Translations under genes and position numbers: made by a program | Assembly (NCBI GenBank): GCA_905221615.1 | Contig: CAJNDT010005866.1 | Span: 248,001 to 312,000, forward strand | DNA from: Symbiodinium sp. CCMP2592 | Taxonomy: Eukaryota; Sar; Dinophyceae; Suessiales; Symbiodiniaceae | Length of the DNA stretch: 64,000 nucleotides | Direction of reading: 5' to 3' | Notes under the pieces: generated by a model | Seen by the model: the letters and a program-made list of their open reading frames with translations, nothing else | Databases searched by the model: none | Told to the model about the DNA's origin: nothing | Shown here: piece by piece, positions 1 through 64,000 of the stretch | How the letters are laid out: the number at the start of each line of letters is the position of its first letter | How positions within the stretch are numbered: position 1 is the first letter of the stretch

Positions 1-37
1 AGTGCGGACGGGGGCCGCTGCGCTGAAGTTGGCTGCG

Positions 38-60
38 TTGTTGTTGTTGTTGTTGTTGTT
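38..60. repeat. (GTT)n microsatellite
   Basis: Short uninterrupted GTT/TTG run just upstream of the first gene. No function is implied. Confidence 0.9.
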
Positions 61-159
61 GTGCTCGGCTGCCAGCCTGTTTTGTGCTCGGCTTTCAGCC
101 TGTTGGGCACTCGGCTGTCACCTTGTTGTGTGCTCGCCTGTCTCTCTCGGCTGTCAGCC

Positions 160-1388
160 ATGGACGAGGACTTGAAATCCGTCGCCGGCCGCTCAGAACG
201 CTCAGAGGGGGCAAACACTGCTTCGACAGCTCTGTGTCAAAACTCCGCCGCCGGGACGGTGGTAGACGGACAAGTCTTCTTGAAGGTGCGCAGCTGCATC
301 GCTTGCGGTCGCAAGAACTGCGACCTAAACGAAATCAGGGCAGGCTTGTTGTCGAAAAGCCGCTTCACAGTGTGGCATAGAGGCACCCCAGAGGATCCTC
401 AGTCCAAGCACGACAGGGTTTGCCAGCTCACGTACCAGCACGGCGCCTTCGGAGACGAATCCATCGAAGAGTTTGTCAACAATCGGATGAAAAGAGATCC
501 GCAGCTGCAGGCCGAGTTCATAGCAGCTCGAGGTGCCATGCTGGAGCTGCTCAACGAAGGCAAAGCGCGGTTCAGGGGCAAGACAATGGACTCCGCCAAG
601 CAGCGCCTGGAGCTTGCCAGAAAGAAGTCTGTGGAGGAGTTCAAGGAGGCTTCGACTGAGGTGGTGACGGGCTACGTGTGCTGGGACCGGGCGCTCTTCG
701 AGAAGGAGCACCCAGGCCTCATAGAAAAGAAGGGTTTGAAGGTGGCGAAAAAGGTCATAGACGGAAAGAAACGGGAGGTCGTGATGATCAGGAAAAACCG
801 CGAGGGCATCTGGGACGTGAACGTCACCGAGAAGACAGGTGTTCGACAAATGGAAGAAATCGACAACGGCGAGCACGAGATCCATGAGGGTCAGCACAGC
901 TTGAAGTTTTCCTCCTCAAAGAAGCGCCTGCACAACGCACTTGCCGAGAAAGCGAACGAGTCAAGCGTGCTTGCGGCTGACAGCCAGGAAGACCTGAAGG
1001 ACAAAGCGCTGCCGAGGCTGGCTGAGTCTTCGGACGAGGACGGCGACTACGGGGTGAGGAGCACTTTGCTGGACGAGGGCGATAGTCCGCCAAGGAAAAC
1101 CCAGCGGCCGAATCCAAGCAGCGGCAGTGGTGCCAACTTGCCTGCGCCCAAAAACAAAGCCAGAGGCGGACAGCAAGCGCAGAATCCGATTCCTGCTGGC
1201 AGCAAGTTTCCCGATTCTGCTGTCAGCAAGCATCTGTCAAGTGAGAGGCGGGAGTCTCGAGAGCAACCTCCAGGACCTACAGACAACAAAGCGGACACAG
1301 CCGGCCGAGGCCGGCCGAACAAGTTTAACAACAAGACGCCGGTGGAAGTCCTGGAGTCCAGCGGCCTGGTGGAGGTGAAGACTTGCCG
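160..1388 (+). CDS. Hypothetical protein, exon 1 (possible zinc-binding N-terminus)
   Basis: The frame is open from 61 to 1512, but the first ATG is at 160, directly after a GGCTGTCAGCC palindrome, and I take that as the start. From this Met, Cys46, Cys49, Cys54, Cys88 and His94 could form a zinc site. The next ~150 residues are charged and helical, followed by a low-complexity Ser/Pro/Lys/Gly-rich tail that looks disordered. After about 1390 the sequence turns A/T-rich and repetitive, so an intron probably begins there. The 3' end is not resolved: a GC donor at 1389 or a GA donor at 1380 would both join in frame to the AG at 1598-1599. I recognise no named family. It could be a host gene or part of an unclassified dinoflagellate repeat family. 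Confidence 0.6.
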
Positions 1389-1599
1389 GCAGAGCGTGCA
1401 ACTTGCCAGCAACAATTTTTTCTGCTCAGAGTCTTGGAGTCTCAGTCCCAGTCCGAGTCCTACTTGTATCTGTAGTCTGCAGTCCGTGGTCCGTATATAT
1501 TATATAATATAATTTACATAGAGTCGAGTCATACAGAGTCATCATACAGTCATACAGTCATGCGTTGAGTCATACAGTTATCTTGGGGCATCATCCAAG

Positions 1600-1933
1600 G
1601 GTGGACTTCTTGTCGAGAGACATCTTGAACAAGCTTTGCACAGATGTTGAAACAACGGAAGTTTACAAGAAGACGATGGCCGAGTTCTCAGGGAAGACTA
1701 GCGAGTACCAGAGGAAGGCCACCGCGCTGGAAGCCAAAGTGAAAAAATGGCAAAACCGGCCATCTGAAACTGATGAGCTGGCAGGAAGGCAGAAGGAGCT
1801 TGCGAGCATGCTTCACGCAGCGGCAACAGTGTTTCAGCTGTCAGCTAAGAGATCGCCCAACACAGACAAGATGGAGCAGATCCTGACAACTTTGAGACAT
1901 GAGGGCTTGGAGGCAGGACTTAAGATTCGCGAA
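1600..1933 (+). CDS. Hypothetical protein, exon 2 (helical)
   Basis: This frame encodes about 110 residues rich in Glu, Lys, Ala and Leu with heptad-like spacing, probably a coiled coil. The start follows an AG at 1598-1599 and the end precedes a GT at 1934-1935. The GT...AG interval 1934-2088 joins the codon GAA at 1931-1933 in phase 0 to the long frame beginning at 2089. The sequence between exons 1 and 2 holds TA-rich and repeated GAGTCATACAG-like stretches, unlike the flanking coding DNA. Function unknown. Confidence 0.55.
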
Positions 1934-1983
1934 GTTTTTGAGTTTTGTGTATGTTTACCAGTATAGGCTGGCGGCTGGCTGAT

Positions 1984-2062
1984 AATCCATAGTCCATAGT
2001 GCATGGTCCATAGCCTATAGTCTATAGTCTATAGTCTATAGTCTATAGTCAGTATAGTCTAT
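1984..2062. repeat. Tandem TAGTCTA-type repeat in an intron
   Basis: Repeats of CTATAGT / CCATAGT fill most of the proposed second intron of the first gene. They mark the end of coding sequence on both sides. Confidence 0.8.
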
Positions 2063-2088
2063 AACTGCAGGCTGTTTGGATCCTGCAG

Positions 2089-4119
2089 GTGCCCATGGCC
2101 TGGTGTGACTTGCTGCTCCAAGAGAAGCTCGCGGAATGCTTGCGCTTCAAGAAGTTGGACGAGTTTGCGCGCACGTGCCAGCCAGGGAAAGGTCCTTTCG
2201 AGGGAGTTGCAGACGAGCGAGCTGACGTGATGCAAGCCTGCATTCACAAGTGCCTTGGCCAAATTTTGTGCGACCTTGTTCCGGATCCGGCTGTCAGCCA
2301 GAAGAAGAACAAGAAGGGAGCAGCAACTGCGAAAGAAAGGAACGCTCAAATCCAGACAATGCTGGATCTGGCCTTGCGTTTGGTGGAGGAAAACGCACTG
2401 CCGGAGGAGATGTTGCGAGACTTGGACATCCTAGCCGATGCACTTGATGAGAAAAGAGCGGACCATGCTACTGCGCACAACCGGCTGTCAGCCTGGAAGC
2501 AGGACGACGAGTACTTTGGTGTTTTGCGGCCAGTGGTCAGAAATGAGCACTGGTCTGCGCTCGTCCAGCAGTTTTCCGCCCCAGCCTCCGCCGCCTCGAC
2601 CTCTGCCTGCCTCCGTTCTGCTTTCAACAAGGTGAACGGGAACACGTCGCCAGTGTCAGAACAGGACAGAGGCGAACTTGTGGGCGCACTCCAGGGCTCG
2701 GCTGAGCAACCGGCCGATTATGACTATCTGAATAGCGTGTTGTGCGGTCTGCAGCTGTTGGCAGAAGAAGCAAACAAGCAGCAAAAGGACTTTGTTCTGC
2801 GCGTTTGCAAAGACATTTGCGGCCGTGGTGTGTCTGCTTCAGATTTTCATGGGGATGAGGATTTGATGGAGCAGATGTTCGCGAAAGGTCACTGGGAAGT
2901 TTCGGTTGTGAAGAACGCAATTTCAGAGAGTGCAGCAGAGCAGCAACACAAGAACACGGTGCTGCAAACCTGCGAGAAGCTTGCGGCAGCGAGCAGCAAA
3001 GTTTGCCTGTGGCATGGGTTGCTGAACGCCATACTGACTTTGGCCAAGACGGCGCAGGAGCATGCGGACAATGGGTTGGATGCAAACGTCCAAGACGATT
3101 TGGTGCAGTGCTGGAGTGAGGTGAAACACCGACTGCAGACAGACCCGGAGATAGCCGCAGCAGCTCAGCCCGTCAAGGAGGCCTTGGAGAACTTGCTGAA
3201 CGCCACGAAGACTGAGCAAGTGGGACCTCAGGTCTACGAAGGCGCCATGACGGAGCTCCGGCTGTCAGCCATGGAACTGCTGAGGCTTGCCAAAGAGCGC
3301 CGCAAGCCAGAAGTGCAGGAAGCTGCTAGCAACTTGCGAAAACTCGAGCATCGCTGCATGCAGTGCTGCTCGCTGTCAGACACGCCGGTCTTCGCTAGGT
3401 CTTGCGTCAGCCTTGTCACCACCGAGTTCGCCGGTGTGTGTGAGGTGTTGCCTTCCGCTGCCAGCGAGCAAATACCGGATGATATTTTGAACAGCTCGGT
3501 TATGCAGCACTTGCGAGCCGCCAATGACAAGGAGACCAACAAGCAGAAGCTGGTGCATGTGCTGCACTCTAGCGGCTGCGAGCAGTTCTTGGAGCAAGCG
3601 TCCAAGCTACTGGAAAGGCTCGAGCCACTTTTCACAGCTAAGAAGGTGTCACTTGAAAAGCTCCTCGTGGAGGCTGCTGCCAGTGCAAAAGCCAAGCTGG
3701 TTAATCCCCACATGGGCATGGATGAGTTCTTGCAGTCCGCAGCCTCTGGTGAAGCTCTCAAGAAAGCCTTGAAGCAACTGCGTGCAGCGGAAAGGGACAT
3801 GCAAGGCCACGGCATGCTACAGGACGGCTCTGAGCTGCAGCGCGACGTCTCTGAAGTCAAGGCGTCTTGCCGTTTGCAGATCATCAAATGGGGAATCGTG
3901 ACTTTGGTCGCCAATGCCGACATCGCGGCGGACAACAGCAAGGGGAAGGGCCTCAGGAAAACTTTGCGGGACGTCTGGAACAGTCATTGTGATGATGGTG
4001 ATGTCAAGAGTGTCCTGGGGCAGGCGGTAGTGGACTTGGTAGAGCAGTCGTTGGCGACACCAGAGAAGACCGAGGACCCCGGCGCCGCTGCGCCCAAGAA
4101 GCGTGGTAAAAAAAAGTAG
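2089..4119 (+). CDS. Hypothetical protein, exon 3 (long helical C-terminal region)
   Basis: A frame of 676 codons begins right after the acceptor AG at 2087-2088 and ends at TAG 4117-4119. The product is almost wholly helical, rich in Leu, Ala, Glu and Lys, with no transmembrane segment and a basic C-terminus (Lys-Lys-Arg-Gly-Lys-Lys-Lys). I see no catalytic motif and recognise no family. Three copies of the GGCTGTCAGCC palindrome are read through in frame without disturbing it, so the repeat is tolerated in the protein. Joined to exons 1 and 2 it would give a protein of about 1,200 residues. It may be structural or a protein-binding scaffold, but that is only inferred from composition. Confidence 0.65.
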   Translation: MPMAWCDLLLQEKLAECLRFKKLDEFARTCQPGKGPFEGVADERADVMQACIHKCLGQILCDLVPDPAVSQKKNKKGAATAKERNAQIQTMLDLALRLVEENALPEEMLRDLDILADALDEKRADHATAHNRLSAWKQDDEYFGVLRPVVRNEHWSALVQQFSAPASAASTSACLRSAFNKVNGNTSPVSEQDRGELVGALQGSAEQPADYDYLNSVLCGLQLLAEEANKQQKDFVLRVCKDICGRGVSASDFHGDEDLMEQMFAKGHWEVSVVKNAISESAAEQQHKNTVLQTCEKLAAASSKVCLWHGLLNAILTLAKTAQEHADNGLDANVQDDLVQCWSEVKHRLQTDPEIAAAAQPVKEALENLLNATKTEQVGPQVYEGAMTELRLSAMELLRLAKERRKPEVQEAASNLRKLEHRCMQCCSLSDTPVFARSCVSLVTTEFAGVCEVLPSAASEQIPDDILNSSVMQHLRAANDKETNKQKLVHVLHSSGCEQFLEQASKLLERLEPLFTAKKVSLEKLLVEAAASAKAKLVNPHMGMDEFLQSAASGEALKKALKQLRAAERDMQGHGMLQDGSELQRDVSEVKASCRLQIIKWGIVTLVANADIAADNSKGKGLRKTLRDVWNSHCDDGDVKSVLGQAVVDLVEQSLATPEKTEDPGAAAPKKRGKKK

Positions 4120-4588
4120 GTCTGCGGCTGACAGCCAGCGCCACGACGACTACGAGTCACTACACGTCCGGCTGACAGCCAGCCACCTGCCAACTTTGCG
4201 CTGCAACGTCCGGCTGACAGCCAGCTCCTGCGAGCTCTGCGCTGCTGCGTCCGGCTGCCAGCCAGGCACGGCGAGTTCTGCGCTGCAGCGTAGAGAGTCT
4301 GAGTCGTTTTTGAAACTCCTCCTTTTCCTGTCGGCCCGGTTCCTAGCCCGTAGCCCCAAAGTGCGACAGCGTTCCAAGCTAGGCTAAACCGCAAAACCTC
4401 ACACTCAGCCGGGCTGTCAGCAAGGGGGGTTGCCGACGTCACTGTCACTGCGAGTTGTGTGCAGAAGAAATGAGTGCCAGGGATTCATGAGTCATTCGTC
4501 ATTATACTATTTATCTTAAATATGAATCTGAATGAATATATAATATTTATATATCATATAATTGTGTGATTTTTAGTATTATTATTGT

Positions 4589-4589
<1 letters not shown>

Positions 4590-4634
<45 letters not shown>

Positions 4635-4655
4635 TATTATATAAAATTATATACA
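4590..4655. repeat. (AT)n microsatellite
   Basis: Almost pure AT/TA run between the first gene's 3' flank and the 43-bp minisatellite. Confidence 0.9.
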
Positions 4656-4659
4656 TATT

Positions 4660-5150
4660 AATTTCCGGAATTTCCGGCAAATCATGAAATTCATGAAAGC
4701 CGAATTTCCGGAATTTCCGGCAAATCCTAAAATTCATGAAATCCGAATTTCCGGAATTTCCGGCGAATCACGAAATTCATGAAATCCGAATTTCCGGAAT
4801 TTCCGGAATTTCCGGAAAATCATGAAATTCATGAAAGCCGAATTTCCGGAATTTCCGGAAAATCATGAAATTCATGAAAGCCGATTTTCCGGAATTTCCG
4901 GAAAATCATGAAATTCATGAAAGCCGATTTTCCGGAATTTCCGGAAAATCATGAAATTCATGAAAGCCGATTTTCCGGAATTTCCGGAATTTCCGGAAAA
5001 TCATGAAATTCATGAAAGCCGATTTTCCGGAATTTCCGGAAATTCATAGTATTGGAATGATTGGAATTATTGGAATTTCAGGAATTTCCGTAAATTCATG
5101 ATATTCGAATTATCGGAATTTCAGGAATTTCCGGCAAAACGAGCAACATG
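4660..5150. repeat. 43-bp minisatellite built on AATTTCCGG
   Basis: About ten tandem units. Starts of AATTTCCGGAATTTCCGG fall at 4660, 4703, 4746 and 4789 (43-bp steps), then 4841 (52 bp, one extra 9-bp AATTTCCGG module). Each unit also has a TCATGAAATTCATGAAA-type segment that is itself nearly palindromic. The last units (after about 5040) are degenerate. Confidence 0.9.
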
Positions 5151-5204
5151 AATTTCCGGATGGACGCTAAACCATCTTCCAGAAGCAAGCTCTTGGATTC
5201 ACAC

Positions 5205-5245
5205 AATATATATGTGTATATATATATGTATATATATATATATAC

Positions 5246-5281
<36 letters not shown>
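5205..5281. repeat. TA/TATG microsatellite
   Basis: Run of TATATATG and TA repeats. Open frames across it (Tyr-Ile runs) are artefacts. Confidence 0.9.
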
Positions 5282-5283
<2 letters not shown>

Positions 5284-5856
5284 GCATCTGAATAAGGAGC
5301 CAGTGTATGTGAATACCCGCATGCACGCACCCAACCTCTGCACAAACTAGTGCATGCAATTCGCGATTCTGTACGAAGATGTAAGAAGCACATAGCACCC
5401 AACAGCACGCCCTTCTACGATGCTGAAGGCCTGCGAATTTGGTCACCTCGGCTGCGATCTCAGATCTGATTGCTGCTTCGGGTCAACCTAGACATCGAAA
5501 CTCCACGCCAACCCAGAAACTGCTCAACCATTCCTGCACATGCACTGCGATTCTTCTGGAAGCCAGCCCGTTGTCCGAACGGCTACAGCCAAGACCTACG
5601 CTGCCTACGCTTATGCCACAAGCGCCGCATAATCCTTCGCGCTGCATCGCAAGGACCTATGAATGGATCACGGGTCGCATGTCTACAACCAGAAAGGCCC
5701 GCCTTAGGGCTTCGGACTGTCTCGTTTAGGCAGCTGAGGCCCAGTGCGGCTGTAGGTTTGGAGCGTGAATGGGAGACAGTTTGCCACTTGCGGTTGGGGG
5801 CTGCGCGGGGGTTCTCGGCAAGTCCCAACCCTGAGAGCATTGGTTCCAGAACGTAA
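5282..5856. other. No supported gene
   Basis: Unique-looking sequence with overlapping open frames in several phases, none resembling a family I know and none with supporting splice signals. Confidence 0.5.
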
Positions 5857-5957
5857 TATAGGGGCCTGAATAAATACCTATACTATTTTGGGGCTCCTTA
5901 GTATAATTATCGTAGAATTTTCCCCAAAACCCTATTCTAATTATAAAGGTGCCTATA
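5857..5957. mobile_element. MITE-like hairpin, family A copy 1
   Basis: About 101 bp. Left arm TATAGGGGCCT (5857-5867) and right arm AGGTGCCTATA (5947-5957) are inverted repeats with one mismatch. The interior has CCTATACTATTTTGGGG and CCTATTCTAATTAT, which recur in the other family A copies. No coding capacity, so a non-autonomous element is inferred. Confidence 0.75.
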
Positions 5958-6412
5958 GAAGACCAATCCGGGGCTCGTCTCCAATGCGCAGTATGAGTTC
6001 CCTTCTCGCCGCCCAAGAATGTTCGTGGGCAGTCTGTGGCGGAATGCTTTTCGACTAGTCGTTCCAACGAGTTTGTACATTGAGTGGATGGTTTGGGGTG
6101 AGAGATTTCATTTTATGACAGTGCCGAGAGAGCAGGATGTCAGACTGTCAGAGCTCTCTCCGGGCACCGCCTGACCTGTAAAGCATGGGATTCAAGCAGG
6201 TGTTCAGTTCGGCGTCAGGTACTGACAGGCATCAGCAGGCATTAACAGGCATTAACAGGCAAAAATGAAGAGGGGCACAATTTGCTCTCCGAGATAGCGG
6301 TTCGGTGTGAGGCAAAGTCACAGGTGCAAAGGCTCAAACCCAACATTCTGAAAGCTCCAGACCCTCAAACCCCTGGACCCAAGAGAGAGCCAACTCCAAA
6401 GCCGCTCCTGGG
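5958..6412. other. No supported gene; small hairpin and short direct repeats
   Basis: A hairpin at about 6121-6166 pairs GTGCCGAGAGAGC with GCTCTCTCCGGGCAC. A short CAGGCATTAA direct repeat lies at about 6223-6263. Nothing else recognised. Confidence 0.5.
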
Positions 6413-6512
6413 TTCTTGTTAAGGCATTTAATATCATTTACCATAATAGGGATCTACGGTAAATACAATGATTTCTTTAATATGGTAAGTTAAGCCAATG
6501 TCTTAACAAGAA
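6413..6512. mobile_element. MITE-like hairpin, family J
   Basis: Arms CTTGTTAAGGCATT (6415-6428) and AATGTCTTAACAAG (6497-6510) are inverted repeats with one mismatch around an AT-rich centre. A partial match to the left arm (GGTTCTTGTTAAGG) lies near 7874. Confidence 0.65.
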
Positions 6513-6603
6513 GCCAGTCTCCCTACCTGGCCGGTGACCTTCCTGCCGCCAGCATCTCCTCGTTGTGGCCTTCATGGTCCTGGAGGCGTGGGCTTCTGGA
6601 TTT

Positions 6604-6692
6604 ACGAAAGGGTCGAAATTATTACCGATACTATTTTGGGGGTTCCTTTCCTTATCATGTACCACAAAATCCTATTTAATTCTTAAGGCTCC
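6604..6692. mobile_element. MITE-like hairpin, family A copy 2 (degenerate)
   Basis: Shares the family A core (ATTACCGATACTATTTTGG and CCTATTTAATTCTTAAGG) with copies at 5857, 33671, 39704 and 56064, but its termini have diverged. Confidence 0.6.
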
Positions 6693-6707
6693 GAGATTCG
6701 AGTGTAG

Positions 6708-6810
6708 CGGTTGATGATATAAATCCTGCATGACCCAAAATAAGGAATATATGCCATAATTCCCATAGTGTAGAGTCCTTAAGGTAATGCAGGATTTATA
6801 TCATCAACCG
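6708..6810. mobile_element. MITE-like hairpin, family C, perfect 24-bp arms
   Basis: 103 bp. Positions 6708-6731 and 6787-6810 are exact reverse complements over 24 bases, both ending in a CGGTTGATGATAT / ATATCATCAACCG terminus. The perfect arms suggest a recent insertion. No coding capacity. Confidence 0.8.
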
Positions 6811-6917
6811 AAGGGCGTCCTCGATGAGGAAGCTGAGCGAGTCTGGGGATGGCAATCAAGTTTTCGAGCCGCTTTCTAACCCCAAATTGCCTCATTGGGT
6901 TTCGGGTTTCGGGTTTC

Positions 6918-6983
6918 TTACCTTTGGTTAGTAGGGAATGGAAGAATGGTAGTAGAAAATAGTAGCTATAATTGTACCAAAAA
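6918..6983. mobile_element. Half-copy of MITE-like family B
   Basis: Matches the left arm and centre of the intact copy at 24772-24860 (TTACCTTTGGTTAGTA onward) but has no right arm. Telomere-like repeat sequence follows instead, so it is truncated or recombined. Confidence 0.65.
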
Positions 6984-7138
6984 TATAGCTAAGGTTTGGG
7001 GTTAAGGTAAACCCTAAACCCTAAAAACAAAAAAGGTAAGGTTTGGGGTTTAGGTGCGTGAGGTCTCGGAAGCCCTTGCTCCGAGTTTGGCGGCCCCAGC
7101 CCTGCATGCCCGAGCAACCTTCGGGGTATCAAAGGGGC

Positions 7139-7250
7139 AAAGGAGGGACCCTTAATGGGGACCCCTACCCTATAATGGGCTATATTATGGGTATATAATA
7201 GTTGTATTAAGGGTATATACCTAGGGGTCCTGATTAAGGGTCCCTCCTTT
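7139..7250. mobile_element. MITE-like hairpin, family D
   Basis: About 112 bp. AAAGGAGGGACCCTTAAT at the left (from 7139) pairs with ATTAAGGGTCCCTCCTTT at the right (to 7250). The pairing continues inward through GGACCCCTA with two mismatches. The centre is TATA-rich. Confidence 0.8.
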
Positions 7251-10200
7251 TACGCTTGGAGGGTAGGCACGTGTCCATTCTCGAAAGGATCCGAAAGATG
7301 GAAACCTTAAGCCAGGCCCTACCTTAAATCATATAATGGTAGGATATCTATTTGAAGGTTTTACCTTCTGCATCCTTGAAAGTGTCTGGGTCAGCGTCCA
7401 GATATGTCGCCGAAATGTTATTGATGTTGAAAGACTGGGATCCTGTTCACGTCAAGAGAACGCGGCCTATGTTCGGGAAGTCGTTGTGCCTCTAGCAGAG
7501 CTGCTTCGTATAGCTGGCCTGGGGTTCCAAGATCCAGTGGGGTTCTCGGCCGAGATGTGGCTCTGGAGACCTTACACTCCAACGTTTGCTGTCGCCTCGC
7601 TTGCGACGGCAAGCTTCGAACAACTCAACTACCAGTCGTGGCCAAACTCCCCACCAAGGGGCCCTAAATCCCAAATCCTAAACCCTGATCCCTAATCGCA
7701 CCCAAAACCTCCCCTAAGCCCAAAATCCTAAACCTCTAATGACACCCAAAACCCCTAAACTCTCTTGGCTGCTAAAAAGGCCCCCTTCAGAAGCTCCCCG
7801 CTCGCAGGGGGTGAAATATCTTCTTGCGCGGGAAGCTTTCGTACCAGGCCCGCTTCTTCAATCTCTTTGGGGTTCTTGTTAAGGGAGTTATTTAGGGTTT
7901 AGGGTTTAGGTTACCGCAGTTACCGCAATAAAAGAAGCCACAGTATTTACTCTAGATCCCAAGAACCCGGTTTTAGGCGGCTTGTTCTCCAACACGAACA
8001 CGATGCACGCCATGTTCAGAATAGCGGGAGGTTGAGATTTGCAGGCTGCAGGATGTTTTCAAGACTTGAAAGTACAGGCTTGCGTTTATTCATTCGGGCT
8101 TCAGGAACTACATGTACGGGTAGCAGATCTCAGTATGCTCAATATGTTAGTGCGACAAGCGTTCAATAAGGTTTCTATGCGGGTTGCAAGGGCAACTGCA
8201 TGGAGCGGCTCCGTCTCTACTGTCTGCAGGCCTCCACAGCAAGAAAGCATAGACAGATGCGCATGTGTGTGTATATATTTCGGTACCCGAACTTTGGCAG
8301 CTTCCGTGTCTTCAATATCAGGCAGTTCAGAGTGCATCTTGATCTTCTGTTCGTTCCTTCTAGGACTTAGGATTATGTCGCACGATAGCTTCATGTCACA
8401 TGTAGGCCGCAGGATTGCGTAGCAATTTGTCTGGCCCAAATTTGGGCACATGGAACCGCCAGCACACCACACTCAACATGTTTCAATCTTGAGCCCTCCA
8501 ATGAGACCAGCCCACAAAGTCAACATGACAGAGCGGACCTACTTCAACCATGGCTAGCACAACATGCAACGTGATCAGTCTCGCATCATGAACATGTTCA
8601 TCGGCATCATCACCGTGACTACTCTTTCCTCATTGTCGGTGGTTGTAGCCGATGCCCAGGAGATGCATCATCTGAATGTAGGCGCTTTTCGAGAGGGGAT
8701 GTGAACATGCCGCAAGATTTGGTGGACCATTGTCTTGCTTGGTGCCGTTTGTTTTACTTGCAAACTCAACCTGCGCACATTCCCAAACCGGCGACCAGTC
8801 CTTCATCGAAATGAGCCTGAGATTTCAATCACTATGTCGCTGCAGAGCGCTTGAAAACTGCAGGCTCCTACAAATTTTCAACTCGTATTCGCATGGCGAC
8901 ACAGAGCCTACCACCCAGGAGTCAACAACCTCTCGATTCTCGTCGTGGAGAACCTGGTCTCCCTGGTGGCACCCCCAGCTGTCGAGCCCATGCCCTTCCT
9001 CGCACAGCAACTAGACCCTAAACTCTGAACCTAGGCCCCCGCTAGCCCCAAGCCCCTGTGTTTGTCCGAGCTTTGACGCAAACTTTCGGAATGAATTGTG
9101 GAATGCAAAGACAACGGTTTGAGTTTGGAGCACTGGGTTTGTGGCTTTGAAGAAGCACCCTGGCACTTTCGACTGACTTGGTAAGTGGGGTTGTGCGTAC
9201 GTCAGTTGGAGCTATAAGCCTATACTGCTATGGTTACCTGACTGATAGCCCTACGTCCTAAGTCCCCTGATCCTCTACGTGGTGGCCCCACTGAAGGATT
9301 TCCGGGTGACTGAGCTGTGAAGTCGCATACCAACTCCGAATCCTTGAAATCGAGAGCCTGGGGCTCCTTGAAGCCTAAAAGCCCTAGGTCCAGCCGCCTT
9401 AAACCGATAAAATCATCCGAAGGGCCCTGAAGGGGGGCCTTCACTTTGAAACTTTAAGCCTAACTCTCATCCCAAAACCAAAAACGCTAGCCCTAGTCTT
9501 CACAGACTACCTAAAACCCGGTGCCCGACGACCGTGACCGCAGCCGTTGTGAAGCCACTCCGCAAAGCCCTGCCGGGACACCAAAGCACACAATGTGGTG
9601 ACCTCAGCATGATGATTATGTATCGGGTATTGGGATGTAGCTGGGTTAGTTGAGGTTTCGAGTTAGTCTATGTGGAGTGCAGTATGACATGTGCTGAAGG
9701 GTTTGGGGTTTGTCGGGAAACGGACCCTACTGTTCTGTTTCTGCTGCTGACGATGCTGCGGTATAGTTTCATCGTGTCGTGAGGGTTTTCCTGTAGGTTT
9801 ATTCATGGAAACATGGGGCGAGTTGAGCACGTCTGGGGTTGGGGTTGAGTCGTGGCTGTTCAGGCTTGTCTGTTCAGTTCTGGTGTTAGAGTCTCGGACA
9901 CGGATAGGGCGAGGTCTCGAATCTCGGTTCAGCAGCCTCGGTCTCGACGTGAGCTGGCCTCAAGGCTCTTTGCGCAACACGCTAAGCTGAGTCGCAAGCC
10001 TGCCTTAAACACCAGCCTTCAACCCTGATCTTCAGATGCCCTCAACCATAGCACTGCTTGTGATTGGAGACCGTCTCTTTCACCGAGAACATATTACAGA
10101 CTGATCCTACTAGCCTAAAATCCACTCCGTCCCCCTGGCTTCGTGGAAGACACTGAGCATGCTGTGTAATCTTGAGCAGAACCCCTCGCCTCCTGTCTTT

Positions 10201-10939
10201 ACAGACACAGGTCTGACTTAAAGCCTCAGGTCCCAAGACAGCTGTCATTGCAGTAGCTCAGCATCCTTGCAAACCATAGCAGCAGTAGTCATGTCGAAAG
10301 CAAGTGTGACCGCAAGATCTTGCGTGGCGCAGCAATGGCGATCCTTACGGCAATGTCTTTGAGTACTTACCAGTCGCTGGCTGACCAGTATCGACATCAC
10401 ATTCATCACCAACTCGAAATTCTGCGAGCTCGCCATGAACCTAAGAACATGTAAATCCCGATACTTTAACCCCGCACCCCCGAACCGGCTGCCTGACAAC
10501 CCTATTCAGGCAAATGCTAGATCTCTGAACCTCCTGTCTGGTCTAGCACCTAAGGTTCGGCGGTCTCTTTTCTTGGCTTGGGGATCTCTTCCGTTCCTTG
10601 GGCCGGGGCCTCACGGTTCGGTCCGGCACCGTGGGGATTTTTCGCAGGTTTTGGTTCGTTCTAGCAGTTTCGGGTTATAAGGCGGGGTTCAGAAGCACAG
10701 GGTCGAGACTGTAGCAGCCTCCAGCGGCTGACTCCAGCGAATGTTGCAGGTTTTGAGACGTCGAGATTGATCTGGGCATTCAACGCTTATTTTACAGCTC
10801 CCGCCCAAGGCCTCCCAAAACCCCCGTCTTTAGCGCCTCGAAACGCCTATGCCAATGCCAACCTGCAGCAAAACCACGCACAACAGATCTTTCTCAATCG
10901 GCTGAATGTTCATAATCACGCAATGTCCCCACTGTGAGT
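7251..10939. other. No supported gene; stop-poor sequence with stray telomere-like words
   Basis: Scattered TTTAGGG / CCCTAAA words occur throughout. At 7376-7700 all three plus frames are open at once, so openness is not evidence of coding. At 8495-9015 one frame is open with three stops and includes a hydrophobic stretch, but I cannot match it to a family. A decayed gene is possible and unproven. Confidence 0.4.
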
Positions 10940-11425
10940 CAGCCCTCTCATCCTAAACCCTAATCCCTAACCCACTAAACCCCTTAATTAACGCCCCTGA
11001 ATCCTTAAACCATTGAACCTCTCAACGACGACGCTTAAAACCCTACACTACCCATCCTAAACACCAAGCCCTAAACCCTCAACCTCAAACCCCTAAACCC
11101 TAAAACCCCAAACCCCAAACCCTAAACCTTAAACCCCAAACCCTAAACCCTTAACCCTAAGCCCCAAACCCCAAACCCTGCGCCCTAAACCCCAAACCCT
11201 GAACCCTAAGCCGCAAACTCTAAACCCTAAACCATGAACCCTAAACCGACCCTAAACCACAAGACAAACCTGGCGGTTCTTGACCAAAAGCTCCACCCAC
11301 GAGCCGGTCAAAGGTCTCCTTGCACAGAAGTTGCTCGGCTCGGCAAAAAATGAAGCGTTTAGGGGATTTGGGGGGTTAGGAGTTTAGGGGTTGAGGGTTT
11401 AGGGGTTTCGGGCGTTTAGGGTTTA
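10940..11425. repeat. Degenerate telomere-type repeat tract (CCCTAAA, then TTTAGGG)
   Basis: About 11030-11260 is mostly CCCTAAACC-type words. About 11359-11425 switches to TTTAGGG-type words. It abuts the 3' end of the LINE. Confidence 0.85.
11410..11425. repeat. Candidate target-site duplication, LINE 3' side
   Basis: GGGCGTTTAGGGTTTA is identical to 20886-20901 on the other side of the LINE. The TTTAGGGTTTA part is common in this genome, so support rests on the added GGGCG and on the position at both element ends. Confidence 0.5.
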
Positions 11426-11501
11426 TGACACGCAATCTGAAGCGGACGCACAGCGCGAGCGGTGCGGCCAGCCGAATCCAAGATGCTTGGTCCCTCAACG
11501 C

Positions 11502-14500
11502 TCACAGTTGGAGCGAGGCAAAAGGCCTGCTGAACATGGCCAGAGAACGACAAGCCTGTCGGCTCGAGTAGTCTCGAAGCAGTTGCTGCCCCCGTTTCAG
11601 AAGCTCGAAATCAGCCCCAACAATCAACCCATCACAAGGAAAGGTAAAACCAAGACCCCGACGATCAAGTTGATGCAGAAACAATCGAGAGAACCCGAAC
11701 TGCTTGACAAAAATCCGAAGTGCTTTGCGAACCAGTCTGAGCTGTACAGAGACCGGTAGCCTAGGTACTGGAAGCGGAGCCTGAACACTGATCCACTGGC
11801 TCGTAGAGCCACTCTGTACAGGGAAGCGCGCCTTCCCATCAATCACAAGCATGGCTAGCAGTTCGAGCCAGCTGATCGGATAGACAAAGTTGGAACTAGC
11901 ATCCTGCGCCAATAAGAACTGGCAGACATTGACTACGAAGTCAGCCGGTAGCCCCGAGCATTTCGAGGTCGTGACATGTTGCCAACCAACAGGCAGCTCA
12001 TCAGCAATGTCAACAGTTCGCGGCAAACCCAGCGGAAGAGCATCCTCAGGGTCGCACGGCACAGCTGCACCTGAAGCGACAGAAGCACGCACAGGAGCAT
12101 GGCCGCTCGTAATGTCGGCGATGCCGCAGTAGATGCTACGAAGTGCACGAAGTCTGGCGGCCTGCAGCTGAAAGTACTGTGTGGCCTGGCTGTGGGCCTT
12201 TTGCAAAACCAGTGGTCGATTGAGATTGCAGATGCCGGCAACTGTATCAGCGTGTTGGTTCCAGACTGCAAGCCATTCCTCGAAGGGGCCGTCACATAGC
12301 TCTCGATCGAGATGTGAGGGCGTGTGTTGGACCTGAACCAGGTCCGGCTCCACGTCCGCCAAATGTTGCTCAATCTGATGCCATAAGTCAGCGTTGTGCC
12401 AAGAATCATCAACCCGGCCTCCTTCAACCAGGCTTCGAAGCTGGGCCGCCAAAGTTTCAGCATCACACCAGATGACGGCAGAGCATCCAAATTTTCGCAC
12501 CCAAGCGACAGCTGCCAGAAGCGCAGACAACTCGGCTCTGGGAACAGTCTGTAGCAGGCCTGCGAGAGGTCCACAGGCAACGATTGCACCAGAGCTGGCG
12601 TTCACTACCCCCCAGGCTGCCAGGGCAAGATTCGGATCCTCAGGTTGGCTGCAAGAGCCGTCAGTAAAGAGGTGTTGGCAAACACCCTCGGCAGGAGCTG
12701 AGAGAAACGACAGAGTCTGATCCTCCAAGTGGTGCAGCTGATTGCGCAATACCGTGGTAAAAGGGTTTAGGGAGGGCAGGAGATGATGAGTGAGCGCACG
12801 AGGTAGGGTATTCCACTCTGCAACAACCCAGGAGTGAGCTGCACGGGCAGTGGCAAACCGTGGGCAAACACAAACCCGATGAAAAGCGTCATCAGGCAGA
12901 TTGCACTCGACGCAAAACCCACTCTGTTCTAAGTCAAACTTCGCCTGAGACTCTCCAAACATATTGGATCCGCTCTGAAGCGCCGCAACCCTAGACCTAG
13001 TAACCTGAGAAAGGCTGGGCCAATCAAGCATGACCAAACCGGGGTCAATACTGTCAAGATCCTGCATTGTCTGCCGGTGTCGATGCATGAGAGCCAGATG
13101 CTTAAGCCACGATCGCTCAGCAGCGGCACGCAGGGTGGGCAAAGGAGTTTGCAGCAAGTCATGACGAAGGCCTTCATCATCGACAATGAAAGGCGGAAAG
13201 AGAACTCGCCAGTGGAGCTGGTGCAGAAGGGTGAGCAACACCGAGAATGGACCCGAGAGTAACTGACCATGAAACCTGGACATAAAGAGTTGCCACAAGC
13301 CCAGGACCTGAGGTTGTTTGCCACAGACTCGGCGAAACGTACAGAGACAATCCCACAGCTGATAAAATCCAGGATCGACCTTCAGGACACCAGACAAGGT
13401 GAGCCGGAGAGACGGACTCTGCCCACTGCACTGAAGCTTCAGGGCCCGAATTGCTTTAGTACGGAGGCGTTGCACAGTATCATCGGGAACTAGGCAACAA
13501 GCCGCGTCATGAAATGCGTTTTGCCAGAGCTTGGCTGGGAGCACTCTAAGTTTGAGTGACAGCGGTGCTTTAGAGCACTCCAGGCGGCGAAAGATCGGTT
13601 CGAGAGCCGTGCAGCGCTCTAGCAAAAACCGGCTGGGAGCACAGGGGCCAAATGAAAGTACCCCGCCAAGTTCACGGCAGGCGGCAACGGTGTTTAAACC
13701 CAGCTCCCGAAGGACCCTTCTTTGCACAGCATCGGTAGACCACACAAAAGTTTTGGAGCGGTCGAGCTCAAGACCGAGTCCATCACAAAAGCATTGTGTG
13801 GCATTGAGAGCATGGACAACAGAGTAGGCGGTATCGCCATGGCCGAGGAGATTGTCGACGTAAGACAGACTCCGAATAGAGGGAGTGAAGACCTCAAGGT
13901 ATCGGTGATAAAGGAAATCACAGATGCACATGGCAACGACACTCAAAGGGCAACCTTCGGGGAATCCGCGTGTGGAGCCTATGGCTTCGCTGACACAGCC
14001 ATGGACAACAAAGCGGCGTTGCATTCGGCACAAGAAGTTGGACCAAGGGCAGAGGACACAGTCCGGGATGCCTAGCCAGCGCGCCGCATGGAAAAGCGGC
14101 TCGCGAGGAAGGTTGTTGAAGGCCTTGACGAGGTCAGTGCTGTAGCCATTCATTGGCATTGAGCCCTGGACGGCCGTCTCAAGACACGCTTGCAAGCCCA
14201 GCCAGATTTCAGCCGGTTCGTGGCCTGGCAGAAAGCCAAAGGCGCCATCAGGCATAAAGCCTCGGAGCCATTGTAAAAGCTGTCGAGCACGAATGCCGCT
14301 CCAGGTGCGATAAATGACACTGAACAATACGATGGGTCTATATCCCTCAACGTCAAGTTTGCCGTTTTTCTTGTCGAGGGCGTGGACAAGGCCTAGAAGA
14401 AGTTGCTCAGGCCAAGCAACGCCGGCCTCAATGGCGGTGAGCAGCGACAACAGTTCCTCGATGCGCGGGCGAGGCATGTGCAGCAAATCCTGTTTGGCAT

Positions 14501-16589
14501 AGCCATCAGGGCCACGGGCAGCATAAGGCCGAAAACGCGAGACAGCGGCAAGCCATTGTGTGGTGGTGATCGGCTGCAAGGAGCACTCACGTCGGGGCAA
14601 GAAAGCCCTGGTGAAGCGTAACAGCCTTTCCCACTCAGCAGGTGCAGAAGTTTTGTTCCAACGCCGAGACCAAACTTTGACGAACTCGGCATGCACTTCG
14701 GAAGGTGTAGAAACAAAATGGATTTGCTCAAGCTCTGAGTCAACCGAGAGGGGGACAGAGCCGCTGATGCGGCAGGTATCCGAGGAAAGAAGGGCTATGG
14801 CAACCGGCTGTCCGTCCAGCCGCCATTCAGAGTGACCAGAAGTCACAAGGTTGGAGTCCACATGAAGAGTGCGGTCATCTTCATCGCAGGCCAGAACCCC
14901 ATAGCAGCGAGAGGCAACCAGCAAATCAACATGAGAACTAGGAGCTTCACGGAGCTCCTGAAATAACTGCTTGCATGTGGCATCGTGCCGTTCACGAAGT
15001 ATCTTCTGTCTTTTATGAATGTGCCACCCTTCGAATTTGCGGAAGTTGTCGCGAAAGTCACTGAAAATGATCAGAGCAAGGCCGTAGTGAGGAACCTGGT
15101 CAGGCAATGTGCGAGGGCTGCCGGAGTGCTGGACCGGCCGATTGGTCCACCACGCATGAAAACCAAGGTGGAAGCCCGTGGCATGGCGGATCGCAGCCCA
15201 CAGGGAGCCACGGTATTCAAGTGCTTGCTCAGAAGAAGCCCCCTTCTTTAATGCATGACAGAGACTCTGAAGCCGCCGTAACTGTTTGAACCAGCGGTGA
15301 ACTTCCTTCGACACAAAATCATGCCGTAGAGCCTCTTCGCCTGCACGGCTAGACCGAGCACAGGCCACGGGAGTAGCCTTGAGAACAGGGGTCTTGAGTC
15401 TGGCACGGCCATAGCAGGAGCTAGGCAGTCGACCCCCGGGCACCGACACAGAACCATTAAGACTGTGTTCAAAGAGGCGGGCATGTTGGGCATAGAAAGT
15501 GGTGCTGTCACCACTGAGCGGCACCGAAACATGAGCCTGCGCATGAAAGCGCTCCAGTGCAATCTCCGACCAAGGAATCTCGGAAGGGAGAGGCCAAGCC
15601 CAATAGGCCTCAGCACTGAGAGCAATTCGGAATTGAGCACCTACGGTGGAGTGCTCCATGAAGACGTCCTGAACTGAAGAGGCTGTGCACAGCGAGGCGG
15701 CCTCAGGTGACAGGAAGATGTAGTCTCGTCTTGTGGCTCCTTTACAGGTCGGCCGGATGGGAGAAGCCCATCGCTGCCAAGCGAGGTCTTGGATGTCAAT
15801 CCATCCAGCCTGTTTCCAGAGACTTACCTGCAACAGAGAGTCTTGGTCAGCATTGAAGTCACCAACAATGGCTCTAGGACCAGCGCGTCCAAGCACAACC
15901 TCCTGAGTGAGGGGGGTGAGGAGGGCATCAGTGGATGAAGAGGCTTGGGCATGGTTTTGGCTGTAGCCATAGACATTGGCGACCAGCAACGGAAAGCCTG
16001 GCACCAAGTGTTGAACAAGTTGGATCCGGCCTGAGCTAAAGAGGTCTTCAGGCCAGCAGACTCGGACTTCATGTGCAGGCCAGTCGGACATAGAGAGGAC
16101 CCCGGTCCAAGCTCCAGCCCAGTCGCTATGGGCTCTCAAGGGTGCAGGAGCACCAGACAAGGTCCGAAGGCAGCGGTGTTGGGCCTTGCCAAGATGCTGC
16201 AGGGTTTTTTTGCAGCTAGGGAACGTGACTGCTGACAACTGGGTCTCACTTAAACAGTGAATTCCGATTCCTTGTTCGATGAAAACGGCTTCTTTGCCAC
16301 GCAAGCCTGAAGGATTGGATGTGGTGAGCCAGAACGTGTCGCCTGGACCAGGATTGGCTGCTTCGCCCACTCGAGGATGAAGACAAGCAGTGTGGTCGGC
16401 CTGCACCGATGGCAGGCAGCAAAACAAGCAACTAAGCCAAATGAGAACGCTCCCAGGGAAAAGGCCAGCCCTGGAGCCCGAAGAATGGAACTGGGTCGCA
16501 CAACGGCGACGTGCAAGCCAAGAGAAGTCCACTAGAGAGGGGAGCAGCCCAGCCCCACAGTGAAGCAATCCAATGGCCAAGCAGAGCAA
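11502..16589 (-). CDS. LINE ORF2: endonuclease, reverse transcriptase, RNase H
   Basis: 1695 residues. It nicks target DNA and copies the element RNA into the genome by target-primed reverse transcription. In order: a hydrophobic N-terminus; a motif Gly-Glu-Ala-Ala-Asn-Pro-Gly-Pro at 75-82; an apurinic-type endonuclease at about 85-325 (Glu115, GDFNAD 243-248, RRDYIF 287-292, a final Glu-His-Ser 312-314 where Ser-Asp-His is usual); reverse transcriptase at about 680-960 (RGPDG 692-696, catalytic Asp819 in STDLVKAFN, FPEGCPLS 876-883, YVDN 910-913); a CX2CX7HX4C knuckle (Cys1226, Cys1229, His1237, Cys1242); and RNase H (Asp1310, Glu1353, Asp1376, Asp1448). YVDN in place of YxDD is odd: it may be normal for this lineage or may be a defect. 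The start is the first ATG, 54 bp after the ORF1 stop. Confidence 0.93.
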   Translation of the reverse strand: MLCLAIGLLHCGAGLLPSLVDFSWLARRRCATQFHSSGSRAGLFPGSVLIWLSCLFCCLPSVQADHTACLHPRVGEAANPGPGDTFWLTTSNPSGLRGKEAVFIEQGIGIHCLSETQLSAVTFPSCKKTLQHLGKAQHRCLRTLSGAPAPLRAHSDWAGAWTGVLSMSDWPAHEVRVCWPEDLFSSGRIQLVQHLVPGFPLLVANVYGYSQNHAQASSSTDALLTPLTQEVVLGRAGPRAIVGDFNADQDSLLQVSLWKQAGWIDIQDLAWQRWASPIRPTCKGATRRDYIFLSPEAASLCTASSVQDVFMEHSTVGAQFRIALSAEAYWAWPLPSEIPWSEIALERFHAQAHVSVPLSGDSTTFYAQHARLFEHSLNGSVSVPGGRLPSSCYGRARLKTPVLKATPVACARSSRAGEEALRHDFVSKEVHRWFKQLRRLQSLCHALKKGASSEQALEYRGSLWAAIRHATGFHLGFHAWWTNRPVQHSGSPRTLPDQVPHYGLALIIFSDFRDNFRKFEGWHIHKRQKILRERHDATCKQLFQELREAPSSHVDLLVASRCYGVLACDEDDRTLHVDSNLVTSGHSEWRLDGQPVAIALLSSDTCRISGSVPLSVDSELEQIHFVSTPSEVHAEFVKVWSRRWNKTSAPAEWERLLRFTRAFLPRRECSLQPITTTQWLAAVSRFRPYAARGPDGYAKQDLLHMPRPRIEELLSLLTAIEAGVAWPEQLLLGLVHALDKKNGKLDVEGYRPIVLFSVIYRTWSGIRARQLLQWLRGFMPDGAFGFLPGHEPAEIWLGLQACLETAVQGSMPMNGYSTDLVKAFNNLPREPLFHAARWLGIPDCVLCPWSNFLCRMQRRFVVHGCVSEAIGSTRGFPEGCPLSVVAMCICDFLYHRYLEVFTPSIRSLSYVDNLLGHGDTAYSVVHALNATQCFCDGLGLELDRSKTFVWSTDAVQRRVLRELGLNTVAACRELGGVLSFGPCAPSRFLLERCTALEPIFRRLECSKAPLSLKLRVLPAKLWQNAFHDAACCLVPDDTVQRLRTKAIRALKLQCSGQSPSLRLTLSGVLKVDPGFYQLWDCLCTFRRVCGKQPQVLGLWQLFMSRFHGQLLSGPFSVLLTLLHQLHWRVLFPPFIVDDEGLRHDLLQTPLPTLRAAAERSWLKHLALMHRHRQTMQDLDSIDPGLVMLDWPSLSQVTRSRVAALQSGSNMFGESQAKFDLEQSGFCVECNLPDDAFHRVCVCPRFATARAAHSWVVAEWNTLPRALTHHLLPSLNPFTTVLRNQLHHLEDQTLSFLSAPAEGVCQHLFTDGSCSQPEDPNLALAAWGVVNASSGAIVACGPLAGLLQTVPRAELSALLAAVAWVRKFGCSAVIWCDAETLAAQLRSLVEGGRVDDSWHNADLWHQIEQHLADVEPDLVQVQHTPSHLDRELCDGPFEEWLAVWNQHADTVAGICNLNRPLVLQKAHSQATQYFQLQAARLRALRSIYCGIADITSGHAPVRASVASGAAVPCDPEDALPLGLPRTVDIADELPVGWQHVTTSKCSGLPADFVVNVCQFLLAQDASSNFVYPISWLELLAMLVIDGKARFPVQSGSTSQWISVQAPLPVPRLPVSVQLRLVRKALRIFVKQFGFSRLFLHQLDRRGLGFTFPCDGLIVGADFELLKRGQQLLRDYSSRQACRSLAMFSRPFASLQL

Positions 16590-16643
16590 AAGATTGCATG
16601 CGCATACCAGCCTGCCCCGGAGGGAGCAGCTGGGCCGAGCTAG

Positions 16644-19600
16644 TCATTCAGCCCGGTGTTTTTTGGCCAACAAGGCTTCAAGACGGCTACTTTGCTCCTC
16701 GAGCTGTTTGTGAAGCTGCGAAGAGATCTCAAGGCCGAGGGAGCCGACAGCGGTTTGCACACACTTCTGCACAGATTCTGCTTGTTGGGACAGATCTTGC
16801 TTAACCTGGGAAAGCTCGGCTTGCTGAGCGGTGACTGCAGTTTGCATGGTGGACACCTGCTGGCCGAAAGATTGGAACCATCCCTCGAACTTTGAGCCCT
16901 GAAGCTTAAGCTCCTGCACCGTGGACTCGAGACGAGCAAACCTGGCCTCATGGGCGGATGACTGGTCAAGTGTGGCTTGGGTGGTCTCGGAAATCTGCTT
17001 GTGGACAAGTTCCTTGACCCCAGAGGCAAGTTCGGTGCGGAGTTGCTCAATCTTCGAGCTGGCGGCAGCTGAGGAGGCAGTAGGCGGCCCCGGCGCAGGA
17101 AGGCCAGGAGGGGCCCGAGCAAGGGCCCAAGGATCCAGACCGTTGGCCCAAGGGTCAGGGCAGGTATCATCATCATCATTCAGGATGCTGCGCTTTGTGC
17201 GATTGGAAGCCGTGACTGCAATGGGAGCAGCCTGCAAGGCTGTGTCGCGGACTTTGTGCACCAACACGAAGGAATCGCCGCAAGCTAAAGCCGGGGCTGG
17301 CGGGTCCTCACATGCTCCGACGAGCCAGGCAGAGCCTTCAGAATCCCTTCGGCCAGGTTGTAAAGGCTTTGCGGCCCACTTCCAACCCCGCAGCAAAGAA
17401 TGCAAGTGCTTTCGCAGGCATCCAAAGGGCAATGGATGGAGGCGGTAATGTGCCTTGACAAGAACCTTTGAGAACTCACAGCCGGGACGAAGGGCCTCGA
17501 AGACGGCTTGTTCATCAGCATCTCGGACTCGGAGCCCAAAACGTTTCCCTAGCCGAGCAATTGCTATGGCCTTGGTGCATGTGCGTAGACTGTGAAGAGT
17601 CTTGACATAATCTGCCTCGGGTAGCCAGACAACGGCGTAGCCAGGGTGGGGCCCCGAGCCCCCGGGGGCTCGCGGTTCAACGTAGAAGCCTCTGGTGACA
17701 ATCTTTTGCAGGTGCATCAAAGCAGAGGATGGGACCCGGATGAGGCAGTGGAAAACCTGAGCGACGGGTGCATCGATGCGCCCACCTTCGAGCTTGGCCC
17801 ATTGCCGCCCCCAAAGGTCGAGAATAAGACGATCGACGACATCAGCCTCCTCAACTGCGGGATGGAAGCGGCCGCAGTTCTGTGCACAGGCTTTATCGCC
17901 ACAAAGCGAAAGACCAGGGATGTGCTGCAGCAATGCCTTGATGGGTCCTTCGGTAAGTGTGGCCCAATCCAGGGCAAACTCATCCCGGTACACCGAGATT
18001 TTGCAGGTGATGGTCTCAAGCTGGTGTGCTTCCTCAATGCTTGCGTGCGAGAGCTGCACTTGCTCGTCACCAACCTGAATCAGCGAGCCACGGATGAGTA
18101 TGGCTTCCTCGGTGGGGCCATAGACTGCTGGAAACTGCAAAGGGGAAACCGGCGTGCTCCCACAAATGTCGGCCGGGAGCTCTGTAACGCAAACGAGGCC
18201 CAAAGCATCAACACTCAGAGACTGGTGGGCTTGCAGAAAAGGAAGAGCCTGTTGAGCACTGCAGAAAGCAACACCTTGCGCCTGATTGCAGACCTCAGCA
18301 AATGCAAGTTGTGGCAACGGGCGGCCATCCTCAGTAACAAAAGAGCCAGAGGTGATGAGGAGCTTGGTGGGGTCTACCTGCAAAGGCCCAGGATTGGACT
18401 TGGAGTCCTTGTCCTTTTTCTTTTTTGCCTTGCCATTGGCAACTGCCGTCCCGAATTTCGCATGAGCCTTGGCCTCTATGTGGGCTTGAAGTTCATCCTG
18501 CTGTATCCAGCGAAACATCGAGCTAGGCTGAGACCCGAGCTGCTTGAGCTGAGGCCAGGGGTGCTTCAAAGCAAGTGCCTTGGCAATAGGACCTGCCCCG
18601 ATTTTTTGCACGGCAGCCCGAATGCGCTCATCAGTGGCAGAGCTGGGCACTCCGCGCTCAGCAAGAAGCTCACCCAGATGTTTGGCCTGTTCGGCAGAGA
18701 GGCCACCGGCGGCAAAATGTGTTGCAGGGGCATTGCGATGCTTGGCTAGCAAATCAGCAGCCCAGCTGGACGCATCTGACGTTTTCTCAGCCAGAAAGGC
18801 GATGGCATGTTGCAAAGCAATGGCACCACACTCCTGTGCCTGAGCCTGGTGGAACCAAGTGCAAGAATCAAAGGTTTCAACCTCCCACTGAAAGGCTCCC
18901 GCAAGGATACGGCACGAGGTCTGCGCCGGCTGAAAAACGCGCAAAGGGACACCATCAAAGTAGTATGCCGCAACAGTGCCAGGATGCACGATTCGAAAGC
19001 CGAGGCAAGCCCAGTGCCCCGAAGCAGCAAAGACCGCAGCAACACGCTGAGAAGTGCACTTCAAGCGAAGGCCAAGGGATGCCCAGAGGGGGGCATGCGC
19101 AAGAAGAGCCGACACAAAGCTGGGTGGCAAACATAGTGCTTTGGATGCAGGGAGACTGGCCCCAACCTCCGCTATTGCCGCATCGAGCTGGCCGTCTGAA
19201 GCTGGTAGCAGAGAGCTTGAACCAAGTGCAGGACCTGATGGAACGGGGTCGACGGCTTGAAGTTTGCGCATGATCCGCACAATACACGGGTTGGTTTCCT
19301 CACACGGGTGTAGAAAGGCATCGCCAGGGAGCGCCCGACCATTTTGCCACACAGAAACGGAAAAGCCAGGGCCAAGGCCAGCACGCATCTGTGAAATGAC
19401 CGTACCAGCAGTCCAGGGCTGGAGTTCAACAGAAAGCTGGGAGACCTTGGTAAGCTGTGTGCATTGCACATGCACTGGGCTGCCATTGAACAACGAAGGC
19501 ACCGGAAAGACATCAAGGGCTTCTTGCAAGAGCCGGCGCTGAAGCTCAACAATGGCATCCGTTGGGGCAAGGCTCGACTTCACATGAAAGTGTTGCGCAG

Positions 19601-20816
19601 CCCATTGTCCAAGTTGAGCAAACACCCAAAGTGAATGCATCGGTGCACTGCAGCTACCTACGAGGCAGAGCCCAGCCTGGAGGCCTAGGGGAAACCGAAT
19701 CCTAGGGGAGAGGGAGTTCAAAAGAGCAGCTTCCTTCGGATGCAGGAACCTGGGCTCAGACGAGGCACGGGAATAGACCCAAACTTCACCAAAACCACCC
19801 TGAAGCAGATGCTGAACCGAAAGACCACGGTCACGACATGCGCAAGGGCAGGGCCCAAGTGAGTTGCCCCAAGAGTGCAGTGCAGGAGGAGCCTGGCCCT
19901 TATCGTCTAGGATGGCCACGGCTTGTGGCGGCTTAGAATCCAGGAGTGTCTGCTGCAACTCAGAAGGCCACCGCAGGGCTGCTTCCTCTGGATCTGACCA
20001 GACGGGCCACTCGCGGATGGCATCCTGAATGACAGGCGGCACCGAGGAATCGGGAAAAGGCCTCAAAACCAGTCTTGGCATACCCGCAGGGACTAGACAG
20101 CACCACCACCGGTGACGACGAGACGCCCAAACTGTTCCTAGCTCAAGCTCAGCAAAAGCAACCTGAAGGCCTGCTTGCTTAGCAAAGGAGTGCAGCCTGG
20201 TAAGCGGAGCGCTTTGGTTCATGATCGCCGTGGTGCACTCTAGGACATAGCAGGCAGCATGCAAACGCCAACCAGTGTGCAACACATATGTGAGAACCTC
20301 ATCTGCTTGTGCAACATCTACCAGGCTGGCTGCAATGGTCACCGTTCCTGCCATATTCTGGTATTGTTCAAGGATCTGGTGAATGCTGAGCTGCACATCA
20401 CGCGACCTCACATCCCCGGTGAGAGCGCGACTGCCATTGGCTTCCAATGTCTCCGTTGCAAGACGATTCTTATCAACGTGAAGCAAGGCTGCCCCCTGTA
20501 GTATGTGAAGCTCCTTTGTCATGCCTCCCAAACCACTGCACAGATCCACAACCATCCGGAATGAGTCAAACAGCACTGGCTTAGCCGCAAAAACCTTGGA
20601 GTCTGCTTTCCGGTGCAACAATGCTTTGCCTTCCTGAAAGCCACTGAATTGAAGGTCATACACGGTGTACTTTCCTGCCTGGAGAGTGTCGCCCGACAGA
20701 AGAAAGCGGTCGTTCGTCCACAGAGCCTGTCCCTCACAAGGCTCCACACTCGTAATAAGGATGACACCTGACCAGTATTCAGAGACTTGAAGTTTAGCGA
20801 AGTTAAAATCACACAT
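16644..20816 (-). CDS. LINE ORF1: methyltransferase-like, ULP1-like protease, CCCH motif, coiled coil
   Basis: 1390 residues, far longer than typical LINE ORF1 proteins. Residues ~85-405 resemble a C5 cytosine methyltransferase: VVDLCSGLGG 89-98 (SAM-binding motif I), SRRHRWW 232-238 (motif VIII-like), RFLHPKEAALLNSLS 356-370 and VGSCSAP 386-392 (motif IX/X-like). The catalytic Pro-Cys of motif IV is replaced by Ala-Ser-Leu-Val-Asp-Val near 163-168 and Glu-Asn-Val has become Glu-Cys-Thr (193-195), so base methylation is unlikely. Residues ~560-680 resemble a ULP1/adenain-type cysteine protease, with His601-Trp, Asp621, Gln657 and Cys663-Gly in the family's order and the Gln six residues before Cys. 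A CCCH-type motif (Cys972, Cys977, Cys981, His985) and a C-terminal coiled coil (~1250-1385) could bind nucleic acid and oligomerise. The start is the first Met; the frame is unbroken. Confidence 0.85.
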   Translation of the reverse strand: MCDFNFAKLQVSEYWSGVILITSVEPCEGQALWTNDRFLLSGDTLQAGKYTVYDLQFSGFQEGKALLHRKADSKVFAAKPVLFDSFRMVVDLCSGLGGMTKELHILQGAALLHVDKNRLATETLEANGSRALTGDVRSRDVQLSIHQILEQYQNMAGTVTIAASLVDVAQADEVLTYVLHTGWRLHAACYVLECTTAIMNQSAPLTRLHSFAKQAGLQVAFAELELGTVWASRRHRWWCCLVPAGMPRLVLRPFPDSSVPPVIQDAIREWPVWSDPEEAALRWPSELQQTLLDSKPPQAVAILDDKGQAPPALHSWGNSLGPCPCACRDRGLSVQHLLQGGFGEVWVYSRASSEPRFLHPKEAALLNSLSPRIRFPLGLQAGLCLVGSCSAPMHSLWVFAQLGQWAAQHFHVKSSLAPTDAIVELQRRLLQEALDVFPVPSLFNGSPVHVQCTQLTKVSQLSVELQPWTAGTVISQMRAGLGPGFSVSVWQNGRALPGDAFLHPCEETNPCIVRIMRKLQAVDPVPSGPALGSSSLLPASDGQLDAAIAEVGASLPASKALCLPPSFVSALLAHAPLWASLGLRLKCTSQRVAAVFAASGHWACLGFRIVHPGTVAAYYFDGVPLRVFQPAQTSCRILAGAFQWEVETFDSCTWFHQAQAQECGAIALQHAIAFLAEKTSDASSWAADLLAKHRNAPATHFAAGGLSAEQAKHLGELLAERGVPSSATDERIRAAVQKIGAGPIAKALALKHPWPQLKQLGSQPSSMFRWIQQDELQAHIEAKAHAKFGTAVANGKAKKKKDKDSKSNPGPLQVDPTKLLITSGSFVTEDGRPLPQLAFAEVCNQAQGVAFCSAQQALPFLQAHQSLSVDALGLVCVTELPADICGSTPVSPLQFPAVYGPTEEAILIRGSLIQVGDEQVQLSHASIEEAHQLETITCKISVYRDEFALDWATLTEGPIKALLQHIPGLSLCGDKACAQNCGRFHPAVEEADVVDRLILDLWGRQWAKLEGGRIDAPVAQVFHCLIRVPSSALMHLQKIVTRGFYVEPRAPGGSGPHPGYAVVWLPEADYVKTLHSLRTCTKAIAIARLGKRFGLRVRDADEQAVFEALRPGCEFSKVLVKAHYRLHPLPFGCLRKHLHSLLRGWKWAAKPLQPGRRDSEGSAWLVGACEDPPAPALACGDSFVLVHKVRDTALQAAPIAVTASNRTKRSILNDDDDTCPDPWANGLDPWALARAPPGLPAPGPPTASSAAASSKIEQLRTELASGVKELVHKQISETTQATLDQSSAHEARFARLESTVQELKLQGSKFEGWFQSFGQQVSTMQTAVTAQQAELSQVKQDLSQQAESVQKCVQTAVGSLGLEISSQLHKQLEEQSSRLEALLAKKHRAE

Positions 20817-20885
20817 GGCGACAAGGATCTCCCGAGGTTCGGCTGTAAACTGGCTCCACTACTGAGAAGACTCGGGCCCAGAGCT

Positions 20886-20901
20886 GGGCGTTTAGGGTTT
20901 A
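20886..20901. repeat. Candidate target-site duplication, LINE 5' side
   Basis: Second copy of the 16-bp word found at 11410-11425, directly upstream of the LINE's 5' end on the minus strand. Confidence 0.5.
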
Positions 20902-21070
20902 GGGATTAGGGGTTTAGGGGTTCAGGGTTGAGGGCTTTGGGGCTGTTTTGGGGTTTGGTGTGCAGGGGTTAAGGGCTTTGGGCTTGTTTTGCGGTTTGGT
21001 GTTTAGGGGTTTAGGGCTTTGGGTTTAGTTCGAGGGTTTAGGTGTAGGGTGTTAAGGTTTAGTGCTACCG
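20902..21070. repeat. Degenerate TTTAGGG repeat tract
   Basis: TTTAGGG, TTTAGGGG and TTTGGGG words interspersed with diverged sequence, continuing the tract that the LINE interrupts. A further short array lies at about 21535-21561. Confidence 0.8.
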
Positions 21071-21919
21071 GGTTTTTCAGGCTTTGGAGCAAAGATTTTG
21101 TTGTGATTGGGTTTGGGGTGCAGGGTTTTTTGCTAGAGCCATGCGCGTGAGTCTGCGCGCTTTGGCGTCTTCCCAGGGGTTTAGGGTTGAAGATTCAGTT
21201 AGCAGGGCGCAGGATTTGCAAATTCTAGGATTTGGGATTTGAGGGCTTTGAGTGCTGAGGGTCAGGGCGAGTTTCCAGGAATTCGGCACATTCGGCACTA
21301 TTAGAATTGATAGTATTGTTCTTATGATTATGATCACTGTTAGTATCAATATCAAAAAGTGTTCTATGTATTGGTAGTATTGCTACCATTCGTACTCTTA
21401 CTCACTGTTGCTATTGTTGTCATTCTTGTAGTCACTCTTATGATGGATTTTGGGTGCCGCAGGATCGGCGCAACAGGGCAAGGGGGGAGGCAAGTTTCAG
21501 GAATGCTCAAGGGTCGACATGCCAGCCTGGATTAGGGTTTAGGGTTTAGGGTTTAGGGTTTCTGGCTTCGTTCTAATTGGCCTTTCTTCCCGAATAGGTG
21601 CACCTAAGCAACTAATTCTTATTCGTGTCAGTTTAGGCCTTTATTGCTCTCTGAATCCCTGCAAGCACTTTGCAACAGTACCAACCTTTCGAACCACATC
21701 ATCACCCTAAGGGAGCCTTGGGCTCGGAAATTTGGATGTCGCAGTGTAGTGATTTCACCAAAGGGGAGCTTCGATATTTCAGCTGATGTTTGCTCAGTGT
21801 TGAGTTCCAGTCCGTATGCTCGCAACGACTTTCGTTTTCAAAACTCACATCAACCCCGGCCGCCACAAGCGAGAAGCGAATAAGGGAGTTGCGTAGTCTA
21901 GTTGATTTTTCACAGATCT
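21071..21919. other. No supported gene
   Basis: Apart from the short TTTAGGG array near 21535, no family or convincing splice-bounded frame was seen. The missing first exon of SAR1 could be here or beyond the LINE, but I did not find it. Confidence 0.45.
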
Positions 21920-22025
21920 GAACCCTAAACCCTAAACCCTAAACCCTAAACCCCTAAACCCTAAACCCTAAACCCCTAAACCCTAAACCCTAAACCCCTA
22001 AACCCTAAACCCTAAACTCTAAACC
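21920..22025. repeat. CCCTAAA telomere-type array
   Basis: Near-perfect CCCTAAA / CCCCTAAA repeats, about 14 units, upstream of the first recognised SAR1 exon. Confidence 0.95.
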
Positions 22026-22112
22026 GGTTTTGCTTCTGAAGCCTCAGCCTTCGAGGGTTCGAAGTCGGGCGGCTGGTCAGTTTAGTTGCTGGGCGTGCGC
22101 GCGCGTGTGCGT

Positions 22113-22268
22113 GTCTATCTATCTATCTACCTATCTTTGACTTCCTTCCATCGATCTATCCATCGATCCGTCGATCTATCGATATATCTTTCTGTCTACC
22201 TTATCGAACTATCTATTTATCCATCTATCTACCTGCCTACCTGTCTATCTGTCTATCTATCTATTTAT
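22113..22268. repeat. (CTAT)n-type microsatellite
   Basis: Imperfect CTAT / CGAT tetranucleotide run. Open frames across it are artefacts. Confidence 0.9.
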
Positions 22269-22452
22269 ATAAGCCGAATGTATATGATACACCGAACTCC
22301 TAAGCCCTGAGCTCCACTTCACCCGATCGCCAAGCCACACTATCGTACACACATGCACGCATGCATGCGTGTGCATGCACACATACAAACATACATAGCG
22401 ACATACGCATCCACCAGCCACCTCCACAGCTCAACTCCCAACCCTAGCTTAG

Positions 22453-25400
22453 GAATGCCAAGATCTGCTTCCTGGGCCTTGACAACGCAGGGCCACTTTG
22501 CTGCGATCCGACGGTGATTGGGCTCGTAGAGCTTCAGGCCAAAGGAGGGCTTCGTCTTTCTTCTGGGCCCTTGAGGAACACGATCAGCCCGCACCGGATC
22601 CTCCAAAAGCAACATCCTAACCCTATCAGAACCCTTCTAGCAGCCTTTTCGCAGTCGGCCTTCTAGTAACCCTTTTGCTAGCCGAAAGCTCCCACTTCCC
22701 ATCCGACGTGAGCCGGAACTCCTGAAGCCGGCAGAGGAAGACAACACTGCTGCAGATGCTGCGCGATGGCAGGCTCGGCGTGAATGCTCCGACGCTATAT
22801 CCCAACCAAGAGGCACCGGGTGTCCGGAGGTTTCGGTTTTGGGCTCTGGCTACATAAGTGTTTCAGTGACGTAGTGTTGTGGCCTACAAGGGCTGGACGG
22901 TTTGGGGCCCGAGCCTAGGACTTGAAGGTGATGCAGAGTCGAACTGCGCAACGGGCCCTTTCCTACCCGCAGGAGCTTTGCATCCAGGGCATCCGCTTCC
23001 GCACCTTCGATCTCGGTGGTCACGAGACAGCACGCAGGATCTGGAAGGACCGTGTGCGTTGAGAAGTCAAGTTTCAGGACCCAGGCCTATGTTACCGCCG
23101 CATGTTTCTGCAGCATTATTCCGCCTTTAGTGAAGTTATCACCCTTTCGGCGTCATCGAAAACCCGCAAGATTTGAACCGCTCGAAGCCCACCGACCATA
23201 GGACTACCTCGCGGCCGTCGACGGGATAATCTTCCTGGTCGATGCTGCTGACAGAACGCGTTTCGCAGAGGCTAGAGTTCGGCTTCCTTACCTAGCTGCG
23301 TGAGGGGAAAGGGGGCAAACAGCCAATGAGAAGCAGAGATGATGGCAAGAAGGCAGTGCAAACAAGAAGAATGGTGACAGAGGCGTTTGCATTCGTCACC
23401 ACGGCCACCATGGTCGCTGCCACACAGAGACCACCACCATGAGCATCATACTGTCAGCGTTACCGTTGCTATCACCAACCCCAGCCCAGCACGAGCAGTT
23501 TGACCTTTATTCGATCGTCATAGCATCGCCACTATCAGACAGCACCATTATCAGCTCAGTCTTGACCACGACTCCTCCTCAACAATCATCTGGGCAGATG
23601 GCGACCATTCCGTCTGCATCTGCCGTCTGTGGCATTCACCCGCAGGCTTCCGAAGAGATTGGACGCCTGCTCGAGGACATGTTGCCGTAGTGCTGCGACC
23701 TCGTACCGTATGTTTGGCATGCACGTGACTGCTGTGCCAAGGTCGTCAACATGTCTAGCGAGCACTGCAACGCCCCTGGAGCTATGCTACTAGCGCATAC
23801 ATCGTGCTTTCCCTTGAAGGTAGCCATGTGCCAAGCCCGTTTGGGTGGCGGTGTGCTGACGTGAGCAAACTAGCATATACACATATGCATTGGTATTTTC
23901 AAGCGCATATATACACATATACATATACGTATACATATACAAATACAATATACATACCGTAATATGAAGCCCAATCCCTCAAGCCCTGGAGCGGAAGCGA
24001 AGGATCCAGCACTGGCCCGGGTCCCCTTTGCAGTGCTAGGCCGGGTCTCTGTTTGATGCGCTTTGGGACTGAGGAAGGGGATACCGGCCATACAGTTACA
24101 GTATTGAATTATTGTGGTCGTATATTGCTGTATTACTATCTGTTTATGTCATTACATTGTTTGTATGGGTAAATTACTGTACTAGTATGTTTAGTATTGT
24201 TGTATTGGATTGATTTTTAATATCATTTTGTTAGTACTTGTGTATACTATATTGTTGTACTGTGATATCAAAAACATATCTTGTTTTCTTGTATGAGTTC
24301 GCTGTATTATCACATGATTGTATCATCATTGAATCATACTAGTACCTCACCAAAATATTTCAATATTCAGATGTCATTGTCTTGTTATTTGTTTCAATAC
24401 AAACAACATATGTCGCTGTACTGTTGTATAGTTCTGGTGTTAGACTGCTCTATTCTTATTCTCATATATCCAAACTCCGAACTGCCTTTGCACTGCAGAG
24501 CGAAAGAATAACTGTGGTCCTGTCTGGCAGTGCGGTACAAGACGAGATTCTTCTACCGAGCTGCCAGGCAACAAGATCGACATTCCCGTCGCAGCTTCCG
24601 AAGATGAGCTACGCCATGCTTTGGGACTCTACACGCACATGACGTCAGGCGGGCTTCCGTTTACGGTGCACTGCGTCTTCGAGGTCTGTTCGCCCTGTAG
24701 ACCTTGAACCCTCGTTCCGGAAATCCTGCGCTCGGAGTGCCTCAGCTCTTGAGGGCCTCTGGTTTTTTTGCTTACCTTTGGTTAGTAAGGAATGGAAGAA
24801 TGGTAGTAATAGTAGTTATAATTCTACCCCATTCCTCCATTCCCTACTAACCAAAGGTAAGTTTTTGGATTTCGTGGGGGCATCAGTCTGTCCACCTGCA
24901 AGGCTCGGCCCGAAGCTCACCTCTGCAAAGTCCAAACCCACACCTCCAGCCGAAGCCCGCGAAAGGAACTTTAGGGTTTAGGGTTTAGGGTTTAGGGGTT
25001 TAGGGTTTAGGGTTTAGGGTTTAGGGTTTAGGGTTTAGGGTTTAGGGGTTTAGGGTTTAGGGTTTAGGGGTTTAGGGGTTTAGGGTTTAGGGGTTTAGGG
25101 GTTAGGGGTTTAGGGTGTGCGCTGTGTCCGCTCGCGCATCCTTCACGGGCCGGCTCCCGATACTGCTTTCACGCCGGCCCTCACCACTTGCGCTCGCTAT
25201 GCGTAGCTCGTATTCCCACCCCAGCCGCCCTAACCTCGACCTTTCAGGGTTTAGGGTTCCCTTCTAGGAGGAACCCTCGTGTTCATTCTTATCTACCTCC
25301 TCTTGGTTCTCACCATATTGGGTGCATCAGTGCCAATGGCTTGCCATGAGTAACGTAGTTCGCATGCATAGAATGTATATACACAAGTATTCATCTGTGC

Positions 25401-28400
25401 GTGCATGTCTATAAATACATATGTGTGCGTATTCCGTTTATACATGTATACATGAATGTGTGTATGTACAGGCTGCGTATGTAGTTATGCGGGGTGAGAG
25501 GAGGCAGAGGTTCGTTGGGGCGTGAAGGGCGTAGACCGGCACGGGCCAACGAACCGATGGGTTGGTAGAGGTTCCCTCCCAACCTCGATCATGAGGTAGA
25601 GTATGTGCCGGTTGTGCAATTTCTGAAGAACGAGAAAGAACCTGGCCGCTTTCGATGATCGGACAAGGTAGAGCGAGAGGCATCGACTTTGGGACATGGC
25701 TCGGCGGCATGCCCACAACTCGTCACCATTCGCGCTTTCCTTTTCCATCGAAAACCCTCCGGCAACTAGAAATCCCAACGAACCGATGGGTTAGTAGAGG
25801 TCCCCTGCCAACTTCGATCAGGAGATAGAGTATGACGATCGGTTGCGTAATTTCTGTTCCTCTGTGCATCGAAAGACGTCTCTCGCTCTAGCTTGTCCAC
25901 TCTAACGAAAGGCGCTCGATCGCTTTCAGCACAAAAGAACGAGAGAGAACTAGAGCGAGACATCGAGTTTGGGACAGGGCTCGGCGCAGCCGTTTTGCTG
26001 CAGAATGTCGCCTTGACAGGCTTGGGCAGAGAGGAACCGCAGATGGCTTAAGGCGGTCACACGCAAAAAAATGCCTGGTTTTGCTGCAGAACGTGGCCCC
26101 GACCACCTTGGGCACCCACGAGCACTCGAGGGTCCTTTTCTTGATCCGGGCTCCAAGGGGCAGAGTGTGGAATTCGGTTTAGAGCTGCCGATCTTAAGCC
26201 TGGGAACCCAGTTTAGAGCAGGCACACGAAAAGAACTGCCCTGTTTTGCTGCAGAATCTGGCTTTCGCCGCTTTGGGCACCCAGAGGCACCATATGGTTT
26301 AGAGCAGGCACACGAAAAGAACGGCGATCCTAAGCCTGGGACCCCAGTTTAGAGCAGGCACACGAAAAGAACGGCCGTGTTTTGCTGCAGAATCCGGCTT
26401 GGGCCGCTTTGGGCACCCAGAGGCACCATATGGTTTAGAGCAAGCACACGAAAAGAACGGCCCTGTTTTGCTGCAGAATGCGGCCTGGACCGCTTTGGGC
26501 ACACACGAGCACTCGAGGGTGCATTTTTTCATCCGGGCTCCCAGGGACGAGCACGCCAGGGTCCCTTGCCTAATCTGGGCTCCGAGAGACAGCTGCTGGA
26601 GTTTGGGACCGCTTTAGAGCTGCCACACGAAAAGAAAGGAGCAGGGAACTCCGCCTTGATGGGGGGGGTTTAGGAGGGAACTCCGCCTTGATGGGGGGGG
26701 TTTAGGGTGATCTTCTTATTGCGCACATCGCATACGGGCTCGTGCGCAGCTCCCGCTACGGCTGGTCGCGTGGGCTATGTTTCGCCCAAGGCCCTGCGCG
26801 CTTACGCTCGTTGCTCCGGGCCTGCTGCGCACCGGGTGTGCTTCGCTGCGGCTCGGCGACTGTATCACTCGAAGCGCCTCGCCTCAGTTTAGGGTTTAAG
26901 GGTTTAGGGTTTAGGGTTTAGGGTTTGCCGTAGAATGGCGCATAAGCGGGAGTAGCTTGCGACAGTGTAATTTCGAGTGCATCGTCCTCAAGCGATTCAA
27001 CGTTTGAGCCTGATTGTGGTTGGCTCTTTTTATTCACTCTCCCACCCCACGCCGTCTAAGGCGGCCAAACCACCCAAACCTATTCCTTTTAGGGTTTAGC
27101 ACCTAAACTCAGTCTACGGTTTTCTTTTTCTTCAACCTCAGGCGGGGCAAAGCAGGGCAGGGCCAGGGTCAGGGGGGGCCAGGGGGAGCTGGGGGGGCCA
27201 GGGGGGGCCAGGGGGGGCCAGGGGGGGTCAGGGGGGCCAGCGGGGGTCAAGGGGGGTGGGGTTAGAAAAGGCAAAAAAAAAAATTTTGTCCAGGTCTCCC
27301 CCTAGGACCCGCCTGGAGGCCCCTGGGTCCTCGAACTCTGGTTGCTGCAGGCCCCACGCCCCCCCTGTGAAGGGGGTGGGGTTTAGGGTATTTACTTTAA
27401 TAGGGACTAATACTGGTTTCGAAGGAGAACCTGCTCCGGTACGGGCCTGACGTGGGTGCTACTGTCCCCATGGCTGTGGAGAGGCGGGCAGGCGTCTTGG
27501 ATCGCTCTGCGCCATCGAGGTCGAGGGGCTCAAGCGCCGCCCACCCACAGTAGGTGGGCGGCCTATGCCTTGAGTTTAGGGTTTAGGGTTTAGGGTTTAG
27601 GGGTTTAGGGTTTAGGGGTTTAGGGGTTTAGGGTTTAGGGTTGAGGGGTTTAGGGTTTAGGGTTTAGGGGTTTAGGGTTTAGGGTTTAGGGGTTTAGGGT
27701 TTAGGGTTTAGGGTTTAGGGTTTAGGGTTTAGGGTTCCCCTCCTTCCACCTGGGCTCCTCCCGACGAAGCATGGGAACACTGAAACCTGAAGTGACACAC
27801 TCAGCCTTGGAACCTGAGCTAGGGTTTAGGGACCGGGGTCTACGGGCTCAGGTTTCGCTTCTTGCGTTTCCAGGTTTAGAGTTCAGAACCGGACCTCAAT
27901 TTCAGCGTTTCGAGGCTGGCGTGTTCATGTTGTGTTTTGGGGCAGGGGTCTGATGCGGTTCCTGTGGCGCAGGCAAGCACGTCATGGGCGGCAAGAAGGA
28001 CGGTGTCGTTTACTAGGCGAAACCGTCCTTGCGAACACTGCACCCTGAACCCTGAGCTCCAAAACCAAGCGAGCAAAATCAGAGTTTGCAATTGCGAAGC
28101 AGCAGATGAAAGTCGCCTTCGGAAGCACCCACAGCGATGATCTCAGGATTTCAGAGATTCCAGGAAGAGGCAGGTCGACAAGTAGAGGCATCAATCGAAG
28201 CACTCGAAAGTCAAGGCAACTCTCGACAGTTAGGGCGTGCAAATACCAGGCTCAGCATTCAGGGCTTAAGTATGGTCTCAAGACTTTGAATCAGGATCTG
28301 GCTGGTTTGCCCTTTGTCATGCTTATCTTCCTGGGCGGTATGGCGTAGTATGGAAAGTTCCTACAAACTACACGAAGTTCGGATTTGTTCGTAGGGGTTC

Positions 28401-29105
28401 AGAATGCTTTCAGCAGCAGGCACAGAGATGTTGATCTTCGGGCATGCCTCCGGGCTGCCTTGCTCTTGAAGTGGGCCGGTGTGTAGTAGTGGATTGGCCA
28501 AGTTCTTACTCAGAACCAGATGGACGGAGGCAATGCTCCCGGTCATATCTCAGTAGCATCCATATCCACGGCCGAGTTGAAGAAGTAATATCTAAACCGT
28601 ACAGACGCAGCTGTGAGCCCACTGTGCTTGTTGTTGCGCAGACCTTGAAACTCTAATCCCTATACTGTCCAGAACTCTACTACACGCAGGATTTTGCAGT
28701 TCGCCCCATCGAGCTCTTCATGTGCAGCGTGGTCAAGCGTCTGGAGCCCAGACTTTTTTCGCGAGACTAGGCACTTGAGTTGAGAGTTTCAGATGTGCCC
28801 GGATTTTGTGTTTCAGGCGTGCGAGTTCAGGCATTTGCGACCTGACCGACGAGGTTTCGGGTAAGGGGGCTCTGTGGGAAGCTTCGAGCCCTCGTCACAG
28901 GCAGACAGACAAAATTGAAACTCCAACATTTTGACCACAAAGTCTAAATAAACCGAAACGGATGTCAACTTTGAAGGGTGCGATTCTCCAAGCCCTGTGA
29001 GAAGAATCCGCTTCCACTGAGGGATGGGCTACACCGAAGCTTTCGACTGGCTGGCAAAGCTTGTCCTGAGCCCAGAACTTTGCGCAATTCGGTGTTTAGG
29101 AGTTT
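22453..29105 (+). CDS. SAR1: SAR1 small GTPase (COPII coat), multi-exon, N-terminus not found
   Basis: Sar1 is the GTPase that starts COPII vesicle budding at the endoplasmic reticulum. Exons read by homology: 22453-22491 ([13 protein letters not shown]), 22737-22812 ([11 protein letters not shown], completing the P-loop), 22973-23047 (FDLGGHE, the Sar1 form of the G3 motif), 23202-23270 (IIFLVDAAD), 23646 to about 23683 (less certain), 24568-24648 (GNKIDIP, the G4 motif), 27973-28002, 28700-28738 ([11 protein letters not shown]) and 29022-29105 ([10 protein letters not shown], then a tail to TAG). Phases agree at the joins tested. Donors are GC at 22492, 22813, 23271 and 24649, GA at 23048, and GT at 28003 and 28739; every acceptor is AG. 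Missing are exon 1 (the membrane-inserting N-terminal helix) and about ten residues before G4. The 3.3-kb intron 24649-27972 is full of repeats. No residue needed for GTP binding is lost in what is visible. Confidence 0.9.
24772..24860. mobile_element. MITE-like hairpin, family B, intact, in a SAR1 intron
   Basis: 89 bp. The outer 20 bases of each arm, TTACCTTTGGTTAGTA at the left and TACTAACCAAAGGTAA at the right, pair, and pairing continues inward with one mismatch. A half-copy lies at 6918. Confidence 0.8.
24971..25118. repeat. TTTAGGG telomere-type array inside a SAR1 intron
   Basis: About 20 TTTAGGG / TTTAGGGG units, mostly perfect, on the sense strand of the gene. Confidence 0.95.
25549..25990. 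repeat. Diverged direct duplication in a SAR1 intron
   Basis: AACCGATGGGTT...TAGAGTATG blocks recur at about 25550 and 25780. Shared elements downstream include the GAACGAGA and CATCGA...TTTGGGACA words. The order is partly rearranged in the second block. Confidence 0.65.
26060..26640. repeat. Tandem minisatellite in a SAR1 intron
   Basis: At least four imperfect units of roughly 100 bp. Each carries GCACACGAAAAGAACGG, TTTTGCTGCAGAA and CGCTTTGGGCACCCA in the same order, some with CGAGCACTCGAGGGT. Units vary in length, so unequal exchange is likely. Confidence 0.85.
26643..26708. repeat. Two-copy 33-bp tandem repeat
   Basis: GGGAACTCCGCCTTGATGGG plus a G-run and GGTTTAGG occurs twice in a row. 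A TTTAGGG run follows shortly at about 26887-26927. Confidence 0.85.
27150..27260. repeat. G-run tract (CCAGGGGGGG repeats)
   Basis: Ten or so runs of 4-8 G spaced by CCA or TCA on the plus strand. It could form G-quadruplexes in the SAR1 pre-mRNA, since it lies in a sense-strand intron. Confidence 0.85.
27572..27736. repeat. Second TTTAGGG array inside the same SAR1 intron
   Basis: About 23 TTTAGGG / TTTAGGGG units, about 235 bp upstream of the SAR1 exon at 27973. Confidence 0.95.
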
Positions 29106-29362
29106 AGGGTTTAGGCTTGTTTGAGCTTGGGGGGATCGGATCGGGTTAAGGGCTGGCTTTTCGTCCACGGGGCGCTGACGGGGATACATCTACTTGTGAC
29201 TCCCGCTCTGAAAAATCACACCATGCACCCCACACCCCACACCCAAGGACCTGCATCCGGGACAGCCTTGCTTGTTCCGACTTATCTGATCTTCGCTTGG
29301 ATCCCATCACTCGGGCTGACACACATATATCGAGTTCAGGCTTCAAGGTTGCAGTCTAACAG

Positions 29363-29594
29363 AGGTGCGCACAAGAAACTGGCAGCAACACCTGCGGAGA
29401 TTGTTCTAACTCCAAAGCGTCTTCAACGAAATCCAACAGCAGAACAGGCAAACGTCGAACCCCAAGCCCTGAGCCTGAAAGCTCTCGGAGGTCTGAGTCT
29501 GGTCTTGCACGTCCGACAACTCTGAAGATCAGGGATCCAATTTGCGAGCGTCCGAAGGCTGAGCGTTGGAGTCGTGTGACTTTTGTCTCCAAGG
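29363..29594 (+). CDS. Candidate exon, basic Ser/Pro-rich peptide
   Basis: Follows an AG at 29361-29362 and ends before GTAACT at 29595. About 77 residues rich in Ser, Arg, Lys and Pro, with no stop. It lies 260 bp after the SAR1 stop on the same strand, which would fit a separate downstream gene. No family recognised. The frame simply stays open into a microsatellite beyond the donor, so the evidence is only the splice signals and composition. Confidence 0.3.
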
Positions 29595-31205
29595 TAACTT
29601 CATGTTCTCATGATATTTTTAGATGCAGCTCTTCAAATCTGCACCAAGTATACTGCGCCCGACCCCCTATTTTATTTGTTTGCTGCTTCATCCGTCTATT
29701 CACTGATATTTCCATCTATTTAGCTATCTATGCAGTTTCATGTGTGTTTACTGTGTCGTGGTTTGATTATGTATGTATTTGTTGTTATGTGTATATAGTT
29801 ACACATATATGTATATGTTATTTGTATATATATATATATGTTAGTGTATATATCTATGATGTGTGTGTATATGTATATGTACATGCCTATGCATATGTAA
29901 ATGTAGATGTGTATGTATACGTTTATACATATATGACTATATAGAAAGGTAGATAGATAGGTAGATAGCCCAAGGTTGCAGGCGATCATGGGTGCTTCAC
30001 GTTGAGCAGCACTTGAGCACAGCGTGAGGGGATTAGGGTTCAGGGTTTGGGTCTTAGTTAGGCGATGTTGGGTTCGGGTTTAAAGGTTGCGCGTTTAGTT
30101 TTTTTTTTCGAGGGGTTGCCGCCCGAAAATCGTCGGCGGAAGCGGCAACGAGGTTGAAGGACTGGGATGTTGGGTTGCCTGCAATGCACTTTCAGTTTAT
30201 CGAAGGTTCCTAGGCAGGTCGCGGCCATTGCGGGCATGTAATTTCCATGTCAGCGAAACATTCGGTCCGTGAAATTTCTCCAAAGACTCCAACGCCCAGC
30301 TAAATGTGCAGACTGGGCTTGCAGATGCGTGCATTCTCACAGGCGGCCTGGCGATTTCATGACCGTGGATACCGAGCCTTCAGTCTTAGACGTACAAAGC
30401 CCAACCACGAGAAGTTTCAAGATCACCTACCTTCCAATTGGCTGCATTGCCATCAAGATATCATCTTAGTGGTTAAGGTGCGGGGCTTTAGATTACACAA
30501 TGAAACCGAAAAGCTCATTCCCACCATCTTAGCCTGAAGTCGCCTCACGAGACTGGAGTTATATCTGGACGCAGTCATGTCGACAGTCGGCTGAAAGGAC
30601 CGTGGCCCCACGCCTCAGGTATCTCAAGTTGTCAGTGGGCATTATTTCTTGGAGAGGTGCAGGCTCTAGGATTCTAGGATATAGCTCGTTTTCTGGCGGC
30701 ATGCGGCAGTAGCTGTGAGTGAAAACCAGAGTGGATCCTTGGCTTGCATCCCGAAGCGGCCGGGTGTCACAAAGGTTTCAGCGCACGGACCGTCTTCGGT
30801 GGGATGTTGAAATCGCTTAAGGTTCAGGCCCCCGAATCTGAAATCTTAACCGTTAAACCGTTAAACCCAAATGGCCCAAATGTTTCAGGAACCGCGTAGG
30901 AAGGTGCTGTCATGAAATGCCAGGCATCTGCATCGCTTTTCAGCTCTGGCAACACCAGGGCAGCCAAACACACTCGGCTTTGAGGTTAGGGGCTGAGGGG
31001 TTTGGAGCGTTTGGGTTGGGGTTTGAACTGGCCTGCAGGTGGTTTTTGTCGAGTTTAGGGCTGGAGGAGAACCCTGTCTCAGAAACCTTCAGCCTGAAAG
31101 CAGCAGGCAGCAAGCTCCGGTTGTTTCCATGCATACGCAATGAGCGCTGAGTAGCTCCAGGAACTGCAGGTCTGACCAGTCTGTCGGCTTCCATTTTCTG
31201 CAACA
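29595..31205. other. Microsatellite and no supported gene
   Basis: About 29790-29935 is a TATG / TGTA run, and a TAGATAGG run lies near 29945-29965. The rest has open frames in several phases with no family match. Confidence 0.5.
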
Positions 31206-31280
31206 CCTATAGTCTCCATTGTAGTTCCGTTTTGGGGTCACCTTATAGAATCCTAGTTATATAACAATGGAGACTATAGG
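31206..31280. mobile_element. MITE-like hairpin, family G, perfect 17-bp arms
   Basis: 75 bp. CCTATAGTCTCCATTGT (31206-31222) pairs exactly with ACAATGGAGACTATAGG (31264-31280). The interior AGTTCCGTTTTGGGGTCACC resembles families H, E and F. Confidence 0.8.
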
Positions 31281-33097
31281 CAGTATTGCCGGCAATCAAA
31301 CAAGCGGATACACCTAAAACCTGCGAAGGAATTTGGACCATCCTATATGTGTAGGCATGACGAGGCGAACGTGGTCGCATGGGTATGAGACGTAGTGTAG
31401 CCGTTGAGGCTATTGCATGGCCATGGGAGACTTCACATCAATGTCAAACCCTTGAACCCTGATCCCATACCTAAACTCCAGCCGTTTAGTTAAACTCACG
31501 CCCGAAGGCATAAACCCTAGAAAGAAGGGCTGCGTGCAGATCGTACCCTGGTGTGCCAGAGTTCAGAAATGATGTCCCGGAGGGTCCAGTCTTAAGGTGC
31601 GTGCCGGTCTTCGTGTGCACATCGAGGTTTAAGAGTCCTCTGCAAGCATGGTGCGTAGCCGGCAGCCCCCAGCGTCTTGGCGCTTAGGGTACCCGAACCC
31701 ACGAGCCCTTCTTTAGTTCGTGTAGCTGGGCGGTATCTTGTTAACTCAAGCGCAGGCTTTACGACTCGGAGGATGTTTTTTTTTGACCCGTGCCCTCAAC
31801 AAGATCAGGCTTGACAAGGATGAAGTTGCATGTGTCATGTCGGCGATGTAGGACGTGGGATACACTGCCTCGTTAAAGTGGACATGCCCCCATGAGCCCG
31901 CCTAAAGTTGTGCGATGCTGACTGTTGATGATGGCGCTCACAATGATGATGGTGATGGCGACGATGATGATGAGGGTGATGGTGATGATTATGATGATGA
32001 TGGTCGCGATGACGATCATTTTGATTGTGGTGGTGATGATCATCGCGATCATACTGATGGTGATGTGAGGATGATGATGATGATGGTGATGATGGTCATC
32101 ATGGGGATGGTGGCGGCGGCGATGATGATGAGCCAGAAGATGCTGGTGGTCGCAGTGGAGATATTCATGGGTACTGCTTCTTCAATGTTACTAGGATGAA
32201 ATGTCGCACTCCAATCTTGGACCCTCCTGGACTGTGCCTGCAGCCGTGCGCCGTCGCAGCAGAGAGTTTATGCAGACAGCCGGTGGCAGCACGCTGCAGT
32301 TGCATTACAGGGAGCCTGTGGAGGAAGTAAAGTTGTTGGGTGGTACTTCTTGGTCACAATCGTCACAACTAATCAAATAATTGTGTGTTGCGAGTGCAGG
32401 CAGTGAGGCATACGATCCATATATGCTATCCGTTGTAGGTGGTCTTTGAAGGCTTGGGCTTGGGGCTTTGGCACTTTTTTCTCTATCTTCTTGCAAGTCC
32501 AGCGTGTGCATGCTGAAGGTTTTACGGTGCCAGGCCCCACTCCCATCTACGACGTCCTGAGGAGTCTAACACGACCGATGCCAAGATTTGTTCTGAAGTT
32601 AAAGTAGCAAGCTTTTCTGGTGCAGGCTTCGGGGATTAAGAGTGTCGAGTGTGGGGCGCGAGCATGTCAGAGACTGCATCTTGGAATCTTTGATTGAAGC
32701 GTAAACTGTAAAGCCTTTGCAGAGCAATTCGCGCAGTGCTTTCTCTTCCATTCGCAAGCTCCCCTTAGTCGACATGCTGCTTGGGGCGCACAACGTTTCT
32801 GATCCCTCATGAGCCCCAGGAAGTATTGCGGCTGGCCAGGGTGCTGTTGCACGCCCTGTACCACCGCTTTAGAGTGTAGTTGGAGCCTTTTGGCGTTCCG
32901 GGACCAGGTCCGAGCATAGCAGGTTGACAGGGTGCTGGGCACAGCAGCGTCTCCGGCAACGCAGCTGCCAGAATGTTCCTTCACGGATGGGCACGGGCCA
33001 GTCTTTCTGCGAGTGAAACCAACCCGCTTTTCCACTGTGGAGGGTTCATGTACCTGAGTTTTGCGGATTTTGTGTACTTTCTCAGTTCAGGTGCTGA
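31281..33097. other. GAT-repeat tract; exon-like pieces not resolved
   Basis: About 31925-32130 is a (GAT)n-rich tract encoding Asp or Met runs by frame. At 32217-32610 two plus frames both look coding and one pair joins in phase across GTAAAG...AG, so I cannot choose and do not call a gene. Confidence 0.45.
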
Positions 33098-33479
33098 ATG
33101 CTTCAAGTGCGAGAAATATGTGGTGTTCATAACATTGCACGACGAGAGCCAGAGTACGGGATCACGCAGCTCTCCCTGGCCATTCTCGCCATCCTTGATC
33201 GAGCACTGCGTTCTTTGAACCCTTGCTCCGAGCTTCAATGCCAATGTGGAGCAGGGCTGACACCAGGTTCGTGAAGAAAACTGTTTAAAGCCACTTGCTT
33301 TGCAGGCAGCTTGGCTTAGATGCTGAGACGTGAGGAGACAGCGAAGCATCGCAGCAACATCGTCAAGCTAAATCGAAAGGGCTGACAGCTGCTACAACTT
33401 TCGGCAGGTCGAAATCTTGTGCGCCTCCTACGTATTATGAGATAGCACATGACACACGGATTCTGAGCTATTTCCCTAG
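33098..33479 (+). CDS. Candidate gene start, three short exons in phase
   Basis: ATG at 33098 opens a frame to 33270 (57 codons plus two bases) before a GTGAAG donor. A 24-nt exon, 33306-33329, follows an AG and ends at GTGAGG. A third, 33408-33479, follows an AG and ends before GTTGTT. All joins are in phase 2, giving about 90 residues with no stop, including a helical Ile/Leu-rich stretch and a Cys-rich CQCG. No family recognised. Agreement of three sites is suggestive, but this stop-poor DNA yields such patterns by chance. Confidence 0.3.
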
Positions 33480-33670
33480 GTTGTTTTAAAGCTATTCGGC
33501 ATATGTTGAAATTCTTCGACCCCCATACCGCTCCAAGCTTCCCTTGAAACCGGAACCGATGAGGTGCATCAGGAATCTCTCGGGAGAGACACAGTTTCGA
33601 CCCAAAGTCCGCTCCCCTAGGCCGCAGAAGCGCAAAACCCCCAAGCCCGAACCTAAACTCGAAACCCTAA

Positions 33671-33772
33671 TACAGGGGCCTGAATAGCTACCTATACTTT
33701 TGTGGGGGTTCCGAACTATAATCATTGCTTAATGGGCCCCAACACCCTATTCTAATTATTAAGGCCCCTATA
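33671..33772. mobile_element. MITE-like hairpin, family A copy 3
   Basis: 102 bp. Left arm TACAGGGGCCT (33671-33681) and right arm AGGCCCCTATA (33762-33772) pair with one mismatch. This is the best-preserved family A copy. Confidence 0.8.
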
Positions 33773-35613
33773 TTAAGCACGCAGCCCGCTAGGTTTACCA
33801 GCCTGTGAATTAAGCCCCAGACACTCAGCAAGAATTGGAGCTTTGCCGCCTCATGGGGTGCCCTGCCCATAACAGTGGCCCCTGCACGTTATCTACCCCC
33901 AAGCAGGCGATTAAGGCTCATTATCTTCATTACAGTATAATTCCACATCAGGCGTTGCGATTTAATTTAGGGGTTCCTGCTGGTCGAGGGCCGTTTAAGC
34001 TTGTGGGGTTCAATGTTCCTCATGTTTCTTACTGTTGTCTTTTGGTGGGTTTGTTGGGAAAGACTGCTATCTGTGAGTGTTTGCCCCAAACACCAAACAC
34101 TGTTCAGGAACGGTAACGCCCCCGAGCCCCGCGACCTTGAATTTGTATCCGGATCCCAAGATGATGGCGCTCTTTGTGACGCTGCTGTTGGAAGGGGCAC
34201 CATTGTTCTATGAAGTGCTGCCACGGCCTCAGCCATTTGTTGCTTGAGGGAGGGGCTACACATGATCATGGCTATATAATATGTTCTTATCATTGCTGTG
34301 AGGCATTGCTATAGAAGTGATTGTTCGTAGCTCTCCTCTTCCTCCGCATGCTGGCGCTACCACTACCACAACGACTGCCACTACCACGACCACTACCACT
34401 ACTACTACGACGACGACTACCAGTGTACTACTACCACCACCGTTATTTAAGCTATGGAAAGGGAAATTGCCAATTAGAGCCATTGGCAATCATCACGAAC
34501 TATTATCGGATATAAGGACAGAAGCAATACTCTGGCAGCAGTAATGATGAGACAGCAGGTGCTAGTGCAATGAGGTGCATGTAGAACAACTATATTCCAG
34601 AATAATGTTTCTAACTAGGAGAGCAAACATGAAATCTGACATGGCAGCGATACTTGTGGTACAGGCAGGAGTCGTCAGGTATGGTTGATTCATTGTCTCT
34701 GATGTCTGCGACGGATGGACCCAGGGTTTTGGGGGGCTTCTTTCAAGGGTCAAGTTCAAGGTTCCAATGTATGACTCAGGCCTTTGATGCTTCAGGGCTT
34801 TTGTCAGCTCTTGGAGCGTCTCGATTTGTGGGTTTCTTGTTATGACCACCCATCCTCTCTCTCTCTCGGCCCACCCATGAAGCGACTCCAGTGTCCAGTG
34901 TTCAGAGGTCGAAGGGCCCAGGCAGCTTGTATGAGGTCTTGCCTTCCTAATGAATGCACATCACCCAAACAACTACAAACCCCCAAACCCTAAACCCTGA
35001 AGCCTGAGCCGAAAGGTCGGGATACCATCTGGTGCGATTCGCCATTGCGGCACTGCTTTTCACCTTGGCTCAGGGACTGGCCCGGATCTTACATAGGGTG
35101 TAGGGTTAGGGTTTAGTTGAGGGCCTAGGGCACGGTTTAGGGTCGAGGAAGTCAACCAAGATCATCATTGTGATTGCTGCTGTTGTCGTTGCTTTTTGGC
35201 TCATGTTGAGTAGTGGTAGAAGGGTGGTTGCCTTTGCCTTTGTTTGTTGGCGTGTTTGCATCATCAGTCGTCTTCTTGATGCTGCTGTTGCTCTTTCTCC
35301 TCCGGTAGAAAACACAACAGCAGTAGCACGGTTCGACAACCCGAAAACCTTCCCCAAACCCACAAACCCTAAACCCGAAAGCGCGCACACGTCGAGGAAC
35401 AGGAGGGCCCTCGAAGCAGAAGCAAGCACACGCAAAAGCGAAGGTCCTCACTGCCTTCTGTGTGGGTGCAAGCCCTGTCGAGGTTGTCGGGGGCCCGAGC
35501 AAATCGAGGGCTGAAGCGTTAGGGGCGAGTATAGTAAGCTCTGTAGCATCCCTTATAATTCGTAGCTTTTATGAAACCCTTCAGAGCCGTCATGTTAGCC
35601 CTTGCATCCCTGA
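33773..35613. other. No supported gene; trinucleotide repeat
   Basis: About 34345-34440 is a (TAC)n/(CCA)n tract. Frames around 34000-34240 are open in more than one phase. A weak spliced-leader lookalike at 35193 is rejected elsewhere. Confidence 0.45.
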
Positions 35614-35920
35614 AAGGGACCCTCGGATCTAGGGCTCTTCATCTGTGAACTGGCCGACAAAGGGGACAGTCATGGGAGCCGCGGAACAAATTTAAAAGCA
35701 TTGAAGCCCAAGTTCAGCTTATATGACGAACATGAAGTAGCAGTGTACATGTCCATGTGCAAGATGTAGAAACTAGCTTTTCTTGTATGTGTGGAAGCTC
35801 AATGCTCGTCAAGATAGGTGAAACCCCCACCCTCTATACTTCAACCACTGGACTACTTTCTCTAGGTGCAGGTTCAGGGCCATACTGCAGGAGCAAGTAG
35901 GGCTTGCCGAGTTAGACTAG
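35614..35920 (+). CDS. Candidate terminal exons of an unknown gene
   Basis: A frame open from 35614 to 35762 could splice by a GA donor (35763) to an AG at 35870-35871 and continue 35872-35920 to TAG. The end would read FRAILQEQVGLAELD. The join is in phase and GA donors are seen in SAR1 nearby. It might be the 3' end of the gene begun at 33098. No family match. Confidence 0.25.
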
Positions 35921-38900
35921 GGAGATGAGGAGACCTACACTTGCGGAAAAACAAGCACTTGGGTTGTACTTTTACATCCAACAGACCTCTGATGTCATTC
36001 TGAGGTGACTTTCGGCTACATCCACATGCCAGTGTCAGCTGTGCCGGAAGCCGAGCCCAGCTGCAGCATCGAAGACGTTTCGGAGTACTCCGAAGGATGC
36101 CGAGGGCATCCCTTTTTGATTTGATTTGGACATCGGTGTGTTTTAGCTCGCTGGCATCAACGGGGCAAAGCAACGGTTTAGAGGAGTTTCAGTACCTTTG
36201 GTGGCATTGCTCCTCTACAACCGCCATGCTCCGCTTCAAACGATGGTAAGAGCCTGGACGGAAGCTCGGTTCCACCATCTATGGAGCCCCAGAGCCTTCG
36301 AGGCCAAACCCGAAAACGCGAAGCCTGTGCTGAGGCTTAGCTACTTCGCCTTCAGCAGGCGTCCCCCAGACATTTTGAGGAGTTTAGGTTTTAGTGGTCT
36401 TGGGCTTAGGTTGTCTAGGGTTCTGAGTTTAGGGTTGCGGAGGGGGAGCTGACAGGACTTGAGGGACCCTGGGTTGCTCATAAACTTACGTGCAGCCACG
36501 ATCTGGTTCCAGTTGCACCTTCGTGGCGCTGATCTGTTGTGGCTCTTAGGGCCTTTGTATATAATACCCGTGTACTGCCGGGGCGAATAGGAGGAACCCG
36601 GGTTTGGATGTCATATCTTGGCTGGCGGCGCCTGAACATCCTGACGTGCTCACAGCCCCCAAAACGGAGGTTCGCGCTTGCTGCAATCATCGTTGCTAGA
36701 TCAAAGGTACTGCGATTTCTGGCTCTAGGCTCAGGATCAAGCGCTCAGGCTCAGGATCAAACTACACAATTTTGGGTTGCCTCTGAACCGACGTCCGTCG
36801 GCTTTGCAGGTGAGTCGTTTCTGAGTTTTCGGGCATGTTGGAACGTCAGTAGCTCGAGTTCCTTATATAGTACGTGCCCAGAAAACCCGTAACTCTAAAA
36901 TCGACCTCGGCATCCTGATTCGCTGGAGCCTGTCTGAAATCCGTCCTTTTCACCAGGCGCTATGGACGCTTAGAGTGGCTGTCGGCAGGGGTCCTGGACT
37001 GGACGATTTCGGAGTTATTCCAGGTCTGCTGCTGCTGCTGCTGTTGATGGTTATGATGACGGGTCGTCATGCGTATGACTGCGATGACTACTGCAATACT
37101 GGTGCCTGTCATCACTGTCATGACCACGGAGATGCCTCCTGCAACTACGATCATCACAACCACTACTACTCTGAGGGTGTGCAGTGCTTCTACCACCACT
37201 ACCATCAGCATCATTACCTCTTCCAGTACTATTGCTTCTGCTGCTTTTCGTGCCTCCTCCTGCCTCTCCTCCCTCTACTACTCCTACAACTCCTCCTCTT
37301 CCACCTGCCCCCAGTCCCACTCCCACTGCACTTCGACTCCGGCCACTGCTACTGCCGCTACTGCGACAGGCCGGCGACAGGTCTTCGAGTTTAGGAGATG
37401 TCACCGCTGTCAAGGATTGTTCTCGCACTGTGCTGGCAGTGAGCTTTTGGGCTCCCCTGTGTTCAGGACACTATCGGAGGTTGCTGTGGGCCTGGGGCAT
37501 GACGACACACAGGTCTCAAGCCGATGCCTCTTGTCTCTCAGCCCTGCACACGGCCATTGACCAAACCACCCACGAAAGCCGACACCGGCATCACCTCAAC
37601 CCTTCAACCCCAACTCTACAACCACTTGGATGCCAAACTGCGGCCCCTGAAGACCTAAACCGACTGTTGATGCCCTCCAGACCCTTTGAACCTCTACACC
37701 CCTGACGTTGGCAACACTTACAAGTCCTTCGCGGAACCCCTATAGATCCCTTAAAGGAACCCCTATAGATCCCTTAAAGGAACCCCTATAGATCCCTTAA
37801 AGGAACCCTTATAGATGAAGGTCGGGATGCTGACTCTTGGGGTCCTGGCCTTCGTCCTGCGCGCCCCTCTGGAAGACAGCTGCAGGTTGGCACTCCATCA
37901 CGGCTCATCTCTGTGTGTGTTGGGGTTGAGAGGGTTTAGTCTTTGGGGCGGAGAGTTTTGTTGGTTTAGGGTTTAGGGTGTGCAATAGGGGCTTTTGCTT
38001 CGGCTGACTGGACGACTGACGATCGAAGACGCCTGTTTCCAGACCACCCATTTCAAGACATGAGGTTGTGGCCGCACCTGTAAACCCATCATGAACCCAA
38101 AGCCAAAACTATGAACCAACAAACCACAAAGCCATAGACCGTCTGACCCTAAACCCATCAACCAATATTGCCATAAACAAAATAAACCCGAACCCGTATT
38201 CCCTAACCCCCCTCCAAAAAAAGCCTAAAATAGACTGAGGCTCCGGGAGGAGTCCGCCGAAGGAGAGACTCTGCAGTCCGGGCCCAGGGTGGGAGTTCGG
38301 CGATCCCTAAGGCCTAAGGGTCCATATCAGGGGCCCAGACTTCTAACCTTAGGCCTTGGATTTTGAGTTCCCTTTTCGGATGGTTGGGACCTCTTAACGG
38401 TACCTTTTGGTTTTGGTGTTCCTTTCAAGGTGCTTTTTGGGGTTTGTCGGGTGCTTTGGGCATTAGTGCTTACGAGTAGGGGTAAGATTCAAGGCTTCCA
38501 GTATCCGGAATTGGGTGTTTGGTGTTGAGGGTTTTGGGTTGGGATGTAGGTTTAAGGCTTTAGGGTTCCAGGATTTAGGGTTTAGATCTTTGAGGCTCAA
38601 ACTTTGAGGTTTATCGACTTGCTTCCGGATTCATTGGTGTTCAGGAGTGGTGGAAGTCTCAGATCCATGTGAGCATCTTTAGGTTTCCATCTTGCTCTAA
38701 GTGAGTCTTTTGGGGATTAGTTTCTTGTCCTGCATTGCTTCGGAGTTCAATGCAAGGCGCACGGAACTGAAGTTTTGTATCTTGAAGTCATGCTGCTTGA
38801 GATTAGGGTTTAGGGTTTAGGACTTAGGGGAGACACTCGCCAACCTTCCTTGGGCCCACCACCATCGAAGCGTCAAGAATCGCCCACGAGACACGAATAG

Positions 38901-38954
38901 CGGGCCCGAAGACGGCTTAGACTACGAGCCTGGAGCCCTGAAGGACTCTAAATC
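35921..38954. other. Low-complexity sequence, no supported gene
   Basis: About 37017-37260 holds CTG, GAT and TAC trinucleotide runs, whose open frames in several phases are artefacts. The rest has scattered TTTAGGG words. Confidence 0.45.
37734..37818. repeat. 24-bp tandem repeat, about 3.5 copies
   Basis: Perfect direct repeats of GGAACCCCTATAGATCCCTT plus AAA. The last copy has CCCTTATAG instead of CCCCTATAG. Confidence 0.95.
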
Positions 38955-39059
38955 TGGGAGTTTCCGAAAATTGGGGGGTACCTTATTTTGAGGTCCTTGT
39001 TTTAAGGATCCTACTATTTAGGGTACTCCATCAGGGTCCCCTGTTTTCGGAAACTCCCA
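38955..39059. mobile_element. MITE-like hairpin, family E copy 1
   Basis: 105 bp. TGGGAGTTTCCGAAAA (38955-38970) pairs exactly with TTTTCGGAAACTCCCA (39044-39059). The interior is GGTACC- and AGGATCC-rich. A second copy lies at 46957. Confidence 0.85.
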
Positions 39060-39403
39060 TCTACAACCGGAAACCTAGAACCCTGAAGCCCAACGAAGCC
39101 CCACAACACCCGAAGACCCAACTCCAAGAATCGGCAAGAATCATCCTGAATCCCTAAGATCCTGATCAAATCCTGTAGCCCCATAAAGCCCAAACCAAAG
39201 CCCCTAAACCACCAAAATCCCTAACCTTACCATAGTAGGGTTTTTCGGTTCCTTTCGGGGCTCGGTTAAGGGTACTATAGAATAAATTAGGCCTGTAGCA
39301 GGCCTCATGGTTACGCTTGTAGCAAACATGATGAGACTCTTGTAGAACTAAGCCTCCAAGGACCCAACCCCTGAACCCCCAAAAAGGACAACCTCACCAA
39401 ATG

Positions 39404-39625
39404 GCCCTAACCCCTAAACCCTAAATCCCTAAACCCCAAACCCTAAACCCCTAAACCCCCAAACCCCTAAACCCCAAACCCTAAACCCTAAACCAAAAGC
39501 CCGAAACCCCAAGCCCCCAAAAAGCCCGATGCTTGCGAGGCTAGAGCTCCATGGCTTCCTTCTCGTTATGGTGCGCCGCGTTTAGGGGTTTAGGGGTTTA
39601 GGGTTTAGGGCTTAGGTTTTTAGGG
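39404..39625. repeat. Telomere-type repeats in both orientations
   Basis: CCCTAAAC words at about 39404-39495 are followed after 90 bp by TTTAGGG words at about 39580-39625, a loose inverted pair. Confidence 0.8.
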
Positions 39626-39703
39626 TCTAGAGCTCTATGGCATTTAGATTTCGCACGGGTGTTGGGGGTTCTGCAGGTGTGTTTCGTGGTGTCTTTCGCA
39701 AAA

Positions 39704-39822
39704 TCTAGGGGGTTTAAAATCATTGCCAATACTATTTTTGAGGGTTCCTGATTATTTTTTGGGGGGGTTCCTTATTATGGTTGTAGTATGATGTACCCGT
39801 TCTAATCATTTAAGCCCCTACA
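39704..39822. mobile_element. MITE-like hairpin, family A copy 4 (degenerate)
   Basis: Shares TTGCCAATACTATTTTTG-type and TTCTAATCATTTAAGCCCCTA segments with the other copies. It carries an internal partial duplication of the GGGTTCCT..ATTAT segment. Confidence 0.6.
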
Positions 39823-39879
39823 TTGCTCAATGGGTCCGAGAACTTCGTGATTTGGGGTTCAGGACTGAGAATTTAGGGC

Positions 39880-40025
39880 TTAGGAAAGAAAGCTTAGGGT
39901 TTAGGAAGGAGAGTTGAGGGTTTCGGAATGAGAGTTTAGGGTTTCGGAATGAGAGTTTAGGGTTTAGGGATGAGAGTTTAGGGTTTAGGGATGAGAGTTT
40001 AGGGTTTAGGAATGAGAGTTGAGGT
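39880..40025. repeat. 24-bp tandem repeat with embedded TTTAGGG
   Basis: About six units of GAGAGTTTAGGGTTTAGG plus GAT, AAT or similar. The period of three codons keeps a minus-strand frame open, reading repeated Asn-Pro-Lys-Leu-Ser. I do not consider it a gene. Confidence 0.85.
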
Positions 40026-41225
40026 TCTAGGGTCCGGGAGTTGGGATTTAGGGTAGAGGTCCCTACTCGGCTAGATTCTGCTTCTCTGTCGTTGCTTCTT
40101 GCTTGTTTCTGCTTCCCGAACCCTAATGCTAGATGGCAAACCCCGAAACTCCAGCACTTTTCAACCCCCAGGCTCCCCAATCCTAGGCGGTCGCTAGCGG
40201 ATGACATCGCAGAAACACGACACCAAAAGTGGATGCGCACAAGCCAAAGAGTTGAATCCCCAGATAAGTACTCTTATCATGACTTCTACTATCCTACTGG
40301 AAGTGTTATGTGAGCCGCTGTTCCAGGGATCCGTCTTCGCTAGCGTCTTGGGGTCCATCATCGCCGAACGCATCTTCAAAGACAGGCCTGCATCCCATGG
40401 TTTCCCCGGGGATTTAGGCGTTTCGGGCTTTTTGGGGTTCAGAACTATCTACTGAGACTCGGAGTTTGAGACTGAGACTCGGAGTTTAGGGCGGCTTAGG
40501 GTTGGCAGGGTTCAGGATGTGTTTCGATGAGGAATGCCGGGATTCCCCGAACCCTAAGAAAGCCTTAAACCCCAAAGACTCTATACCTCTTAAAACAGCG
40601 AATCCCTCAGGCCTATGAGGGATTCGTGGGAGTTTTGAGGGGGGACATCAGGAACGAGACTATGAAGGCTTCTCTGGGGAAGGACCTCCGAAACCTTCTA
40701 TGAAGTCGGAAAACCCTTGGTTTTGGCTGTTGAGAGTTTGGGGTTTAGGCTTCGCGCTTGCTGCTGCGCAGATACAAGTCGTAGGATCTAGGGTTACGAC
40801 ATTTAGGATGTGGGGAAAACCTTACAAAGGCCTTTCGGGCGTGATGTTTGGCGGCTGCTGACACTTACATCTGCGGATTGGGGCTGACTGATAGCTCTAA
40901 CGCCCGAGGATCGGGGTGCAAAAACAATCAGATTCCGGTTGGAGGGTTTGTGCGAGCATGTCAAAACGCAGGCTGCCCGCGGTGTGATATTGGTGCCCGT
41001 TCAGGCTTTGGGTTGAAGGGTTTGGGCTTAATTAGGGTCTTAGACTTTCTCAATACTTCAGAACCGAGCCGTGGTAGCCGGATCGGCCCAAAGCGTGGCG
41101 ACGTTTCGCCTTCCGGCTGCTGCCGAGGCATGCTTGAAGCATGGGATGTGCTCAGGGATCGTGATTTTCTAGGCACGGGTTTAGGATGCAAGTTTTGCGG
41201 GACTTCTGTATTTGGGGGCAAGGGA

Positions 41226-41277
<52 letters not shown>

Positions 41278-42029
41278 TGCAAGGGTGACTTCCACACACG
41301 TGGTAGGGTTGCGAAAGAAGGAAAACAACCAGACTCTCCCGAATGAAAACTACGCATGTTAGCATTTTTGGGCCTTCATCATCTGCTGTCCCTTTGTTTG
41401 CAGATTCAATGAAGAGAGTCTGGGGGAACACCTTCAGAGATACACGATCGTATCACAAGATACACCTCGCCTGCACGGGGGACGGAAATCAACTGGACTC
41501 CCGCAATCATGTAGTATGTGATCTCGGGTATCAGCAGGTTGCTTTTTTCCTGTTTAATAAAAGTTCTGCCGACCATAGTGTGACTGAGGGGGAAATGCAG
41601 AGGTCTCATGTCAAAGAGAGCAGATGGGCACCTACTTTCGCTCTCGCATACTTTATGACATTTTATGACTTTAGTCGCCATGGTGCAATATGCTCGTTCT
41701 TCACTCCCCGGGCCCAATCAATGAATTGGGTGGGCGAATCAGCCCGGCGACTATGACCGGTCCCCAAGCTCAGGAGAGAGACAGAGAGAGGTCAGAGATT
41801 TGCCATCCAATCACCTCCGCAACAGTCGGGGGCGCACAAGCGCGCGGTGTAGGGGGTCAAACCCCTACACCCTAGCCCTGGCGAAAGAAAGAGAGAGAGA
41901 GAGAGAGAGATAGAAAGTTGGAGACGGGTACGCAGCTTCGTGATGACACTGAGCCATGCATACATGCATGTACAGAAGTATGTGCATACAATATGATATG
42001 TGAGAGTGCGGTATGTGTATTTCTTTGGG

Positions 42030-42060
<31 letters not shown>

Positions 42061-45000
42061 CGAGTTGGTATGTGGGACGTTGCTTGGGGCAGAGGGACAT
42101 GTTGCTTTGCCGTCGCCTCAGCACTCTGACTGCACGAGTTAACTTAACTGGTGCCAGGCACGCAGTTGTGTCAGATGTTCTGAGCAGGTGCAGTAAACTT
42201 CCCGAACTCCTAGCTGTATTCCTACAGCACTCTGGCGAGAGAAAGTTCATCAGATTGTTATGGGACGTTTGGGAGCAGTGACCGCCATCGCCCTGCCTCT
42301 CTGCTTTTCCGGAGGTCGTCTGCATCGGCCCTAGGAAAATGAAGCAGCATGGCTGCAATGGCGTTTTCATGGGAGTCTTTCGTGATTGATGAAGAACCGT
42401 ATGTGCCATAGCACAACCTCTGTGCCAAATGGTGTTGATAAATGACTGGTTTCATTGTTCAAGGTGTTTGGGTGCGATTCAACAAGAAATCAAGTCTGGC
42501 TCTTGCGACTCCGACTGAACCCCAGAATGAACCACATCCATTCCATAGTGAGAGCCCTATTTAGTTTCAGACTTACAGTCGGCACTGTATTCTTCTGAGA
42601 AGCGAAGACCACCGATGGTTCGGGGTGTACTGCTCAATGAGGCTTCGGGCACTTGAGGTGAAGTGAGAAATTTGTTAAGGGTCGGGGATACAGTTCATGG
42701 CGCAGTGTTTATTCGTTGGCCTGCTGTGCAGAGGGTGTGTTCCTTTCTCCCTACGTGTCGTTTTAATTTAAGAAGACGAGAAGCCTATCCGCAGAGGGTT
42801 GTCTCGCAGGTGAAAGATCATCGGAGCCTGGCTAGTCGCATGCAGCTTCACATCGAGTCCTTTGACTACTGTTGGACGTTCCTTCCCATTCGAGACTGAG
42901 GCTGCTACTCACTGCCATGGCGGCGCTGAGTTCGTCTGCATTTGCGACGAAAGTCCTGGTGAATTCTACCGCTTCCGGAGGAGAGTCTAGGAATCGCGGA
43001 CTTTACCCCTCCAGAGCCGAAAGCGATTTCCTCATAACCAGTGTTGAGCTTTGAGTTGAGTGTGTATGACTGAGGGTTTTGGAACCTTGTGGTTGAGGCA
43101 ACCTAGCCGGCAAGCCTGTGTGCTGCATGGGTTGAGCAATCAGGGTACACCATATAGGACTCCTCCCTTAGCCCAAATTCCGATGTAAAAGCTTGAAACA
43201 TCCGGAAACCCACAACCTGAAACTGCGTCGCGGAAGTCGTGTAATTGAAGATAGAGGTGAGAGATGAAGAACCCTTCTGGCTGCAAGCCTTCCGTCCCCG
43301 TTCCCGGGCTTTAAACCGAGATCCTAGACCCTTCAACTCCTGCCGGTTGAAGTTGTTGGAAGTTCAGAAACATCTGTACGGGCCTGTGGTCCTGCAGTGT
43401 GTGAAGCCCCCACTTGCTTAAGGCTTAATTTCGGTAGCTAGCTGCAGGCCTGTGCGAATACTTGCGAACCCTCCATTGAGCTCCTTATCAACCCCTCGGC
43501 CGCAGTAAAGTGGCAAGCTGCGGCGCAAGCCTTGGCAGGAGCACTGCCAACTTGCAGTGGGACAGAGCCTGGTCAGAATGTGCCGAGTTTCTGGCGTTGG
43601 GGGGTGTTCGGAGTTGAGAAGGGGGGTGTAGGTTGCGGCAATCTAAACCTGACCGCACGAAAATTACAACTCTGCTCTTGGCACCGGCGTTCTTCCTTGA
43701 GTTTTCGTGCTCCGTATCTGGCTTTGCTAGCAGGGGCAGGTAGGGCAGGAGTAGCGGCATGCAGCGGTGTTCCTACTTCTTCTTACTTAAACTTCCATGG
43801 TCGTCATCTGCTGTGAGCTATCACAGCCAACAGAGATGAACCTTGGGACGTCTGAAGACATGACTCCGTACCGTACAGCTCAGGCCAATGGTAACTTCCA
43901 TTTTGTGAGTCCATGAATGAGTCCCTGAAGTGTGATTGACTGGACCCTGATGCCAATGTGGTTCACGTCCTGCAAGGACGACACATGGTAAGATAGCTCC
44001 TGTGCCATGATTCTGGACCATTCTGGATTTACAAGACAGCACATGGCACAGTATCGCTTCTAGGATCTATCCCCAGATATCGAGGCTGCCGTCTCATGCT
44101 CAGTCCTAATCCCCCGAACTGCTGCACCTCGACGTCGCCTCGCGAAGAGCCCCTTACAGCTGAGGAAATCCTCAAAGTAACGCAGAACGATGCCTGGCGA
44201 TGTGATCACTTCAGTGGCGCAGAGAACCAGGATGCTTCTTTGCTGCCAGCTTTCTGGTTCAGGGTTCAACGGGGCCTTTCCTCAGGTTTGTGGCCACACG
44301 CTGTCGCTGGGTTTTCCCACCCGGTGTGCGTTTTCGCGTTCTTAAGATGCCATCGAAGCTTCAGACACCCAGCCCGGGGCATAGCCCCAAGCGCTGGAAT
44401 CCGAAGACCCGAAGCACCCGCCTCTATGACACAGCTATTCCACCCGGCCTGCCATCCGCCCAGATGGCGCATGGAACTTTCCGTTTCGACGGCGAAACGG
44501 ACTTCCGAGAAGCAGAACCCGAAAGCCAAAAGCTGGCAAATGCTGTAAACCCCTTAAGGTTAGAAGCACCATGACCGACCTCAGGAAGGAAAATGCACGG
44601 AGAAGTACCAGAAGCAAAGCAGTGTTGTCACCGGCAAGGCAGGATCCCATAATGATGTGTTGGGAATCCGGCATAAGAGAGTTTGCTTGAGGTGCTTGTT
44701 CTGATGGGGCATCGAGTATTCAGAGTCGAAGAGGTCTATGCCTGCTTCACATGCTGATTCCTCGGTCCAGGTTGGTAGGTTCTCAAGGCGCGCAATACCC
44801 CTGACTTGCGAAACCCTCTGCCCTGATGCGTATTCTTTGTCAGTTCTATTGGGCTCTGGCTTTGGGAAACGACTCTTTGGGATCTTTTGGATAGGCGCCG
44901 GACGTTCTTTTGCGCGTGCACATCTCAAGCCTCTGTTGTGGATCCGGTTCAGGGTTTGTGATTTCGAGTTCGGCTGAGGGTTTGGGGCTCATGTCGGATT

Positions 45001-45600
45001 TTCGCTGGGCTCGCCAGCCCAGCGAAGACTCTAAAAAAGCATCAGTGCCAACTCCTTGCGAACACCTCCGGAAACCCCTCGAGGGGAAGCCCGCCTCAAT
45101 GCCATGCAAACCCTTGTTGAAGTACTCTGAAAGCCAAAAGCCTAGGCCTAAAGTCCTTAAGGGACCCTGTAGCAGGACCTGTTCTTCCAGTGTCAGCCGA
45201 AGAAGGCAGGCCTCCGCTTCTCAGCTTGGAATCTGAAGCGGCGGAGTGCAGGTCTCGCAGGCTTGGGCTCCACTTGTGGCCCAAAAGACCTGCCTTTTCG
45301 AGGAACCACGTATACAGTAACCGTAATAAGGAACTAGCCCTACAAAGGTAGGTCATTTTCGGCTACAGGCAGGGCTTCCGGATTCCGTCTTGCCAGCCTC
45401 GGGCCCCAAACTCTGGCAAGCCTCAGTAGGACTTGTCCCGAGCCCTCCTTGCGCAGCATCCAAGGCAAGTTTAACTGCGTCACGGGCCCGCAGTGCAGCC
45501 CTCGCTAGCTCGTGGCACCCCGGCGCAGTTGAAGATTTTTTGGCATGGCACGCTGTGGGGCATGTGTGTCAATGTGAACTCTTTCGGCTGAGAGGACTGC
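40026..45600. other. No supported gene; GA and CT microsatellites
   Basis: (GA)n at about 41231-41274 and 41889-41913, and (CT)n at about 42033-42058. Several unmatched open frames of 60-150 codons occur (for example 41343-41756, 42663-42899, 44096-44548), and other frames in the same places are open too. Confidence 0.45.
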
Positions 45601-45608
45601 AAACGGTG

Positions 45609-45653
<45 letters not shown>
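45609..45653. repeat. (GA)n microsatellite upstream of the SWEET gene
   Basis: About 18 GA units ending in GACAGAGACAGAGACAC, roughly 100 bp before the SWEET start codon. Confidence 0.95.
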
Positions 45654-45657
<4 letters not shown>

Positions 45658-45748
45658 CATTGTCAGAGGCTTGGAGTGGCTTGGCCTCGGCTCGAGTCTT
45701 CTCCCGCCTCCGATCGCTGCTGTTGCCCCCCCGCCCCGGACCCTCGCC

Positions 45749-46681
45749 ATGTTTGCAGACCTAGTCTTGGAGTCGCTGGCAACTTGCCTAGCTTTCTTCT
45801 TCATGACTTCCCCCTTGACTCAAGCGATTGACGTCATCAGAACACCCGCAAAAGTGAAGCACGTCAACCCGGTGAATCTCCTGGGCTTCTTGCTGAACTG
45901 CGTGACCCAGCTAGGCTACGGGATCTTTATGCCAATACCCCCAATGATCCGATGCAATGCCTACGGCGTCGCCGTAGGACTTTTCAGCATCGCGACCTGT
46001 TGGTATTTCGCTCTAAAGAATGCGAGTGCAGAGCGGTGGAACATGAAGGCCTGCGTTGGCACCATATCGGTTTGCGCATTATCTGGCTTGATCTTTGCAT
46101 ATGCTGGGCTGGGGGGTGGAGGGGCCGCCGCGAGGGTTGGTAGTCTCGGCATCCTTGTGTCTATCATCATGTATGCGGCTCCCCTCTCAGTCTTGCGGGA
46201 GGTTCTTCAAACAAAATCTTCGAAGGCCTTGCCGGGGTCACAAATCTTCATGGGTTTCCTGAACAGCCTTTGCTGGTTCGCTGTGGGCATTCGCCGTCAG
46301 AAGATACCGGTCTGGGTTCCCAACGTGATCGGCATGCTCCTGTCACTCGCGCAGCTGGCGCTGATCTTGAAGTTCCCAGACAGTGCAGAGCATGGCATCG
46401 AGGAGCGAAGACAGGAGTCGCTCCTTCCTGTCGCAGTAAGCTTCCAGAATGACGCGTCCAGCGGGAAGGACTGGCAAGGTACCAGACCAGAGCGATACAG
46501 TTTGGGGGATCCAGGAGAATGCCGTCGAGTAAGAGGAGAAGCAGTTTGTACAGCTCTGGGGCCTTTGCGTAGTGTGAGGAGATGCAGAGGCGTCACTTAT
46601 CGACTGTGCTTGTTCTTTTTGTGTCGTCTGTGTTTGTGTTCTGTCTCTCTCGAAACCGTCAAGCGAGTCCGCTTCCTGTAA
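45749..46681 (+). CDS. SWEET: SWEET-family sugar transporter, single exon
   Basis: SWEETs are membrane proteins that move sugars such as glucose or sucrose down their gradient. The frame opens earlier (45671), but the ATG at 45749 starts just before the first membrane segment, giving 310 residues. Two MtN3/saliva repeats are visible. The first (~5-93) has Pro22 in a TSPL context and NAYG at 70-73. The second (~130-212) has YAAPL 142-146, the QTKSSKALP loop 154-162, Asn172, Trp176 and PNVIG 191-195. Seven membrane segments fit the family. The ~100-residue tail is polar, then Cys/Leu-rich, and is not conserved in SWEETs as far as I know. It might be partly intronic if a donor lies near 46430. 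In symbiotic dinoflagellates such carriers are candidates for sugar export; that role is inference. Confidence 0.9.
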   Translation: MFADLVLESLATCLAFFFMTSPLTQAIDVIRTPAKVKHVNPVNLLGFLLNCVTQLGYGIFMPIPPMIRCNAYGVAVGLFSIATCWYFALKNASAERWNMKACVGTISVCALSGLIFAYAGLGGGGAAARVGSLGILVSIIMYAAPLSVLREVLQTKSSKALPGSQIFMGFLNSLCWFAVGIRRQKIPVWVPNVIGMLLSLAQLALILKFPDSAEHGIEERRQESLLPVAVSFQNDASSGKDWQGTRPERYSLGDPGECRRVRGEAVCTALGPLRSVRRCRGVTYRLCLFFLCRLCLCSVSLETVKRVRFL

Positions 46682-46956
46682 GGACGCTTAGAGGACCTTA
46701 CACAGGACTTCCAGATCCTTCGATCTGAATTGACAGCCCCTAAGGAGTATGCCCCCGCCCCCCGCCCCCTCACATCGCTGTACAGAACAAAAGATCTGGA
46801 CAGGTGTACAGCCCAAGTATGGGCTCCGGGTGCATGGCTCGTAAGTTCGCAATCTTCTTTCCACATTAGAAGCTTCATCGGGTCGTGTGAGTTGTCAGTA
46901 TGGACCAGCACCCCCGCCCCGACATTCACAAGCAACAGCCTAGACTTTAATTGTGG

Positions 46957-47066
46957 ATATGGGAGTTTCCGAAAATAAGGGACCCTAATGTAGTACCCCA
47001 AATAGTAGGATCCTTTTTATAGGGACCCCAAAATAAGGTACCCCTAATATTCGGAAACTCCCATAT
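46957..47066. mobile_element. MITE-like hairpin, family E copy 2
   Basis: 110 bp, 276 bp after the SWEET stop. ATATGGGAGTTTCCGAA at the left pairs with TTCGGAAACTCCCATAT at the right. The interior (GGTACC, AGGATCC) matches copy 1 at 38955. Confidence 0.85.
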
Positions 47067-47717
47067 AGAGACTCGCAAAGTCGCGTGGCTCTTTCTTGGG
47101 TCGACTCTTGAGCCCTGCCAATCCAATACATTCGAACACTAGGTTCCTGAGTAGTACCCTTCTGCCCTTTTGATCTTGGGGCCCCCTTATCAAAGCCGAA
47201 GTAGTAGGGGAAAGGGTGCCCTTATTACCATATACAGGGGCCACGCAGGAACCTAGAATACCCTCGGGGCCAGACTGAGTCGAGTTTCCTCTCTCCGCCG
47301 CAGGCGCAAATAGATGACTTCTGGGTTGCTTTGTATGACTGGCCGTCGCGGCGCGTGAGCCGTAATTCAATAGCAATACTATAGTGGTAATAATAATATG
47401 TTGCTAATAATCGTAGTAAGATAATCATATAGCTGTGCGATTCATGGTGATGGCGCCGCAGGTGTTTCGTTTTAGAGTTTAGTGTTGCGATGTTTCGGAT
47501 TTAGGGATTAGGGTTTAGGGATGTTCAGGGTTGTTCCGGGCTTGTAGGGTTCCGGGCTGTTAGGCTTTTGGGGTTTGTTCTGCGGGGTTAGAGCTTTAGG
47601 GTCTCAGGGTTGACGTCACGTTGCCTAGGGTCAGATTCCCGCGGTCAGGGGCCCACCCGCTGCTTTTGTCAGGGATATGAAAACAGAGATAGCTTGAGAG
47701 TCCTGACGGCTACTGCC

Positions 47718-47778
47718 CTCCGTCTCTTTCTCTCTGTCTCTCTCTCTCTGTCTCTCTCTTTCTCGCTCTCTCTCTCAC

Positions 47779-47822
<44 letters not shown>
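47718..47822. repeat. (CT)n microsatellite
   Basis: About 100 bp of CTCTCT with TTTCT interruptions. Confidence 0.95.
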
Positions 47823-47825
<3 letters not shown>

Positions 47826-50800
47826 GACACCCGCGATCCCTAAAGCCTACACCTACACCTGAAACTTTCGAGCCGAAACTCTACGCCTCGGAAACCCCAA
47901 ACTCCTACACCCTAAACCGATGCATGCAAGCATGTGTGTATGAATGTATGGATGTATGTCTGGATGCAATTGTGCATGTCTCTGTCTGTGCATGCCAGGA
48001 TGCCTGCACTTTGTAATGGTAGTGGTGTTGGTAGTTCTAATGGCAGTGTAAGCACAAGCGCAATTAGAGCGTCCATGCGTTGTGTATGTGTGGCATGATG
48101 AGGCGACATCTTCAACCAAGTGGAAAGAGATCCGCATCCAGCCACAATGACATTGGAAGCTGATTAACATCACCAGAGTCCAGAAACTCTGAATTTCGAA
48201 GCCCCGAAAAGCTTCTCCAGGGATGCTTTGTGCCGTCCTCTGAGCTCGGAGCAAGAAGACTTCCAGCTGAGAGCAGCAAAGATGAGTCGTGGATAGCGCT
48301 CTTGTGTGCAAAAGATATTCTGCATTGCTGTCGATGTTGAATTGGTGCTGTCTGCAGCTTGCATGGTGCAGTGCTGTAGGGGCTTTGGGAGGGGTGGTGG
48401 TCGGAATGCAGGGTTGTAGGAGCAGACACTGCTGCTGCTGCTGCATCTTTATGCTGTGCCCGATAGCAAGCTTCGAAGCAGGTCTGGCCGCGAAGGCAAG
48501 CAAGACCGGTCTGGCCCTTGAGTGCTGCACAGGCTGCGAGCTGGTCTTGAGGTCAAGCATTGGGGCGACCTCTGTGCAAGGAATTCACATGAGGTCATCG
48601 ACCGAGCCAGTAGGAGAAATGCCCCTCGAGGGTAGACGCCCCGAGGCCCTTTCGCCCTGGGCTTGTAAGTCTTCCAGCTTGGTGGGTGTTGGTACGTTCC
48701 AAGAAAAGCTTCGCAGTCAGCAAGGAGCTGCGAGCTTTCCTCAAGACTGATTGCAGGCGATGGATTCTGCAGGGTTTGGGGTTCAGGGCCCTTTTCTGGA
48801 CTACTGTCTTGACCTTACCAGGCAGATCTTGAGCTGACTCCTGCAACCCGTTTCCCACAGGAGCAATGCCCGGTCCTAAACCGTTACAACCTAAACCCTA
48901 AACCCTAAACCCCTACAAGTCCCACCATTGGTTCATGGAAGTTTGACTCATCTGAAGAATCGTTTGGATTTTCTGTGCGGTCTGGAGGACAGGCTTTTCC
49001 CAAGCCAATGGCATCCTGACGGGGGCTGCAAAGTATACGATCTCGAGGAGTCTTCTTCTTGGGCCCCCGGTTCAGTCCCCGTGAACCCTCGTCCGATGAT
49101 GCAGTTGGACCTGTGGGCATGTCTCACGAAGCCCGCAAGCTTAGGTTCTACGCCATCAAGCTCCATCTGGACTTGTCGGCCCTGATCATCGCAGCGAAGC
49201 GCTTGGAACCTGCTATCAAGACTTGGCGTCATGTCCTGCATAATTAGGATGCTTGTCCTATGTGATGCCTATTTTAGGGGTTTAGGGTTTAGGGTAACTA
49301 TACAGCATATACAGCTATGTTACAAGCCATGTCACAGCATACCCGAGAAGGTCGCTCTGGTGGCCCGGGTCTTCTAGCAAGAGCAATCAGAATCAAAGCA
49401 CGAATGACATGGCTGACAATAAGATTTCTCTATCTGCCGTAACAATACTCATGCAGCACTTCCAGGAATATGGATGTACTATGCTGCAGTGGCTTAGATA
49501 GTGGTAAAAGACCTAGCAACTAGTACTTCCCTGCATATTGCTCTGCTTCTAGTGGAATTCTTGTCTCATGTTCCGGAACTGAGAGTGAGAGTTCTGAGGA
49601 TTCAGTTGAGGTTTCCGGGGTACAGTTCCAGAGGAGCAAGACAGTGGAGACAGAATGGAACTACGAAAGGACACCTTGAAAGACGGTGCCATGAGTCCGG
49701 CTTTTTGGGCACAGGTCCGCAGTTCCCATTCGTCGCCCCCGGGCATTCCCAAACTCTAGGGCCCCAGCACGGCAAAGCAAGAAGCAGAACCCGAGCCAAC
49801 CAACCCTGAAGCCTGAAGCCCTAACACCCGAAATCCGAAAAGAACCCCAACAGGCCAAAACAACCACAACTGCAAGCTACCGCCAACGTCCCCCCAACAT
49901 CCTGCAACTGACAGATGAAACAACATGCGAGGCAGTTTTGTGGTCCATCCCGCTGCACAAAGCGGCCACGGCCTCAACTCAGATCTCGTTGCCGGGTCGT
50001 ACATAGTGATCGTTGGTGTGGCGGGCGTCTGGACATGGCTCCGAGCGTCGGGCTCAGCGGCCTTGAGCAAAACTCTTGTCGCCAATGCTCCTTCCACGAT
50101 TCAAGATAGGAACAAACGCAGTAGGTTTGCCGGGTAAATGTAGTTGATGTATGTTGATGTTCGCCAACACTCCTGCCAGAATGTCATGATCATATGGAAA
50201 TATCGTATGTTGTTGTTCGCACGCGGCTTCGCCTTCACATGCAGGGACGCGCACGCTCTGCGATCTTCTCTGCCTTGGACGCTACTTTCTCGTCTCTATC
50301 ACGAGTGGGGTGGTGGCGTGTAGCGGTGCGTGGATTTCATTTCTATTGAACTGGCTGTCATGTAATGCAGAGAGGCGCAATATATCTATACATCCATCTC
50401 TATCCCGAGCCAAGATTCTGGGATTTTGGCTAGGTATTTCTACCATTCCCAAGCGGCAGATCAAGATTTAGGGGCTTGTAAACAGTATGCGGAGCAACAG
50501 ATGAACTCTGCTCTGCGCCGTCCCTGCGCGGGTAGCATTTCGGGGTTTAGGGCCTTTTCAGTAGCGTAGGATCTGGCGTGTGGGGTTTTGTCGTTTCTCG
50601 GGTTTCTTGTAATCCGACACTACGACATGAGACCGAACACGGTACAAATATTCCTGGCAACTAGACAAACCAGCGTTGGAACGACTAAGTCTTCAAGGAA
50701 CGACAGGGGCTAGAGTTCATGGATGCTTTAGACATTAAGCCCTAGGTTCCCAGATATGGGGGTCGCCATAGCTGGAGATGTAACTGCCTCTTGAAGGCCC

Positions 50801-52345
50801 AAAGCGCGGTGGTATACTGGTCCCGAAGTTGAGAAACCCCAAAACTCGACCTCTTCTGCAACCCCCGAAACCCCCAAAAAACCATAACACCACGACATGC
50901 AATAAGCCACGTGTCGCTTGATTGGAGTTTCGACCCTCCCTTTCTGGAGTGGGAGGCCTTGTTCAGGGACTTCATGCTCAAGTGGGAGCGGAGCGAGGCA
51001 GCATCGTTGCCTTGAAGGGGCCCAATCCGATGCGAGGGAATTAGGGTTCAGGGTTCAGGGTTTAGGACTCTATGCCCTAAACCCTAAGCCTCCAGACACT
51101 TTAGGCTTCAGGTGCTGTCAGGGGGTTAAGGTTGGGTGGTCAAGGCTACAAGGAACTGTGGACTGAAGTGTTTTCTCGGGGCGGAAGGGTCCTTTTGTGC
51201 ATTTGGGCTTTGATGATTATTTCTTTTTATTTTTTGCGCAAACAAAGGACTCCGTACCCATATAGGGCTTCAGAGCTCAGGGCCTGCATGCTTGGCTACA
51301 CCCTTAAACCCAAGCTCTACAGGCCTGAACGGCTTAGGGAGATCATGGTTCCGGGCTTGAGAGGCTTCAGGGTTCAAGGCTTGTTTTGATGCTGCCGAGA
51401 GGCTTGTGTGTTTGGTGGCATCGGGGCCCTTGGGCTTCTGGGGCTTCATGGCTGTGCAACACAGAAGAGAAAGCCAGTCAACTTTAAGGCTTTGAAGCTC
51501 GCAGTTGAGGGGCAGGGCAGACAGGCCGTGCGGTTTTCCGGGGTGGAGGCTTCAGGAGCTCGAGGACAGCAATGTTGAAAGGCCCAACCAACCACTCCAC
51601 AAGCCTTAGTTCTACCTGGTGTAGATGGAGTTGAACTACGGGCCGCATGTGCCATGCTTGATGCAAGAGCAAGGGGCCTGTGATCTGCGCTGCACGACAA
51701 AGCTTTAATCCTAAATCCCTGAGAGCCAATAGATGTAACCTCGAACTCCACACGGCAGTCTAGATCCCGAGCCTTAAACACAGAAATTGAATCCTCATCA
51801 CAGATCAAGCGGTCCCCGGCAGCTGCGGATGATACTACCAGGTCACTACCATACAGTACCAATGCCGCAACCCACCAGCAAACCTTCGACCCTGACACAC
51901 ACACAAATACGTACATACATACATACATTTTTACAGATATACGTATATGCATATGTATACATACATACATATAGACATATCGACACACAGACATATAATA
52001 TACATATAATATACATATAATATACATATAACATACATACCTATACAGCTGTACATGTAAACATATAGACATACATACATACATATATACATACGTACGT
52101 ATGTAAATACGTACATACATTCCATGCCTGCATACATGCAGCTTACATGCATGCATATGCATATGATGTGTACCTACATATACCTACATAGAAATATATA
52201 TATATATATATATGTATCTTTACATGTGCTATACTATTACATAACCACATTCCCGAAGCGGTTCAGGCATGGTTTGGCGACTGGGGTATACACCAGTCTT
52301 GCCAGCTCGTATTGGATTAGGGACAGGTTGTGGGTTTGATTGGCT
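47823..52345. other. No firmly supported gene
   Basis: A 235-codon minus frame (47853-48560) includes His/Thr- and Gln-rich low-complexity parts and matches nothing I know. A TTTAGGG array lies near 49275. An ACAT / ATAC microsatellite fills about 51895-52215. Confidence 0.45.
49925..50133 (+). CDS. Candidate first exon, small membrane-type peptide
   Basis: ATG at 49925 opens about 69 codons ending at a GTAAAT donor (50134). One hydrophobic stretch (YIVIVGVAGVWTWL) could span a membrane. A possible next exon follows an AG near 50242. No family match. Confidence 0.3.
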
Positions 52346-52440
52346 TACCCAGAGGCTCCATAGTAGTTCCTTTTTGGGATTACCTTAGAGGATCGTATAT
52401 ATGAGCCCCAAATAGGAACTACTTTGGAGCCTTAGGGTAA
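52346..52440. mobile_element. MITE-like hairpin, family H
   Basis: GGCTCCATAGTAGTTCC (52354-52370) pairs with GGAACTACTTTGGAGCC (52415-52431) with one mismatch, and TTACCC / GGGTAA extends the arms outward. The interior TTTTTGGGATTACCTTAGAG is related to families G and E. Confidence 0.75.
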
Positions 52441-54827
52441 TGCCGGGACTTTGCGGCAAGCTGACTTGTGAGTTCTGCGACTGGCCAAGGACGCACGAAT
52501 CACAGTGGCAATCTGTCTGACCGTATATTTTCGTGTGTCGCAGGAAGCAGGAGTCTTCCTTCAAGCCACCAATTTCGGAGGTCCTGCTATGCCCAAATTT
52601 TACCACTAATTTGAAGACCTGGGGCTCCTCGTGCTACGCCAGGTCCGTAATGGTCGTGGTGATGGTGGCACATGGCTGGGCAGCAGGCATGCAGGGTTTT
52701 GGGTTTAAGATGCTTTTCCTCTATGGTTTCTTGTTGAGAGTCTTCTGACCGCAAAACTGCATCTCTACTGGGACGATGGTGTGTTTGTTGTTCAACGCGG
52801 GAGCTCCGTGTGGAACTCAAGCCGAAAGTGCTGTTCATGAGTTACGGGCGCATCATGTAGCAATGTTGCCGGAGATAATGCTAGCCAGTGCTATAACGGA
52901 GACATGATACGTTGTTGAGGTTAAACGTTTCGTGGCTTCATTCCGCTGCAGCCCATAGATATGCGGAGGTTTCAGGTGATCGGAAGGAATCTGAAACGCG
53001 TTTTGGATTTCCCCAAGACCAGAGTTAGTCATCTCCAAACCCAGAACCGCTCGGGGTTAGCAAGGACTTATCACGCGGGAGTTCTCGACCGTGATCAGAT
53101 CTATCCTCCAAACGCTGGCTTCGACCTCGGGTTCAAGCATGTCTGATTTCTCTGAGCTTCCGTCCATTATCGTTTTCAGGACCACAGTCTTTGGTTATGC
53201 GAGGACACGGTAATTTAGAACAACACCGAAACAGCGCAGGTGCTGAACCCACCCCTTTCTTTTCTGGGTAGGACCCTCACTCTTAGGTCCCCGTGTCGGA
53301 GTGTTGAGTTCGAAGAATTTCTACAATTTTAAAGCTAAGGTTGGCGGGGGATGTAAATGTAAATACCTGTTGGTCGCGGATGCTTGAAGTCCGAGCTTCG
53401 GTGTTCACGGTGGAAGGTCGGAGTGGATGCTCGGTTGCCGTTTCGTCTATGTCTGGATCTCTGTCGGTGGCGCTGGAACTAGGGGAGTTTGGCGTGTGAT
53501 CCAGCAGTTGCATATTGAGCACAATGCCCTGCACTGCGAGGCAGACCCCTCTCTGCAGCAGAGGGCATCAGGGCTGTTGCTTATGAGCTAGGTTTGAATG
53601 CTGAAGCTCAGAGTCTTAGCCCAAGGTGCTCCACTGCATAGAGCCCATTCCCTTGAGAATCCTGCGAGCCACTGGAAGCAACAATTCTCTCGGCTTTCGG
53701 CCGTCTAAGGCACTGATCACAGTATTTCTGCTCGGCTGGGGCCCTTGAAGACTCTAGTGTCACCATCTCTTACGGGTGTAAAGTTGAGGGTTTAAGATTC
53801 GGTGGTCGGTGGGGTGGAGGGTTTCGTGTCAGCTTCAGTTTTGTTTGGACGGGATGAAGACTGTATGCATTCGCATCCTGGGAGGCCGAAATAAGACGCA
53901 GCAAGCGGCACCATACTATGGTAAACACAAAACCCTAAACCCTACTACAACACCCTAAGCTCCAGAGTTTAAAGACTCAGCCCACCGTCCACTCACTTGC
54001 AGGGCTCAAGGTTTTTCTACAACTTCTCAGAGGATTTGGAGCTCGAGGGGGGGATTCGTCTCTGCACTCTAGGGCTTCAGGGCCGGAAGGTGTAGCCTTT
54101 ATGGTTCGTATCCCAAAAAGTGTAAACTGTATCCAGGGCCCAGGCATGGGAGTTTGGGGGGGAGCTCCGCATGGGTGTATCTTGAGTTCAGGTTTTCACC
54201 GTAGTTGAGGGTGGCCTCATCAAACTCAGAGGGCCAAGCCAACGTGGTGGAGGTCTCCCTCATATCGGGGTACTGCTTATTGAGGCCTAGTGTCATTGTT
54301 GCTTTTTTTGATATTGGTAACTTTATATGTATGCCTTGAGGTTGCGCTTCTTATTGTTACTAGTGCTGTTATTGTTTGTTGTTGCCGTTGCCGTTGCTGT
54401 TATGGTTGCTGTTGCTGATATTAGCATTGTTATTCGTTGTATTGTTGTTTTAACTGTGATGGTTACTATGCTCCATGTCCAGACCCTACGAAGAAGTACG
54501 AACCATCGCAAGAACCGAAACCCAGGCTTGAAACCGCCCAAGAACTCCCTGGATCTACGGGGTTCAGGGCCACTTTAGAGAGCTTGACCCTCCATGCGAA
54601 AGCCGAAGGGAAGCTCGCAAGCCTGCCCCCCTAAACCCTGATAAACCATAAACCCTAAACCCTCAAAAAAGAAAACTAAACCCTAAACCATAAATTCTAA
54701 ACCCTAAACCCGAAACGCAGGTGATCCTCTTCGTGGCAACCGGGACCATTTTGTGAGTCGGTCGGCCGGGGCTCTCGGCAGAGAGGGCGTGGTTCAGGTC
54801 GGCTGTGGCTTTTGAGGCTTAGGATGT
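52441..54827. other. No supported gene
   Basis: Unmatched open frames only. At 52961-53143 two frames are open together. Mixed CCCTAAA words lie at about 54630-54715. Confidence 0.45.
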
Positions 54828-54929
54828 GGGTGGTTGTCAAAATTACGGTACCTTTTGGGGTCCATAATATCATTCGGCGCCTATTATTTAGGGTACCCGA
54901 AAAGGGACCTTAATTTTGACAACTACCCA
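54828..54929. mobile_element. MITE-like hairpin, family F
   Basis: About 100 bp. GGGTGGTTGTCAAAATTA at the left pairs with TAATTTTGACAACTACCC at the right with one mismatch. GGTACC and GGGTACC words inside resemble family E. Confidence 0.75.
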
Positions 54930-55643
54930 TGTAAGTAAGATCTTCAACAGCACCACAGCTTGGGTCGTGGTCTTCAACCTTACTTGGCTGTTTGTCTTGG
55001 TTTCAGGTAGGGGAATTGGTTAAGTTGCAGGCAAGTGGGGGCAGTGTTGGGCCCCGGTTGTCAGGGAGTAGGTCCATGCATGCGCCCATGTTTCGAGTTT
55101 TGGAGTTGAGGTCGCCGGAATTTCGGGCCCATGGCGGCTTGAAGCCTTGAGCTCTCCGAGGAAGCCGATAGCTTTCATTCCTACCCATTTTGACCCCCGA
55201 TGCCATGAAACCCAAAAAAAGAAACTAAAGAGTTGTTGTTGTGGTCAAGGTGCCTTCCTGGCTGCTTTTCGTCATTGTGATCATGGCTGCCGCTGCCTCA
55301 GCGCCGCAACTTTCGGGTTGAAGTAGGACGATGAAGGTCACCATGACGACTACTCCAGTATCCACCTCGTATCAGGTGTTCCGATTGTCCTCGCTTTTGG
55401 CCTGTTGCCAGTGGTTTCGTTCCGACCAGCTTTCGGATTTACTGTTCTATGGCTGTTGCTATGACCATCACAAGAACAAAGTCTTACTATGAGTAGGATC
55501 ATGATGACGCTTATCCTTCGGCGTAGGGTGAAGAGGTACTGACCTTGAGTTGGCCCTCTGAATTCCGATCTCGAGCTCATTTTCGGCTTCGGATCCGGGA
55601 AGCATTTAGGGCAGTCAACCCTAAACCCTAAGCCCTACTTAAA
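54930..55643. other. No supported gene
   Basis: Sequence without a recognised family. Short frames on both strands lack supporting signals. Confidence 0.45.
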
Positions 55644-55751
55644 GGATCATGGGACTTAGTAACTAGGGTTACAAGTAAGGTAACTATACTTATAACTACT
55701 TATAACCCCAATTAAGGTACTTATAACCTTACTTACTAAGTCCCATGATCC
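55644..55751. mobile_element. MITE-like hairpin, family I, perfect 19-bp arms
   Basis: 108 bp. GGATCATGGGACTTAGTAA (55644-55662) pairs exactly with TTACTAAGTCCCATGATCC (55733-55751). The centre has repeated ACTTATAAC words. Confidence 0.8.
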
Positions 55752-55863
55752 TCCAAGTAGATGCCCGGCTTTGAAGTATGTTCCAGGGGGCAACTGCTAA
55801 GGCGCTACAAGAAAGTTTCGCAGCCACAATCCAGAAAAGCCCTGCAATCAGCAAGAAACTCTG

Positions 55864-55945
55864 AAGCCCTAAACCCTAAACCCGAAACCGAAATCCTAAA
55901 CCCCAAACCCGAAACCCTAACCCCAAACCCTAAACCCCAAATGCT
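55864..55945. repeat. CCCTAAAC telomere-type repeats (degenerate)
   Basis: About nine imperfect units of CCCTAAA / CCCGAAA. Confidence 0.85.
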
Positions 55946-56063
55946 CCGTTGACAGCCTTTTAACTCGCATGGCTCGGTCAACCGCCCCGTGCAGGCACTC
56001 ATCTTCCAAACAGGAAGAGTGAACTTGAAGGCGGATTTTCGGTTGAGGGCCCAGGGCTTCAAC

Positions 56064-56156
56064 AATAGGGAACTGAGTAATTACCTATACTATTTTGGGG
56101 GGGTGGTTGTACTGTAATTCTAGTATATATTCTGTCGAATCATTAAGGCCTCTATA
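56064..56156. mobile_element. MITE-like hairpin, family A copy 5
   Basis: Shares ATTACCTATACTATTTTGGG and the right-end ATTAAGGCCTCTATA with the other copies. The left arm is decayed. Confidence 0.65.
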
Positions 56157-56345
56157 GTAGGATGCCACAGTTGGGGCTTTAGGCTTAGAGTCTTTATGGC
56201 TTTCAGGGGTTTCGGGCTCTAGGCAGCCCGAAGGCGCAGCTTTAGAGTTGTCGGGTTTGGGGAGGCAGAAGGCAGAAAAGTATGCCTTGTAGTCTGCTGT
56301 AGGCTTTGCTGTGGTGAAAACTTGGGAGCGCAGGGGTTTCGTTTT

Positions 56346-56534
56346 ATGAAGAACGAATTCCGGGTTGTTGCAATCTTTACTCTTTACTGTTGTTCCGTTT
56401 GGGCACTTGAGGCAGCGACCCATAAATATGAAAATTCGCAATTCGACTATCGGCTTCTGGAGTTGTACGCACGAGCTGTAGGAGTCGAGGCAGGAATCAT
56501 CAACCCGAATAAAGCCCTAGTTCTAGAATCCTAG
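56346..56534 (+). CDS. Candidate small secreted peptide or first exon
   Basis: ATG at 56346, 62 codons, TAG at 56532-56534. The first ~22 residues (Lys-Asn then a hydrophobic run ending in a small residue) resemble a signal peptide. The rest is polar and unmatched. It might be a complete small protein or an exon of the gene that includes 56998-57141. Confidence 0.25.
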   Translation: MKNEFRVVAIFTLYCCSVWALEAATHKYENSQFDYRLLELYARAVGVEAGIINPNKALVLES

Positions 56535-56681
56535 CCCCCATCGCGGTCCAAGCCTTCCTTCCGTCGCTTTCTTACTGGAGAGGTCATCCGGAAAGCATGC
56601 AACCTCGGGGAAGAGGCGCTGCCGTGGGCCGTTCTGGCTAATTCAGATCCTCCTGCTTTTCAGGTCTGGTATATGTACATT

Positions 56682-56698
56682 GGTTTACATATATATAT

Positions 56699-56729
<31 letters not shown>

Positions 56730-56993
56730 CATACATACCTACCTACCCACATACATGCATGCATACATACATACGACATACACATCATGTATGTGCAGTA
56801 TGTGTACATGCACATACAGTATATCTACATATATAAATACACGGACATATGCATGTACATATCTGTGTATATATGTATATATGTACCCAGGTATGTGCGT
56901 CTGTATGTATGTAAGTATATATGTATGCAGCATGCATGTATGCATGCATATATGTATGCGTGTGTATAAATATCATATATATATATATATATC
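56682..56993. repeat. (TA)n / ACAT microsatellite
   Basis: TATA and ACATACAT runs. All frames across it are artefacts. Confidence 0.9.
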
Positions 56994-56997
56994 CCAG

Positions 56998-57141
56998 GTG
57001 GTTCTCGCAGACAGGAAGCAGAGGAAAATTGAAAGTAATATGAAAGAGGGTCGGGACGGGTGGGTGAAACAAAATTTCGCTCAAGCTGTAACAGCTTTCG
57101 CCAAAATGGCCACGGAGTATACAATCATTCGACATGAATCG
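56998..57141 (+). CDS. Candidate internal exon next to the DIRS-type element
   Basis: Bounded by a CCCAG acceptor (AG at 56996-56997) and a GTGAGT donor (57142). Exactly 48 codons, phase 0 on both sides, no stop. The composition is ordinary for a folded protein and the sequence differs sharply from the microsatellite before it. No family recognised. If real, the DIRS-type element sits, antisense, in or next to the following intron. Confidence 0.45.
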
Positions 57142-57260
57142 GTGAGTCAATCCCCTGACCGATTCGGTGTTTAAGTGAGATATGAAGTTGTCACTTCGCA
57201 CAAACAAGTGTGTGCTACACGACAACGAAATTCTCACACAAAGGCCATGAATCCCTGGCT

Positions 57261-57415
57261 GAAGCGGAGGTGTTTTCCAACTGCTTCCGCTTCGGTGGCG
57301 TTAAGTCTGCGCTTCGATCTTACAGATCGAAGTAGTCGATCTTACAGATCGGTGTTGATCTTTCCTTCCGCTGGGAGGACCGACTGGTTCCCATCGAGTG
57401 TGGTCGCGTCCTCCC
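57261..57415. other. Cluster of hairpins downstream of the last DIRS-type ORF
   Basis: GAAGCGGA (57261-57268) pairs with TCCGCTTC (57286-57293). CTTCGATCTTACAGATCGAAG (57312-57332) is a 9-bp-stem hairpin, and CGATCTTACAGATCG (57337-57351) repeats its core. GGGAGGAC (57373-57380) pairs with GTCCTCCC (57408-57415). On the minus strand these lie just after the stop at 57445 and could be part of the 3' untranslated or terminal region. Confidence 0.6.
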
Positions 57416-57444
57416 ATCGCAGGCGAACGCCACTCGAAAGAACA

Positions 57445-60400
57445 TTAACGTAACATCGAAAGCAAATGGTCGTGCAATCGGTGAATTTCGGGTAAGTCGG
57501 AAAAACCCGTCGAGGAAGCAAAATGAATATCTCCTATGATCTTCGCAGCTCTACTCGTCAGTGCATTGAGAGGTAAATCGAGTTTAGTCCAGCTCTCAGA
57601 CTCCGGAACGTTCTCAAAGCGGCTGATCCCGTCGGAGATGTTCGCCTTGGTGGGTACCCGCTCAAGTCGATGTGCAATACTGCGTCGATTGTGCCAAGTC
57701 CAATGTGCCGCAATGAGGCAATTCAAAGGTTGATGTTTGCCAACGCCCTTGAGCAGGGCATGTCGGGAGGCTTCGTTGTCACAGCATTGAACGTAGAACT
57801 GATCCAGCCATGGTTCGAAGACCAACGGTGCCAGTATCGCTACCCATGCTTCGAGAAGGTAGATGAAGGCCTGGTCGGAGGCAAACTGTCGAACAAGTAG
57901 TGAAGGCAGACGACCCTGGAAGTAGGCGGCGGTTCGCACGTCACCGTGGTGGAAGCAAACCGCCGCCCAGCCGTTTTCGATGTCGGACGTCGACTTCGAG
58001 TCCCAATTAGGGATGTCGCTGTCTCCCGGCTTGTAGATGGTGGAGCCAAGCCGGAAGTATGCGTCCGTATAGATGACGCTGTATGTCGGCTTGGTCGGTG
58101 TGCGTGGTATCGTCATTGGTCGGCAGTGCTGTATGATGTCCTTGAGGGCTAGTAGTGATGAGCGTGTAGGCTTGTCGAGGGCATGTGAATAGGAGTGAGC
58201 TCGAGAATAAAGTGCCTTCAAGGCCGCTCGACCCACCTTGCCAAATAGTCTCCCAGTCAGGAAGTTGCACTTCCCGGCCATCTTCCTGGCTTGCTCGGGG
58301 GACAGTGACGAAGTAGTCAGGTGTGTATCGATTTGTCTACACATGTTTTCGACTCTCTTCGGGCAAGGTGTGAGGACCAAGTTGTTGTCGTCGGATGAAA
58401 TGATGACTCCTTGTATACGATGTGCTGTTTGCGGTGGTTGGCGTTTACTGGGCTTCATCGATATCTGGAGACATCCGTTGTACTCCTCGAAGGACTCGAA
58501 GCTGCCTTTGGCGAGGTCGGAGTCCTCCATGGATCCGTAGTCGTCGACGTAGTGCATGGCCGGAGACAAGATCATCGTTCGGCTGCAGGCCACGAGAATG
58601 TCGCCGAATCGATTGTAAGACCAGACACTTGCGGCCGATCCGAAAAGAAGGACATTGTGGCTCCACAGCGTTGGGCCGTCCGGGGTCAACAACATCACAT
58701 AGGCTTCTCGAGGATCACGAAGTGGAAGTTGGCGATAAGCCCCGTCGTGGTCATGTCCCCAAACAGACAAGGGTTTCGAGTGATCGGTTCGGAGTGTGGC
58801 GAGTCCCAAGGAAATAAAGTGGTCGGGTGTGTGATGGTACGGCTGGTCGTGCATGGTGCAGGTCGCATTGTGGCCACTCCGGCGCCAATCCTCGCCCCGT
58901 CTGACTTTGTTGTTGCCGTCGCTGCCGGTCTGTTCGATGCTGAAAGCCATGGCGATGTAGGGATCGGAGTGTGGTAGTGGTAACAGGGTTCGATGTTTCC
59001 CTTTGGGTGGTACCGTGGCGGCACGGGGCCACCAGTCGGGGGCCTGATACGGTCCGTTCATGCGTCCCATGTCGACTTCGGCCAGGATTTCGTCCAGCAT
59101 CAGTTCCCAATGTTCGTCGATGGAATTCTTCTCGATCTTGTCGTGGATGTACTGTCGGTTCTTGTCACCAAACTCGTCGATCGGTGTGGGTTCGAGGTAT
59201 TTAAGGTCCTGTCGAACGTGCCAGTTGATGCCTGGGGTCAACTTGCCCATCAAGGGGAAACCTTCGGAGAGTTCGCGATAGATCAACTCTGTTTGTGGGT
59301 ATTGAATCAGTCGTAGTAAGTGAACGAGTACTGGGATCTGTGTGACCGAATCCTTGTGTCGATATGCTCGTTGTACGTGTTCTGGGAGTGTGTGATACCA
59401 AGCCATGGTGTGATCCTCCATGTCTTCGACGAGCTCGCGGATGTCATCGATGATCGCTTTCTGGAAATCTACGAGTGGGTGAAACACATGTCGATGTTGT
59501 AAACACCACTCGAGGGTAGGATCCAGCGTCTTCGGGGACAAGTGTGTATCACGATGAAGTGCCCAATCGAGGTGTTCCGTCCAGGAGAACTGAGGCATGT
59601 AGTCGTGTGTCGTGGAACGTGGAGGAGGACCGAAAGGGACTTTGTGGTGTAGCCACAAGGCAGTAATCTGCTGGAGAGCCGAAGATCGTGGTGTGTCGGG
59701 GATGGTCGCGTTGACGGTCCCGAGAAGCAGCAGGAACATGATCCAAACTGCCGTGGGGAGATGCCAGGAGTTGCCCAAAGCCACGCATCGTTTGGTTTCG
59801 TCGCCCCGGGCGAGTGTGGCGGTGTAGTCCAGCGGTAGACCCTGAAGTTGTTCTCGAAGTGTAGCAGGTGCAGTAGACCATGTGCCATCGGGTAGTGTCA
59901 CCAAGAACTGCTCCTCGTACTGCCACACAGGGTATCGACGATTGTCCTGTTCCCATCGTTGCCACGCGTCATGTGAAGTCGAGCGATCTCGGAGATGTTT
60001 AGGCGGGTCTCGGCCCGTAGTCGATGTTGATGGTGTAGTCAAGCAATGGAAAAGTTTCTTGTCGTTATGGAGACATGGGGGAAGGGAGTAGTCCTTCGTC
60101 TTGATGTGTGCCTGCAATTCCGTAGCGATCGGGTTGTGTAGGCGGTGCCATTCTCCCTCGAGTTTCCAGTCCAAGGACCAAGGTGTGAGTCGTGGGAGGC
60201 GTTCTTCGATGATGTTCCAAGGGATCGATGTCCACCACAGCCGCTTCCGGTGCATGATTCCGGCGTCGGCTGCATCGACGACTATGGGGTCCATACTCAG
60301 TGGCGATGTGAGCTCAAGCAAGTTGTCGTGAACATCTGGGTGAGGGACCACGTTCTCGAAGATCGTTTCAATGGCGATGCCGGTGAAGCGTTTGCGGAGT

Positions 60401-60768
60401 TGGTGTTCGATGCCCACCATGTGACTGAAAAGCCAACCAGATGTGCCCTCGGAGCCTGGGGGTCGGTGACGCAAGTTCGAAAAATCGGGGCAAGGTGGTC
60501 CAGCGGTGATCACCATGATGTATTGTTGATGGAGAGTAGCAGCATCGATGTGTTCCGCGACGGTCTCGATGTCGAACTGTGTCACGTCCCCCATTTGTAT
60601 GGATCCGAAGTGTTGTGAGGTAAACTGTGCACATTCGAGGTCGATCTCCCAAGACAGGGTCAGGAGAATGTGCCCATTGATTCGTCGTAGTGCTTCGGAG
60701 GCAATCCCGATACCATCGAAGAAGGACAGGTGCACCACTGGCAAGGTGCCGACCAGCTCGTAGCACAA
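57445..60768 (-). CDS. DNMT3-like C5 cytosine methyltransferase fused to reverse transcriptase and RNase H
   Basis: 1107 residues. Residues ~10-345 form a cytosine-5 methyltransferase with all key motifs: FDGIG 17-21 (SAM), GPPCPDFS 90-97 with the nucleophile Cys93, ENV 138-140, RKR 174-176 and GNSWHLP 332-338. The spacing around ENVV and the HRKRLWW segment is closest to DNMT3. Residues ~590-850 are a reverse transcriptase (Asp673 in DHDGAY, YVDD 740-743). RNase H follows (Asp902, Glu973, Asp997, Asp1046). No catalytic residue is missing, so the copy could be active. The N-terminal enzyme may methylate newly made element DNA; that is inference, in line with a published report that dinoflagellate retrotransposon methyltransferases act on CG sites. 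Confidence 0.93.
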   Translation of the reverse strand: MCYELVGTLPVVHLSFFDGIGIASEALRRINGHILLTLSWEIDLECAQFTSQHFGSIQMGDVTQFDIETVAEHIDAATLHQQYIMVITAGPPCPDFSNLRHRPPGSEGTSGWLFSHMVGIEHQLRKRFTGIAIETIFENVVPHPDVHDNLLELTSPLSMDPIVVDAADAGIMHRKRLWWTSIPWNIIEERLPRLTPWSLDWKLEGEWHRLHNPIATELQAHIKTKDYSLPPCLHNDKKLFHCLTTPSTSTTGRDPPKHLRDRSTSHDAWQRWEQDNRRYPVWQYEEQFLVTLPDGTWSTAPATLREQLQGLPLDYTATLARGDETKRCVALGNSWHLPTAVWIMFLLLLGTVNATIPDTPRSSALQQITALWLHHKVPFGPPPRSTTHDYMPQFSWTEHLDWALHRDTHLSPKTLDPTLEWCLQHRHVFHPLVDFQKAIIDDIRELVEDMEDHTMAWYHTLPEHVQRAYRHKDSVTQIPVLVHLLRLIQYPQTELIYRELSEGFPLMGKLTPGINWHVRQDLKYLEPTPIDEFGDKNRQYIHDKIEKNSIDEHWELMLDEILAEVDMGRMNGPYQAPDWWPRAATVPPKGKHRTLLPLPHSDPYIAMAFSIEQTGSDGNNKVRRGEDWRRSGHNATCTMHDQPYHHTPDHFISLGLATLRTDHSKPLSVWGHDHDGAYRQLPLRDPREAYVMLLTPDGPTLWSHNVLLFGSAASVWSYNRFGDILVACSRTMILSPAMHYVDDYGSMEDSDLAKGSFESFEEYNGCLQISMKPSKRQPPQTAHRIQGVIISSDDNNLVLTPCPKRVENMCRQIDTHLTTSSLSPEQARKMAGKCNFLTGRLFGKVGRAALKALYSRAHSYSHALDKPTRSSLLALKDIIQHCRPMTIPRTPTKPTYSVIYTDAYFRLGSTIYKPGDSDIPNWDSKSTSDIENGWAAVCFHHGDVRTAAYFQGRLPSLLVRQFASDQAFIYLLEAWVAILAPLVFEPWLDQFYVQCCDNEASRHALLKGVGKHQPLNCLIAAHWTWHNRRSIAHRLERVPTKANISDGISRFENVPESESWTKLDLPLNALTSRAAKIIGDIHFASSTGFSDLPEIHRLHDHLLSMLR

Positions 60769-60843
60769 TGTACAAGTTCGGTCGTGTAACTCTGTCGGTC
60801 GATGGTCGGCTCCAGGGTCGGCAGACCCTGGGCCGTGCTGTCC

Positions 60844-62313
60844 CTATTTCTTGCCGGACTTACCGGCTTTGCCCTTCTTGCCGGCGCCTTTCGAGCCTTT
60901 GTCTCCCTTCATGTTCCAAGGAGGTCGTGGTTGAGATACATGAGGAGCCGGGTTCAGTGGCAGGGTCGGTGATGGTGTCGGAGTAAGGAAAGTCGGCGTC
61001 GTAGGAGATGTCCATGCTTGTGTCGGGGTGGCTTGCCAAGAAGACATGGCCTGTGTAGTCCACGTAGGTGTCGAAGGTTGCCATGGGCGCCATTGTGTGG
61101 TCGTATTGGACCAGGATTGTCGATATCGACGTCCTTGTCCTGGAGGTGACCACTTCTGCTGATATCCTTTTCCTTTCCCTTTCGGGGTTTGTTCGGCGCC
61201 TTTGCCGAATCGCTGCTTCTTCGACAGCGGTTGTTGTATGACGTCGTTGACTCTAGTGAGGTCGTTGATGAGGTCGTCGGTGATCGCTTGGAAGGTCTCG
61301 TTAGATCGCATGCGCATGGCGATGTCCCAAGAGAATTCTTCCCATAGGCTTTTAACGTTGTTAATGCGTTGTGAATGTTTGCGTACGAGACGAATGAACC
61401 AATCGACGTATTTGTTGACGACCGTCTCGGAGGCATACTTGATGAGGATCCATGCCCATCGGATTGCCTCGATCGCGTCTATAAGCATCCATTGTCCTCG
61501 CACATCCCACTCATCGTGTGACTTCTCGGTGATGTTATTGCGCTCGTCGAGGACCAGTTTCTTCTCGTGCGTGTCCTTCTTCCTGGCCGAGTTGATCGTG
61601 TCGAAGCTGGTCCAGATCCGTTGTGACACTATCTCGCCTAGTGCCGTGGCGGTGTACATCTTCGATGTATGGTGCTCGTGATACATCCGAGCGAGCACTT
61701 TCTCCGCCCCGACGAGATTCTTCTCGGGGAACTGTCGTCGTTCGCCGTCCACGGTGATGCAATTGTAATCCTCGACCAGTTTGTTGTAGACACCCGTCGG
61801 GAGAGTCTTGGGGACGACGTCTTTGTCGGTGTGGGACGAAGTAGTAGTAGTCGGGAAGGTCGGGGAAGCTGAAGGTGTCGGAGTTGTTGTAGCAGTATGG
61901 TAAGCGAGTCGTGCAGACTGAGTGAGTACCATCCACTGGGCGGTGAGGGCGTCTTCGTCGGTGTCATCCCCGAGCTTGAACTCCGCGCCCCCTGCCCGAG
62001 CGCCCGCCTTAAGCTTCGTGATCACATCTTTGATGCTCGCGTCATCCTTGAGGTACGTGCCGATGGTCGCATGCGACTTCAAGCCGAGTTTGGCCAAGTA
62101 TCGGGCTACAACGTCTGTGGTCAGGTCGATGCCCGCTAAGTCGGCCGCGTCCTGAAGTGGATTGCTCATGTTCGTCGAGAGATTTGGACTCGGGCAGAAA
62201 TTGCTCTTATGAAGGTCAGGCTGACGTGACATGTCTTCGGTGGCAACTCGAGGTGACATGAGGTCTGCATCGAGCTTTTTGCATTCGGATGATCGGGACG
62301 AAGCCGATGACAC
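60844..62313 (-). CDS. Gag-like protein of the DIRS-type element
   Basis: 489 residues from the first Met. A second Met at residue 49 (codon 62169-62167), ahead of a compact helical domain, is a plausible alternative start. The middle is helical, with a Trp-rich segment near 265-310. The C-terminus is Gln/Thr/Pro/Trp-rich and ends in a Gly/Lys-rich basic tail (Lys-Gly-Asp-Lys-Gly... to Lys-Lys), which would suit RNA binding. There is no CCHC knuckle. The Gag assignment rests on position between recombinase and RT, size and the basic tail, not on a recognised domain. Confidence 0.7.
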   Translation of the reverse strand: MSSASSRSSECKKLDADLMSPRVATEDMSRQPDLHKSNFCPSPNLSTNMSNPLQDAADLAGIDLTTDVVARYLAKLGLKSHATIGTYLKDDASIKDVITKLKAGARAGGAEFKLGDDTDEDALTAQWMVLTQSARLAYHTATTTPTPSASPTFPTTTTSSHTDKDVVPKTLPTGVYNKLVEDYNCITVDGERRQFPEKNLVGAEKVLARMYHEHHTSKMYTATALGEIVSQRIWTSFDTINSARKKDTHEKKLVLDERNNITEKSHDEWDVRGQWMLIDAIEAIRWAWILIKYASETVVNKYVDWFIRLVRKHSQRINNVKSLWEEFSWDIAMRMRSNETFQAITDDLINDLTRVNDVIQQPLSKKQRFGKGAEQTPKGKGKGYQQKWSPPGQGRRYRQSWSNTTTQWRPWQPSTPTWTTQAMSSWQATPTQAWTSPTTPTFLTPTPSPTLPLNPAPHVSQPRPPWNMKGDKGSKGAGKKGKAGKSGKK

Positions 62314-62340
62314 GTCGCCGAGGCGGAAGTCAGTCGAACA

Positions 62341-63891
62341 TCAGTCCTCATCCTCGTCGGGCTGTGCGTCGGCGAAGGCTTGTGCCTCGCGTAATCTGAA
62401 ACATCGTTTGCATTTCGGGCCTGATGGTTCGCGATACTCGCGGCGATGCGGTGCGAAGCCGTATGGCCATCCGCAAATTGTGTGCCAATGTGCGTTATCG
62501 CAGGATGATTCGGAAATTCCCGGCAAGTGCACAACCTTAGTTAAGGAGTTCACAACCCAGAATTTGGTGCGGAGAGTCTCGAGGTATTGTGCAACCATCT
62601 CACGGACTTGTTCGGGCTTGTTCGGGGTGTCGGGCCTGTGGAACTCGTCGCCTCGGTGCAAGGGGGACTCTTGCACATAAACTTTGATAGCATCACTGCC
62701 CCATCGACCTATCAGTTGAACGGTGTCCAGTGGGAAACCTCGTCGTGTGAGCATCTGAGAGCCAGATACTCGACAGACATGCTCGCAGAACCGATCGAGT
62801 AAGGCTCCGTTCGGTCCCATGCGAGTCATCGAGGTCCCAGTAGCAGAGATCACAGAGCGAAAGATGTCGATGGTCTGATGATGATCAAGTGGTTGTCCGT
62901 CCGTGCCAGGAAAGAGGGGGCCGTCTCGAGAGCATCCCAGTGATTGTAGAAGGTCAAGATGTCGTTGTAGTGCGTGAAAGGGGCATAGTCGTGGAGAGGT
63001 CGAGCAGCAGCATGGGTGTGATCTGGTCACGCACAAACCCACGATGTCCGTCTTCGTGCATGGCAGGGTGATGAACGCGGTGCGTCCGGCGTGTGTGATC
63101 TCCACCCACGCCTGGCCGAAAGTCACCGAAGCTGCCTCGATGCCTCGTAGTAGCCACCAGCAGCAGATGATGACCATGTCCACTCGATGTCGTAGTCGTC
63201 GTGCCCATGGATGAGGACCATCGAAGTCTTCGTCTTCGGGTCGTACTGGTAGTCGGGCAATGTCCTCGACGACGAAGGAGTCCTTGAGTTTGGCAGGTCC
63301 TCGTCCCCGTTCGACGGCCCTTTCGACTTGTTGCATCTTGAGGCAGACTTCGGGTGGCACCGAGGTACAAGTCTGTGCCACGTGCTCTTGTCGGGCTTGG
63401 CTGAAGATCTGCTTCGCGGACTTGTAACCTCCAGATCGCAGACTGGCACCGATCGCGTTAACCAGTCGCACCGAGAGTGGCAACGGATCGAGGTCCCACG
63501 CATCGGCGAGAGCAGTCCAAAGCTTCCACCTCGAATCTCGAGACTTCTGTGTCGTCATCGCGTAGGTATTGGTCTGGAGGTCCTCCAAGGAAGCTCTTCG
63601 TTGTTCTGGTTTGGCTGCTTCGAGTGCCCTGGCTAGGGAACCTCGGGATGAAGGGTTACACCGAGGTAAATCTCGTCTCCGCACCGGCACGACTTCGCGT
63701 GGCATCGGTCTGCGATCGAGTGCCGACAGTAGTCTGTCTAGGTCAAGTCGGCTTGGGGCAATCTCCACGAGGACATTTTCGGACGTTCCTCGGAGTTTCT
63801 CGGGTGTATTGATCCCGCGTTTGGCCAACTCGGGTGCCAAAGCGGTCAAGTCGTGTGATCGCAGGAGCGCAATCACATCGGAGAACGACAT
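62341..63891 (-). CDS. Tyrosine recombinase of the DIRS-type element
   Basis: 516 residues. It would join the circular DNA copy of the element to the genome by strand exchange through a phosphotyrosine link. An N-terminal helical SAM-like domain (~1-50) and a basic core-binding region precede the catalytic domain (~225-420). The catalytic set is complete: Arg249 in LLRGIEA, Lys280 in the beta-hairpin CTKTD, His371-x-x-Arg374 in HVCR, Trp397 in GRWG, and nucleophile Tyr405 in KVYVQ. The C-terminus has Cys-x-x-Cys (GPKCKRC, ~494-497) that may bind zinc. It is the first frame of the element, 109 bp from the window end. Confidence 0.92.
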   Translation of the reverse strand: MSFSDVIALLRSHDLTALAPELAKRGINTPEKLRGTSENVLVEIAPSRLDLDRLLSALDRRPMPREVVPVRRRDLPRCNPSSRGSLARALEAAKPEQRRASLEDLQTNTYAMTTQKSRDSRWKLWTALADAWDLDPLPLSVRLVNAIGASLRSGGYKSAKQIFSQARQEHVAQTCTSVPPEVCLKMQQVERAVERGRGPAKLKDSFVVEDIARLPVRPEDEDFDGPHPWARRLRHRVDMVIICCWWLLRGIEAASVTFGQAWVEITHAGRTAFITLPCTKTDIVGLCVTRSHPCCCSTSPRLCPFHALQRHLDLLQSLGCSRDGPLFPGTDGQPLDHHQTIDIFRSVISATGTSMTRMGPNGALLDRFCEHVCRVSGSQMLTRRGFPLDTVQLIGRWGSDAIKVYVQESPLHRGDEFHRPDTPNKPEQVREMVAQYLETLRTKFWVVNSLTKVVHLPGISESSCDNAHWHTICGWPYGFAPHRREYREPSGPKCKRCFRLREAQAFADAQPDEDED

Positions 63892-64000
63892 GAGGTGGGG
63901 CTTCGGGCAAGGTTCGGGAACCGTGTGCTAAATCGCTGGTAGTTTCGGGCCACGGGATCCACAGAACTGTGGAAACTCTTAGACGTGAGGCGTGAGAGAG

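Follow-up and report, generated by a model that had tools for sequence, protein, structure and literature searches.

Several retrotransposon groups resemble the element analyzed here. PAT/Toc/Kangaroo and Ngaro, as described in PMC4157794, likewise carry a tyrosine recombinase (YR) and a reverse transcriptase (RT)-RNase H, and PAT and Ngaro have split A1-B1-A2-B2 repeats. DIRS1-like elements also share YR and RT-RNase H. In the account of PMC3266345 their pol is RT-RNase H-MT and the order is GAG, YR, pol, whereas here a C5 methyltransferase (DNMT) precedes RT. The main text of de Mendoza 2018 (PMC5890265) describes the SymbioDIRS-Dnmt3 class, multicopy elements under purifying selection with a Dnmt3-type DNMT in the Pol ORF together with RT, a separate tyrosine recombinase ORF and A-coding-B-A-B repeats. 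Two ORF orders are described for it. The element in our window (the whole stretch of 64,000 nucleotides analyzed) shares this architecture and matches the published description of the class. An earlier note on this DNA had presented a DNMT fused to a DIRS-type RT and left undecided whether its class was one of those published for dinoflagellates. The fusion and its multicopy state hold; since a class of this description has been reported before, little of the novelty remains.

Table 1. Features of the DIRS element and of the comparison LINE (window coordinates unless given as Pol residues)
Feature	Position	Strand	Basis or remark
Pol ORF, 1132 codons: DNMT3-like C5 methyltransferase, linker, RT, RNase H	57445..60843	minus	ORF, profile, motif, copies
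DNMT3-like C5 methyltransferase domain	Pol aa ~35-370	minus	Pfam profile and motifs
RT motifs	Pol aa 695-769	minus	motifs by eye
RNase H motifs	Pol aa 925-1075	minus	motifs by eye
Proposed readthrough stop UAG, in frame with the Gag-like ORF before it and Pol after it	60844..60846	minus	TAG in 30/30 copies
Octanucleotide GGACAGCA directly after UAG, purines 6/8	60836..60843	minus	copies, subfamily junctions
12-bp stem, one bulge, tetraloop, starting 8 nt past UAG	60807..60835	minus	predicted fold
Gag-like ORF, 498 codons, C-terminus rich in lysine/glycine	60844..62340	minus	named by position only
Putative tyrosine recombinase ORF, 528 codons	62341..63927	minus	R, K, HxxR, W, Y by eye
Repeat B1	57221..57392	minus	repeat comparison
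Repeat A2	57065..57220	minus	partner A1 lies outside the window at contig C5004 ~317878; match 97.5% across 160 nt
A2 relic of the dinoflagellate spliced leader (22 nt), with 3 differences	57095..57116	minus	leader comparison
A2-B2 spacer and 3' end of window copy	56992..57064	minus	B2 missing, TA microsatellite next
LINE (second retrotransposon)	11502..20858	minus	ORF1 and ORF2 in one frame, UGA CUA junction, downstream stem
LINE ORF1, degenerate DNMT	16644-20858	minus	in frame with ORF2
LINE ORF2, EEP-RT-RNase H	11502-16643	minus	in frame with ORF1
LINE junction stop UGA	16644-16646	minus	CUA directly after

The Pol frame ends in TAA and is open throughout. This confirms the earlier observation that an intact DNMT3-like enzyme and a DIRS-type RT share one frame; the end given then, 60768, falls inside it. 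The C5 enzyme is N-terminal to RT in the same polypeptide, as had been proposed. A profile search, suggested at that time as a check, identified the domain: Pfam DNA_methylase matches the whole ORF with an E-value of 5.7e-9 and the domain alone with 7.7e-10. At E<=1 the PDB search listed 29 sequences, every one a DNMT3A, 3B or 3C (best 9.1e-6), a likeness seen in database search. The motifs LSFFDGIG, GPPCPDFS, FENVV and HRKRLWW follow in order and include the SAM motif, PPC nucleophile and ENV named previously. They correspond to C5 motifs I, IV, VI and VIII, and motifs IX and X follow. No N6-adenine (Dam-type) methyltransferase match was found after RNase H in Pol.

The putative RT is identified from motifs only. 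GAYRQLP, LFGSAAS and YVDD are followed by D, E, D and D of RNase H, all read by eye. The RT-RNase H half has no match in Pfam, NCBIfam or PDB. A strict regular expression built from three RT motifs found no match, and its motif A alone occurred in 21 of 20,000 shuffles. Poor alignment with Pfam is reported for the RT of SymbioDIRS-Dnmt3-type elements in the main text of PMC5890265. A phage search returned 20 records, each ~23-29% identical over part of the DNMT. Viral contigs gave no match, and five pattern matches in prokaryote genome contigs yielded none confirmed. An AlphaFold2 model built without an alignment was dropped (pLDDT 36.5).

Genomic copies were scored best first, 41 of 2480 first-look candidates, with the window copy among them. 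The examination of copies for stops or frameshifts, also suggested earlier, gave open frames throughout: these best 41 lack internal stops, and the 30 fetched lack a stop within the 1132 codons. The listed DNMT motifs are kept in all 30. The pN/pS values are 0.085 for DNMT, 0.049 for RT, 0.039 for RNase H and 0.119 for the Gag-like ORF, biased low because copies were chosen by protein score. The CpG observed/expected ratio of the element is 1.09, without sign of decay from methylation. The element is multicopy and apparently young.

The whole element is ~13 kb, of which ~6 kb lie beyond the window. Its split repeats are arranged A1-ORFs-B1-A2-B2, and the ORFs run YR, Gag-like, Pol, preceded on the 5' side by others. 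The putative recombinase ORF matches Pfam Phage_integrase below the curated cut-off (E 0.0052 whole, 0.0028 part), and a family search with the Gag-like ORF gave nothing above cut-off. Two B repeats are present in 28 of 30 copies; the window copy and L026 have one. Target-site duplications are absent. Among 23 copies with both ends, the flanks match over 0-2 nt in 20 and over 4-5 nt in three TA-rich places if the final C is assigned to the element, and over 0-1 nt in all 23 if it is counted as flank. T occupies position -4 in 21 of 25 5' flanks.

The Gag-like ORF and Pol share one frame, with a single UAG between them. In all 30 copies the first Met of Pol is residue 84, downstream of SAM motif I (residues 39-46). 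TAG is kept at 65 of 66 loci where the flanking sequence is matched exactly, a set that includes some diverged copies and overlaps with the one considered next; a reversed-pattern control gave 0. In the 45 nt after UAG, variation among the 30 copies is confined to the tetraloop. TAG, GGACAGCA and the stem recur in six of the seven junctions read of a 72-76% identical subfamily, and the seventh, L101, has no stop in the frame read. Every stem cell in this subfamily and the window copy is still paired across three variable pairs. In the subfamily a Met precedes motif I, at residue 16 past UAG, which leaves room for an internal start. L107, a relative of 33% identity, shares TAG GGACAGCA and has its stem equally far downstream; only seven codons ahead of its stop were read. 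Of seven junctions read in the 33-42% identity group, five have no stop within 85-88 upstream codons, one has UGA and one has UAG, so that not all wider relatives would use readthrough.

The stability of the stem is only moderately unusual. It is equalled in 1.9% of 2000 synonymous shuffles at 45 nt, 7.2% at 60 nt and 4.5% at 90 nt; over 83 nt from UAG, 3 of 200 dinucleotide shuffles are as stable. Covariation in the stem is not significant, with one pair changed on both sides and 159 of 500 shuffles scoring as high. The UGA between the YR and Gag-like ORFs was rejected as a readthrough site: its stem is ordinary, equalled in stability by 47% of shuffles at 45 nt, and Mets occur in the Gag-like ORF itself. 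From the frame and the conserved junction, Gag-UAG-Pol readthrough is the probable route to Pol.

The LINE in the same window provides a comparison. UGA CUA is found in 18 of 20 relatives read. In a 16-row alignment 11 nt separate the stop from the stem; both sides are changed in 11 of 11 pairs and the covariation score is reached in 0 of 500 shuffles, counts that leave out L095 and the window row (loop ~4 nt shorter). The stem of one junction alone (L072) is not significant (6.3% and 11.4% of 1000 shuffles), and a DNA search with the LINE junction matched itself only. Several relatives have a Met 13-30 codons past UGA. The arrangement corresponds to a candidate type II readthrough signal, UGA with CUA or CGG and a stem 6-12 nt downstream.

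The terminal repeat of the DIRS element bears the host spliced leader or its relic. In the window copy, a perfect leader 22-mer is located in A1, within contig C5004:317743-317777 outside the window. Among 34 paired copies, 12 have leader-specific bases in A1 and none has them in A2. Two of the 12 are perfect, and ten have these bases only in the 3' part of the leader; two more leader-form places can be assigned to neither repeat. In most copies A1 and A2 hardly differ from each other beyond the leader. Leader and relic copies are interspersed on the Pol tree, as judged by eye and without an event count. The restriction of leader-specific bases to A1 suggests a trace of trans-spliced RNA. The leader, the UAG junction and the ~6 kb extension were missed in the earlier note because they lie beyond its interval.

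Other readings of these data were weighed. That Pol is a chance or dead ORF is refuted by the genome copies, in view of the open frames in all 41, the retained motifs and the low pN/pS, and we give it virtually no weight. Pol might also be produced by reinitiation, from a non-AUG start or from its own trans-spliced mRNA, leaving the UAG and stem as by-products of the Gag end. CTG codons just 5' of motif I would permit a CUG start in principle, and dinoflagellate polycistronic RNA can undergo trans-splicing. The early post-stop Mets in the 72-76% subfamily and several LINE copies fit this reading, as does Tca2, which has a similar layout and was negative in a yeast readthrough test. However, the near-complete retention of UAG and frame, the octamer and stem spacing shared with a relative whose protein is 33% identical, the lack of an early Met in the main family and the retained UGA CUA of the LINE make it improbable.

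The leader-specific bases in A1 could instead be an old repeat polymorphism spread by recombination between copies, not the result of repeated copying of trans-spliced RNA. The same partial form recurs in ten of the 12, and A1 and A2 need not be homogenized in each cycle; assessment of the tree by eye and the two unassigned places leave room for it. It is nevertheless unlikely given their confinement to A1, the exact host leader in two copies, the mixing on the tree and the near identity of A1 and A2 elsewhere. The in vivo role of the DNMT is inferred. Methylation of new DNA as a disguise, proposed in the earlier note, is also the hypothesis published in PMC5890265. The enzyme may serve regulation (self-silencing or slower transposition) rather than protection of new cDNA, an option that the class authors list in the main text and that agrees with the lack of CpG loss. 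Placement of the DNMT beside RT in one polypeptide and the de novo CG methylation in yeast by domains of the class (PMC5890265, main text) speak against regulation, neither decisively. We consider it a tentative possibility.

The best explanation, to which we assign a probability of about 0.75, is that the element is a young, multicopy ~13-kb SymbioDIRS-Dnmt3 that would use leader trans-splicing, UAG readthrough, A2-based end repair and circle insertion. The common frame, the absence of an early Met in the main family, the kept UAG-octamer-stem, the split repeats and the A1-only leader bases are features of the sequence itself. Trans-splicing within terminal repeat A would add the host's spliced leader to element RNA, with the 22-nt leader expected to be joined to CTGTTACAGC. 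The Gag-like protein would start at its own AUG. GGACAGCA and the stem may help a fraction of ribosomes past UAG, and readthrough itself would yield a Gag-DNMT-RT-RNase H fusion. Packaging of this fusion would bring the methyltransferase into the same particle as RT, where it could methylate CG in the cDNA. Minus-strand cDNA would reach, or nearly reach, the leader-bearing 5' end and then transfer by pairing with internal A2. This would restore the upstream part of A1 and give a B-A circle junction, and the recombinase would put the circle into short T-rich sites.

The evidence leans, with less assurance, towards a broader proposal. A DIRS methyltransferase would be delivered as a Gag-DNMT-RT readthrough fusion, and the 5' repeat would record leader copied from trans-spliced RNA. 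This repeat would be rebuilt partly from RNA and partly from A2, with transfer often inside the leader. Two unrelated DNMT-carrying retrotransposon classes in the same genome would rely on readthrough, each with its own type of signal (UAG versus UGA-CUA). If so, the enzyme would reach RT by a minority Gag-Pol fusion. The A1 leader would document in sequence the way in which a DIRS element rebuilds its 5' end, a process that the available descriptions otherwise explain by models from repeat layout. The spliced leader would then be a natural tracer, each new copy showing the extent of cDNA before transfer.

The element carries the spliced leader of dinoflagellates, and the window contains both of the published element classes. 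As described in PMC5890265, SymbioLINE-Dnmt has a DNMT-derived ORF1 upstream of an EEP-RT-RNase H ORF2 and is CpG-poor, as is the window LINE (CpG 0.66). The window LINE differs in having lost the motif IV PC from its DNMT, and its inter-ORF UGA CUA and stem are absent from the main text of that paper. The same main text does not contain 'gag', 'readthrough', 'recoding', 'frameshift', 'spliced leader' or 'DinoSL', and mentions trans-splicing once, as a general host trait. Both the Gag-UAG-Pol junction and the leader bases in A1 are missing from that text. The junction resembles gammaretroviral type III readthrough as described in PMC11166343 and, for MuLV, PMC2194720: an in-frame UAG, a purine-rich octanucleotide and a compact structure starting after 8 nt, with the Gag-Pol fusion putative in our case. 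The type III definition in these descriptions specifies a compact pseudoknot, whereas here a 12-bp hairpin was predicted by pseudoknot-blind folding. The host of the junction also differs, being an element of the DIRS order and not a retrovirus.

In the window copy of the SymbioDIRS-Dnmt3 element, the tyrosine recombinase, Gag-like and Pol ORFs are consecutive in one reading frame. The earlier note had described Pol as an intact DNMT3-like cytosine methyltransferase fused in frame to a reverse transcriptase, and our analysis bears this out. The C5 methyltransferase motifs occur in order within the first 370 residues, Pol matches Pfam DNA_methylase at 5.7e-9, and all 29 PDB matches at E<=1 are DNMT3 chains. 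The DNMT-RT ORF is uninterrupted in all 41 scored copies. RT and RNase H are recognized by motifs only; the RT of SymbioDIRS elements is poorly matched by Pfam, according to de Mendoza 2018 (PMC5890265). The recombinase ORF contains the tyrosine-recombinase residues, with a sub-threshold Pfam match. The middle ORF is provisionally named Gag-like from its position and its lysine/glycine-rich tail only.

Coding features of the two elements in the window
Feature	Position	Strand	Description
Tyrosine recombinase ORF	63927-62341	-	528 codons, stop TGA
Gag-like ORF	62340-60844	-	498 codons, stop TAG
Pol ORF	60843-57445	-	1132 codons, stop TAA
LINE	20858-11502	-	ORF1 1404 codons; ORF2 1713 codons, RVT_1 5.7e-11

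Additional ORFs of 213, at least 648, 454 and 476 codons are found 5' of the recombinase, none with a family match above the cut-off. The overlapping 454- and 476-codon ORFs may be one ORF frameshifted in the window copy. By eye, one ORF in this region (pieces L031 and L033; ~312400-317740 of the window's contig, C5004) has a CCCH-like cysteine/histidine spacing. TTCCGCCTCGGCGACGT was also seen by eye three times between element ORFs, at window 62312-62328 (-) and twice in L031 upstream of the recombinase.

The genome searched comprises 1,098,105,373 bases in 5383 contigs, and the window corresponds to C5004:248001-312000. The Pol copies scored, 41 of 2480 candidates taken best first and including the window copy, are 98-100% identical over Pol, and Pol is open in every one. 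With a 120-residue query, scoring 150 of 320 candidates yielded 150 matches, which by eye form groups of ~50 at 98-100%, ~50 at 56-83% and ~46 at 33-42% identity, the last with ORFs of up to 1300 codons. The DNMT, RT and RNase H motifs do not vary among the 30 fetched copies, apart from a single residue next to an RNase H motif in one of them. DNMT has a pairwise pN/pS of 0.085, the linker 0.075, RT 0.049 and RNase H 0.039 (406 pairs); for the Gag-like ORF, over its final 1200 nt, the ratio is 0.119 (378 pairs). These values are biased low because copies were ranked by protein score.

The first Met of Pol is residue 84 in 30/30 copies. SAM motif I lies earlier, at residues 39-46, and therefore translation from an ordinary AUG within Pol would yield a protein that lacks the cofactor site. 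The Gag-like ORF, directly upstream in the same frame, ends in AAA UAG GGACAGCA, with a 12-bp stem after those 8 nt. Among 2000 synonymous shuffles, 1.9% (45 nt), 7.2% (60 nt) and 4.5% (90 nt) are as stable, and 0.45% of 1117 in-frame Pol windows equal the 45-nt stability. All 30 fetched copies have TAG and an unaltered stem, with variants in the loop only. A genome pattern with exact flanks and a free stop found 66 places, 65 with TAG and one with GAG (reversed control, 0); it misses copies with altered flanks, and some of the 66 are diverged copies.

The junction was also read in more distant copies. In the 72-76% subfamily, TAG, octamer and stem are kept in 6 of 7 junctions; in the seventh, L101, the frame that was read has no stop. 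All 12 stem pairs form in these six junctions and the window copy; of the three variable pairs, one has changed on both sides and the other two have become G-U by a one-sided change. This covariation is not significant by shuffling of these seven rows (159 of 500), whereas sliding the partner strand breaks the pairing (22-43% of cells paired vs 100%). The no-AUG argument is weaker in this subfamily because a Met, 16 codons after UAG, precedes motif I. Seven junctions of the ~46 in the 33-42% group were read. L107 (33% identity) has UAG followed by an identical octamer and by a stem that is equally far from the stop, with only 7 codons seen before the stop. L104 has UGA, and the other five have no stop across 85-88 codons; therefore the Gag-like and Pol regions of this group may be a single frame, or the stop may be further off.

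The CpG-rich stretch runs on beyond the window's end. A 160-nt repeat at 97.5% identity pairs A1, at C5004 ~317880, with A2, at window 57224-57065. A second, 172-nt repeat gives the order B1, A2, ~70-nt spacer, B2 and unique flank in 28/30 copies; only the window copy and L026 have a single B. The element has the split direct repeat layout, A1-ORFs-B1-A2-B2, with 5' end GTGTAGCAC and 3' end TTTCGTTGTC. Complete copies are ~13 kb, with A1 and A2 12,384-12,660 nt apart (34 pairs). No consistent target duplication was found in 23 two-ended copies (0-2 nt in 20, 4-5 nt in three TA-rich places). T is at -4 in 21/25 5' flanks, resembling the end of B. The window copy, which lacks B2, has a TA microsatellite on both sides (window 56690-56992; C5004 just above 317880), and TA-rich repeats surround several other copies.

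Repeat A contains spliced-leader sequence. A leader-like 21-mer with 3 mismatches lies in A2, in the 3' region (0 in 100 shuffles), and A1 of the window copy contains the perfect 22-mer TCCGTAGCCATTTTGGCTCAAG. It equals the dinoflagellate leader given in PMC6050394; PMC6616646 gives that leader without the first base. A pattern search found 114 places (reversed control, 0). Among the 100 places listed, pairing by distance gave 34 A1/A2 pairs; 32 unpaired places were dropped (27 relic, that is, diverged; 3 another form; 2 leader-form of unassigned side). In these pairs A1 is relic in 22, has the leader 3' bases only in 10 and is perfect in 2, whereas A2 is relic in 34/34 (Fisher p 1.5e-4, copies treated as independent). 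Direct reading of A1 gave 9 leader-form and 16 relic in 25 copies, and 2 and 5 in the 7 readable of 8 more 5' pieces. No A2 read (29 of 30 copies) was leader-form.

Apart from the leader, most copies show few differences between their A1 and A2, and the A2 of L023 has an indel. Leader-form and relic copies intermingle, by eye, in a Pol tree of 30 copies, which labelled L013 relic-or-unknown; its A1, read directly, is leader-form. We read the A1-only leader bases as probable copying of trans-spliced RNA, in which A2 would serve to restore the A1 sequence 5' of the leader. The partial forms fit a cDNA that would have quit its template inside the leader.

In yeast, isolated DNMT domains of the SymbioDIRS class methylate CG de novo, and the enzyme has been proposed to mark cDNA and thereby let it pass for host DNA (PMC5890265). 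A Gag-DNMT-RT fusion, if made, would fit this proposal. CpG o/e is 1.09 in the element, 0.66 in the window's LINE and 0.70-0.79 in other parts of the window, in agreement with the published contrast between the SymbioDIRS and SymbioLINE classes (PMC5890265). The main text of de Mendoza 2018 (PMC5890265) contains none of 'readthrough', 'recoding', 'frameshift', 'gag', 'spliced leader' and 'DinoSL'. Among the papers listed, few of them subscription papers, no title or abstract opening describes readthrough, or a spliced leader, for DIRS or LINE elements or for retrotransposons of dinoflagellates.

Other DNMT ORFs and a transporter were also observed. One multi-gene unit (window 2065-4119 with L071, C5004:241001-250000, and L073) consists of a long C5 DNMT ORF of 1204 codons, an ORF of ~504 codons and a third, of 684 codons, that belongs to the window. 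It recurs in the same order on contig C280, similar DNMT places are found on C1473 and C3223, and it may be a repeated gene cluster or a mobile element. A stand-alone C5 DNMT ORF of ~563 codons (L074) has ~30 further similar copies. Window 45578-46681 (+) encodes a SWEET-type sugar transporter (MtN3_slv, E 2e-22).

The LINE ORF1, of the SymbioLINE-Dnmt kind, begins like a DNMT, with DLCSGLGG, but carries AASLVDVAQ at the position expected for PPC; its DNMT Pfam match, 0.12, is below the cut-off. A relative, L072, has GIPCQGYS (E 1.5e-18). ORF1 is open over 1404 codons though the motif IV PC, retained in L072, is lost, and the methyltransferase is apparently dead yet its ORF kept open. By eye, QECGAIALQHA in ORF1 (window 18804-18836, -) looks like a Ulp1/C48-type protease cysteine box. 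Near the ORF2 start, GEAANPGPG (window 16341-16367, -) resembles a 2A peptide, though in a non-canonical form. If active, it would release ORF2 from an ORF1-ORF2 readthrough product.

ORF1 and ORF2 are in one frame with UGA CUA between them, and the first Met of ORF2 is residue 185. We took 20 relatives from the upper part of 102 matches, a search in which 101 of the 183 candidates were scored. Eighteen of the 20 have 46-52% identity, the other two 37-38%. In-frame UGA CUA is present in 18/20, with 16 distinct junctions, and in every one of the 17 relatives whose upstream frame is open for 100 codons or more. The exceptions, L079 and L094, have TAA preceded by only 6 and 27 open codons. The junction of L072 is UGA CUC. 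In several of the 18 UGA CUA relatives, a Met lies 13-30 codons past the stop. A stem alignment of 16 junctions, which includes L072 but neither L095 nor the window copy, has 11 pairs, each changed on both sides in some sequence, with 93.8% of cells paired; 0 of 500 shuffles reached its covariation score. The strongest comparative evidence in the genome for putative programmed readthrough is this LINE junction, not the reported Pol ORF. The known type II readthrough signal is a UGA with CUA and a stem ~6-12 nt downstream (PMC11166343).
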